Shown: piece by piece, positions 1 to 64,000 of the stretch
How the letters are laid out: the number at the start of each line of letters is the position of its first letter
Numbering within the stretch: the stretch's first letter is position 1
NCBI RefSeq assembly: GCF_000003815.2
Contig: NC_049982.1
Span: forward strand, 15,651,704 to 15,715,703
Source of the DNA: Branchiostoma floridae
Lineage: Eukaryota > Chordata > Leptocardii > Amphioxiformes > Branchiostomatidae
Length of the DNA stretch: 64,000 nucleotides
Direction of reading: 5' to 3'
Made by a program: the position numbers and the translations under genes
The notes under the pieces: model-generated
What the model was told of the DNA's origin: nothing
The model's input: only the letters and a program-made list of their open reading frames with translations
Database searches by the model: none

Positions 1-12
1 TCTCCCCAGCAT

Positions 13-1287
13 CTACTTCTTAGCAAAGGATATCTTCATTGCATGTGTTGGTGTAATCTTGAAGCCTTGCAGGGCGTCACGAGCAGCACCAGACTGCATC
101 TCATTGTCAAACTCAACAAAGGCGATATCGTGGCGACCTGGAACCAACCGTACTTCCTTAAAGCCTGGGAACCTAGAGGGAAGAAAGAAAATGCAATGAT
201 AAATAAGTTGAATGTGGCTTCCCTACTGCAAAATTAAATCCTGTGAACTTAAGCATTTACAGTTAGTAGTGCCTTCTAAATGTGGTATTTTGACTGTTGG
301 GCAGAGGCATGTCTAGGCCTAGAAATTGACCCTGTATATATAATATAGCATAAGATTACACTGTTAATCTGAATGGAGTACAATAGCTTACTGGTTGAAC
401 AGCATGGACAACATCATCTCCGTGGTTTCCTCAGGCAGGTTGGTGAGGAACAGGATGTTGTTGGGAGGCTGCTCGGCTTGTGGCTGTGGCTGTGACGGCT
501 GGGCCATACCAGGCATCATCTGCTGTGGGGGCTGGCCCATTCCTGGTGCCGGCCCACCTAATAACAATGCAGGAACAAAATTCAGTAATAGAGACAATTG
601 ACTGCTTCCATAGGAACCAGTAGTCACTGTAGTAGTATCCATTATTCGCAAAAAGGTCAATTTAACTGACTTGTGGATACTCCAGCAATCAACTACAGTA
701 GAAAGCCCCAGTAACATCACTTTGTTTGGCCAGTGATAGCACATGCCATGGCATATAAAAACATATAACGTTACCAGCTGAACGTTACATACATTTACAA
801 ATCATGGACAAAAAGATTTGTCTAAACCTAGATCTATCGAGGTTATCTGCTACACTTCTACTGCCTTACCTGGTGCCATCTGCTGTTGCATCATGGGAGG
901 AGGTTGTTGCTGCATCCTCTGCTGCTGCTGTGGAGGAATCTGAGCGGGAGCTGCTGCCTGCGGACGGGGAGCCGGCTTCTTCGGAACCTTCTCTTGGCGC
1001 TCTTTCTTCTTCCTCTCTACATACGTACCTTTCATCTTTGCTATAGCATCAGAGTCTGTCTTAGAATAGGCTATCCGCATGGGCTTGTCGTAAAACGGGA
1101 AACCCTGCATGGAACGGAGAGCCTGGGTGGCACTGTTGATGTCCTTGAAGATGACGAATGCTTGACCGCGCATCTTCAGCGTCTTGAGAGCGACTATGTC
1201 CATGATCTGCCCGAACTGTGAGAAGATGGCGTACAGGGACTTTTTCAGCTCCTCCTTCTTCACCTTCTCGTTGAGGTTGTTGATGTA
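13..1287 (-). CDS. SNRPA: U1 small nuclear ribonucleoprotein A (U1A/SNF), 5' end lost in gap
   Basis: Spliceosomal RNA-binding protein of the U1 snRNP; in invertebrates one SNF protein often serves both U1 and U2. Exons on the minus strand: 1287-870 (continuing into the gap), 557-392 and 172-13, with GT/AG boundaries and continuous frame. The readable part gives about 247 residues; human U1A has 282. The first exon holds most of RRM1 (it opens YINNLNEKV and carries RNP1 RGQAFVIF), then a Lys-rich stretch and a Gln/Pro-rich linker. RRM2 spans the last two exons, with RNP2 ILFLTNLP and RNP1 DIAFVEF, ending in KISFAKK. About a dozen N-terminal residues should lie in the N run. The long Pro/Gln linker favours U1A over the shorter U2B'' type. 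Identity is very secure. Confidence 0.95.
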
Positions 1288-1387
1288 NNNNNNNNNNNNN
1301 NNNNNNNNNNNNNNNNNNNNNNNNNNNNNNNNNNNNNNNNNNNNNNNNNNNNNNNNNNNNNNNNNNNNNNNNNNNNNNNNNNNNNNN
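1288..1387. other. Assembly gap (100 N)
   Basis: Exactly 100 Ns, the usual placeholder for a gap of unknown size. It removes the SNRPA start codon and the end of its first coding exon. The sequence resumes inside a copy of a GGTCCGGACC-containing repeat, which may be why the assembly broke here. Confidence 0.97.
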
Positions 1388-1631
1388 GTACAGGTCCGGA
1401 CCTAAACATCTGTGTACCTGTACCTAAACACACTTTTTAAGACTGCTGGACAAGTAAAAACTTGTGAGATTCAAATATATAATTTCCCATACAAAGATTA
1501 CAATTTATCACTAGAAATTATTGTTAGCTATATGTTTGATCTCCATATACTTGGTTAAAAATTTTTAGGTACAGGTGCAGGTCCGGACCTATACCTAAAC
1601 CCGTGTACCTGTACCTGAAATTTTGCTTAGG
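1388..1631. repeat. Two copies of a GGTCCGGACC / GTACCTGTACC repeat
   Basis: Related blocks at 1388-1432 and about 1568-1631 each contain the palindrome GGTCCGGACC followed by GTGTACCTGTACCT. GGTACAGG and CCTGTACC arms flank the palindrome, so each block is partly self-complementary. They are separated by about 135 bases of AT-rich sequence. This looks like interspersed repeat sequence rather than coding sequence. Confidence 0.6.
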
Positions 1632-2695
1632 TACACATCTCTACTTGTACTTAAGTTGTAGGGTATTTTTATAATACAGCTGACAAAAAAAATACCCTAC
1701 AAGTACAAGAATTATCAAGGCTATGCTTTCATGAAGAGCTTCTTCTGACCAATTTTCTACAAATTGTAAATTTATTACTATTAGTAATCTAGTATCAAGA
1801 CAAGCGATTGGATTTGGTCACTTTCATGGGGAGGGGGCAAAATCTGGGCGAGTGAGGGGAAGTGAAAGACAACGCCAAGTCCTTGATACGATAGTGTTAC
1901 GCTTTTTTTAAACAGGCACTTACCTTATACTTAGGCCAACAAAACTACGGTACCACCAAGCCACTTTCTACGCGGTTCACCTAAAATTACGTTAGGAAAC
2001 TTAGATCGCCCCCCTCCCCAATTCAAATTATGAGGCGCGCAACACAAAGCACACTTGCGACAAGGCTCGCTGTTTTTACCATCTAAAGTACGTTATACCT
2101 AAGTTCAAAGCTGTCACAATTATGTAAAATACCTTTATAGTCCGTTTTGTTACCTTTCTTTACAGAAATAGCCACAGAAGTGCCTCAAGAAGCCCTATAT
2201 TTCCTAGAGGACCGGGAAAGACAAACCCAAGCTAGCTTGCCAATACGTCTGCACGGCGTGGTCGTGACGTCATGAGGTCAACAAGGGTCAAATTGCCAAA
2301 GGACCTGCAATACCACTTTTGCTGATAGGTGGCGCCTTGAAATGTACCCGGTATATACCGTTGTCATGGTTGTTACTAGTCCGCCAGGGTGGTAATTATG
2401 TTTTGATAGGGGGTAATAAGGAGTGTCGGTGGTGGTCATTTATCACGGCATAATCATGTAATTATTCCACTACTTTTTAGGTACACTTTGCAACCTCCAT
2501 GCAAGGAGGTTGATTTTCAAACCTCCTTGCTCCATCATTTTTTGCCGGAGCTTGGCCGGAGCAGACACACAAACGGTTACGATCAGACCAATCAGCGTAG
2601 GGACTGGGTAATCAGCATGCATGCATGAGAAAGCCGTCCTTGTAAATGGACGTTTCCTCTCCTAATTCAGTTCCTGTCAGCCTTTCTTTTCTAAA
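1632..2695. other. Intergenic sequence between SNRPA and the first GHL10-like gene
   Basis: No coding exon is supported here. It must hold the 5' flank of the first secreted-hydrolase gene and probably the SNRPA promoter. One stem-forming inverted repeat is seen at 2501-2530: 11-bp arms GCAAGGAGGTT/AACCTCCTTGC around an 8-base loop. A short palindrome CGGTATATACCG lies near 2349-2360. I cannot place a TSS. Confidence 0.5.
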
Positions 2696-5600
2696 ATGGT
2701 ACTGACGGGTCTAGTTATTACCTGCTTCGTTTTCTTTGCCTCTGCCCTGGGTGAGTACTATGTCATCATGTTTAGATCGAGTATAAAGAGGTCCGACTAC
2801 GGCCTTATTACTGACCGACATGACAATGATATTTCCACTCACTGGCGATTAACTTTTCAGAGAGATGACAGGGCATGATGAATTTGATTAAGTATCGTGG
2901 TCCGACCAGACTGGACTTGAAAACCCCGATATATATGTAGCCTTTTCTGATATTGTTGTATGCTAGCCTTCAGGTTTCTCCTACCCCAAGTCCACCACCT
3001 AATATGGTGATTGCATTTAACATTACATGTAGTACAGAATTGGAAAACATGCCAACGTGAGCGTTAACTTTATTTCTACAGCAAGCGATCCAGAATGTAC
3101 AGGCTCTGTTGCTTCTAACGGACAACACGGTCACTGCGCCACTGTGTCATCCTGTCCATACAGCTACTTTGTCTCCGGTCTCTGTCCCTCGTACGGCCAC
3201 GACATCAAATGTTGTTACAACTGCCATCTGGGAGGATGCCAGATGGACTCAAGTATGATACCTTAATTTTCTTCATGTTTTATTTTTTCGAAAGAACTTT
3301 TTATGATATAAGTGCACGGCCATTGCATTAGAATAGTCCGCTAAGGGTGCGGACACATAGGTCGTGCGACCGTCGTACAGTTTTCAATCAGGCCGCGACA
3401 GAACCAACCACCTACATGGATCCAAAACAGCATCTTTGTATACCAAGATAGTTTAACTTTGCAGGAGACACACATTTTTGTTCTCAAAAATGCCCACGGG
3501 AAGTTAGCGATCGTACGACGATCGCACGACCTCAGTGTGACCACGCTCCATTATAAGGACACCGCCTGTCGATTCGGGCGGATACAAGCTTTAACGTCTT
3601 TGTACTTCTCTTGGTAGATATCGGGACGGGCACTGGGACGGGTACAGACACTGGAACGGGAACAAGCACGGGGACCGGGACGGCAACGCAAACGGGAACG
3701 TCGCCGTATGCTGACGTCCGCGCCACCTGGCTGAGCCGGTACGACCACGCGACGTCCTTGGCGGAGACGGCAGCCACCTTTGCCACACTTAAGGCAAAGG
3801 GAATCAACCGCGTTTATCTGAACGTGTGGGCCAGCGGTAGGGCAAATTCTATTCATATCACATCAGATCCGGAAGGATGTTGGAGTGTTTACAACGAAGT
3901 GTACTGGCTGTTAAATTTACTCAATGATATTGATACAGCTGTCCGTATCCCTCTAACAAAGGCTGATCTTTGGATTGATAACTTGTGGCCCAGTTATTTC
4001 AGCACAACAAGATGAAAATAAGCCTACACACACACTCACACACACACACACACTTGCGTTCGTTTCTTTATAATAATAATAATAAGAAGAAGAAGAAGAA
4101 CTTTATTGCACGACATTTGTACACGGTACAATGTATGGCAACGACTGTTACACAAAGTACAAAATAGGTATATATGTGGCACAGGTCAAATTAACATTGA
4201 GTCCTGTTCTAGATCCCATGATTGAACGGAAACGCTTAAAGAATATTAGAGGGCAAAAGTTTGAGTTTCCTAATAATTAGATAGTCATTTGCTACACTGA
4301 CTGCTCACAGGCCAGATCTACTTCCAATCCCGGACATTCGAGTCGCTGGGGATCCGTGGGTTTGTGAGGGACGTGCTGGGATGGGCTGTAGAGGAGGGAC
4401 AGAAGAATGGGATCGAGGTAACTTGTTTTAAGGCACAGTGCGTTTTCAGTTTTTAGGATCTTGGCAAGAGCCAATTGTTAAAAAGTGTAGAGTAACTGTC
4501 TGTTGTTCAAAACTTGATGCATAAATGAACAGCATTATTCACGTACACGTGGATGCCTTAATTTCAAATGCTACACGTATCACCTTGCTCCACTTTTCCC
4601 ACAGGTATGGGCATGGTTTGAGTACGGTCTGAAGGCATGTTGGGGTTCCAGTCCAACTGTCACAGTCTTCTCAAACAAGGTGTACGGTCTGGGCTGGATA
4701 AAGGGACAGGCTGGGGAATATTGGTGGATGGATGCAGGGAACACACAGGTCAGCTGATATTTGTTTGGTACTATTTTCAAGCGGATTTTGATAGAAAAAT
4801 TGTTGTTCGTGGCATGCAAACATGTATTTTTTGCACTTATTTTCAACACATCATTCATCAAGGTTAGTTTTTCGTATATGCAGTTTGTGTTCCACAGGTC
4901 CTGGACTTCCTCGCTGGAATGATGCAGGACGCAGTCGACAACTACCCTGGGCTGGCTGGTGTTCAGCTGGATGACCATTTTGTTCAACCCTGGCAGCTAG
5001 GAACTGGCCTGGTAGCAACGATGACCAACGCTGCAAGGCACATCCTCGGGTAAGTGAGGGCGGAGTGGTGGTGGTTTGTCCAAAGGAGGTTGCGAACTGG
5101 ACACAGCTATTGGGATGCAATTGCTATACATGTATTCTGTTTTATCGGGGGGAAATAGGAGAAATGTCTCATACCAGTGAGCATAGTATGTATAATGATG
5201 GGGCAGCCAATAATGTCATTTGGTAGAGCATTTAAATGCAACGAACAGTTGCTTTGATGTCAACATAGTAATCCGTTTTGATGTTGACCTTTGCTTTGAG
5301 TTGGACTTACCTGAACACTGACTGCCTTCACCAACCCTTCAGTCAGGTGTCAGGGAGGGTGTCGCTGTCACCGATCGCCCCTCCTAGCCTGTCGCTCACA
5401 AACTACAACGTGGACTGGGCCTCGTGGGCAAGGGATGACATCGGCTTCCATGAATACGTTCCTCAGGTGGGTTGGTAAGGCTTAACAAGAAGTATGATTG
5501 TAGCATGCTTACTATTTATTGTCATTCATATCAATTGTGAAAGCGTTCCAATTTATACACTTGAAGCAGACCGTGCCATTGGCTGAAGAGATATTTCTCT

Positions 5601-6027
5601 GGAAACGCAGGATTAGGCAAAATTCTAAACTTCCAGACTATTTGCGGATGCAGACATTTTTCAAGATCCAATCGCTTGTTCCTTGACCAAAAGCAAACAA
5701 GGAACAAGAAAATGGGGCATATCAATGATGTCCGTCTCTTGTAGCAAAATAGAACAATATTAGAAGTTTAGAACAATAGCTTCTCTCTCCCCCCTCCAGA
5801 TTTACCGTGAAGACGCCTCAGTCTTTAACACCGACCTGGATCGCGTCATGTCGGAGGTTGGAAAGACGAAGCTTGTCCCTGGGCTCCGGTGCATCGGCTC
5901 GGGTTCTCCCACGACGTACTCCGCGCTCAGTCAGATGATAAGTCGGTGTGAGGCGGAGGGTGTCGGATATAGCGTCTGGTACTCCAGATGTTTCACTCTA
6001 CTGTACACGGACCTCATGCTGGGGTAG
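2696..6027 (+). CDS. Secreted Cys-rich + GHL10/DUF187-like TIM-barrel protein, copy A
   Basis: Exons 2696-2750, 3082-3252, 3618-3836, 4311-4417, 4605-4748, 4898-5049, 5343-5466 and 5800-6027 join to 1200 nt, 399 residues. Order: hydrophobic signal peptide (about 1-18); eight-cysteine module (19-75) with the pattern GHC-x5-C-x8-CPS-x5-KCC; a Gly-Thr repeat linker (about 78-103); then a barrel domain from PYADVRATW (105-113) to the end. Barrel landmarks are KGINRVYLNVWA, IEVWAWFEYG and GVQLDDHF (Asp257/Asp258). These resemble the glycosyl-hydrolase-like 10 family known mainly from bacteria. Substrate and activity are unknown; a secreted glycan- or cell-wall-acting enzyme is inference. The start was chosen because the ATG opens the signal peptide and the frame closes over all eight exons. 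A near copy with the same exon phases follows at 7356. Confidence 0.85.
3618..3710 (+). repeat. Gly-Thr dipeptide repeat linker (GGGACG-type hexamer repeat)
   Basis: The start of exon 3 is an imperfect GGGACG/GGCACT/GGTACA hexamer array that translates to about a dozen Gly-Thr pairs broken by Asp, Ser, Ala and Gln. It forms a flexible, potentially O-glycosylated linker between the Cys-rich module and the barrel. The paralogue at 7936 lacks it, having an 11-residue shorter linker of different composition. Confidence 0.8.
4026..4100 (+). repeat. CA and ATA/AAG microsatellites in an intron
   Basis: An imperfect (CA)n tract at 4026-4053 is followed by an (ATA)n/(AAG)n tract at 4071-4100, both inside the third intron of copy A. 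They are simple-sequence repeats with no coding role. Confidence 0.9.
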
Positions 6028-6074
6028 GTGATGTGAGGAAAGAAACACAGCACCACATTGTGCAAGTGGAGAGA

Positions 6075-6080
6075 AATAAA
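6075..6080 (+). other. Candidate poly(A) signal for copy A
   Basis: AATAAA lies 48 bases past the copy A stop codon, in the right orientation and distance for a short 3' UTR. Motif only; no GU-rich downstream element was assessed. Confidence 0.5.
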
Positions 6081-7355
6081 ATAACCGAACAAAGTCTGCA
6101 CTGCTGTTTCGTTACTACTGTTCGTCAGTGTGCGTTTACTGGTAGGGTACATATGAACGTCGTGGCCATGCGGAAAGCTACGCCAATCGTCTACAACAAA
6201 TATTCCTCACTGGCACTAAACATCTCAGCAGTAGCACCGGTGTTACTAACAGGGCAGACACACCAATGATACTTGCGTTTTCTGCTAGTGGCACTGGTGC
6301 TGTCCTTGGCGCTGAACGAGGGTCCCAAGATGCAGGTTGACTGACATATTAGTCCTGGCAAAACATGAGTTTCCGGCGACAGGTCCTGCAAAAATTAGGG
6401 TCAGTCTGAAGGGATTCTCTTTTTTGTTGAGATTTGATCGAAGTAATCCAACGAAAAATACAGTTTAACAAAACATATAACGTTACATGTAAAATGAAAC
6501 GCATTGGGACTTTGCATTTTCAACATCATACCATGCAGATGTACATTGAATAAGCACACGTATCTATAAACTGAACAAAGAAGTATAATGTTTACTACAC
6601 TTACTTACCTCAACAGTTCAAAACCTTAATCTGGGTGTGAAGTACAGGGAGTCTGTGCTGAATTTCGTAACTCAGATTGAAAATTAATACCCTACAGAGG
6701 TTTAGCTGTTAGCAGATCAAGGGACCGGTAAGCGGTAAGCGGTAAGATCTGCTTTTAGGTCACATGGTTTGGGTTTGAATTCCAATCTAAAAACTTAAAA
6801 CTTGAGATTCTGATCAGGGTGATCAGAGTCTTTGCATTAGAAGTATGAAAGGTCGCTACATTTTTTAATGGAAAGGTGTAACAGAGACTTCGTATTGACA
6901 TACAACCAATTTCAATTAAGGCTTCCCAGCTAGCTAAATTCTGCAACCAAGGGGTTTTGCTGCTGAATTTAGAACTGATAAATAAATTCCAGTATAGAGC
7001 TTCATTTGACCTACACAGCCACTCCATGTACAGAAAACGTGCGCATTTTCACTATCACGTAGACTATCGTGCCACGCGACTAGATTCATCTAATAAAGAA
7101 TAGTCCATGACCCTATGGCCCATTGACGGAAACTTGTCTGGGAATAGAAGGAATGTTTTCAAGCGTCCACGACAGGACGACAGGTGTTATTGGCTCTTCA
7201 ATCTATTCAAGAAAGTGTGTAAACATTAGTTGACCAATCAACATAGTCGTTTGTTCCTTTAAAAAGTCACCAAGACTGTCCTAAGCCGTACTGACACCCG
7301 GACACCTCACTGGATCAGCTCTTCAGAGTTTGTTGGACGGGCATCTTTGTGCAAA
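6081..7355. other. Intergenic spacer between the tandem hydrolase-like genes
   Basis: No coding exon is supported. A small GGTAAGC heptamer triplet sits near 6728-6748. The 5' flank of copy B has a TTTAAAAAG stretch near 7258 that could act as a weak TATA-like element about 100 bases upstream of its ATG. Otherwise featureless. Confidence 0.45.
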
Positions 7356-10249
7356 ATGACACCTTTTGTTATTGCCATTGTGTTCTTGGGCCTTGCCTCA
7401 GGTAGGTATGATTACACGTAAAATACATGATACAGAAACGTTAGTGCACAAAAACTTAGAAATCGAATCATGGGCGTCTAATTTGTCTTCAGCAAACGAC
7501 CCTGAATGTGCCACTTCCTCGGCTCACGGGCAGCAGGGCCACTGCGTCACCGTGGAGTCCTGTCCGTACGGCTACTACGTCAGCGGCAAGTGTCCCTCCT
7601 ACGGCGACGAAGTCAAGTGCTGTTACAGCTGCCATTACGGAGGATGCCAGACCAACTCAAGTACGATACGTTATCGTTACGTTATTGCCTTCCCTATATG
7701 ATGGGCTTACAACCTCCTTGATGATTTTTTACGGTTCTTGGTGGCAAATGAACATTCGCACACAAAATCCGTGTGTGTGTTTCGTCACACTTTTGACAGA
7801 TAAGCCTAGGGGATCGGTGGGCGTCACTCTATCGTCAAAGAAAGTGGTGAAAAGTGGCACAACGTCAGGGGGCATGGCGAGACGGGCAGACCTATAGATC
7901 TTTATGAACAAATTATTCTTAACTACCTCTGATAGGTATCGGAGCCGGGATAGGGACGTTGTCGGGAGCGGGAGAAAACGTCACATCCCCGTATGCTGAC
8001 GTTCGTGCTACCTGGATGAGCCAGTACGACCACGCCAACACCCAGTTTGAAATGGCGGTCACATTCGCCCAACTTCAGGCAAAGGGCATCAACCGCGTCT
8101 ATCTCAACGTATGGGCCGACGGTATGACAAATCATAATTATATATAGATTGGAAGTATATCGGCATATTTACAGATTGCGAAATATACACATATCAAAGA
8201 AGTTCTGAATGCACACAATCGTATTGATACAGCTGTCTACGTTCTCTTGAAAGAACTTTGGACTCGTAACTTTTCTAGGATTATATAAATAGTACATGCG
8301 CACACGTGCAAGCACGCGCTCGCCAGCTCTTATTATGCAATAGGATACAGTAAGTAGAAGTTATTTTGGAAAAAGTAGTTATGAGATTAATGGTGTGTAA
8401 AACGAAAGCGTGTGTCTACAGGGCAGATCTACTTCCGATCTCCGACCTTCGAGTCGCTGGGGATCCGTGGGTTTGTGAGGGACGTGCTGGGATGGGCTGT
8501 GGAGGAGGGGCTGAAGAGAGGGATCGAGGTAATCAAACGTTAGGCCGTATTAAAGAATCAAATACTTTCTGTCTCACATTTGTCATGTTTGGTATAGGCC
8601 AAATTAGAGTCACATGGAAAAAGCCCAGGTAACTCAGCCATTGAACAAGGTTTCCTGTAGGAATAGATCGCATGTTTTCCGTACTGTTTCTTAGAATTCC
8701 CCAAGATCCCATAGGAGTACTAGTTCATATGTATCACGTTAACTTTGTATAGATACTTTGGCATCCCTTGAACTTGTAACGCACGGCATAAAACTGTTAA
8801 ACTCGGGAAATTTTGTTACGATATCCAATTACATGTAGTTGTAATGCCTTGCACACAGGTATGGGCGTGGTTTGAGTATGGTCTCATAGCCACCTGGGGT
8901 TCCAACCCTACTGCTTCCGTCTTCTCCACCACCGTGTACAACAAGGGCTGGATGAAGGGAGAGGCAAAGGGATACTGGTGGTTGGATGCAGGGAACTTCG
9001 AGGTGAGACCAACCCTTCTCTCTATGACATATATGTAATGAGGTGGTTGTGTGATATCCACCGTTTTCAGCTATATAAAAGTAGCGCTCTGTTTGATACT
9101 CCCTAGCAAAAGCAATGGAATGACTGTATAATACTACATGTAGCTGCTCATGACAACTTTGTATTATTTCAAAGGTTAGGCAACGGGCTATTTGGAGTCA
9201 TTCTACACATTGTGCTTTGTTGATGGGTTTTAATGGGGCATCTACTTTTGAAGGGACCTGAACTTGAACTTGTAAACAATGTTTCCTCAGGTCCTGGACT
9301 TTGTTGCTGGAATGATGCAGGATGCTTTCGACAACTACCCTGGGTTGGGTGGTGTGCAGCTGGACGAGCATTTTGGCCAACCTTACCAGCTGGGAAGTGA
9401 CTTGGTGGCAACAGTGAATGATGCTGTTGTCTACATCCTTGAGTGAGTAGGGAATGTCATATCACGATAGCTGCCACTTGTCCATCCTGTTCCTCAGTTA
9501 CAATTTTATACACTTCCTTAGATAACCAGTGTTTTTCTCCAAAGATAATTGTTCCTTTCTATGGACATGTGCACTATTCTCTTTAACTCACTAATGCTTT
9601 GATGATTCACGTCATCTCCAGGATGGTGTCTGGGAAGGTGTCAATGGCACCAGTTTCACCTCCTCAATCATCATTGCTGAACTTCAACATGGACTGGGCT
9701 CGATGGGCAAGCGATGACATCGGGTTTCATGAATATGTGCCAAAGGTGGGTTGAAATCAGCTTAAAGCTGACCAAATTATGGCATAACATACATTGGTTT
9801 GAAAGATTCCCCCAAATGAAAAATTGTATGAGAACCTGCTGTTGTACAAACAACTAGACTATGAATAAGTAATAGTTAGATCAAACAGCCATGAAAAGCA
9901 ATAAGTAATAGTTAGATCAAACAGCCATGAAAAGCAGTGTCCACTTCGGAGTTGTACATGTACAGAGGTAAGCACTTACGAGGTCTACCCAACCATTCTG
10001 CATCCCCTCCAGATCTACCGCGACCTAGCCTCCACCTTCGACTATGACCTGACCCAAATCATTGCAGAGGTTGGAAAGGACAAGCTGATACCTGGGATCC
10101 GGTGCATTGGCTCAGGTGCCAACACCCCGTACAACGTGCTGAGTGACATGATGGATCGCTGTGAGGCTCAGGGGCTGGGACACAGCGTCTGGTACTCCAA
10201 ATGTTTCACTCTGCTCTACCCAGACCATGTGCACAGTGGTGCGCAGTAG
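7356..10249 (+). CDS. Secreted Cys-rich + GHL10/DUF187-like TIM-barrel protein, copy B
   Basis: Exons 7356-7401, 7493-7660, 7936-8121, 8422-8528, 8859-9002, 9291-9442, 9622-9745 and 10013-10249 join to 1164 nt, 387 residues. Exons 4 to 7 have exactly the same lengths as in copy A (107, 144, 152, 124) and all phases match, so this is a tandem duplication. It has a signal peptide (MTPFVIAIVFLGLASG), the same eight-cysteine module (SGKCPSYGDEVKCC), a shorter non-repetitive linker containing one N-glycosylation sequon (NVT), and the barrel domain. Where copy A reads GVQLDDHF, copy B reads GVQLDEHF (Glu243). Family as for copy A; function unknown. Extracellular location is inferred from the signal peptide and cysteines. 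Confidence 0.86.
9864..9935. repeat. 36-bp tandem duplication in an intron
   Basis: Two perfect copies of a 36-base unit starting AATAAGTAATAGTTAG lie head to tail (9864-9899, 9900-9935) in the last intron of copy B. Their identity suggests a recent event. Confidence 0.9.
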
Positions 10250-11275
10250 CAAAACATTGCGAACTGCTTGCTGCTTACTTGCTTAAGTCGAGTCCATCCG
10301 GTCTCGAGTTGCAAAGTGCTTAAGACAAATACATGGAAAGAAAAGCATCCAATTTGCTGTGTCATTGTTTCTCTGCATGTGCCTTTCATTCACACAAGCT
10401 AAGAGCCTCCTTTTCAATCAGCTCATTACAACAGAATGCTGTCCTGTCCCTGCTCCAACATAGGCACAAAAAATAGCCACTAGTGGATGGCACCTGCATG
10501 TTTAATAGTTTTGGCTCGAGCCATGATACATGTACACTTGTCAGTGTAAATGTCACATTTATTACCATGCTGCAGTCCTACAGCCAACAGATGCCATTTC
10601 CAGATGTTTGTGTGCATGTTTCTCCAATCAAAGTCATTTCTTACATCCTCTAGGCACACAAGTAAATCAGAAGAACCTCTCGGTAAAAATCAATTGCAGG
10701 ACCTGACTTTTTTTATAAGTTCTGCTGCCTACATGATATGTCCTATACAGAGCACCAAGAATCACCAGTTTGCACCACCAACAGCACTTTATCACATGAT
10801 CACCTGTCCAGCTAGTTAACAAAGCCTTTCTAGCATCACCAAGTTGGCTCCTCACTCTCTACATCAAGGCTTTCATCCTGCCTGCTTTGGGAAACCTACC
10901 ATATGTCTTACACATTCAAACATAGACTTAACAGGATTTTTGACATTTCACCTGTCCATTTATCTTGCTATCCTGAAGTGTTACAGGTTATGACACATGC
11001 TGGCCTACTTATACATGTACCAATCTATCCTGTTTTGTCCATTGTCATCTAACCACCAGGCAGCTCATCCTTAATGAAATTAATGTCTCTGATCATTTTG
11101 CGATGGAAGGCATTTATTGAAACTGACAAAATAGTCTCAAATCCTGCAAAGTCTATCTTTAATAATACAGTAGTACGAATCAATTACACTGTCAACAGGA
11201 TGCATCTACCACCTAGAAGCAATGGAAGCCTGGAAGCAATGCGTTGTGTAGGAAGACCAACAGTCATGGCTGGCG
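10250..11275. other. Convergent intergenic region between copy B and QDPR
   Basis: Holds the 3' UTRs of two convergent genes and no supported coding exon. On the minus strand AATAAA (TTTATT at 11113-11118) lies about 160 bases past the QDPR stop and is its likely poly(A) signal. I see no clear poly(A) signal for copy B close to its stop. Confidence 0.5.
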
Positions 11276-14200
11276 TCAGTCAGTAGGAGTGCATTTGGTG
11301 ACACCATCGGCTGTGCTGAGTTTTAGAAGTGTGCCGCTTGCAGGACGATCCTTACCCTGAGTCCAGTTGTAGAATAGCCTGCAAGTAACACAGGTATCAT
11401 AGATCAACAGTGACCACATTGAAAGGGAATGTAGTACAAGTGTTGATAAAACTAAGTTTTATTGACAAATGAAGTGCAAGTGTTGATAAAGAGATCTGTC
11501 AAATTTTGGAGCACATATTTCTCAGATCAACAATTTGCAAAATACATTCTTAAGGCATTATTTTCTTTTTCCTGTAAAGGTAATAAAACAAGATCATGGG
11601 AAAAGTACTGTACTCACTCAGCTACAAACTGCAGGGATGTCCATGTGCTGAAGTCAGCATCTTTCATCCATTTCCTGTTCATGGGGGTGTCCAAGGTCAC
11701 CCTGCCAGTAAAAAGACAAATGTGAACATTAAACAGTGCTGACAAAATGTACTGAATGACTCAAAAACCTACCAGCAATCTTGAACACATGGGCTAGCAG
11801 TAGAAAGGTCATTAATATTACTTAAACATTATATGACATCATAGTAGGTCTAGTTAATAAAAAAATTAAATAAGGATAAGCATAATGATACATGAAAAGC
11901 ACTGTGGAATGATTTCTTTTGTTTGAAAACAACTTACGGAAGAATGGCGATTGCAGCAGCCCCCTCAGGAAGACCACCACTGGGCTGGCCCAAACTCTTG
12001 GTCAGCTGGTGGACAGCAGCCTTGGCCATCCCATAACCAATCATTCCTACATAACACACCAGGCCAAATTACAAGAGCTGGTATCTTATCATGTATCTAG
12101 AATAATGGTCAATCAATTATCTTATCATCAAAAAGTTTTGTGTTCAAGAAATGAGCCCGGTGAATGACTTACCAAATTAGTCTAAAACTAAATGTTGCTA
12201 CTTGCAGTTTGCCAGCCTCTTCACTGACTGGTAAACCAGACAATGTTAATCAATAAATCATACAAGTTGAGTTCTGTAAAGCCTTCAAACCTGCTGTCCC
12301 ATCCAGGGCAGGCAGAGCCCCTGGCAAGGTGAGTACACCTCCATCCTTAAGATGTCGAGAAGCCAGCTTAGCAGCAATGGAAGACGTCCACACGCTCTGC
12401 TTCCACATCAGGTCTGAGTTCTTGATGAAGTCTGGAGGTCATATAGGGCATAAAATGGAGCACAGTCATCTTCTATTCTGCCATTCTCATGACACGGTTT
12501 TCTATCAAAGGTAAGAGTTGTATTCTACTCATGTTATCTTAATGCATACTGGTAATATCACATCTCTACTACAAGTTTTTTTATAGTGTCCCAAATTTGG
12601 CAAGTCGTATAGGATTCTTTATGCAATCAGCGATCAATTGATTAATTTTTCTGTAGGTTAAATGTGGATACTTAGAATACCTGATGACACAAAATTTGTG
12701 CAAGCAGCAGCTAGAACACTCCCCTTCACGTCAGAGAATTGCAGAAAAAAAAAGAGAAAAATGATTTTCATAAAAGCTCCTAATAGTCTTATGATCCAGA
12801 CCTTTTGTGCCAGCATGTCCGCCTGCCCAACCTCCTGCTACGCACAAGATGGCGTCCACCTTCTCTCCCAGCAGGGAGTCGTCCACGCCCTTCAGCACGG
12901 CGTCCGTCTGCTCCTGCCATGACTCGCACGGCTGCACCACCACATTGGCATCAGCCTCTTCATTTGGTACCAAGTCAATAGAGCCTACCCACTGCAGTAA
13001 AACAGAAGACAATAAACTTGTAGGGCCATCAGTTCAGTTCAGTCATGAGGCCCCTTTAATCTGAGAATAAAGGAGGCTTCCGGTAGCCAATGCACTATCT
13101 TGTGCTACCGTAGGATCTGCTTGCTCAGACTACCACAACTCACGTAAAGGCATCCTCACAAGCTGTTGTGGGAAGGGTAACTCAACAACAGCTACAGAGA
13201 CAGCAATAAATCCACCTGTACCTAAATGTGTTGTTTTGTTCAGAACATTCTATTGTTGCTACTACTTGCTAGCAGAAGGTGCATCTCGACAACAATGAGT
13301 ACTTATGGTTGTTGTGGTACTTATGGTAGTTCACTACTTAGTAACGGACACGCCCCTTCTGAATATTCCTGTTTACAGTTTGTGGGTTCGCTTAAAAGGC
13401 TGGGCTGTCTACCAGGCCAGGCTACCTGGCCTGTCTACCTGGCCTGGCTATCACGTCAGGCTACTCAGATCCCCCCATTCATAGCCCCATCATGTGGCAC
13501 TCAGCCCAAATAGCTGATTGACAGGCATAGTAATTGCTAATCTTCAACCCTGTTAGTGCCCTGGGGTTGGCCTGTCCACTGGCTGGACCCTTCGGGAATG
13601 TGTCTGGGAGGCCTTCCTTGCAGCTGTCAGGAACACATTCAAGTACTGTACCAGTACTGTGTTCGGTAAATGCTTTAGGGTGTTAGACCTAGAAACCAGA
13701 GGTCCTGGGTTCAAATCCTTTGATATGTCACAAAATCTGTGCTGTTAACAGTACTTTCCCCAATCCAACTTGTACAAGGGGGTTGGAGAGATTATTGGCA
13801 GTGGAAGGAGAGGATTGGGCTCTGTCCTGGACACAAAAATTGTACAGTGGATAACAATCCACAGCCTCAAAAATGCTATGTGACTACAAGGAGGTACATG
13901 TAATTATACCCCCCTTGGTCAGTACAAGTTTAGCTTTACAGTGAGCAAGTGATTTATGCTCTCCCTTCTTGTTGCACAAGCTGAGATAGTTTCTGTTCTA
14001 GAAGATAGATTCAATAAAGAAACAAATTTCTGTTGTTGGCAAGCCCATTCTTACACACACACACACACACACTACACACACACACCTACACACTTACACA
14101 CCCACAAACATACACAAATACAGTGCTGGTACTTGTGTTCCTAACATGCTGCAAGCAAGGCCTCCCAGACACATTCCCAAAGGGCCCGGCCAGTGGTGGA

Positions 14201-14777
14201 CAGGGCAACCTTGGGTCACTGGCACTAGCAGGGTTGGAGATCAGCAATTACTATGCCTGTCAATCAGCTATTTTGGCTGAGTGCCATATGATGGGGCTAT
14301 TAATGGGGGGATCTGAGTAGCCTGACGTGATAGCCAGGCCAGGTAGACAGGCCAGGTAGCCTGGCCTGGTAGACAGCCCAGCCTTTTAAGCGAACCCTAC
14401 AGTTTGTGACATAAAATGTGTTCCTTATGGTAAAGAAATACTTGCAGCTTTCCACCTTTACCTACGGGTACGTAACTGTTATAACGACGGTTACGAGTAC
14501 GTAGCTGAGCGGCATGCATAATTGGCCCCACGTGGAGATCTGATCATGACAGATGATTTACAGGGGGAATAAGAAATGGAGTGAGTGGGGGTCATATGAT
14601 GCTTCACATTGGACACGTACGGTCAATGCAGAATGTTAAGTATCTTGATATACCTCACGACACTCCTTAATCCTGAAACTATATACTGACCCAGCTTTTC
14701 TCCTTGAAATACTTGACACAGACGGACCCGAGCGCACCTTTCCCTCCGTAGACCAACACACGACTGGACGCAGCCAT
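11276..14777 (-). CDS. QDPR: Dihydropteridine reductase
   Basis: NADH-dependent cytosolic short-chain reductase that regenerates tetrahydrobiopterin for aromatic amino-acid hydroxylases. Minus-strand exons 14777-14691, 12991-12802, 12431-12291, 12046-11938, 11701-11618 and 11378-11276 join to 714 nt, 237 residues (human about 244). The Rossmann loop YGGKGALG is at 10-17. [12 protein letters not shown] ends exon 2. The catalytic YxxxK is in [10 protein letters not shown] (Tyr144, Lys148). [12 protein letters not shown] precedes the last exon. The end of exon 2 uses a weak donor (AAAAG|GTCTGG); I chose it because phase then closes and the length between GGWAGG and [10 protein letters not shown] equals that in human. 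The ATG sits inside a YY1-like AAGATGGCTGC motif. Head to head with KCMF1. Confidence 0.95.
13384..14397. mobile_element. Mutator-like non-autonomous element with long terminal inverted repeats
   Basis: Inverted arms of about 285 bases (13384-~13667 and ~14117-14397) begin GGGTTCGCTTAAAAGG and enclose about 450 bases that include a CA microsatellite near 14053-14096. The 10-base direct repeat TACAGTTTGT abuts both ends (13374-13383, 14398-14407), giving a clean target-site duplication. Long TIRs with a 9-11 bp duplication are typical of Mutator/MULE elements. No transposase coding is present. It lies in QDPR intron 1. Confidence 0.82.
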
Positions 14778-15604
14778 CTTGTTTACAAGTGATCACGTGG
14801 TTTTGGAGCAGAAGTTTACCAGTTTGGCGTCCCCAGCTTCACGGAGTCTCCAGTTTCCTTTGTGCAGCGTGACGTGATGATGTAATGGCTGGCTAACGTG
14901 ATGTCTTTGGAATGTGTAATATGTTTCATCTAGATTTGTCGCACCTTGCAATAATCAATTAGTCTGCAGTACTACATATTCCGCTAGGCGACACCATCGA
15001 GTAAGATGATACTTATCTTGTCATTTCATGAGCGCCATAAGGCAATCATCATCTTAATATGAATTTGTAGAAAAGACGATAAGCTACATAAAAAGTAAAA
15101 CGTGACAATTGAAAGTTGTGCTAGCCATTTTTATTGCTAATAAATCATCATTTGAATGATGAATAATCAGTGGTATTGAAAATGAAGTTGTGCTGATCTT
15201 TATTTAATCATCATTTAAATGGTGATCAGTCAGTGGTAAATATCATAAACGTTATGGGATGAAAGGAGAACAACTTCGTCATGAGTATCTTCCAAACATG
15301 TTTTCACTTTCAACTTTTACTGAAACTTCAAACTTTGGGAGTGGAAAATGCAGTTTCAATGAAGACGAGACTTCACGAGATTTTACGAGAGGTGGGTCAT
15401 TCGCACAGTCTGAGCATGCTGGGAAATTTTACGTCATTTTCCGTGGACGGAGAAGTGATTTGCGAAATATCTGCGATATTTGACCACTCAATTCGCGGCT
15501 GTGGAGCGTCTTTGTGTGACGGCATTATTCATGCTTGTGCCCTACGTCGTTAGGGACCGTCTTCACGGTTTTGAAGCGCGTCCAGCGCGATTTCACTTTC
15601 TAGG
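14778..15604. promoter_or_regulatory. Shared divergent promoter region of QDPR and KCMF1
   Basis: 827 bases separate the two start codons. The QDPR start overlaps AAGATGGCTGC, and the same core recurs at 15647-15657 just inside KCMF1 intron 1; both resemble YY1 sites common near housekeeping TSSs. A degenerate direct repeat of about 70 bases (from ~15111 and ~15183, each with AAGTTGTGCT and ATCATCATTT) occupies the middle. No TATA box is convincing. Bidirectional activity is inferred from arrangement only. Confidence 0.55.
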
Positions 15605-18600
15605 ATGTCCCGACATGAAGGTAAGACGAAGGGGGTTGGGTGGGCAAGATGGCTGCCATAGTCAGGTGCCTCACTCGCTGGCATGCGGACGAACATTTCT
15701 TATGCGTCAAAATCAGTACAGTTTGTTTATCCGTCTTCTTTTGGCACTCACAAAGGATCTATTTCTGTAAGAAGGGTACAAGATGTGTTGTCTGACGTTC
15801 AATGTTCGCAGAAGCGCCTGCGCCATAAGCGTAGGTGGGGCCAATACTAGGTATTCTGTAGCACTATGACATTACTCAGTCTTCCATTTTGCGGTAGGAT
15901 GTACGGTGTTACTGCCGATTCAATAAAATGTTTCAGTTGCTTTTGTACTACGTAATTCTATTCCATATGGTGAAGGGATACTTTAGGATGCCACTTTTAG
16001 TCTGAAAGGCTTTGACTGATTCTATGAACATGGTTAATCCAATAGTCATTATCTCACTTGTAGAGCAGTCTCTTCACTGTAGAGTAAATTATGTCATCAT
16101 ACTGTCATTTCTATGATACATTCAGCGTTTTTATGGGTCACTAAAAATGTAAAGTAATTTTAGTGTCAGAATTAAGATGTCAAGTAAATTTGCTTGCCAT
16201 GAACAATTTGAATAAGCCGCAGTGGGGTGACAGGAAATTAGAATTGTTATGTCTCAAGACAATCTTGCTGCAGTGGTATGGTTCTTGCCAGTCCTGGGTC
16301 ACAAGGATAGAGACTTGTGACTGCTGAAGGGTACCAGTTGTCAGTGATATGTCGGTGAACTTTCACTTTCAAACACTGCAGGTGTCAGCTGTGACTCTTG
16401 CTTGAAGGGCAACTTCAGAGGCAAGAGATACAAGTGTTTGATCTGCTACGACTACGATTTATGTGCTTCTTGTTACGAGAGTGGTGCCACCACGACAAGA
16501 CACACCGCAGACCACCCCATGCAGTGTATTCTGACAAGATCAGACTTTGGTGAGGATTATATTTGATGACATGAAGGACATGTACATAAATGTTTTGGTT
16601 GTTTGATGCAGATATACTTACCATGCCTGCATTGACATGCTAACATGCGGATCTGATTAGAAAACTGGTGCATATACAACTGGAACCAACTGCTGACTGG
16701 TTTGGTAGATTTTAATATGCTTCTTTAACTTCACAACACTGCCAAATACTTCTGTTTGTCTTACTATTTATATCATAAACCTTGTATTAAAGTTGTAACT
16801 TGTATCTAGCTGCAACATAAATATAAGAGCAATGCAAATAAACAGAGTTGTAAAAACTGTACTTATCAAAAAGATCTTGCAGCTGATTCTGTTCTTGCTT
16901 ATGTACATTCTCAATTTTTAGGTACTAGTTACATTACATATAGTTTTTTTGGAATAAAGCCAGTAGTTGAAAGACTGAGTTTGAAAAAGTTCATTGCATG
17001 TTCCTAAAATGACTGAAATGATTGAGATATCCTATATCTAAATGATTGTTGTCTTTTTCTGTTCCTTTTAGTGAGTTTGTGACATGATTAACCACTAGTG
17101 CAACTTCAAAGCTTGTTTTCATTATGCTTTATCTTGCCCCATTAGATATAACTGTCCCAGTATAATTCAATTAGTAGGGAATGACAAGCACATATAAAAT
17201 TATCAGGTGCACTCACTGGGAAATATGTGTATGTGACAACCATGTTTTTTCATTACCTCTCTAGAGCTGTATTATGGCGGGGAAGGGCTTGCAATAGAGC
17301 ATCCTCAGTCCTTTACATGTCCTTTCTGTGGGAAAATGGGGTACACAGAGTCCTCGCTACAGGAACATGTGACGTCTGAACACTCGGACACTTCCACAGA
17401 AGTGGTAAGTAATTTTTTTCTGTGAATTAAGTTGAAGAAGTCTGTTGTCACATCATAAAAGTCAGGGGCAGCTTTCCTGGAAGGCATGTTTGAAATTTTT
17501 TCCTGGGTACAAAAATAGCATTTTACATAAAAAGATGATGTATGATTAAATGACATTAAATCATTCAAAAAAAATCAAAGGAATGGGAAAATGTGTCAAC
17601 CTATAACTGTGTGGGTACTGGTAAGATAAGGCTGATGGTAAGCTACATCAGTACATGTATTCCTTAGAGTTTTCATATGTCATCTTTGTAAATGCACAGA
17701 GCAACTAAAGTAAACTGAAAGCCATGTAATCAAATTAAGAGCCCCAACTTTCAGGAAGATGTAGATTCAGACGTAACATCAGGGAGGTAAAAGATAGTTG
17801 TTGATTTTTTCCTGTTGCCGGCAGGTATGCCCTGTTTGTGCTGCAGTCCCGGGAGGAGACCCGAACCATGTCACAGATGACTTTGCTGCACATCTTACAT
17901 TAGAGCACAGATCTCCAAGAGACTTGATATCCTTTTGCAATCGACTTGTGAATGTCATGTAGATGATTAGCCACTTCATTTTTTATGGAGTACAATCAAT
18001 ACCCAAGTGCAGGAATTTGTGATATTCAAGTGAAAGAAGGCCAGCACCTGACATACATTGTTGGCATGAGATTTTCAACCTGCCATAATTGAAGCATTCT
18101 TTCCAACTGTAATAAGTCTTGTGTTTGAACTATTTATCTCAGAGATGACTTGGGATGACAATATATTGATATTTTTTTTCTAGATGAATTTCCCTCTTAC
18201 TAAAGCTCTTCATTGCCAACATTCTAATGGGAGATGCTTCCCCAGGAGACTGGCTTATATTTATACAGGAATTTGGCCACCTTCCCAGCATGAAACAACA
18301 ACAGTTGTATTTTGTTTCCAGACCAAGTAACTTAAGCACATGAGACAAGTGCTTTAATATGTAAGGATAAGCACATTTGTTTTTGTTTTTTTACAGACAT
18401 AAGCCCTTTTATTTGAAATATCTGTATATTATGAGTCTTAGAGGTCCATTTGATCGACACTTACCTACAGACAAACCTTGACAGCTAGCTCAGGCCTCAA
18501 TCCAAACTTTTTCCTTGACCGGCGAGCACGATGATGCTAGTAGTGCACGGCATGTTCGCAGGATGTTCCATCCTGGCAGGGGCATGGGGGGAGCCAGGGC

Positions 18601-20266
18601 ACGCAGGGCCAATATGCACTTCAGCACTGCAGCTGGTCTATCAGCCCAGTCTACCACCTCTCCAAGCAGCAGAGAAACCATGGACCCCATAGCTGGTATG
18701 TGTCAATTTACTACGTACCATTGGAGATTCTAATCCTTGAATTTTCTAAAATCCTCCCTATGATTGTTGACATTTTTTTTTCAAACTCCAGACTACAAAC
18801 ATGAATCCAACAGAAAGGAAGACTTCTGCCTTTTTGGAGTATTGCACTCTTTAATGATGATCTGTTATTGTCGGCAGAGCTGCTGTCCCAGCTTTCAGGC
18901 GTCCGGCGTACAGCAGGTGCTTCCACCACAGCAGCCACCACGTCCCAGCTGCAGCAGCTCCAGATGCAGCTGCAGCTGGAGCGTCAGCAGGCGCAGGCTG
19001 CCCGACAACAGCTGGAGAGGTCCATGCCTCGGCGACAGGCTGCCCCATCGTCCACCAGCACCCCCACTGCTGCAGGCACGCAGCCCTTAGACTCCATTAC
19101 TGCGGCGGGGCAGGGAAGTACACAGTTCTTGTTATCCAGGTGGGTATGGTTACTGGTGCTGTCATCCAGTCTGCTTGTTTTTTTATATCCCTTATAGTTT
19201 GCAGTGGTGCAATAAGTAGCAATTCAGCTCAGGAGACTACCCCGTACAATTCTAAATCCTTATGTGGGCACTGATAGTAGAAAGTCTTTGAAGGATACAT
19301 AAGATATCTGTACTTTTGGTCCTGTGTTTGAGGAAAGCTTGACCTTGGGTGCACTTTTTTTCTAATGTACGAGATTCTTCGATTCCAGTGATCGTTTTTC
19401 CTGTCATCCTGCTATTATACATCTGAGACAAATATGTTTTATAAGACTATACAAGCCTCATTGTAATGAACAAATGGATCTTACAGTTGTGTTCTTAATT
19501 TCACAGAATATGGGAGAACCAGTTACCAGAAGGTGAACGTGAGAAATGGGAGGAGGAGAGAGCAGATAAGAGTAAATTTGTACAGGACTTGTTACTTGCA
19601 CTCATGTCGGAGGATGACTTACCAGTGAAAGAATGGAAGAGTGATGAAGAATCATCCACGTCGTCTGAGGAAGATTTGTCTATGCCACGCCTAAGGCACA
19701 CACTCAGAGAAGAGGAGGCAAGCAAAACAAAACGGGACTCAGGACAGCAGAGCGAGGCTGTTGGTGGGGCGAGGCCCAAGAATTCTGTCAAAAATCGTCA
19801 CCAGAAAAATGACGTAAATCGCTCTGGATCCAAGTCTAAAGTAGAATCCTCGACCAGTTCCCGAGTGGTAATGTCGGTGAGTCAGAGAGCAGATTCAACC
19901 CCAAGCACCAGAGCAATGTTAACCAATCCCAAGGTGTCATTATCAACCAATCCCAAGGTTGCACCGTCGTCGAATGTCAAAGCTGTCCCTTCAGCCAATC
20001 CAAGAGCCGCTGCTCCCTCTGTTAATGTGAGGGCCCCCTTGTCAGCCAATCCCAAAGCTGTGTCCTCGGGTAGTGCTCGAGCTGCACCGACAGCGAATGC
20101 AAAGGCAGAGTCCTCAACTGCTCCTAACTCACCGGCACAGACTGGTGGGACAACAGAGTCTTCTATGGGCACCAAGCAAGCTCAAGAGCCGGTGTCGGGA
20201 CAACGGTATCGTGCTAAGCTCACAACAAAATTAGAATTGCATGATTTTGTAGACCCTTTCTCATAG
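15605..20266 (+). CDS. KCMF1: E3 ubiquitin ligase KCMF1 (ZZ + Di19-type zinc fingers) with long Ser/Ala-rich tail
   Basis: Ubiquitin-ligase partner of UBR4 in protein quality control. Exons 15605-15620, 16382-16549, 17265-17404, 17825-17926, 18530-18695, 18878-19139 and 19507-20266 join to 1614 nt, 537 residues (human 381). MSRHEGVSCD opens a ZZ zinc finger (about 6-58: [23 protein letters not shown]). A Di19-type double finger follows ([11 protein letters not shown] and [19 protein letters not shown], about 78-138). Then [11 protein letters not shown], the [10 protein letters not shown] segment, and a Gln-rich coiled coil ([22 protein letters not shown]). The ERADKS segment matches human; beyond it the tail is an unfamiliar Ser/Ala/Asn-Pro-Lys repeat region. 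The fourth intron is AT-AC, minor-spliceosome type. The start is fixed by identity to the family N-terminus. Confidence 0.95.
17927..18529 (+). other. U12-type AT-AC intron of KCMF1
   Basis: The intron opens ATATCCTTTT, the minor-spliceosome donor consensus, and ends in AC at 18528-18529. A branch-site match TTCCTTGACC lies at 18511-18520, its branch A (18518) 11 bases before the intron end. No GT/AG choice keeps the frame. This splice gives PRDL+[11 protein letters not shown], the same length as the human protein between PRDL and HVRR. Confidence 0.93.
19915..20125 (+). repeat. Coding repeat: degenerate SxNPKA units in the KCMF1 tail
   Basis: The reading frame carries repeated units of about 10-13 residues built around NPK/NVK/NPR/NAK cores ([34 protein letters not shown]), about eight copies. 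At DNA level the core recurs as CCAATCCCAAGG-like blocks. The region is predicted disordered by composition. Confidence 0.75.
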
Positions 20267-21295
20267 TAGCGCATTACATACCAGCCATGCCTTCTCTATA
20301 TTACAGTTTTTTTGCCAATGGGTATATGAATGTCTTATAATAAGATATTTTCCGATTTCTTCCATTGCGCTTACTGCTGATGATAAGGCCGAAGGGCAGT
20401 GGAGTTCCCAAATGCCTTGCTCAAGATTACATACCCCAGCAGCATCCACAAGAGTTTCCTGCCCAAAATGTATGCATGCAACTTAATTAATCAATCCATT
20501 TTCATTAGTGGAACAGATTGGGTTTTTTGTAGAGGATTTATTCGGCTTGTCTGAACACATCTTTTGATCTAGAGATGTTCGATGTGTTGACTGTTGGACA
20601 AGTTTCCTGTTAAAAAGGGTGTTTTATTGGAGAGGTCTGTTCACTCAAATCAGTGCCCAGAACAAAGGGACAGTAAATAACACAAATCTTGTTGCTATAA
20701 AACATGTACAGTAATAAATGACAAATGCTATGGAGGAAGTGTGAAACTGTGTCTTTGTGTTTCTGGTATATGTATTACTCATTTACTGGTAATAATGATC
20801 TTACCTTTCAATGTATACCCATATCCTTGGCCACTTATATTTAAATTACGCCATGTTGATTTGATTGTATGAATGGCACCTGCACATACATCATCAATTT
20901 TCATCCATTTTCAGAGCAAACTTTTAAATATTGACCATATTTTCAATCGTCCAAACAGTTGTAAAAAGAGCACATATACTGTATGCCATAAATTAAAGAA
21001 ATATGTGAATAAACGAATACTCGCTAATGTCATAGAATACCAAAGTAAATTCCAATATCAAACAAGGAGACATGAAGAACAAAAATGAAAAATCTATTGT
21101 TCAGCATACCATACTCTCTGCATTCAGTCATTTGTTCAACCTTCCTGGCCACTTACATTTCATAATGAAGGCAGTTTTTTTTTCTATTCGCACCCTCGAA
21201 CCAGTTTTGGGGTTCCCAGAGGATGTCATCCGTATAATCAAATCAACATGGCCTTTTGCCATATTGGTGACAAATACATGTAGACCCATTGAAGA
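20267..21295. other. KCMF1 3' flank
   Basis: No coding exon is supported. AATAAA at 20713-20718, about 450 bases past the stop, is a plausible poly(A) signal. The rest is AT-rich and unremarkable up to the start of the large inverted repeat. Confidence 0.5.
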
Positions 21296-22722
21296 TTAAG
21301 AGTCATTGCACGAGAAAACCAGGCAGAGGCCGGAAGATGGGGGTCGGCCAAATCGACTCAAACTTTTTATGTGTGATAGGTATGTGGAACTATGAACAGC
21401 CATATACTTAAAACCCTCCAGCTATTTTTCGTTATGGCGTTCTGGGACCCCCCTCAGGGACCCTCCAGAATCCAACAATTCTTGCCTGAAAATTACTGAC
21501 ATTTCGATGGCTATTCTGAAAAATCTAATTAAGGTACGAACAAAAGTTTTGCATTTTCATATAGCATGGGTTCTAAAGTGATACAGACCAGAAGTTGAAG
21601 ATAATGCATTAAAGTTAAGAGGGTATGCCAGGGGGTTACCTGAACCATTGAAAGCAGAATTTTTGTCACTGTAAATTTTAGTCATTTTTAAGGCGCAATA
21701 AAATCTATACCCAGCGGGTCTGGTGAATGGTTTTAATGTTGATAGAGAGAGGAACATCTACTCATTCAAAAACAATCGTCGTCTAATTGGGCCATACATA
21801 ACGCGAGCCGTGAGAGGGGGGTCTATATGGGGATTTTTCGGGTTTTGGTCTTTAGTAAATCGGGTGATTTTATTACTCTATGGGGCGTAAGTCATGGCGA
21901 ATGTTTGCGAAGTTGTTTGTGAACCATGCATAACTGTCAAAATATCATGATTGATAGGCAATATTAATTTGGGCTCCATATGGGGGATTTGGGGATACTA
22001 TAAAATTAACTTTGCTGATTTTATACATTTTTACTGTTACTTTTTAATATTATCAAACTGGTATCTGTTCCTAAATTACTTGTTCATACCAGCTATGTTG
22101 TGCATAATGAGAAGGCTCTACATGGGGGTTACCAGGACTCCACAAATGTGTGTGTTTCATAGAAAGGGCACATGGATGCAGATATACTTCATGCATATTA
22201 AAAAAAAAACATTGAACAAGACCAGAACAAAGGTCAAGATTAATGCTTTTGGGGATGGATACGTGTACATTATACTTTTTTTCATCAATACGGCTGCACT
22301 ATAGGTACTGCTATAGGCAAACAGCATTACATCAATGGATTGTTAATATGCCTGACTATCCATTCACCAATATAAGGTCATGCTGATTAGGGAACTGATG
22401 TAACTTGGCTAATAAAAAAATGGCCGAAAAAATTTGCATCCATTATGGTGAGGTGGTGTGGTCAGGAAAGCTGAAAAAATGACAGAGTATGATATACCAA
22501 ACAACAGATTCTTGATTTTCGTTCTTTCACATCTTCTCGTTTGACCTTGGAATTGATGTTGGCAATCCAAGTAATTAGTCACATTTACGTTTGCCGATGT
22601 GTTTGCAATCTACGGCATATATTTGCTCATTTTGTAGCTGTTTTGTACGAATTACAGTATGGTTTGAATCTTAATGTTTTTTCTGACAATAAAAAAAGCT
22701 TATAATTGATGTGCACACCACA

Positions 22723-22935
22723 ACCAAAAACAAAGTCTTTGATGAATCCTCACAAAGAACAACATGAGATTTAAAAAATCTGATTAAACATTTAGCTGTA
22801 ATTGCTAACAGACCCTGGTCGCCTGGTCACCCTGCACCAAAAACAAAGTCTTTGACGAACCATCTACAAAGAACAACATAAGATTTAAAAAATCTGATTA
22901 AACATTTAGCTGTAATTGCTAACAGACCCTAGTCG
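22723..22935. repeat. Two-copy direct repeat, 113-bp period
   Basis: A ~100-base unit starting ACCAAAAACAAAGTCTTTGA and ending GCTAACAGACCCT occurs at about 22723-22822 and again at 22836-22935 with few differences. It lies in the loop of the large inverted repeat. Confidence 0.85.
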
Positions 22936-23075
22936 GACCTAATACTAGACATATTGCAATTGGGTACAAAATCTCTTGAAAGCACTTTCTTTTTACATTT
23001 TTTGGTGAAAAAGCAATCTGCACATGTATGAGCATGTGCCTTGGATAGTTTCCAATACCTGTATGAAACGAAGTA

Positions 23076-23379
23076 CAGGGCTCGAAATACCACCTGCATA
23101 TGCAGGTTAGTGCAGGTAAAATTGGAGCTGTGCAGGTATTTCTGGTGTCTACCTGCACCTTAGCTGCACTGGGCCATGTACTGGGTTTTATACATCAATG
23201 CCTTATGGTTCAGGTGTATATGGATTGTTAATAGCTGCATTGACTGTTACCACCTATAGTATAGAGTGTATAAAAGAAAAAAATAGCAATGGTTCCTGAA
23301 CAATTTTGGTACTTCCTGAATTCAGAGTGGTGCAGGTCAAATCTGTCTGGTAGTGCAGAAAAAAGTATTTCGAGCCCTG
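23076..23379. mobile_element. hAT-like MITE
   Basis: A 304-base element with perfect 15-base terminal inverted repeats CAGGGCTCGAAATAC / GTATTTCGAGCCCTG. CAGGG-starting TIRs are characteristic of hAT elements. The interior has several GTGCAGGT motifs. I could not identify a clean 8-bp target duplication, so the superfamily rests on the TIR alone. Confidence 0.7.
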
Positions 23380-23529
23380 AAGTGTCATGTAGCCTATAAC
23401 GGGCAGATCCAAATGGTCTGAGTTTTAGTCACTTTATCTTTAATGATTCAAGGCCGTTGGACATTGCCAGTGCAGTCAAGTTTACGTCTTTATACATGAC
23501 AAGATGAATGTAGTCAATGCTTGTATATA

Positions 23530-23989
23530 CAGTCAAACCTGTATTAGCGGCCACCTGGCCATAGTGACCACTTTTTGTCGGTCCCTTGGATTCGTAATGA
23601 TTAAGAAATAGGCTTAGCGGCCACCTGTCCAACGCGGCCACGGCCACACGATTTCCGGTCCCGTTGATACAGAAACATTGCCTATTGCAACCATACTGCA
23701 GCCTTATGTCACCCTGCACCGAGTTTGAAATTGTAATTTGCGAGGATTTGGAGTTCCTGACAGGGTCATTTTGGCGGTAGCAGAAGGTATGCATGCCTTG
23801 AGCATTAAAGTGCAAGTCTTTGTCGGTGAGTCGGTGACTTTACCGATCGAGACAATGTTACTTGGTGAGAAAGATCATTTGTAGCTTGCTCATGGTCAAT
23901 TGATCAACATTTTCTCTATAGTGGCCAACTGTCTGTAGTGTCCATATTTCTCCAGTCCCTCGAGGGGCCGCTATAGACATGTTTGACTG
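23530..23989. mobile_element. TA-flanked MITE with CAGTCAAACC termini
   Basis: The left end CAGTCAAACCTGTATTAGCG and right end (reverse complement CAGTCAAACATGTCTATAGC) are imperfect inverted repeats. TA dinucleotides stand directly outside both (23528-23529, 23990-23991), consistent with TA target duplication. About 460 bases, no coding. Confidence 0.7.
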
Positions 23990-25615
23990 TAGTGTGTTGC
24001 AGTGCCTGCCACTCGCCTTCCTCTTCTATCCATCTAAGTTAATTGACTCCATGTTAGTGACCACAAATTGTGTGCTGTCATACTGGCTCTGTGCTACTGA
24101 AAGGCTTGTACAATATTGTAACCTGCTTGGCTGTAATATTGTAATTTGTTACTTTAATCTATTCTTTCGTAGCGTCATTTTGACAAAAGTGCTATATCAC
24201 CACTTAAACAAAAGTGAACTGTCTTTTGAATTTGCGTCTCGGCAGTTTACTTGATACTAAAGGGGTTCTATATGTAAAGGGTTCGTCATAGATTTTGTTT
24301 TTGGTTTGTCCTTATGGTAATGAATGAATAGCAATTGATGTACAGCACTTTGTAACCTAAACTGTGCGCTATAGTATACCGTAGTTGATAACAAAGTACA
24401 ATGTACATGTAGTCATCATTTGAATAGCATTATTGAATATTGACATGATAAAGGCTACTTTTTCCGGCCATTTCTGTATTTGTATACTCATATCAGTTCC
24501 ACAAATCAGCATGACCTTATAGTGGTGAATGAATAGTCAGGCATATTAACAAACCATTGATGTAATGCTTTTTGTCTATAGCAGTACCTATAGTGCACTC
24601 GTATTGATGAAAAAAAAGTATAATGTACACGTATCCACCCCCAAAAGCATTAATCTTGACCTTTGTTCTGGTCTTGTTCTATGATTCTCAATAATAAGAC
24701 AATATGTATGAAGTAGATCCGCCTCCATGTGCCCTTTCTATTAAATGGTATCACATTTGTGGAGTCCTGGTAACCCCCATGTAGAGCCTTCTCATTATGC
24801 ACGACATAGCTGGTAGGTACAAAGTAATTTAGGAACAGATACCGGTTTAATAACATTAGAAAGCAACAGTAAAATGTATAAAATCAGCAAAATTAATTTT
24901 ATAGTATCCCCAAATCCCCCATATGGAGCCCAAATTAATATTGCCTATCAATCATGATATTTTGACAGTTATGCATGGTTCACAAACAACTTCGCAAACA
25001 TTCGCCATGACTTACGCCCCATAGAGTAATAAAATCACCCGATTTACTAAAGACCAAAACCCGAAAAATCCCCATATAGACCCCCCTCTCACGGCTCGCG
25101 TTATGTATGGCCCAATTAGACGACGATTGTTTTTGAATGAGTAGATGTTCCTCTCTCTATCAACATTAAAACCATTCACCAGACCCGCTGGGTATAGATT
25201 TTATTGCGCCTTAAAAATGACTAAAATTTACAGTGACAAAAATTCTGCTTTCAATGGTTCAGGTAACCCCCTGGCATACCCTCTTAACTTTAATGCATTA
25301 TCTTCAACTTCTGGTCTGTATCACTTTAGAACCCATGCTATATGAAAATGCAAAACTTTTGTTCGTACCTTAATTAGATTTTTCAGAATAGCCATCGAAA
25401 TGTCAGTAATTTTCAGGCAAGAATTGTTGGATTCTGGAGGGTCCCTGAGGGGGGTCCCAGAACGCCATAACGAAAAATAGCTGGAGGGTTTTAAGTATAT
25501 GGCTGTTCATAGTTCCACATACCTATCACACATAAAAAGTTTGAGTCGATTTGGTCGACCCCCATCTTCCGGCCTTCGCCTGGGATTGCCTGTTTTTCTC
25601 GGGAATGACTCTTAA

Positions 25616-26552
25616 TACCCTTTGGGCAAAGATTTTGCCATCACAGAATATTTTATGCAATCTATGGGAACACTGCATTGGAGTTTATTGTACTTGTTCA
25701 TAAATTATACAATTACAGGAAGTCAAATCCTGCAGCTCTACACACACATACACTGCACAATGAAACTGCAAATCAATTCTACTTAAAACAATCAGATACA
25801 TGTACAAAATGTACATGAGAATGGGGCTGGAACTTATTTTACTGCAGCTCCCACCACCTGCGAGAATAATGGTATGTTCCATAAGAAAGCTGGCTTCTAA
25901 GGAACACACCACCTAAAGAGATGGATGGTGAACATGTCTAGGCACATGTGACTTGTATATGTGTGTTTATGCTGAGAGTTGGAAAGATGACCATTACTGT
26001 AGCCAGATATCTCTCTCCTAGAGCTGGAACAACTTAGCCTCATAAACAGCAGTATGAAAAAAATTGATGAGTAAAATACAACAGACATTTATGACTTACA
26101 CAACACCAGACTGTTGAATCATCCCACAAGTCGTTGCAAAGAAAAAAAGTTATACAATCTCATGATAAAGATTTGTTACCTAAGCCACTGATTGCACTTT
26201 AAAGTTCTACTTAGCACTTAAGACTCTTTGCTGCTGCAAGAATATAAAAAAGTGATTGTAGAATATATGCTAATTTAAGACCATTTTAGCTACCTGTCCT
26301 TTATACTAAGTATTCAAATGTCTCCTCACAAGACATAATGAATGCACAATTGTGACATAGTGCAAGCCATGAAGTAAAATACCATTGCCACCAATATGAT
26401 AATTTATCCTGCTCACTTGAACTTTGATCAACAGTAATTAGGTGTTCCAGCATATGGATTAACCACAATTTCATATGGATGTCTTGTATGACAAGACGTC
26501 AATAAACGTAGTCTTAAGCCTACTAGCTGTGGTACTGTCATAGTTCACAGCT
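25616..26552. other. PGM3 3' flank
   Basis: No coding exon is supported. A minus-strand AATAAA (TTTATT at 25684-25689) lies about 870 bases past the PGM3 stop, right after the inverted repeat; it may be the PGM3 poly(A) signal. CA-rich short runs are present near 25739-25760. Confidence 0.45.
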
Positions 26553-29500
26553 CTAAGGGGCACAGGGAGGCTGTGGCTGGTCCCCGACTCCCCCTGCCAG
26601 CTGGTACACCTGCACACTCACCTCATGGGCAAGCATGTCTGCATTGGCCTGCATGCAGAGGAACAAAAGGGAGGAAAAGTAAGAAAGGTATTGAAATACC
26701 TCTCACTTTATCTATTTTCTTTTGAATCACATCTTTTCGCTTTCTTAACTTATAGCTTTTAAAACCATTACTAGTATCATCCCACACAGGTAATGTTCAA
26801 AATGAAAACCAACCGATTTTACTTCTGTACTTGCCTTTAAAAAAACAATACGTATACTGCAGATGTAAAATTGAAGCAAATCTAAAATCTAAACACCTGC
26901 AATATCAAGATACAAAAAAGTAAATAATGAAAATAACCAATCCGGGTTCTTCTCTTCCAGTGTCGTACCTGAGTATCTGCTTCTGCAAACACCCTGACTA
27001 CATCTTCTGTACCTGAAGGCCTGAGGAAATAATTACACTGGTTTGTGTGGTGTTTGTTTTAGGTTAAAACACTTAATTTGCAACACATTGAGAGACAGGT
27101 GGTTAATATGCAGTCAATTACATACATTGTATTGGAACCCTATGAACAAAGGACTTGCAGTTAGTAGCCTTTTAAACAACACTGCTTGGGGACATTAGAC
27201 GTTTTGGCATACCGAATACGCTAATTATCAGTCTGAATGATAAATAGCTAAATCCATGAAAGTGCATGTGGATTCCTAGTCTGAAAGTACCAACATACAT
27301 ACACATACTATAAAAACACTGTACATGTATATGTCTCAGCAAATACAAAAATAAACTAACCTGACAAAGGATCTTCCCTGCTGGTACTTAGCAACAAGTT
27401 TGTTGATGGCCTCCTGTAGACCAGCTGGAGCCGTGGCACAGCGTTCAGCATCAGTCGTCTGGACAGCCGTCCTGTCCTTCACCTGTACATGAGAAGTGCA
27501 ACAGAAGGTGAACCAGTCAAGTCATTAAGGGAATGCAAGCTGCTAGTATAGTTGGCATTGAGAGGAGATAGCCCCCTTGATCAGTCACATCATCATGTTA
27601 AGCAAACTGGAACTCTGGAATCCAACTCAAAATCTAAGAGTGCAGGGAGTACAGGGTTCCAGTATACTGTTAAAACTCTGTCAATGAATAGAGGTGTATT
27701 CATCTAATGCAGGTCATATTTCAACAGTCCAATACTAGTATGCATAGTTCTGTCACTGTGTAACATCTCAAGACTGGTCAATGTAAGTTGAATTGTTGTT
27801 TCTGTAGCCTAACTAACCTTGATCTTGAGCAGCCTGGATGGGAGGTCCCTGTACTGCATGTTCCAGTCTTCAGCAGCCCAGTCTCGGGTGGACAGGATGG
27901 TCTCCACCACCAGGAAGTCTGAGATGGCATCCCCAACAGTCTGGGGTTCAACAGTAATGCTGTTAGTTAGAGTTATGTTCATTTTGGTTGCCATAGATAA
28001 TTGAACTCATAACACATGCATCAATAAGATAAGAGCTTCGGGTACAAATGGTCTTACTTGGTTGATCAGGTCCATCATGAGAGTCAGCCTGGTTGCTGCT
28101 TCTCTCTTGCTGGACTCAAGGCTGAGGAGGCAGCAAAAGTAAAATGTGAGGCAACACAACTGACATGGTCATGTTTCTACAACAAATACATTTCAGTCCA
28201 CTCTCCAAAAGACCTCCAAAACTATATAACATAGATTTGCTTTGTGACCCAAAATGAAATGATTTCACATCACAATAAAGGTACTATAGACATCATATAA
28301 GTCAGCTGAATATTGTGTAAGTAATTTACTTATTACAACATCAAGTTAAAGGGATGTATAAAGGGAAGACTACCTGTCATCCTGGCTGGCAGCCTTGATC
28401 TTCTGCTCTGCTTGGTCACTGAAAAGTACCTGAAAATGTATGATATTTGGTCTATTTGACAAAACATCAATAGTACTCATATCATTTATGTTGGTGTTTG
28501 GGAGTTAGCTGTTATATTTAACACTTTGAGTCTGTAGTAACAAAAAATGCTGCCTTACTGTTCCATGTCCATTGGCTTCAAAGTAAACCCCAACATCAAA
28601 CTCCAGAGCCTTGTGGTGCAAGTGTTTCACTCCAGTCTTTGCACAGGACACAGGTACTTTCTGGGGGAGGCATGGACAGCAAACATGCTCAACTTGAACT
28701 TCAGCTTTTTCATCTATCAAATGATTTTCTTAAAGTTCTCTCTCTATAGCTTCAGGTAACATCAATATTGCAATGTAGCGATGTGGAACATATTCAATAA
28801 TGAAGTTCATTTCCCAAAGAGAGCATTTCAGCACCAAGGACAGAGACTTGGTCATCTTACCAGTATGATATCAGGATAAAGTTCAACTCTAAGAAAAACT
28901 CCCCACATTTAATGTCTTTGAAGTACAGACATAAGAAGGGCAAAACATTACTGCTGTTACTCAAGTTTAACAAATATTCAGAGACCAACATCAACCTACC
29001 ATGACATCCTCCAGGTATCTTGTGGAAGACCCGTTAGCGTATGCTGTCTGCACCACACCAATGTTCAGTTGAAGACCAGAAGCTGACACAAGCTCACCCA
29101 GATAGCCGGCAATCTGGATTGTTTGTGTGAGGAAATCACACTCATCAAACTTACTTCTGCTCACAATGTATGTACACAGTATAAATACCAGTAACTGTTG
29201 TTTTATTTCCAATTGTGAGTAACTTGTATGAGTGAATGTAACTGCAGCAAGTTTCAATGACTGCAAATGCAGAACATAGTTGATGATAATGAACAAGTGT
29301 TACATTTTGTACTTGGTGTTGAGAAGTGCCCATCTGATGAAAAGAAATGATCAAACTTTCTATCTTAAAAGACACAACATCTTAACGTCTAATTTTGTGA
29401 ACAGCATTTCACCTGACCAAATGGCCATTAAATCAATGAGATTGCTGTTTTCAAATTACTTAAAGTAACTGATAACTAAAATGAAATAGCTCACCAATGT

Positions 29501-32293
29501 TGAAATCTTATCACCATCTAAAAGATTGAAAACTCCATCTGAAACAGAGAACAAGATAATTACTCTAATTCCCAACTAGTTCAAAGGTTTAAAAGGTTCA
29601 TGCCTAATGTATGAGGAACCATTGCAACAGATCAATGAAATGCAATAGTTTGTACCTTTGTTTACGTAGAAAAACACGACCCTGTCTGCATCACCATCAA
29701 AGGACACACACCTCTGTCCTGGTTGAATCTCCAGACCTGAAACACATAATAAAGGTCTTGAACTGCAGCATGTCAATTATAAATATTTTTTTAGAAATAT
29801 AGAAAGAACAACTTAACATGTAAGAATAGTTACATTTCAATCAATTTTTGTAAAGTACCTGCTGGTGGCTTCTGTTGGACCTTCACAAAATCTGCTCCAC
29901 ACTGGAAAGTACAAAGAATAATTGAGAAAATACTTGATGTTTTAAACTTTTAATAAGAAGTGACTTAATTATCCTAAAATCCATATCTTAAACTAAAGTT
30001 TCCCTTTCTTTTTTTGTTCATTTGTATTGCATACCCAGTAAACCACATTATGGCCCTAACACACCAGATTTGTATTGAAGAGTACAATCTGCATAATTGG
30101 ACGAATTCAATTGATCCTCTTACACCGGGAGGACCCTAAGCATCAAATTACAAATTGCATGCTAGCTTGCTGGAAATTTTATGCTGTCAGGGTGTTTTTT
30201 CTTTTTGTCTACCATACCTTCTCATTCAGTTTTCCAGACGACCCATCATTACAGACTGTTATCCTCAAGGACTCATGTAGATGTGACTGCAGTTTCCTTG
30301 TCTTCAGAGCACCCACTCCATTAGCACCATCTATAATCACAACTGGCTCGTACTTCTTCTTTGCACCCGCTAAAAAAGAAGACCATGATTAATTATGTTT
30401 TGACAGTACAGCCATGGTATCAGGCAAAAAATGGCCGCATCAGAGCAAACATTGTTCCAAACTTAACAATAAAACAATAAAAAAAATGTATTGAAAGAAA
30501 GCAAGATGAATTAATCTATCTTGATCTGTTTAGACTAGCCTGATTAAATCTCGCTTATAGCAGCCCGCCAAACATCCACCGGCGGGGAGGGGCCAGTTAC
30601 AGCCCTGGACAGCGGAGTTTGTGTTACACAGACTATGTTTAGACATACCATCTTTCCTCAGTTTAAGGAAGGCCTGTGCTAGCTTCTTGTAGTAGCCCTC
30701 TTCTGTTGGCTCCCCATAGGCACCCTTGCTGTTGTGGCAGCGCACTAGGTAGTGCAGCTGAGGAGTTGTCAGTATCCCTGAGATCAACATTAATCCATAT
30801 CACATGAAAGCTTTTTTGAACTGGTGATCTTTACAAGCTTCAGTTCTCTTCTATATTTCTCCTTTCACAATTCAATGATGCTACAGTGATAACATTCATG
30901 CCATAAAAACCTCCAGTGTAATAATTAATACCAGGCAGTGTGGTTTAAGAACTTAACAACATCATATAGAAAAAACAAACAAAATCAGAACTTACCAAAG
31001 TCAGTGAAAGTTGACCCCATGACCTTCAGCCCATCCAACAAGGCTTGTGTTAGAGGTGGTCCACTTGGCCTTATGGGGATGAAACAGTGACTTACATCAT
31101 TTGCATAAATCATCCCATAGAGTTAAGTAATACGTCATTATCTATTTTTCCAGGATTTAACAATTTACTATATCTTTACCATACATGTACTAATCTGTTA
31201 AACATTTACCTAGCTGATGACTTTGGAAAGACCACCTACCTGGTATCCCTGGCAACAAAGACATCTGAAGGAAGACTGATGTCAATGTCTACTGCATCAA
31301 TGATCCTCTGCAGGGCAGACCCAATGTCTTCATCTCTACAACCAAACCACAAAATCAATCAGACATTCCCTTACTTATCTTTTTCAGATATGTTGTTCTC
31401 CTCTTGACCTATGCAGAACTGCAAGACTCAAAAGCTCAAATTGCTATTGACCTCTTAAATAATCTTTCATTTTCCAAAGGACATCCTTGTTCAACTGCAT
31501 ACTCGTGATCAATTTTAAGTTTGAATGTTATCAATGTGCGTGTTAAATCTCCATTCAGAGTCCATTTTGTTTTAGTGATTTACTTACTTAGCATTTGCCA
31601 AGTCTGTGGCATGTTCCTCCCAGGATTCTTCCAACATCTCACCCATCGGATCCACCAGCTTGACTCCATTGTCTGGCTCAGGGTTATGTGATGCAGTAAT
31701 CATCACAGCTACTGTGGCTGTAAATGCAGACAAAAATCACTGCAGTTGACCATGTACCTTTCCTACTTTTCTAACTTTATTGCATAATGGCACTGCTTTT
31801 TGTTACTGTGACAGGTAGAATTGATTACCAATGAAAGGCATCAACAATTAAAAAGCTCCAATGTGCTTTTCATTTTGATCTGACATGACGTTTACCTTTT
31901 TTGGCCTTTGACCTCAGCGCAGCAAGCAGCCCCATACGGTATAAGACAGGGTCTAAGATGGTTGACCTGGAAACAAAATAAAGGATCATAACCTGCTGAA
32001 TTGCCATTGTTCCATTATATGAACATTAAAGGGTACTGGTAGAATTAATAAACTAACAGTAAAATCTTTGAGAAGGGTATTGCATTTTAGCCACTGATAA
32101 AATTATCTTGTTTTCTGATAAGTGATATTACATCAAATAGCTGTTTTGTATGTCATGCACACATCATGTACTGATGATACTAAGCAAATTCTTACTTGTC
32201 CCTGAAACCAGCAGTTCCGTAGGCAAACTGGATGCCCTCTGGCCGTGGGTGGGCTGCTGCCCCCTTCACTGCCTCAGCAAGAATATCAGACAT
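26553..32293 (-). CDS. PGM3: Phosphoacetylglucosamine mutase (AGM1)
   Basis: Cytosolic phosphohexose mutase converting GlcNAc-6-P to GlcNAc-1-P for UDP-GlcNAc synthesis. Eighteen minus-strand exons: 32293-32196, 31966-31896, 31717-31588, 31335-31240, 31069-30996, 30777-30649, 30369-30218, 29901-29859, 29736-29656, 29538-29495, 29113-29000, 28660-28559, 28429-28374, 28121-28058, 27940-27818, 27482-27361, 27020-26969 and 26648-26553. They sum to 1647 nt, 548 residues (human 542). Landmarks: [11 protein letters not shown] near the start; active-site serine in [17 protein letters not shown] (Ser66); metal loop DGDADR (278-283); sugar-binding FEANGHGT; phosphate-binding [11 protein letters not shown] (500-510). 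All key motifs are intact. Every intron is GT-AG. Divergent from MGAT2, which consumes the downstream sugar nucleotide. Confidence 0.96.
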
Positions 32294-34209
32294 CTTACAA
32301 GTGCTAAAAACACAAACAAATAATGTTGTTTCATCATCTTGAAGAATTTCATTGGCAGAAGTTATTTTTTTTTAATTAGAATTCCTTAGAAAGTTAGTTA
32401 GAAAATGATTACCAGTCTGTATGATAAATATTCAGATTAACTACAAGGAGTAAGTTATTCCTCCACATAACAGCATCCTGGTGTTATCAAAAACAGTTGT
32501 ATAATTTACAGTCAGATAGTCAAAGTACACTATACCATACCTGTGCCAAGTAAACCAACATTTGGGTACATCAACCAAGTTTTGGGTACATCATGTGCAT
32601 TTGTTTTCAACAAATTACAAAAGCAGATGATATTACATACCGCCATCGAGTTTTCTACTTTGTTGGTAGCTTGGCATAAAATGGCTTTTGACAAAAATCA
32701 GTGTCACAAGACAATCTTCATGCTATCCATAAAGGGGGCGTGGCAACCAATAACTTCCAATCGTGTTGTATGTATGCAAAGAGGAACACTGTTAGTTTGT
32801 AACTGAATGAAACTAGCAATCAAAACAAAACTTAATAATATGTGTAACGCTACAGTTACACAGATAAGGAAAAAGGCTAGAAATATAAACACCAGGCAAT
32901 TAAAAGTCTTATTCAACATTTGTTGTGTGCTACTGGTGGATTCATCGATATTTGCAATATTTGCAAACTCATCTACATCAAACCCCTTGATTTAGTTTTG
33001 AACTGCACCGTTAACACGTCATGTTATAAAATGTAACAATTACACCAAGGAGTTTTTTTAACCTCCTTTACTACAACCAAGGAGCTTTTTATATCAGGCT
33101 CCTTGCTACAACCATCGAATGCAACGCAACGGAAACCTTACTATTTTGTTCAATTAAAAACAACAGCAGCAAAACGAAACGCCCAAAGCCCTGCAAACGA
33201 TATGAGTGTTTGCATTACGTCATTCATTGCAGCTAGACGTGTAGTGTGAGAGCGGATCACCTGTAAACGATGCGTACCTGGCGCCACGTGGAACACAAAC
33301 TCACCTGGACAACCCGGAAGTACAGGATGACCTTTGACATTCCGCGCGCGCATGCCCAAAACCTCTAACCAAGATGGTGGTGAAGCGCAACTGAGCTCAC
33401 AAAATCTCGCCAAAAATTGATAATTCTCGCTTCTCATGAGGGATTTGTATAACTTTAAAGGTAAGTGAAGATCCGCACAAGGATACTCTACATCATTTCT
33501 TTTGTATTTTGTCCTAACCAAGCGGTGAATATGGCTTACTGGGGTACAAACGCGATGTCGACGACCAGAACGTTTTTTTTTCACGGTTCTATTCCCCACT
33601 GTGCGTTCCAGCGCTAAAATATGCAACAGCTGTCTGATTGTTTGAGGGGAACTCCACGGAAAAAAGAAAGGCTGCTCATCACAGATAAAACTGTCTTTGA
33701 ACTTGAATGCTATCGTTGGTCATTTCGTCGATTTTTTTGGCAAAGTTACACCAGAAATGGTGGTCGTTTACGATAACAGCTTGCAGCATAAACGTTGCCT
33801 CATTTTCACAATTGTTGTCATAACCATGACAAGAATTTAAAGGGTCCGTTTAATAGAAAAACTAAAAACATTTAAGCGGTCTATTTGTTACTTTTATGTT
33901 GCTCACAGCTGTTCCTACAAATTGAGATTGGCAGCAACAACAAGAGCAGATTATGCTCATAGTCATAAATGGTGAAATCCCATAATTGTTACTGAATGAT
34001 GAATAAAAGATAACGTGATGCAGGAATAGTGCAGATCACAGAGTATTGGGCTGGTCAAAATTTGTTTTGTGTCACAATCCATCCAAGCATGTTGGTAATT
34101 GTGTATTCTGTACTTTTGCCTTTGCAGGCCTTGCTTCTTGGATGGTGTAAGCATAGCATTATGTAATTTTTTGAATCAATTTTTTTGGGGGTGATATTCA
34201 GCACCTGAA
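32294..34209. promoter_or_regulatory. Divergent promoter region of PGM3 and MGAT2
   Basis: The 1.9 kb hold both 5' ends. A GC-richer core around 33220-33480 contains a CACGTG E-box (33285-33290) and a YY1-like AAGATGGTGG near 33371. A strong plus-strand donor AAAG|GTAAGTG at about 33461 could end a non-coding first exon of the MGAT2 transcript, with an acceptor ATTCAG at about 34200. CAAGGAG repeats occur at ~33046-33106. TSS positions are inferred. Confidence 0.5.
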
Positions 34210-34365
34210 ATGTGTGTAGTCAAGCCATCTGAAATGATCCTTTTGATTATTATATTTGGTTTCCTTACATCTCTTGCCCTGTATGCTGTCAAGGTCTTTG
34301 GGAAGTATGACTCTGTCTTGCTAACGGATGATCAGATGAAACAGAAAATCAAAGAGTACCTGTAG
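34210..34365 (+). CDS. Candidate 51-residue single-pass membrane micropeptide upstream of MGAT2
   Basis: An open frame of 52 codons including stop: short N-terminus, a strongly hydrophobic segment (MILLIIIFGFLTSLALYAV), then a charged tail ending DDQMKQKIKEYL. It follows a good splice acceptor (TTCAG at ~34200) and lies 195 bases before the MGAT2 ATG. A GTAGGT donor overlaps its stop; splicing there to the acceptor at ~34510 would still end it after KEYL. It is either an upstream ORF in the MGAT2 5' leader or a small separate gene. I do not recognise the family; organelle-membrane micropeptides share this architecture. Coding status is unproven. Confidence 0.4.
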   Translation: MCVVKPSEMILLIIIFGFLTSLALYAVKVFGKYDSVLLTDDQMKQKIKEYL

Positions 34366-34560
34366 GTGACTCCTCAGCTTTCTTCTGACATCTGTGTATT
34401 CCTTTTACTTTTGACAGCTCTCATACCAAAGTGCAGAGTGAACTTCTCTGTTTGTTGTGAGGACTGCAAATTTTCATCATTAATAGTTTTTGGTTCATTG
34501 TTCTTCCAGCTGAAAAACAGATCTCATTAGTACAATTTTGAAACTGGACACTGCATCACC

Positions 34561-37500
34561 ATGAGGCCATCGCGGGTTCTTAAGTTGTTAATAGTGGCTA
34601 GTCTCCTGGTGGCTGCATTTTTCTACATTGTAAAAGTCACCAACAAAGATGAAGAGATAAGAACTCATGATGAGAAGGAGGATAGGGGTATTGACTTTGT
34701 CGAGGAACACAAGGAGGAGAACATGGAGCCTGTCATCAAGGAGGAGCATGAAGAGAAGAAGCCTGAGGAGGAATCATCTCAGCATGAGGAGGCTCAGCAA
34801 AGTGAGAAGTCAGTCAATCTGTCTGAAAGAAACCCCTCCAGTGTGCAAGAGATGAGGAGCATTATCAATGATGTCAACTTTAATCAGGAGATCCACAATC
34901 TGGACAAATTCCCCAAAAGGCCTGAAGATGGGATTGTCATTGTTGTGCAAGTCCACAATAGGCCAGAGTACCTGGAACAGTTGGTGAAGTCCCTTGGTGC
35001 AGCAAAGAGCATTGAGAAGGCCCTTCTGATCATTAGCCATGATTACTTCTCAAAGGAGGTCAACAAGATTGTAGAAAGTATAGACTACTGCCAGGTTAGT
35101 GAAATCCATTTGATTCTGACATGTAAGGTTCTGTATGTCACTGATAGTTTTTCAGTTCGGCATTAAAATTGATATAATATAGACTTCAGTTCAAGGCTTT
35201 GCACAGTGTAAGTTATGCAGTATAGATTTCGTGTTTTGTTTCAATACTTAACCTTTTACCCCCATTTTGCAGGTGATGCAGATTTTCTTTCCGTTTGCAC
35301 TGCAATTTTATCCAGATGAATTTCCGGGCCAGGACCCAAATGATTGTCCCCGAGACATTCCTAGAGACAGGTAAATTACCGTAATTCAACTTGTTACTGT
35401 ATTGTGTCACCATCAAATTGCATTTAGAAACCATTTTGTATTTTCAAGATCCTCTGGTCCTATGCTTCACTGTTATTGATTTCTCTGCACCACCAGTCTA
35501 AAGTGTACCTTCCTTCTTTACCAAGTTGTGTGTTGTTGTGTTTTAAGGGCCCTTGAGATTGAGTGCACCAATGCAGCCTACCCAGACATGTATGGCCACT
35601 ACAGAGAAGCACCCTTCACCATGACCAAGCACCATTGGTGGTGGAAGGTAATATGTATGATGGCTTTCAAGTGTTTAAGAACAAGACTGTCGTATATCTG
35701 AATATCATCTCCTGATCTGTCATCAATTATTTGGTTAGATGTAAACAAAATGTGTAGTTGTGAAAGATATTACAATATTTTGGGGAAAACCTGGAGGCCA
35801 ACAGCTTACATACTGTTAGTATTCCTCCACTCCCACACACTCACAACTTCTCGTTATGCGGCGTAAGACCCGAGTAGTCGGCTGACCTGCCCCTCCTGCT
35901 TTGTTCTTATTGATTTGTTTGATCCAGCCCTGATGGATAGTTTATTGGCAATAGGTCTGTCGCCAAAACTTTCCCAGTTCCAGACGTCTTACGTCATTCA
36001 CGGAACAATCAGTCAACGTTCAGGTTTCTTTGTCAGGGTGCCAATATGAAATATCTGATTATTGCATTGTACAGGTCATTGCATGAAATAAACTATAGTA
36101 TATTGTTCTGCCAGAAGACAATCACATTAGGTCCTATTGCATTATCTTTACCTGTTGCACAGGTGAAAACTGCTACAAGTACAATGTGCAATACTTTCTA
36201 CTATTATAAATTTGTAAAGCCTGACACAAAAGAACCTCTCTGTGCTATTGGCATGCCCCGCAACTGTGACAACCTAACTGATATCATGTAATGGTTTCGG
36301 TCAGTACACGTCACCTTAGCAACCAAAATTAGGATTGGCATAACACTATTTGTCGCTGTGGAAAAGGGTAAAATGCATTACATGTATGATGTACAAAGAA
36401 ATATCTCTATTTCTATATATAAAATGGAGCTGTATATTCTTGAACGTAGTCATATTGATGACACTAACCAAAGTTACTTGTGTTTCCAGGCCCACCGAGT
36501 GTTTGAGGGTCTGAAGGCTACACGAGACCACAAAGGTCTGGTCATGTTTCTGGAGGAAGATCACATTGTTTCCCAGGACTTCTACCCTACAATGGAGCTC
36601 ATGGCTAAACTGCAGCAGAGGTGTGTACAGTAATAGGGCTTTGTACATTTAAGAACATTTTTAACTACAGGATTCACCTAGAGAGTTCATATGGCCATAT
36701 AGCTAGCCCCACATTGACCACTTGTTTGCTAGTCACATAATATCCAGCTCATTGGCAATTTTGTGTTTGCAGTGAGTGTCCAGAATGTGACATCATCACC
36801 ATGGGATTATACGACAGGCCATCTAATTACCAGTCAGTAGGAGATATGGTAAGGCACATTACAACAAATTTACCCGCTATTGAGTTTTGCTTTTCCTTTG
36901 ATCAAAAATAATGAAGACTTCTGGTTTTGTTGTGTGCCTGTTCTGACAAGTCTGCCCTGTCCTAACCCAGGTGGATGTGATCACGTGGCAGTCTTCCAAA
37001 CACAACATGGGCATGGCTTACACCAGGGACACATGGGCCAAGATCAGGAGCTGTTCAAAGGTCAGGCTTCATTCACTATTAGTATCACAACTTTGTGATA
37101 GGCTTGATGTAGACTATAAAACATACATGTATACTAGTATATCCAAGTTCCCAAAAAATTTACAAACTACATCCTGTGATGCAAAGCCAACCTTAGCCTG
37201 TAAAAACATACACATACTTATATATCTAAGTTACTAAGTTATACAGGACACAAAAGTTGCAAACCACATATAATGTTCAAAGTTAGATAAATGTCACATC
37301 TACTGAAATGTTTGCTTAATGCTAACATTCATGCCTTTGCTGTACTATGTGTAGGTTTCAAGCATCTAAAAATCTTTTCTCAACATGTTTTTGATATTAG
37401 GTCATGTACCAACTTTGTAGTGGGTACAATCAAAGTGAGGGAGCAGGGAAATGTCACTACATGCTGCATATCAACCTCATGTATGAAAAAAGAGTGACTG

Positions 37501-38008
37501 AACATGTCATGTCATGATATATTTCAGGAGTTCTGCTCGTTTGATGACTACAACTGGGACTGGACCCTGCAGCACGTGAGCGGCAGGTGTCTGCCCAGCA
37601 CCCTGACCACCATGGTCATCCTGGGACCAAGAGTGTTCCACATCGGCACATGGTAGGAGGCTTCCTGTTGCCTGTACAACCATGCAATATCACTCAGTTT
37701 AAAGATATTCTTTAAAACCTGATTTTTTGTTCCTAGTAAAACTCTTGTCTCTTTTGTCTATCAGTGGAATGCATCATTCCAATAAGGATGCAAAGTGTGA
37801 GGTGGGTAAGGAGGTAGGATACGTGGAGGACCTACTGAGGAGAAACAAGCCTTACCTGGACCCCAGCGGCCTGTACATCAAACAGCGCTTTGACAAGTCT
37901 GCTGTCATTAAGACAATGAAGCCCAATGGAGGCTGGGCAGACCCACGTGACAAAAGGCTGTGTATGAGCTACGCCAAGATGCAAATGGTTGGACAGAATG
38001 ACACTTGA
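34561..38008 (+). CDS. MGAT2: Alpha-1,6-mannosyl-glycoprotein 2-beta-N-acetylglucosaminyltransferase (GnT-II)
   Basis: Golgi type II membrane enzyme adding GlcNAc to the alpha-1,6 mannose arm, the step committing N-glycans to complex form. Exons 34561-35094, 35273-35370, 35548-35647, 36490-36620, 36773-36848, 36971-37060, 37528-37652 and 37765-38008 join to 1398 nt, 465 residues (human 447). A short cytosolic tail, a TM segment (about 7-25) and a Glu/Lys-rich stem precede the catalytic domain. It starts at VIVVQVHNRPEYL and contains KHHWWWK, the metal-binding FLEEDH (264-269), DDYNWDWTLQ and FHIGTCGMHH. Human MGAT2 has an intronless coding region; this one has seven introns. An acceptor at ~34510 suggests an upstream 5' UTR exon. 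Confidence 0.96.
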
Positions 38009-40466
38009 TTCCAGCATTGTTTGATTAGAGTTTTATATATATATATTATATACAAAATATATATATTCACCATCTTGCAAGAACTTTGTACCAATTTTTT
38101 TTAAAGCTGAAGCTTGATTTTGTCTTGTCAATTGTCAAATTGTTAAATTTGGAACTGTTTGTGTATCTACAAGATCCTTACTCAATTAAAAGTATTGTTT
38201 GGAAAGGAAAACTACAACAGTGACTGATATTGCTTAATGACATTCTCTCCAAACAAAATATTTTACTAACCTCACTCCACTGGTGCCAAAAAGGGGGCTG
38301 ATTTTTTTTTCTAATTACTAGTAACCTACATACCGGTAATATTCTGTTACTTTACAAGTTTAATCATGATTTCTACCACTACTGTTCTAGAAAATTATGG
38401 GACAAATCAGGAAAGGTGTTGAAGAGTAAATAATTTTTCAGGTGTACAGTCCCTTATATAGTGAAGGCTTCACTGTGCTGTTATTTTCAGTTAGCTTTCA
38501 CAACAACTGATGCAATTTTTAAAATTACTTTTACACTGATTTTTCCTGGTCTGTTTTTACTTTTAGCAAAGTGTATTGCTCTGATGTCCAGCCTGTACAG
38601 ATGCAATAACAATTGAATTATGCATGTTTGTTACAACCCAAATGACAGGTATTATTTATGGTCTGCAGCAGTAATTTAATGTAGTTTTTGTCAAAGTAAA
38701 CTCTTAGATGAAAAGTCTATGTCTATGTAAGTGTCTTGATACCTTTTTGGAGAATTTTGACTTTGGACAAGTGTGGATTGCCCAAACCCACTTTTTCTGA
38801 AGTGATCATACCAAAATTGCTTTACACAGCTGCTTAGATAAAACAGTTGCATAAAGCTGTTCAACTTGTTCATATCTGTGTTAGTTCCTTCATGATTCGT
38901 CATAGAGTTATGAAATACCACATTTGTGGAGGGAGCGGGGAATATCCTGATTAAAAATGAGGTGGGTATTTTCCTGAAGTTGTCTGATATCATTCAAAAG
39001 TCAACCCTGGAGCTGCAGTAAGTGTTGCAAGTATATCCCAGACTTACATGTAAATGGACTCTAGTTGCCTGCAGTAGGAAGAGTAGGAGTGTGCCATAGA
39101 AGTCCTTGTGTATGAATTTTAGAAATTGAAAATTTGGAACTTTGAAAGGATGAATTTTTGGCCAGGATTGAATGAAGTCAGATCTATTGTGCTTGTTGGG
39201 TACTAGTATTTGACCTCTCCAACCCCCAAGTTGAAGCTATATATACACAGTATGCGTCGTTCCTGTGCACCTTTGTGTTGGTCTCAACAGCATTGGTATC
39301 AACCAAATGTGACTAGGAGTTTAAACTGCATATTTTTGAATGTGATGATGTATGACACCGGTGGCCTTGTGTAACCCAAAGTCTTTCGCCTTGTTGTTGA
39401 GCTGTTTCAGGGTGTTGTATGTTATGTGTTGTTACGTTTGTCTTGCTAACATGTATACGTATGTATAAATGATGTATAGCTGCATGTGTACCTTATATAC
39501 TCACTATCTAACCCTTGAGAGGAGGATACTTGTTTGCATGTTTTATAATTTTGTTTTATTCATTTAGAAAATGCGATCTAGTTACAAAATTTCAATATTA
39601 GGTAATTCAACTAATTAATAAGTCACCAATTTTTTAAATTGTACATAGCTCAGTCAGACCCATAACTTTTATGTTCAAGTTGATGTTCAGTAAACTATTG
39701 CCTGTGACCAACCACTAGGATTATTGCAAAATGATTGTAATTACTAAAGTGTTCTTGCTGCTTTAAACAATGAATGCAATGATTTATGTAATTAGGTTAT
39801 CTGGATGTCACTATAATGTCCATGTTTTTGAGCCTGTTAAGAACTTGTAATTTGTCCTTGAGTGCTTTGTTAGGGGCATGAAGGCCACTGCTTGTTAGGG
39901 ACGCGAAGGCCACTGCTTGATGCAAGGACTTTTGTAATTATATGAAAGATATTTGATAAACTGTTATGAATGAAAATAAAAATTTTGTAAATGTCAGCCA
40001 TTGTGTTAGACAACTTCATACACAGAACAGGATATCGAAGGATCTTTTTCCCATAGATTTCAGGCTTTTATGCCAATGTTGTTGACCTCTATAGTTATTT
40101 TACTCAAGACATCACATTGTCTTGTTGTCAAGATGATTTTTTTTATTCCTGTGCAAAATACATTGAGGAAGGTTTATGCTTGACCTGACATTCATATTGA
40201 TAGAAAGCAATATATATTTTAAAAAGAATATCCCTATGTAGTCTCTATACTTCATGTTTAACAAATACTAGTTTACAAAAATATTAACTGGAACAAATAC
40301 AGATACTAATGATAAATCAATTGTAATTTTGTTTGAAGCCTGATGGCCGCTCAAAGCATAAAAACACTTCATTTGACACAAGGACAAGAGCAAGTTTGAT
40401 TCCTTAAAACGTATTACATGAAACATAACGTTGATTGTCCAATAATCCTTCGAAATAAGGAATTAA
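38009..40466. other. Convergent 3' regions of MGAT2 and EVC
   Basis: No coding exon is supported. AATAAA at 39975-39980 may end a ~2-kb MGAT2 3' UTR. A minus-strand AATAAA (TTTATT at 40142-40147) is about 320 bases past the EVC stop. The sequence is AT-rich and otherwise plain. Confidence 0.5.
39867..39916. repeat. 25-bp tandem duplication
   Basis: Two adjacent units of TTGTTAGGG...GAAGGCCACTGC (39867-39891 and 39892-39916) with two mismatches, in the presumed MGAT2 3' UTR. Confidence 0.85.
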
Positions 40467-43400
40467 CTATTCATCATCATAATCATCTGTGAAAGCTTTC
40501 TTGGGTTTCTTCTTCTTGAGCTTAGGAAGTCTGCCTGGTCGCACACCATCATCATAACCGTCTCCTGCAGAAGAAAAGGAAACCATCACTACCTTTAGCT
40601 GTACCTCATTTTATCTTCTACACAGAAGCTACACTACAGAAATGATCGTACATGCAATGTATAGTATGATATTTTTACCAAGTACCTAATGGGAAACTTG
40701 GTTCTATAATTTTTATACTGTATCTGTCATGACTACAACATTTGACCAAAGATGTGGTTTTGAGCAAAGACTTTGTACAAGAGAATTGATCAGATCTGAG
40801 GACGCTATCTCACCTGTAGCTGTTTTTGGTCGAAACCTATAATCATCAATGTCTTCATCCCTTTCTGCTCCCACCCCTGCTGTGCCTGGTCGCTTCATCC
40901 TCTTGGCCAAGTCTTTGGTCAGTTTCTTGGCATCTGCAGTTCCTCCCACTGTAATACCATGTGGATAATTTATCTTGTTATGTTTGAATATATTGAATGA
41001 TTAATCTTGGTTGACTAGCATAGCAATTCAACTTATTTTGTTTCTTTGCAAGGCCACACAAGCTATGGAAGACATACTTTGAAGACCATAAATCTTGTTT
41101 GCACAATATAATTGACATTCTTTGTGAAAGGACATTTCAGAACATATTTCCGACGTAAATGACAGTTCAGACATTTTTTATCAACAGCAATGCACTGACC
41201 TTTTTCCACAGCTTCCTCCACTGCCTCAGTTAGCTGCTTTTTGGACATGTTTCCCATCACAGCTAGCTTGGACAGCAGGTCTTTCTCTCGGTCCTGTGAA
41301 AAACATCCGTATTAGTGTTTTGAACCCTTATACAAACACTCTTCAGAGCAATTACTACCTTAAAGTTGGCAAAAAGGTATGCTTGAAACATGATAGTATC
41401 AATTGAGATGCTGTTTCCCTCCATTACTCAAGGCTACAATATGTCACCTTTCTAAACTTCAAACCTTGCCACAGACAGATTTCCACGTCCCCCCACCACA
41501 CCAGAGTACAAGTAAGTGAGATCCTCCCTCACCTCCAGCTCCCCCCTCATCTGTTCCTCCAGCTCCTGGTTGAGCTGGTCCGTCTGTCGGGTTAGCTCCA
41601 GCTTCATCTCCCGCTCCAGGTCATCTATGGCCGCCTGGTGGCGCCGGTCCATCAACAACTTTGTCAGGGCAGCAGACGCAGACCTGCACATGTTTGTAGA
41701 GACATTAAAAAACCCTATAACTAGTGGTTTGATCTGATTGATGAAGACAGCATTGCATAGACAGTGGTATGCTCTTCTGATGGACAGAAGTAACAACAGT
41801 ACTTTTAAATCTTTGCAGATTTCTATCAACCAAGAAATCAGTAACACATTAACCCTAAATGGCAAATTTACTGCAATGGCAGAAAGAATAACAACATTAT
41901 TGACGAGAGAAGTCCAACTCAAGTCCAACTCACAATGATCCCCTTCTGGCTTCATACTTCAGCTGCTCCTTTTCTTCCTTATCCAGTTTTTCCTCAATTG
42001 CTCTGAAAATGAGGAGCACAGACATGAAGACTATGTAATGGCAACAAGCTTATATTTACATAAGCACATTCTGAAACATAAGAACTAGAAACAAGAATAA
42101 TTCTCATCTTTAATAGCATATCTTTTATAACACTTGTCAAAACTGTCCTAAAAGTTAAAGTTGTCCTGACCTCTGCCTGTTGAGCTGCTTGACCTCCAGT
42201 TTCTCCTGCAGCGCTCTCATCTGCCTCTCCTTGCTGGTCTGCAGCTGCTCGTTAATCAGCTCCACCTCACGGTAGTGGTTCTGTAGGATCCGCTCGGTCT
42301 TCGTGTCTGACACCTGGGAGATGTTTAACAATATGTTAACTTTGTAGATGTACCAGAGTGCAAAGTACCCACTTGCACACTTGCACATTGCAACCACTTT
42401 TTGCTTGGTGCAACTTACTTCTAAACTCAGGTTGCACAGGGCTCTCAGAACTCGATTTTGTTGTCAATTTACTTGGAAGAAATAAATGGACTGAGGCAGC
42501 TCCATTTCATATCAGCCAATCATGTCAGTGATTGCTGATTATGATAGTAAAAGGTTATGATGTATGTATGTATTGTACCTTTTTTTTCAGAAATTAAATA
42601 ATTGTAGGTTTTTTCATTTGTGCAACCTGGCCCAGAAAAGTATTTTGTACACTGTGTACTATGAAACATTTTTTCAAGAGTGCTTCTCTATAGTGTAAAA
42701 AATGTTTTTCCTTTTCTTTTTGTCAATTTGTTGTTTTTTCAATGTCAAAAGCCCTTTGCTAAGCTTTGTTGTGTAAGTGTTGCTGTCCTTGGTGCTGAAT
42801 TAAATGTCTGTTGTACATTTTAGTTGATTAGTCTTTTGAAACTCAACCTGAACAGTAGTACGGTTATTTTAGGAGGCACTTTCAAATCAAATACTAAGTA
42901 CATATCATGAGAGTTTGATATGTAGCCTTTGTCTGCAATAAATAAGACCAGTAGATATGTCTTATGATTGATGAATGAAAAAGAAATGGTTTGAAACCAA
43001 CTGACCCACCTGACCAGACTCAGCCACCTTGTCCACCAGCTGTTCTTGTAGCTCCTTGATGGCCTTCTCCTGACGTCTGATGATGGACTGCCGGCGAGCC
43101 TGCCCCAGCTGGAGTCTGGCAATCACCTTACCCAGCTGTTCATCCTGGGCCTTAACAAGACAAAAACAGGACATGTTCGCATCAAGTAAGACCACTTATC
43201 ATGTTGTACAAAAGGATGATACTGAGATAAATGACTGAGCAGTGCAGAATGCAAAAGGTCCCACTTTTATCCTGTTTCCATTTAGCATACAGAAGAAAGT
43301 TTCTGGTCATACATTAAACAGCTGACAGAATGTTATGATATACCTTGAGTGCCTGGTCCGTCTCCTCTGCTAGCCTCTTCCTGAGCTCAGTGAGGGCCTG

Positions 43401-46400
43401 CTGACGCTCCTCCTCCAGCTGCTGGACCATCTCCTCATATTCCTCCTCCTGGAGAAACAGGAAACAGCAAAATGCCAATCAATAGAACTAGGATATCCTG
43501 AAACACTGACGAATTGTCTGAAATGCAGCAAAACAATATTGTTGGTCTTAATAAAATTCAGTAAACATTACAATTGATGGGCATAGTCTCACCAGCATCT
43601 TTTTCTCATCCTGCTTTGCCTTGGTCTTAGCTTCCAGTTTGGCCCTGCGCTGGGCAAGCTTCTGTTCTAGGCTAAAAGAAAATTGGAAAACATTCATTGT
43701 GTTGTTTATAAAGCCATCACAATATATAATAGTAGACAATTTTTCAAGATTTGCTGCAGCACTATAAAGGAAAGGTATTAAGAAATAAACAGGTTTTTGT
43801 ATGTGGTGCAAAAATAATTCAAAGGATTTAGTAGAATTAGAGCTGTCATGCCGATGCATGCAATACATCAACAATATTCTTGTGTTTAATTGTTTCATTT
43901 GGATAACTTTAAGCCAAATGCTAATCTAAAGGATTCAGGAAAAATACATAATCATGCATAGTCATACAGACACGGAGAATACATAAAGCATTGCTTTGGT
44001 GATTTATCAAGAAGTAATGAACAGGTTTTTATTCAACAAAACATTTGTCATCTTCAAACTCACATCTTCTGTTGCCGAGTACGGCTGATCTGCAGCTGGT
44101 TGTTCACAGCGATCATGTTCTGTTCATGTTCCTTCATTATCTGTTTCCTGGCCCTGAGGTGGAGATAAAGAAAAGTTAGCATGGCAGTTCAATTGTCAAA
44201 ATGTAGCATACCACTTTCTTGTCATAGTTAACTTGGAAGAATGATCGAAAAATACCTTCCTCATTTGGCAAATGTATTCTTACAAAAATATCTATTATAA
44301 AAGGATTGATATGTTTTTAAACAAATCACAATTCTGACTACATATGAAGCAGCAAACTAGTCAACCCCAAATAAATGCTTGTGAAAACAAAGCCCCTCTG
44401 GCAGAGGTAATAACCCTAATAATCCTTACTCCTCTGTGAGTCCTGCCTGGGTGTCCAGTAACATAGTGATGGCCCTCTCCTGCTGGTCGTTCAGCATCTT
44501 CTGCTCTGCCTGGGTTGTAGCACTCTGCTCCTCCATTTTCTGTGAAAATAAACAAAGGCATCTTTACCACTTTATACATGTTCATTTTATCTTAGTAGAC
44601 ACATTTAATTATGGTTGACATTTTCTTTGTACAAATGTGTAAGACCGTTCATTTGATACTTACTCTTCTTCTTTGAGCCAACTTGGCATCCAGCTGTTCT
44701 CGTTGCCTCTCCCTTTCTTCATCCTGACGTTCTGTGAAAATAAAACATGATATACATGTATGATACAGAGGTTGAAGTGTACCAGGATAGACAAGGAGGG
44801 ACGATTGAGGTGTGTTTGATTATTGGCAAAAATCAGTGCACCTTAAAGTTCTTGAAAATTGATGTACAAAAGTCATTGCACTTTAAAGTTCTTGAAAATT
44901 AATGTACAAGACAATATGGTAAATTATCTTTGGGCAAATACCATGTGAAAAGGATGGAGTACATATTAGTTCAGTCTCTCTGAATACAGCAGGGGTATGT
45001 GATACGGATGTGAGAATGTATGGATGCAGATAAATACCCTGGAAGTTCTTCATGTGAATCTGGTGCTTCTTCATGAGTTTGCGGGCTTCCTTCTCCGACA
45101 GCTGTGCCCGTGCCTGCAGGTTCTCGTACAGGGACTGGTCATGTTCCAACAGCAGCTGTCCACGGCTGGTGTCAAGTTGCTGGAACAGAAGTGTAGTATT
45201 TTTAAATCTGTGAAAGGCTACATTGCACGTTTCCAACCCAATGTCTCGAGGGACATAAGAATTTAAAATCTATTGTTTGAATCTCTGATAAACAGTAGGT
45301 ACTTTCGTTGACATTTCTTATATGATTTATATACTTATATACGTAGATATGATTTGAACAAATTTGCAATACAGTACTTCAAGCGTCACTGTGTCACCTG
45401 ATAGAGATCTCCTTTGGTCCCAATAAATGACAGAGTGAAGGTTGGACTTGCAACTTCCTTTTCCATATGAATATCATCCTTTTGCCAAGATGTTCTTAAG
45501 TGGCAGAGGCATAGCAAGGCAAGGCTGCAAATTGAGCACCAAGAAAAGGTATACAACTTGCAGGTACCTACCTGTTTGAGCATGCTCAGTTCTTCAGCCT
45601 CAGTCTCATCCAGCTCCTCTAGAATGTTGAGCCTGCGCTGCTGCTGCTGTATCATCAGGTCATGTTGGGCCTAAGGGTGTCAGATGAAGATATACTGTGT
45701 TAGGTACTACATCGTAATCAAGTCATGTTGGGGTTAAGGGTGTCAGATAAACATGTACATTGATGACAAATGAATAAGGATGGTGACTCAGGTTCTCAAA
45801 TCCAATTCTGTATCAGTATCTATATAGCAAGTAAAGCCACCAGGCTTTGGCAGACAATACCAGCTTTGCAAACAAACGGTGTGGCAGCAGCTGGTTATAT
45901 TACACTGAATGGCTTGTCACACGCAACTTTTTGCACATCTATCTGCAAGTGTTCTTTAAAACCAAAAATATGATCATACTGTACTTGATGATAAGAAAAT
46001 CCAATAAAAAAACAATGAGTTCATGTTATTTAGCCTTGAACCATAAGCATGATGCCAGTAGGCTAGGTCTTTGTATCAAAAGCAGAACAGGAACCATTGG
46101 AAGAGGATTGTACTTGCCTGCTGAGGGAAACTAAGCCATAACTACCTTGACAAAGTCTTTGGGATCAGTCTGGCCTTCTGCAGCTGAGTTGTTAAGGTCC
46201 TCCCTCTCCGTCTCCTCCTTTGCTGCCAGTTTCTGCAGCTTGTGCTGCCTGCGCTGCTGCAGCTTCTCCTTCAGCATGTCCTGCTGAACCTGCAGGTCTG
46301 GCACAGGGATAGAGAGAGACAAAAGTTATGACTATTGCCCAATCAGGATTGACCTATCATTTGACCTTTTAACTATCTATGACACACTATTGACTGAAGT

Positions 46401-49400
46401 AATGGTCTACAAGATCTTAACTTAACAGTCTGCAAGAAAGATCAAACCTGTATGTCAGATTAACTTAATGTGGACCAACCTGCATTGTAGTTCTCCTCAA
46501 CCCTCTGCATGTCAGACTGGTACTGTGCCCAGATACTGTAGGAAAACATACAGGGGGTCATCAAAGGTGTGAAATATCTATTGTAGAAACCAAATTAGTA
46601 TCATTGATACTAATAATGGTCATTTTTCCACATTTCTTATTCTTAAATTTTTGAAACATAAAAACTAGATGATAATGTAATCATGCTTCATGTACATTAT
46701 AAGTGAACTGATGCTATACTACAAGCTATCTTTGACTTAAAAACTTCACAATGAAATCACATGGTATTTTATGCCTAACTGGTCTATTCCTTTTATGATT
46801 TCTGAGAGTCTACCCAAGGAGGTTAAACCTCCTTGGTCTACCTTTCCCCTTTAACAGATGAGTATTCAACAGAAACATTAACATATAAGAATATCAATCA
46901 ATCATCCACTGCCCATGCTGACCTGTCCCTCTGCTTGTCCAGTAGCTTGGTGTCCTGACAGAGTTTGTCCAGAGTGATGTGCTGCTGGTTCATCCTCTCC
47001 TCCACCTCCTCCTCCTCCCTGTTCTGTGCAGAGGTGTGCTCTCCTGCCAGCCTCTGTCTCTTGGCCAGACGTTCTTGTAAAGCCTGTTGGGCAAAGGAAT
47101 ACATCAAGATATACTCTAAATGCATTTTAAATTCATGGCGATTGAATCTGGTGGTAGGGTGAGAATAGAGTGTTTTTGATTCACGATAGTGCTACAGTCA
47201 CATACTGTATAGTAATGGAAACACCAGTATATACACATGTACTGTTAGACAGCTACCTACTATACACTAGGCAAGGGTGCTAAAGATGGATAAAACAGTC
47301 ACTTTCAGCAGTGCTGGCATAATCAACTAGCACGTACTGACCTAAATGTATTGATTCTAGGAGCTATGTATCAATGAATATGTAGTCAATGTTCAATTCA
47401 AAGACCGGGCCTATATTCAATTTGTGCCTTGTAAGTATTTATGGCTCTTCACCATAATAGGCGCCTCCAACACATCATTATATTGCACGAGTACAGTATT
47501 CAAATATTTTGAAGGTCTAAAATAATGCAGCAAGATACAAAGCTAACCCATTTTTCAGAATTCAATCATTGGTCCATATGGAATGGCTTGATTGCTATCA
47601 GAAAGGAAATAATGTGTGTAATTTTTTGTTATACAAAGTAACCTGTTTACTGAAATATAAATACATCTTGTCAGATTTTTTGAATCCGTAAATAATGTTT
47701 TTAACTCACCAGTGACTGTCTGGCAAACTGCTCTCCCATCAGCCTGTCAACTGTTGCCATGTTGTCAACAAACTTGGACATGATTTTCTCCAGCTGTGAG
47801 ATAAACAGTATAACAAAATGATGTTAAATTGTAGAATCCTAAAATATAATGCTAGTTCACCTTTATTTGCGGGGTAACCTTAATTTGTTGTATTCAAGAC
47901 TGGGGTATTTAGGGATATTACGATAATGGATGGTGGTTTCAAACTGCAATACCTAACAAAAAATGCATTTAAAACCACTGTCCATCGACTTGATATCCCT
48001 AAATTACCGGCTTGCAAGTAGAACGGATATAGGTTACCTCGCGGATAATGGTGAACTAGCGTTATATTTTCCATAGAACATGATTACGAAAGTATCCTTG
48101 TAAAGCACACAAAGGTTGTATTGGTACATTATCAACTGTGAACTGAATGTGAACTGTTCCCATACCTCATTCTGTGGTAGTCCAGCAGTACTGAGGTCCT
48201 GTCTCACAGACTCCTGTTGCTCTTTCAATAATGAGTTCTGAGAAGAAAAAACACCTTGTAAGTATCCTGATTTTGAGCATTCTATTAAAGGTGTTTTTTT
48301 TCACCATGTCAATACATGATGTAAATTTTGATAAACAAATAAGCAAGTAAGCAGACTGACCATCCTCTGGACATACTGTGGGTGGAGTTTCTCCAGAGCC
48401 TCCTGCATGGCAACAGGGTCCTTCCGCAGCTTCTCATCTGCCATCACCTCCTCTCCCGCCTCTGCAGCTCAGCTCGGATCCCCTCCTCTCCTGTCTGGAT
48501 GGACTGGTGAGCAAACATGAAAGACTTGTTACAGCATTCAAAGACAATGATAAATTCACCCTTCAGCCCAGTTCATGCTCTCAGTGCCAGGGTCTGACTG
48601 GACCGCCAGCACGAAACATGCAAACCCATAACTGCCAGGTTTTAATGCTACATGCAATGCTGGTTTCTTTTAATTTTTATGCCATTTACATTCATATTCC
48701 CTTAGCCAAGACGAGTATTGTATGAATTGCTATATCATTCTTGCCTTACATTGTACCATGTACAAATATCATGCATTCATTTGAGGCTTACCCCCTATCC
48801 TGGTTATTAACAGGTATGTTTGTGTGGACTTAAACTAGAGACATACTCAAAACAGTAGTGGTGCTGGATGATGAATAATTTTCCTTAGAAGAATACAAAC
48901 AAACACATACCTTTTCATGCTTGGTCAAGATGTTACGATACTGTTTCTCATCAATTTTCTCCTTGAAGAAGAGGCCATTCAGGAAGATTCGTAAGATCTG
49001 CAGGAATGACTGTAAGGAAAAATACACACTGACAGGTTATATCTGAGAAAGTTGATGCGACACATCTGAATGGCAACAAGATATAAGTGAAAGCTAGTGC
49101 CATAACAACGCAACAATCAGCACCATGGAAACAATCTTTCCAGATTACAATGACAAATTGGCTGTGCATAGCCCTGCTTTTACTTTAGGATCAAACTCTT
49201 TCTTAAAAAGGGCAAAGGGTTCAACTCACATTATTCTTCTGTTCTCTCAGTTCTTTCTCCAGCTGGACTGTGGCTCTGAAGTCCTGGAAACGGAGCTCGT
49301 TGTCTATATCCTCACTGAGAAACAAATCACATAAAATAAAACATAACCTTTTATACACACATTTGTAGTATATTGACATGACAAGAATAGAATTTCCCAA

Positions 49401-50771
49401 GTGCTGTGCTGATCAAAACAAGCGCACAGACTATTTTTTATCAAAATGGGTACATCATCATCATAACCCTTCCTTGCCTCTCAACAACTTATGCACAGAT
49501 TTACTAATCGAGGCAAAAATGTCTTAATTCGATTAACGTTATAGATGTAGACACAGATTACTAAAAGAAACAGGCAACTTAACATATTACCAAAAGGGAT
49601 TTATCATATCATACACAGATTGGCTAATAGCTAGGTCAAGGTGCCTTTAGCTTGGCTGTATTACCTCTTAGGCTTTATGAGAGCCACCAGCAGGCTATCT
49701 GAGTACAGGGGATCGTCCATGTCATGCAGGCCCGAGTCTCTGCTGATGGTGCTGGGACCCAGCCTGGCTTTCTTCTCATCATCAGCTGGTTGCTAGAATG
49801 AGTCATTGGGTTAGATATTACCCTATGCCTTTAGTTGGATATTTCATATTTCATCTCATTTGTCCTTTGCTATTTTCTAATTTTGAATCTCTTTAGAAAA
49901 TGCTTGTACAATGTTTATAGAGAGTTCAGTCAGAACCTCACCCTTTGTCAACTAAAAGAGTCTTTAAAACTGTTCTATTTGCTATAATTTCCCTCCAAAA
50001 AATGCCAGTTATGTGAGTGGTCAAGTTCTCATCCATTGATATACTTACCGAAGAAGCATTAGATAGCTGGTCGGGATCTTTTTGTTTCTTCTTCTGTGAA
50101 TAACATAAAAACGCAAACTAGTAATCAAAAGTGAACCTTAACTTCTTGCTCTCATGTTCAGTGTAAAAGTAAAAACACATGAATGTTCAGTTAAAATGTC
50201 TTGTGTGATGCAAAAATTTATAAGTGCAATATGCAGGACGATTCTTTTCTATTAGCCATTGACAACTAACAAAAGTGTATACCTAAATGAAATGAAAAGT
50301 ATACTGAAGTGATGTGATGATTACTTTTCCTGCCATTGGAGAAATACTACGGCAGTTCTTATGATATTGTTCTATTTACGTTAGTATTACCTCCTTCCGT
50401 TCTTCCTCTTCTTCTTCATCATCTGAAGAATCTGGCTCTACCACATTCTCCATCAGTAAAATTTCACTATCACTGTCTTTTGCCTGTAAAAAGATTCAAA
50501 TTGTGTTGGTTATGTGTTAATCATCAAGCCTGGGGAAAACGTTAAATTGGTCAGAGTGAAGTTTTACTCAGCTTGTTGAATCAAACAGAAGCAGAAGTGA
50601 ACGTACCCTCGAATTGAGAATGTCAAACAGGCAGCACTTAGCCACGACGACAGCGATAAGAACGCCGAGAAAGAACCCCAGGATCGAGCCTAGAGCCACC
50701 AGCCCGCCGTCTACGTTCTCGGTGAAACCCCTGTAGTACTCCAGGGTCACAAGCACACACGGCTCCGTCAT
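40467..50771 (-). CDS. EVC: Ellis-van Creveld protein EVC (ciliary Hedgehog regulator)
   Basis: Ciliary membrane protein that with EVC2 transmits Smoothened signals at the cilium base. 26 minus-strand exons: 50771-50607, 50483-50391, 50093-50049, 49792-49665, 49314-49230, 49009-48911, 48503-48361, 48237-48166, 47793-47710, 47083-46923, 46535-46480, 46297-46146, 45670-45572, 45179-45038, 44731-44664, 44539-44430, 44153-44064, 43671-43593, 43448-43344, 43150-43010, 42313-42171, 42002-41934, 41683-41533, 41293-41200, 40948-40814 and 40564-40467; about 935 residues (human 992). Short lumenal N-terminus, one TM segment (about 23-44), acidic segment, then long coiled coils with LAQRRAK repeats; the C-terminus is Lys-rich, then acidic. 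Exon 7 is 143 nt where phase needs 144 (see findings). I assign EVC rather than EVC2 by the short ectodomain, TM position and divergent partner. Confidence 0.88.
44836..44910. repeat. 40-bp tandem duplication in an EVC intron
   Basis: The unit TGCAC(C/T)TTAAAGTTCTTG plus AAAATT(G/A)ATGTACAA starts at 44836 and again at 44876. Near-identical. Confidence 0.85.
45659..45755. repeat. Short duplication that copied the 3' splice site of EVC exon 13
   Basis: GTCATGTTGGG...TAAGGGTGTCAGAT occurs at 45659-45686 and, slightly altered, at 45722-45749 (63-bp offset). The first copy contains the real acceptor of the exon 45670-45572 (minus strand). In the second the AG has become AA, so it is a dead decoy. 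Confidence 0.75.
46814..46836. repeat. Near-perfect 23-base palindrome
   Basis: 11-base arms CCAAGGAGGTT and AACCTCCTTGG around one base, in an EVC intron. The same CAAGGAGGTT core forms a hairpin at 2501-2530 and recurs at ~33046 and ~33095, so it is a dispersed repeat motif in this genome. Confidence 0.8.
47847..48064. mobile_element. TA-flanked MITE, family 1, copy in EVC intron
   Basis: A ~215-base, largely palindromic element. Ends ATGCTAGTTCACC and GGTGAACTAGCGT are inverted repeats with TA outside each. Inner inverted matches include GGTAACCT and TAGGGATAT. A second copy of the same family is in EVC2 (53866-54087). Confidence 0.8.
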
Positions 50772-51836
50772 GTTGGTCTTCCCAAGATTTCCTTTCTACA
50801 AATGCGATAAGCCGGATTTTTAGATGACCTAGACCCTGACGTTTTCTTGCTTGTACAGGGAATGGAATTATTCTGGTCCAGGCATTGTTAATAAAACAGC
50901 AGCTGGCTATTCTTTCCCCTGTTCGTGTACACCAAAGGATTACATGTTATTATGGTGACCTCACGTCAGACACCTGTAGTCACCTGACGTAGTCGGTAAC
51001 GACCATTTAACGCCGGGGTACATGGGTTACAATTGTAGTAACTATTTTCTTTAAATCAAGGAAACAAGACCGAGTTTCGTTGGTGTTGTGATTAATGATA
51101 CTTTTCTTTTGAACTAGTTTCATAATTGATACCCAATGACACCATCATTTGTGTGACATACTGAAGTATATGTAACGTGCGCCCCTTTGTGGTGGTATCG
51201 CCTAATGGTACCATTTACCCCTGTTGTACCTGGTAGCCATAGCGATGGGGCGGTTTCAAAATACCCCATGGAGCCACGCCTCAAATCCATTCATATTATT
51301 GGGAGGTCTTGAAACTGTAGGTCAATCTGCGATTACGGGAAGGAAAAATGTTTTTCCTCTGTTTAACCATGTTGTGGAAGAATATTGCCACAACGCCTGA
51401 TAAGAACTCAATTCAAATTCTTCTGTGACCGAGAAAGAGGACAAGTGCAAGTGTGGACGAAACTACAGGATTCTTGACTACATGGGACTCAGGAAAGTGC
51501 AGATATCCGTAACAGGTGTTCAAGTTGGTGCCAAGGTGTTCCTGTCACCTGCGATGCGCAATACCTGTCACATGGAAGGACACACCTGTATGAGAGAACC
51601 TGTTCATGTCGGCATGTAACCGTTGGTCTGAGATTGTCCCGTGTGGAGCTTTTTACATGCAAGTTTAAAATAGTCTTACAGTGACCAAACAGTAACTCTT
51701 CTAGTTGTTTGCTCAATTCCTATGGTTTCTCAGCAACTTGACTTATCAGTTGGGCTTTATTGTAAAACTGTCTTTCAGTTAGTTTTACCTGTTTTAGGCT
51801 AAGTGCAGTTTTATTGACTAAGTTACTTTAAGGATC
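50772..51836. promoter_or_regulatory. Bidirectional promoter region of EVC and EVC2
   Basis: 1065 bases between the two start codons. It contains an inverted pair of CRE/ATF-like cores, ACGTCA (50963-50968) and TGACGT (50985-50990), closest to EVC. A weak RFX X-box-like half site, GTAGCC followed by ATAGCGATGG, lies near 51234-51249. RFX sites would be expected for ciliary genes, but this match is poor. No TATA box is evident. Confidence 0.5.
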
Positions 51837-54800
51837 ATGGCAGTAAAGATAAGAGGTCAGCAACTAAGCACTATTGTGCTATGCCTAGCAGCATGTGTTT
51901 TCCAATGTTTGTGGTTCCAGGCGTCATCTCAAAATGTTGCATTAGCTTTAGATGTACAAACGCAGTACACTTTTGATAACCATCCCGGCGTGTATCGTCT
52001 TGGAAGTGCCAACCTCACCACAACAGTGTCCATTCCTGCTGGAGGGGCTGATTCAAAGTTGGAACTCACATTGCCTCATCTGAACTACACATATCGTAAA
52101 TGTGACCCACTCTCAGTCAATGTTACGTCTTTCAATGGGACCCATAATATAACAGAGGAGCAGCTAACTACAAACTGTTACGACACATACGGTATCACCC
52201 TGTATGTGGCCATGGAAGGAAATGACAGTGTAATTACCTATGGCAATGATTTGTCGACAAGTGCCACAACAAAAATTACTGCAAGCGCTGATGGGGAGAA
52301 GCTTAACTTTGATTTTGGTAATGTCGCAAATGGAGCTGCAACTTCTCAGGACATCACAATAGCCACACCTTTCACTGTTCTTCCTATTAATAATGTTCAA
52401 GACATTCTGACGTTTGAAGCTGCTCCAACCACAAATGGGACGCTTCAGGCTGTAAATACGTCCTTTATTGTGATTGGTCCACAACTTGAGATTATTTTCA
52501 CGGAACTGAACAATTCTGGACCAATAGAAGCTGGTGATGTAGTCCATCTACAAGTTGTTTTGCAACATACTGGCCTATCTACAGAAAATGCAACAAACTT
52601 GCAGGTAAGATTTATTTTTGTCATATATTTTATACTCTACTTAACATAGGCCAAGTGCCATTCTGTTTTGATCCTAATGTAGACTCCCTAGAAGAGTGAT
52701 ACCAATGGTGATATGTCAATCACTTGATATTGGCACATCTGTGAAGGATAGGAAATTTCAGGAATTCTTGGATTCAGTAGAGACTTGGTCCTAAATATCA
52801 TTGGCTAATGTTTCCATATTTTATGCCCACAGTTAGGAGGTAGCATTTATCCAGGAGGAACATCAGCAGCTACGATTGTCACATCCTCAGTCTCCATATC
52901 CAGTGGCCCTTACAACAACTCTTTCACCACTGACGTGCTGAACTCCGGAGGCAACTTAGACTTTGGCCTGCTGCCAGTCGGCGAGACTGTTACCATCCTG
53001 TTGTGGTTCGAAGCACTTGATGGGCTTTTGATCAATAGAGATGTGCAACTGTCTTTACGACTTAGATATGTGGACCTGGAAGGTAATTAGTTTTACCTCT
53101 AAAAAACTCTGCTTTAATTTCAGGAGCTTGAATGCTCCACTGCCCAAATTTGAAATATATATATGCTCCATCGTCCAAATTTGAAAGATGTACCCACTTT
53201 GATGTGCCGTTGTGAGACACAACCAAACTAAACTTAAACATTATAATTAATTAATAATTTTCACAAGTGGATTCCAAGGCCACACATTTGTAGCAACCCA
53301 TCTCCTGTTTATAAAGTCATCTTAACTGTAAGGCAATTTCAGTTGCATTGCTTATAACTTGTAAGACCTAAAAATCAATGGTGGGATATCTTCTTTTTGA
53401 AGGCAATTTTTATACAGATGATCTATTCCAAAGGACATACCAGACATAATTCAATTAGGTCATTTATCATGTTCACTCATGCAACAAAGATTATTTGTGA
53501 TCATGTTCCAAAAGGAAGAGAAGGCAAATTTTGAAAATGAAGTAGATACAATTTTGGGTTCCTTTATTTCCTTTCAGGTCACAATCTTGAGGCCTGGGGG
53601 ACAGAATCAAAGGCAACAAGAAGTTTGACTTTCAACGACCAGACAAAGTTCACTTTGAATGTGGAGAACAACGTTGGGGTCGACCAAGTTGTGGACGTGA
53701 ATACAGCCTTCCTGATGCCACATGGGACACTTGCAGCAAGTTTGGAACTGGGTGAGTACCGAATATTTATCATTGATTGAATGCCTGGTGTATGATTGAC
53801 TATATCAGTGTATGATTGTCTGGACAATTGTTGATCTCAAGGGCCTTTAGTTTTCAGCTTCTGTGTAACGCTGGTTCACCTTTATTCGTGGGGTAACCTT
53901 TATCTGTTGTATCTAACACCAAGGTATTTCGGGATATCAAGTCGACTAACGGTGGTCTCAAACTGCATTATATTGAGAAAAAAAAAGGAATTTGAAACCA
54001 CCGTTCATTTACGTGATATCCCTAAATATCTTGTTTTTAGGTACAACGGATATAGGTTACCCCACGAATAAAGGTGAACTAGCGTTAGCTTTCTGGCCAA
54101 GGCAATTTACTAAATATGCACAAACAGCACAAACATGGTGCTCCCTCTAGCCATAATCTACTTTTCCTGAATGCACAGCTGGCATATGGGGACCTTCAGT
54201 CTATATAATTAGTGGTGAGCTGTTGTCCTAGCAATGGCACATAAACGCAGGTAAACACTGCTGACAAGGTTAAATTGCTTGCATAGAAACTGACAGACAG
54301 ACACTAATGAGTGACCCTGGGGTGGGCTTACAGCAAAGAGGATTTTTTCAGAAAAAAGGCAACTTAATCTGACGGTAGTGTAAGACAAGCATAATACATT
54401 TGAAAAATCGTTACCTTCGCCAAGAAGATAATGTTTTTGGTGCAGTTTGAATGTGTGGGTGTTTGTGGATAGCAAAATGTAAATCAGCAAACAGAAAAAG
54501 TACTACTGAGTCTTCTTTACAAGGAAAGACTGTAACGTGCATATCCTTTGAATGATTGGCATGTTGATCTCCCTCTTGCTGAACAGGTGTATTGGATAAG
54601 ACATTTCTGCCATTAAGGGTTTGAATTATTGATTATGTTGTGCAAGCTTTGGTCACTGAACCAGCTCTGACAACATAACTCATTTCTCAGGCAAAATGAA
54701 AAATCAAAGAGACCCCTTGTATCTCATCACAAGTAACTCATGTCTCATTTTGGATATGTTGATAGATTTGTATGTTGATGACAAAACCAGAGTGTTGTAG

Positions 54801-57800
54801 CCTGTGTTTACACAATCTCTCACTGGCTGGGGTTAATGACCCCCTCTTCTAGGGCAGCGGCAATTGTAGGGCTGGCCGCTAGGAGGAGGATTTTAATCCG
54901 GCTATAAAGTGTTATAACAGAATAATTAACCTTGTAGGTAACCTTAACTGATTACAAAGCAAGTTTTTTTGCCTGACATAGCCACCAAATATGAAAATAA
55001 GGGTGTTACAATTTGAATAATTCCAACATGTCAAATTTAATTTCCAGAGTTCCAGTCTGATGCCCTTGGTCCTGATAACATATTGCTAGTACGAGGAGAC
55101 CTCCCACAAAGTGAGGAGGTGAATTTCGCCAGTGATGTTGCACCAGTAGATCTTCTGTCACAGAACAGAAGACGTCGCAAGAGACAGATCTTCATCCCTG
55201 CAACTGTCCCCATCATCAGGACCTGGAATGTAGGTGACATCGTCTACCCGAGCAGTGTGAATGGCAGGGGAGTGGACACATCTGTATCCATGCTGGTAGG
55301 TGATCATGTACAATGTTGGAACAGACAGGTTCTTGTAGTGTGCCATAGGTATCAGTTAAAGGCCGTATACCAGCTGAATCTGTGTTTTTACTTTCAAATT
55401 GTTGTTCTGATTCCAATACAAAAAAACTTTGTATTTCTTGCAGGTGAGCTACCTGGTCAACCTGGACCCTACACAGGTGCAGAATGGAGTACCATTCAGC
55501 CTCACAGCCACACTGAGAGCAGCAGGTACTGCCATTCCTCTAGGAACGAGAACATTTGTCTTGGGCCTTCCAGAGCTACAGATGGATCAAACAGTACAGG
55601 TATGCATGGAATGTGCAACAAGATCAATATCAGGACATTATTGTCATTAATGTCATAGCTGATGAGAAAATGTTTTTTACTATGTGTTTTATTTGATCAA
55701 TAGTTATAATTTATTAGACTAAGTATAATAAGATAAGATTAATGAAACTGACCCGTAAAGTAAATGTAATTGTCCTGTTTATTTTTGTTTGGCACAGTCT
55801 TTTTCTTCTTCCTTGGGCCAATACTCTTCCTTAGTTTCTTTTGTGACTGATGATTTGAAATACCTTTTTGTTAACTTATAGATTGCAGATGACACCACAA
55901 ACCCAGACGAGGTACGCATCAATGTGACAGTTAGCCACACTGCCCAGTCATCAGCAGATGCCTTTGATGTCACCATTTTCTGCAATGCCACAGGCCTGAC
56001 CATCTTCAACTACAGGAAGATGATCCCCATATTTGTTTCACCGGAGGTCACAGTGCAAGGGTCAGAGATCACAGTCACCAGGACTCATCTTCCATGTAAA
56101 TTGATTGTTTAAAAGTTATTGATATGATATTAAACATACAAAATGAAATATATTCAGGGTGCTAAAGAACACAGCTGGTTCACCTTTCTCATCATCTCCT
56201 GGATCTTCTCTCTAAAAATATGTCAATTTGTTACAGATGAACATTTGACCATTTAGTCTAATTCATTAGCTTGAAAAGCTCTGCCAAAAATGTGGTTCTC
56301 ATCTACATGTATCATTTAACTGTAATCCCTTACAAGTGGTGGCCATTTGTGTTTAATATGTAATTTTCAGCAAGATAAGGTTATTGACCTCTTGAATATT
56401 TTGTTGATTGATTGATTGATTAGTTGATGGTATTTCAAACCTGTTTCAGTGGGGGAGGAACTGCTCCTGTCATTCCAAGCTGAGATGGAATGTAAAGAGC
56501 GAGAGTGTGCAGAGAGCAGTCCTAACCTCACCATCCCTGCTAATGTCACCTATCGGAGTGTGGCAGTACAGCAGACAGCCAACAGTACACAGGTAAACTT
56601 TTGTCATTAGGGTTTACAGGGATCTTTCAGCATCTATTATTTACATGCATATAACTAATATTAGTTACTTTACTGTTACTTGCAAGGTAAAATAGAGTAA
56701 GGGAAAGTACATTTATAGAATCCCAACATCTACGTTTGTTTTTAGTTCCAGGGAATAGACTATGGACCTCTCACAGACAGTGTTTGCCTTGGGTTCAACC
56801 TTGTAGAGCTCACCAGTGTAAGTTTCCAATCTCTTTTATCATTGTCCTTTTTGCCCTTGGCACAACAGTTTGTATTTCAGCATGTGTACCTAGCATTACA
56901 CATACAAACTGTGCTTCTTACCTCTAGCTCACTTAACTGCCTATAGACCAGTATCCTGAAGGGCGAATATACCGGCAATATTGATGCAGACAGACCGAGA
57001 ATGTCTGAATGCTCTTTAAAGTTTTTGCATCTTCATGCTTTTATTTTCCCTCTCTACATTTTGACAGAGGTAGGATCGGCCATGGGATTGGTCTATTGCA
57101 ATTTGATTCGAAAAACGTTTGGATGTAGGTGTGGCTTGCATCTGAATATCCTGCAGTGTTGTGTTGTTCCCTTCTTACATATTTGTCCTGCTCATTGTTC
57201 CAGTTGTTCCGTAACTATGGTTACATTGGCCTTGCCCTTATTGTGTTCCTGCTGGTTGGCATCGTTGTTGGCCTCCTGTGCTGCTTCCTACTGGGCAGGA
57301 CAAGGGGCATGCAAGTCCGCCCACTGGTAACTATGAAAACTTTTTTACAGTATGTGCATGTGCATGTGCATGTGGGCATTATAATGATTGTACTACTTAT
57401 TTATCATACATTTAGTGTGGAAAAACATATCCACCCATAAGGTCTACCAATGTTATTTTTCCCATAACAATCCCATCCTGTTAGGAAGTCAGTCATTTTC
57501 ATAGCTGCTGGTATCAAAAGTGTAGTCTGCTTATTTCTACAGTTGCAGCAACAACAGTAATAGCAATTGTGACAATAATGCAAATGATATCTTTATATGT
57601 CTTATATTGACTTTGGTCTTAATCAAGCATCATAACCATTCCTGCTTGCAGCGTGGAAGGAGCAAGAAGAAGAAAGGTGGCCTGTTCTCTGGGCTGAAGA
57701 ACAGACTGAAGGGTCTTGGTTCCTGGTTCGGAGAGCTGAACTTTGCTTCCATCCTCACCTTCAGAGACATTAGTAAGATGTTCAGGTGGCTGGACAAGTG

Positions 57801-60800
57801 AGTACCACACCCACACATCAACGTTTCTTTTCAAAGGGGGAAAAGAAATCAGGGGGAAATTCTGCAATCAACCACTCCACTAAGTGCCTTCTGATAATGT
57901 TTTTTTTTAACTAATAAAAGTGAATTGCTTTAGTTGATTAGCACATATAAAACATTAGAAGGTGTAAATGTTTCTCACTTAATCCATTGTTGCTTGACAT
58001 TCTTATATGACTCTGCCATAGTACAGGCTCAAAGAGTGTATCATTGCCAATAGTAACCCCTTGATGATTTGTGTTCTTTTGTTATCTACTCTAGTCTAGA
58101 TATCAAGTCATCCATCGACCTTGACATAAAGCTGCAAGGTCATCGTCTTCAGCTGATGATTAATTCCATCAACATACAACTGCAGAAACTCAGGTAGGAA
58201 GCTGAAATCATTGTTTGTGAGAAAAAGTAATAGGAATATCTTAATCCAATTGCAATAGGAAGAAAAAGTGTGTTTAACATTTACAGCTTCAAGAATAATA
58301 TAACTGAGTTCAGACAGTGGCTCAGGGTGCTTCAAAGACCTTTTGTAGCATGTTGGTCAGACAAAGAAACAGATTTGCTGACCACTGCACTATATATGAC
58401 ATACAATATTGTTGCCCATAGTCTAATAACATAAAAATCCCTAGTCAAAGCTGATTCAAGTTCCATATACCTTTCTACAGGCACAAAGGTGAGATCTCCA
58501 GACCCATCCTTGACAGGGTCCAGGACAAGTTCAATAAGGCATGGCGAGCCCTCTGCAGACGTCTGGGTGAGGAGTATCAGAAAGCATTGAGCAGGCTTCA
58601 TAAGAGGCTGGCAGCTAAGAACAAGGTAAGCAGTGTCAACAAAATTGCAGAAGGAGGCAAAGGGAGAGATGTATAGGAGATGTATATCTTTACAGACTCC
58701 TGACTAATAGCCAGTGTTTCAGCACCTTGGAGAGGAATGGAATCCATACACAAAATGCAAACATATACAGTTGTGTCACATGGTTTTCCTGTCATGAGGA
58801 ACTTGATATCCAGGTTGTTTCATTGATCAATTAATACATCCATTGATATTATGTCTTCCTACCTATAAGGACAACGTAGACAGCCTCCATAAGAAGCATG
58901 AGGAAGAGAGAAAGCAGCTGATTGACAGGACGACCAACACCCCTGAGAAGGAACGTCGTGAGCTGGTGAAACTGCTGGACCAGCAGCACCAGGTGGAGAC
59001 AGAGGAGCTCTCATACAGGCTACAGCTGGAGCAGGCAGAGGAGGAGGAGAAAATCAGGAAGGTGGGACAGATAGGAAGATCTGAAGAAGGGACATTATAA
59101 AACTTTTATATGTGTGTTCTCATTCATATTGTCAAGGATGGATTTTAGTCATTCAGAACACAAAAACACATTTGCTAAAGCATACTTAACATCAAAGCAT
59201 TGTACAAAATAGCAGTGTAATGAGGTAATGAATTTCATATTTCAAAATATACTTCATTTCCTGTTGCATCTCATCCCCTTTAGGAGTTTGAGTTGAAGAA
59301 GCGTGTCGGTCTGAAGGAGCTGCAGCACAACCTCCTGAAGGATCTGGCGGAGCAGGCAGAGCTGTCAGAGGAGGAGGCTGCACGGATCATGAGGGAACAT
59401 AAGGAGAACCAGGCAACCATCAACAGGCTGATGGACGAGGAGATGTCACGGCAAAGGATGCTGCTGGAGGAGAAGCTGGCACAGAGGAGAGCCATGGCAA
59501 AGGCTAAGGTAGGTAACAACAGTACAGTCACAGGGATGAGGACTTCTCTTACTTAGCCTATTGGGGTCAAAACAATAAGTACAAATCATACTGCTGAAGA
59601 AAACAAGGAGTAAAAGCACCAACAGATAGAATATTGGTGGTAGTCTTTTGGTACACAAGGAGAGCCAAGAGCTAAGGTCGATGTATATGTGGTTATACAG
59701 TTTTTTTTATTAGTCCCCTCTTAGTTATATTGATGTAAACAGGGTTTAAAAGCTTTGACCAATCAAAGGTTGGTTAAGTTTAAGTTGTAACATCTTTGAA
59801 ACATAGGGATGGCCATGGTAAATCTTAAAGAATGCACAAATGCAGGGACCTGATGCAACATGAACCAACAGTAACAACAAGTGTATTGAATTGAAGCATT
59901 AGTAACTGTTATGATATGTATTTATCATTTGATATCAAGCTATGCTACTGAGTTTTGAGTTAAAACATTTTGTGTGACCTTGTAACCATTTGCTTGTGCA
60001 GGAGCATCAGGAAGACCATAACAAAAAGGTGCTGAACACTCTGGCCACACAGCAGGCAGGCATTGTGCAGGAGATGCGAGAGTAAGTCATTCTATACTCT
60101 CAGAATCTTAAACTGTGAAAATGCACTTTTTAATCAATGGAATAAAATGGTGGGATAATGTATATTTTCAATTGCTGGGTCTATGAATCTTTATATGAAT
60201 TAACTCTGGTCTCTGCCTACTCAAGAATAATCCCAGTACTATATTACCAAGTTACCAAATAGCAGCTGTCATTATCTTTTGCTCTCAGAGATGGGAAGTT
60301 GTCAGCTGAGCAGGAGCAAATGTTCAAAGAGAGGATTCGCAGAGAGATGTTGGCGGCCAGGGAAAGGCACGATAAGTCACGGGAGTCACAAGAAGCAGCA
60401 CTCCAGAAGCGTCTTGCTGAGCTTAAGAAGAAGCGGCTGGCTGAGAAGGAGGCAGAGCAGCGGCAAGAAGTGGATGAGTTTGAGAAGAAGCAGCAGGAGA
60501 TGCAGAGTGAGGGGGAGGGAGGTTAGTGCAGTAGTTGTCAACATGCACAAAGTTAATAGCAAACAGTAGATTTTCAGATATCAGGCAATAAAAGTCAGAA
60601 CAAATTTGCTTCCATACCAACTTCTTAAAACATTTTTTGTTCTAAGCACATTGTGAATATATGTTCCAGATGCTGAGGACTACATTGATGCACGTCACCA
60701 GCTGATGTCTCGCCATGTCACAGAGATGAACAACCTTGAGATTTCATTGGACAAGGATGCCTCGGACCAGCTGGACAGGCTGACCTTTGACCTGACAAAG

Positions 60801-63800
60801 ATGGCCCAGGATGAAATTGTGCTGTTCAAGGACAAGCTTTGTGCTGAACTTGGAAGTGCTGGTAAAATGAATTTACATACATTGTTTTGATTTCATATAA
60901 ACTTTCTTTTTTTTTTTGGTTGGAGGAAAGAATGAAACCACCATATGTATTGATCTGCACTTCAGAAAAAGATATATATGCACATATCCAATATTATTCA
61001 GGCCTCTCTCTGTTTACTTTTCTACAAACACTTTGGTGCATGGACAAGTCCACATCAGGAAATTTTTGCCAAAGAACATTGCATCATATTGATAAAATGT
61101 GTATATGAAAAAAGATGCAATGTCTGCAAAGCAGCGAAAAAGATTTTATAAAAGAAATTACTGACTTAAAGTGCTCTTATCTCTGTAAAACGTCAGGACT
61201 GAAAGAGAAGCAGAAGAATGAGATTCTTGCCCAACATCAGCGAGAACTGGAGCAGCTTAATGAAGTCCACGAGGAGCAGAAGAGGAAGCAGACACGGGAG
61301 CTGGAGCGTCGTCTGGAGGAGAAGAGAGCGGAGCTGGCCAAGAGGGCAGAGCTGGAGAGGCAGGAGCAGGAGAAGATACGGGCCAGGGAGGAGAAAATTG
61401 TCGGGTTAGTAAGCTTAGGTTGGTCAGACCTACAGAACTCTGCTTTATGCTGATTATGACACTGCATCCTGTTGAGAGCATGACAAAAGCTCTGGATTAT
61501 ATGGTTGGAAGTTAAAAAACAGCCTGCCTGCTGGACTTCTGAGCACTGGTATGCACGCTACTGCTGCATGCTCTTTGTAGAAAATGTCACAAGTATGCAA
61601 AAAAGAATTGCATACTTCTTAAAAACAGCATCCGTACATTATCTGGACCAATCATGATTGATTTGAAGTTGTTGCTATTTTCAGACACTTGATCAATGCA
61701 CAGACAGCCATCTCTGAGGAGGACAAGGAGAAGATTCTGAGGGAACATGAGAAAAATGTGGCAACACTTGAGAACAACCTGACCTTGAACAAGCTCCACC
61801 AGCGTCGCATGTTGGAGGAGAAGCTTGCCCAGAGGAGAGCCAAAGCCATGGAGAAACTGCAGAAGAAACAAATCAAGCAGGAAAAGGTGCATGTTTGTTT
61901 CTCCAGTCATATCCCAACTCCAAACGTTCACTACAACAATAAATTCAGGCAGAAAGTCAGCATATGTCAGAAGTTTGTATGCTCAGTCAGATGACTGCAG
62001 CTTTTGATGATGTCTTCTATTTGGATGGTTCTCTTCCAATTTTTATCTTCATTGGCAAAGACAGTCATGGTCATAGTCAATACGTAGAGCTTGCTTGTTG
62101 TTGGTTTCAAGTAATTCAAACTGAAGTATGACAATTCATGCAAACATCTGATCTTGGACTCCACAGAAGCGCCAGCGTTACCGTGGCAGTGACTCGGAGG
62201 GAGAGCTGGACGATGTGAGCCTGCTGAAGCAGCAGCTGCAGGAGAGGATCAGCCTGCTGTCGGAGGAGAGTCAGGCCAGGATGGATGACGACATAGAAAC
62301 TGTGAGCACCATATTTACATGTCCTACTGATCAGTTAGTTCTACTGTCCTTGTTACTATCTTCGTACTATCCACGCTATCTATTCTATGCTGAATACTGT
62401 ATATCTACCTTGTCCTTGGTGCTGAATACTTAACACAATATCAACTCAGTCCATATTGCCGAATACTAAATATCTACCCTGTCCTTGGTGCTTAATACTA
62501 TTCATACCTTAGTATGTCCTTAGTACTGAATCTACTTTGCCCTTGGTGCCAAATGATATGCAAAGTCTCTACCCTACCCTCTTCATTGCTGAATACTGTA
62601 CAAACTGTCTACTCTGTCCTTGGTGCTGAATTCTATGTGCACTTACTAACGTTGCTCCTGGTACTGACTATTATTGATACTAGACAAACTGCCCTTAACG
62701 CTGAATAGCACTCACACTATTTCTGGCTGCTAAATTCCCTGCCCATGGTGCTAAATACCCTTAACATGGATCACACACTCTCCTTATGGCTGTCCACACC
62801 AACACCCCTCTAGCACTTGTTTGGCCAATATGTTCCCCCCTAACACCAGCCCCCCTGCTCCCCAGATCCGTGTGGAGATGCTACAGGAGCGAGCGCAGGC
62901 CCTGAAGGACCAGGAGGAGCGGCTGGGGGGGCTCCTGTCATCACTGCAGATGGAGAGGGCTCGAGAGGTCAGTGCTTACTGTGCATATTGCATATGGTAC
63001 AAATAGAGCATATATGATTTGGTGCTTTCTGGGATCACAGTTTCATGTTGCCAATGTCACCAAATCTGAGGTCTTAGTATTGGGGTTTAATACTTATTAT
63101 ATAGTATCAGTTCTAAGGTTCAATAACGAGGGCGAGGTATTGAAAGTTGATGCAGAGAGCCAATTTAGGCTAATGTGGAGAGTCCAATGATTTAAAGCAA
63201 TAATGAAATTCCGTAATAGAATGCAATGCAACACAATATATTACATGTTGGAGGACTCATGCCGTTCTTTTGTTCAGCTTGCCACCATAGAGGAGCAGAG
63301 AGAAGCGCTGAACAAGCTGACCACCAACCTCGTTGACGAGCTGAGTGACAAGGGGGTGCTGACTGACCCTGAGTGTAAAAAAGTCATTGAGCAGCACAAA
63401 AAGGTACAGACCAACTTCTGGCTGTTGAATCATAATATATCATTTGTTGATCGAAAATAAATGATCATGTTGATAAGAGTTAGACATGCAGGTAATAAGA
63501 TTAGCAAGGTAATAGTTACTAAAGCAACAGTTTATTGGATAATATATACATAGAATGGTGTAAAATTTAGGTTAATCCCTTGTCTTCAAATGGTTAACCA
63601 GTAATGAGGGCAAGCATTAAAGTTGACAAATAAAATCCTTAATTGTTTAGGATGTGGACAAACTTGAGAAGAAGCTGCACCACCAGCGCCAGCGGCAGGA
63701 GGAGGAGCTGAAGAAGAAGCTGACAGAGAAGATGATGCAGCGGGAGAAGTCCATGCTCCAGCTGCATGAGGAGAGGCTGAGGGAGATCCACAGTCAGGAG

Positions 63801-63874
63801 GCCAGCAAGACTGCTGCAAGATTCAAGATGGCTGCCATGAAGAACAAGTACATGATGGAGAGCGAAAAGCAACG
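51837..63874 (+). CDS. EVC2: EVC2 (limbin), 3' end beyond window
   Basis: Partner of EVC in ciliary Hedgehog signalling. 23 exons seen: 51837-52604, 52833-53082, 53578-53751, 55048-55295, 55444-55599, 55882-56095, 56450-56592, 56746-56817, 57204-57326, 57652-57797, 58095-58193, 58481-58625, 58870-59061, 59284-59508, 60002-60081, 60289-60521, 60670-60861, 61197-61404, 61685-61886, 62167-62301, 62866-62967, 63278-63403 and 63651-63874. That is at least 1485 residues (human 1308). Signal peptide (about 1-31); large ectodomain of beta-rich, repeat-like segments with many N-glycosylation sequons; an RRRRKR basic site (438-443); TM segment (about 682-706); then charged coiled coils with repeated EEKLAQRRA units to the window end. 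All introns are GT-AG with matching phases. Head to head with EVC, as in human. Confidence 0.9.
53866..54087. mobile_element. TA-flanked MITE, family 1, copy in EVC2 intron
   Basis: Same family as 47847-48064. Ends ACGCTGGTTCACC and GGTGAACTAGCGT are inverted, with TA at both outer sides. The interior shares GGGATATCAAGTCGA and AACGGATATAGGTTACC with the other copy. About 222 bases, no coding. Confidence 0.82.
54088..55047. other. EVC2 intron 3, rest
   Basis: Nothing coding or repetitive recognised between the MITE and exon 4. Confidence 0.5.
59650..59682 (+). pseudogene. Decayed copy of the end of EVC2 exon 14
   Basis: An intron segment reading GGTACACAAGGAGAGCCAAG then AGCTAAGGT resembles the end of exon 14, where GGCACAGAGGAGAGCCATGG leads to GGCTAAGG|T (about 59478-59509). 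It looks like a relic of a duplicated LAQRRA repeat unit. The match is short, so chance is not excluded. Confidence 0.35.
62330..62790. repeat. Degenerate array of a CTTGGTGCTGAATACT motif in EVC2 intron 20
   Basis: About ten imperfect occurrences of (TGTC)CTTGGTGCTGAATACT spaced roughly 30-60 bases fill most of the intron; examples begin near 62413, 62484, 62541, 62618 and 62745. A single similar motif (TGTCCTTGGTGCTGAATTA) sits in an EVC intron at about 42784. It appears to be an old, decayed minisatellite. Confidence 0.6.
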
Positions 63875-64000
63875 GTAAGGACATAATATCATTGTTGTCT
63901 GACATATGATAATAATGGCCAATGATTCTTCCATTTTCTTCATCTGAAAAGCAAGAACTTTTGACAGTGCAGCTTAATGATGATATCTAAACACTGAGGT
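63875..64000. other. EVC2 intron running off the window
   Basis: A GTAAGG donor follows the last exon at 63875. No further exon is visible before the window ends, so the EVC2 C-terminus is missing. Confidence 0.8.

Follow-up and report, generated by a model that had tools for sequence, protein, structure and literature searches.

Common ancestry of EVC and EVC2 (Limbin) was reported by Blair et al. (2011, BMC Biol 9:14; PMC3052239) on the basis of a PSI-BLAST match of about 550 aa, which appeared in the second iteration with an E value of 6e-14, and of orthologues from amphioxus, urchin, snail and sea anemone. That paper also covers the published binding of the two tails, their membrane topology, and the ciliary location and Hedgehog role of mouse EVC and EVC2. 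Strong interaction was mapped down to Evc 463-1005 and Evc2 250-671 as the shortest pieces, and the homologous blocks were EVC 339-889 and EVC2 469-1018. The interacting pieces thus overlap little in register, and strict in-register pairing of the tails fits the mapping only partly.

The locus analysed here is like the 2011 pair in its ancient duplication, its ~550-residue homologous block past the membrane span and its head-to-head genes, and amphioxus is named in that paper. It is unlike that account in three ways: no internal repeat units are described in the part of the paper available, its main text does not use the word 'intron', and the alignment obtained here (EVC 201-846) is longer than the 2011 block. 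Common ancestry was already known in 2011; what may be newer is the way the repeats are laid out, the lack of matching introns and a third gene that is possibly related. A sequence-only reading of this locus had stated that the human genes were reported as non-homologous. That wording exists, but it predates the 2011 report of homology. The phrase 'nonhomologous genes' is still found in at least 29 papers that mention EVC2, once in each of the 20 listed, probably as the title of a cited paper, and it obscures a disease complex made of what are almost certainly paralogues.

Gene models and layout of the locus

The window, a stretch of 64,000 nucleotides of Branchiostoma floridae, holds the two genes head to head (Table 1). 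The EVC model has GT and AG at 25 of 25 introns, with poor splice scores at the exon 7 acceptor and the exon 11 donor. The EVC2 model, built with added flanking sequence, runs out of the window to the equivalent of position 65278, and its last exon is uncertain. By reading of the sequence, EVC has a hydrophobic stretch near its start (~aa 23 on), a putative single membrane span and candidate N-terminal signal anchor, followed by a coiled-coil tail. EVC2, read in the same way, appears to have a signal peptide, an ectodomain, one membrane span from ~aa 657 and a cytoplasmic coiled-coil tail.

The Pfam family PF12297 (EVC2_like) matched EVC2 at aa 723-1017 (73.4 bits, E 2.2e-20; cut-off, 25 bits) and did not match EVC up to E 10. 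An hmmscan of EVC up to E 10 returned no EVC family, only TMIE (E 1.5), and the orthology of EVC therefore rests on position and architecture. As for named repeat families, Pfam up to E 10 gave just these same two entries, TMIE for EVC and EVC2_like for EVC2. PANTHER PTHR16795 and InterPro IPR026501 ('Limbin/Ellis-van Creveld protein') presumably unite EVC and EVC2 already.

Table 1. Gene models, start-to-start gap and repeat units in the window. Bit scores are those of the HMM built from the units of the other protein.
Feature	Positions	Strand	Residues (aa)	HMM score (bits)	Remarks
EVC gene model	40467..50771	-			26 exons, 933 aa; hand-built
EVC unit 5	42176..43021	-	701-750	32.5	
EVC unit 4	43626..44449	-	560-611	43.1	
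EVC unit 3	44528..45110	-	483-533	24.0	
EVC unit 2	46230..46954	-	342-398	17.2	diverged
EVC unit 1	47054..48186	-	264-308	22.2	
Gap between the two start codons	50772..51836	.			1065 bases; GC 0.42, CpG o/e 0.62
EVC2 gene model	51837..64000	+			24 exons, 1561 aa; hand-built
EVC2 unit 1	59350..59505	+	909-960	41.1	
EVC2 unit 2	60293..60445	+	990-1040	5.4	diverged; placed via full alignment
EVC2 unit 3	60855..61336	+	1128-1176	23.6	
EVC2 unit 4	61701..61856	+	1205-1256	35.5	
EVC2 unit 5	63353..63749	+	1371-1420	15.2	

Homology of the two coiled-coil tails

Residues 201-846 of EVC were colinear with residues 848-1510 of EVC2, with 631 paired residues, 161 of them identical. Composition-corrected BLASTP joined EVC 250-777 to EVC2 896-1449 over 564 columns (154 bits, E 7e-42), and the tails of this pair thus have the significant similarity over >500 residues that marks a paralogous family. 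Because a single plain BLASTP suffices here, it is plausible that the signal is better kept in this lineage, as had been suggested from the sequence. Such a direct EVC/EVC2 alignment also lets the 2011 conclusion be verified easily.

Both tails are heptad repeats rich in E, K, R and Q, and the shared motif could be a composition bias that arose by coiled-coil convergence. Without the correction, BLASTP also returned alignments that were out of register, at 50 to 125 bits, and composition therefore inflates scores. In addition, a nine-unit profile (five units from EVC2 and four from EVC) matched a ParB chain in the PDB at E 0.0041. The controls, however, separated cleanly from the true pair. 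The Smith-Waterman score of the tails was 646, compared to 240 for reversed sequence, and none of 2000 shuffles (five types, 400 each) reached 646, the best being 355. Real coiled coils of 357-950 aa (MukB, SbcC and nine frames from myosin loci of the same genome) scored 120-150 against either tail; this range leaves out one myosin locus, whose longest frame scored 24-27 and is not the myosin frame, and at several other myosin loci the longest frame contains flanking translation.

In a PDB-sized search space, phmmer gave the EVC/EVC2 matches E values of 1.5e-29 and 2.1e-33, and reversed copies were unlisted at E 1000. When the tails were searched against 177,635 PDB sequences at E 10, EVC had no match and EVC2 had one (E 0.3). 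When the genome was searched with the tail of EVC and 47 candidates were scored, the only matches below E 1 outside EVC were exons 18 and 13 of EVC2 (5.7e-7 and 1.1e-4). The search with the EVC2 tail counts against the pair, as it found EVC at E 1.5 only (exon 21), ranked below a locus on contig C1 at 0.043. Generic coiled-coil bias was contradicted by the shuffled, reversed and real coiled-coil controls and by the EVC genome search, and we regard convergence as scarcely credible. The motifs shared by the two tails do exceed coiled-coil bias, as had been claimed, and common ancestry was strongly supported by these controls together with BLASTP, the tail alignment and the unit HMMs described below, though it is not new. 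We are highly confident that EVC and EVC2 are ancient paralogues.

A five-unit array in each tail

Each tail carries five units of ~50 residues in identical order, with a spacing of 79/141/77/142 in EVC and 79/139/77/165 in EVC2, and in the tail alignment the units of one protein lie opposite those of the other. The five units quoted in the sequence-only reading were real and lay within one base of where it had put them. Its EVC2 exons 14, 19 and 22-23 were correctly positioned but numbered one too high relative to the present model (13, 18 and 21-22), and five more units had been missed: units 1, 2 and 5 of EVC (aa 266, 345 and 705), the last outside the span considered, and units 2 and 3 of EVC2 (aa 992 and 1131). 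In EVC2, the quoted units contain LSEEEAARIM at aa 913 (position 59362), ISEEDKEKIL at aa 1208 (61710) and LTDPECKKVI at aa 1373 (63359, resuming at 63651). In EVC, they contain LSEKEARKLM at aa 486 (45101) and LTEEARKQIM at aa 563 (exons 16-18).

With an HMM built from the five units of EVC2, all five EVC units were recovered, scoring between 17.2 and 43.1 bits and 83.5 bits in total; a sixth EVC stretch, aa 788-821, reached 3.3 bits. Conversely, an HMM built from the EVC units recovered all five EVC2 units (total, 79.7 bits), plus a short EVC2 stretch at aa 1073-1097 (6.2 bits). The best totals over 1000 heptad-preserving shuffles per target were -28.3 and 4.4 bits. EVC2 unit 2 was below the best single shuffle match (8.5 bits) and by itself was not above chance; the plain pairwise score of the two units 2 was likewise no better than that of random windows.

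The in-order pairing scored highest among the 120 five-with-five pairings. This same-numbered preference held for the whole set, not for every unit: EVC unit 2 preferred EVC2 unit 4, EVC unit 3 preferred EVC2 unit 1, and EVC2 unit 1 preferred EVC unit 4. A candidate sixth unit, U0 (EVC aa 199 and EVC2 aa 847), was rejected because random windows averaged 32.6 and it scored only 24; when U0 was included, 2 of 720 pairings reached the in-order score.

The units might have spread by exon shuffling among coiled-coil genes rather than by duplication of the whole tail. A third gene on C1 has the unit at a different spacing, and two of the five linkers between units (EVC 309-341 and 751-846) were not above heptad shuffles, as shuffling would allow. 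The other three linkers, however, were above most or all shuffles (38, 1 and 0 of 1000 reached them), the strongest being EVC 612-700, which scored 131 compared to at most 79 in 1000 shuffles. Unit order and spacing also match between EVC and EVC2, and the units run across exon boundaries whose places in EVC bear no relation to those in EVC2. We consider exon shuffling highly unlikely. Duplication of the whole tail is preferred, and because the five units share order and similar spacing in both tails, the array was most likely in place before the gene duplicated; it would have been built by internal duplication of the ~50-residue unit.

AlphaFold2 modelled the exon of EVC2 unit 1 as a helix (2-24), a break and a second helix (29-74), with a mean pLDDT of 88. 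As predicted for this one unit, the unit would be a long helix directly after a four-residue break, with LSEEE acting as the helix start. In a fold search with this model, the PDB yielded 26 matches, none meaningful (best E, 3.1), and a search of phage proteins gave one match at chance level (E 3). The five-unit array provides a map on which EvC mutations can be placed and binding tests designed.

A third unit-bearing gene, introns and the origin of the pair

The third gene (C1, about 32.48-32.52 Mb) has Cys-rich exons, a membrane span and a coiled-coil tail with the unit, and for this reason the unit by itself is no proof of EVC/EVC2 kinship. Self-matches aside, this gene and EVC2 were each other's best match in the genome (E 0.043 and 0.049), a suggestive but weak sign of a relation. 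Its three clear units are ~340-350 residues apart, compared to 77-142, and its tail is not colinear at the same spacing. The C1 tail scored 403 against EVC2 (best control, 367) and 307 against EVC, a score that 1 in 400 block permutations also attained; phmmer with this tail at E 1000 listed neither the EVC nor the EVC2 tail. The C1 frames had weak Pfam matches, all below cut-offs, with Ephrin_rec_like sub-threshold. A Cementoin match (E 9.5e-5, 22.4 bits; cut-off, 27), located where the frame with the membrane span begins with repetitive sequence, was rejected. EVC, EVC2 and the C1 gene, the last with a putative long Cys-rich, ephrin-receptor-like ectodomain, could belong to an older animal family of single-span membrane proteins whose cytoplasmic tails are arrays of a ~50-residue helical unit, with an EVC/EVC2 split that predates most present introns; we put this at only a little under an even chance.

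In the aligned region, none of the 18 EVC and 12 EVC2 introns coincided within one residue. One same-phase pair lay within two residues (EVC 825 and EVC2 1491), which is chance level (null mean, 0.71), and introns therefore lent no weight to the idea that an intron-bearing gene underwent simple inverted tandem duplication. The layout does fit the inverted duplication that had been proposed for this pair, as the genes are head to head here and also in vertebrates, urchin and snail (Blair et al. 2011, PMC3052239). For the sea anemone assembly, however, the same authors report no such arrangement. The mechanism is thus unproven, and we hold this route as tentative, somewhat short of an even chance. 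One copy might instead have been made by way of an RNA, or have shed its introns early, and acquired others later, with adjacency due to the insertion site or a later rearrangement. The absence of shared introns despite a long alignment with few gaps is in keeping with this. However, a chance head-to-head landing beside the parent is improbable, turnover of introns in so old a pair could equally erase sharing, and coiled-coil misalignment could conceal some matches; we think this route unlikely. Both the lack of matching introns and the third gene with the unit offer modest but testable leads to the origin of the family.

Whichever route was taken, an ancestral self-associating coiled-coil protein may have duplicated to give a two-gene complex, as published work supports. 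EVC and EVC2 would each cross the ciliary membrane once and bind one another through their coiled-coil tails, and their complex would support Hedgehog signalling at the cilium base, both again with published support. The head-to-head order was probably set up at the duplication or shortly afterwards, and it is presumably retained for joint expression. The gap between the two start codons is presumed to be a bidirectional promoter.

Tail similarity and coiled-coil bias

EVC and EVC2 were modeled by hand in the 513-Mb Branchiostoma floridae genome (431 contigs), and the EVC2 model required 10 kb of flanking DNA beyond the window. The two genes are arranged head to head with 1065 bases between their start codons. 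In the models, EVC has a single putative membrane span close to its N-terminal start followed by an extended helical tail. EVC2 has a big putative ectodomain and an extended helical tail, and its putative membrane span begins near aa 657. EVC2 matched Pfam EVC2_like at 73.4 bits; the sole Pfam match of EVC was TMIE (E 1.5).

Features of the EVC/EVC2 locus and the third gene (window numbering; window-equivalent, the same numbering extended into L001, the DNA past the window's right end)
Feature	Location	Strand	Details
EVC	50771-40467	minus	26 exons, 933 aa (hand-built model)
EVC2	from 51837, running out of the window	plus	24 exons, 1561 aa; last exon uncertain (hand-built model)
EVC unit starts	aa 266, 345, 486, 563, 705		spacings 79, 141, 77, 142
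EVC2 unit starts	aa 913, 992, 1131, 1208, 1373		spacings 79, 139, 77, 165
Near-matching intron	EVC aa 825 (window 41533); EVC2 aa 1491 (window-equivalent 64918)		both phase 0
RRRRKRQ	EVC2 aa 438-444 (window 55048-55295)		in ectodomain
Two short frames	L001 4274-4393 and 5448-5543 (window-equivalent 66274, 67448)		3' of EVC2
Long open frame	L001 8362-9411		~5 kb 3' of EVC2; partly masked
Third gene	L039:5007-5438, L039-L043; G000:C1 ~32477-32520 kb		Cys-rich frames, membrane-span frame, coiled-coil tail

BLASTP with composition correction aligned EVC 250-777 with EVC2 896-1449 (25% identity, 154 bits, E 7e-42), and Smith-Waterman alignment extended over EVC 201-846 and EVC2 848-1510 (631 pairs, 161 identities). 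The Smith-Waterman score was 646, compared to 240 for reversed and at most 355 for shuffled sequences (five shuffle types, 400 each). As real coiled coils, MukB, SbcC, and nine frames taken from myosin-tail loci in the B. floridae genome scored 120-150; these controls span 357 to 950 aa, so the shorter ones were an uneven match for tails of 670 and 800 residues. At a PDB-sized search space, phmmer related the two tails at E 1.5e-29 and 2.1e-33 and did not list reversed copies even at E 1000. Against 177,635 PDB sequences, the EVC tail had no match at E 10 and the EVC2 tail had one (E 0.3).

An exon-by-exon search of the whole genome with the EVC tail scored 47 candidates; apart from EVC itself, only EVC2 exons 18 (5.7e-7) and 13 (1.1e-4) came in below E 1, and the next matches were at E 5.1 and 5.4. 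The EVC2-tail search was weaker; its top matches outside EVC2 were a locus on contig C1 (0.043), EVC exon 21 (1.5), and a locus on contig C12 (2.85). Judged from these comparisons, the likeness of the tails exceeds coiled-coil bias. The common ancestry proposed by the sequence-only reading was thus upheld, with tail similarity above reversed, shuffled, and real coiled-coil controls.

Common ancestry is already known. Blair et al. (2011; PMC3052239) state that EVC and EVC2 derive from an ancient duplication, so the central claim was in print, and report PSI-BLAST similarity over ~550 aa. They list orthologues for amphioxus, urchin, snail, and sea anemone; all of these except sea anemone, and also vertebrates, are described as having the two genes head to head.

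Five repeat units in each tail

Both tails carry a ~50-residue helical unit that starts with an LSEEE-type motif. The five units noted from the sequence alone were real and lay where they had been placed, but the set was incomplete because each gene has five. When the five units of EVC2 were built into a profile, it recovered all five EVC units, at 17.2 to 43.1 bits apiece (total 83.5), plus a sixth stretch of marginal score (3.3 bits); conversely, an EVC-unit profile recovered all five EVC2 units, at 5.4 to 41.1 bits (total 79.7), plus one extra short stretch (6.2 bits). The totals were well above the best totals from 1000 heptad-preserving shuffles (-28.3 and 4.4, respectively). The best single matches among the shuffles were 10.7 and 8.5 bits, and EVC2 unit 2 did not stand on its own because its 5.4 bits fell under the best single shuffle match. 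For the exon with EVC2 unit 1, AlphaFold2 predicted two helices separated by a four-residue break, the second running for 46 residues from LSEEE (mean pLDDT 88); a PDB fold search with this model found no similar structure that stood out.

The full alignment placed the five units opposite each other, and in-order pairing gave the best total among the 120 possible five-to-five pairings. Single units were less consistent: EVC unit 2 preferred EVC2 unit 4 over unit 2 (71 versus 30), EVC unit 3 preferred EVC2 unit 1 over unit 3 (95 versus 80), and EVC2 unit 1 preferred EVC unit 4 over unit 1 (119 versus 103). Each linker was also aligned alone with its counterpart and compared to 1000 heptad shuffles. 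Linkers EVC 612-700 (score 131, reached by 0/1000 shuffles) and 399-482 (score 67, reached by 1/1000) were clearly related to their EVC2 counterparts, linker 534-559 was marginal (38/1000), and linkers 309-341 and 751-846 showed no relation above shuffles (879/1000 and 232/1000). Because unit order and spacing agree, despite the mixed single-unit and linker scores, the simplest reading of the sequences is that the unit array predates the EVC/EVC2 gene duplication.

Introns and mode of duplication

Within the aligned region, none of the 18 EVC introns coincided within one residue with any of the 12 EVC2 introns. One same-phase pair, toward the C-terminus, lay at most 2 residues apart, compared to a mean of 0.71 such pairs under random placement; three other gap settings gave 1, 1, and 0 such pairs. 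This near-matching intron directly precedes short, similar-looking C-terminal segments (LLSKLAVMGNMSKKQL in EVC and FISGLVKTGRFEREEL in EVC2), and the wider linker around it was not above heptad shuffles. Since sharing was at chance level, the introns did not support the copying of an intron-bearing gene, which may still be compatible with the data because the duplication is old and the alignment uncertain. As for the inverted duplication suggested earlier, its ancestry part held, but its mechanism is unproven, with introns not shared beyond chance. A literature search that covered few subscription papers found no report of shared EVC/EVC2 introns or internal units.

Most likely, a self-associating coiled-coil membrane protein would have duplicated, and the two resulting tails now bind one another at the base of the cilium. 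For mouse, both the binding and the location have been published; tail-piece binding and membrane topology have been demonstrated (Blair et al. 2011, PMC3052239). The tails may pair in register, but strict in-register pairing is disfavoured because the interacting pieces in that source, Evc 463-1005 and Evc2 250-671, coincide in register over only part of their length.

A third unit-bearing gene and further features of the locus

Exons of a gene on C1, another contig of the same genome, encode the unit several times (e.g., LTEEEINRIMANHERELG; another reads LTEEEMAA-LLAAHEQELEDL over two joined frames). Its tail is preceded by numerous Cys-rich frames and a membrane-span frame; an ephrin-receptor-like match in one of the Cys-rich frames (E 0.0018) was below threshold. 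The rough tail (872 aa) scored 403 against EVC2, compared to 257 for reversed sequence and 367 for the highest of 400 block permutations. Against EVC it scored 307, compared to 254 for reversed sequence, and 1/400 block permutations reached that score. The unit profiles gave 34.9 and 32.1 bits on this tail. Its three clear units are spaced 340-350 residues apart, unlike those of EVC. In comparisons of the C1 tail with the EVC and EVC2 tails, phmmer at a PDB-sized search space listed neither of the two at E 1000, and BLASTP reached E 1.6e-5 at best. The only outside match at E 10 in the whole-genome search with the C1 tail (52 candidates scored) was EVC2 exon 13 (0.049), which mirrors the EVC2-tail match to C1. 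Since the C1 gene carries the unit, the unit is common to more than the EVC/EVC2 pair, and this gene may belong with the pair to a wider family.

The EVC2 ectodomain is ~650 aa here, whereas ~208 residues precede the membrane span in mouse (Blair et al. 2011, PMC3052239). Its RRRRKRQ motif resembles, by reading, a furin cleavage site. The two short frames 3' of EVC2 are alike (LKRLKKKKHLPPL...EPLGGVDS and KRLKKPKEPRPDPLGGSES) and are possibly duplicated or alternative last exons. The long open frame farther 3' looked reverse transcriptase-like by reading.
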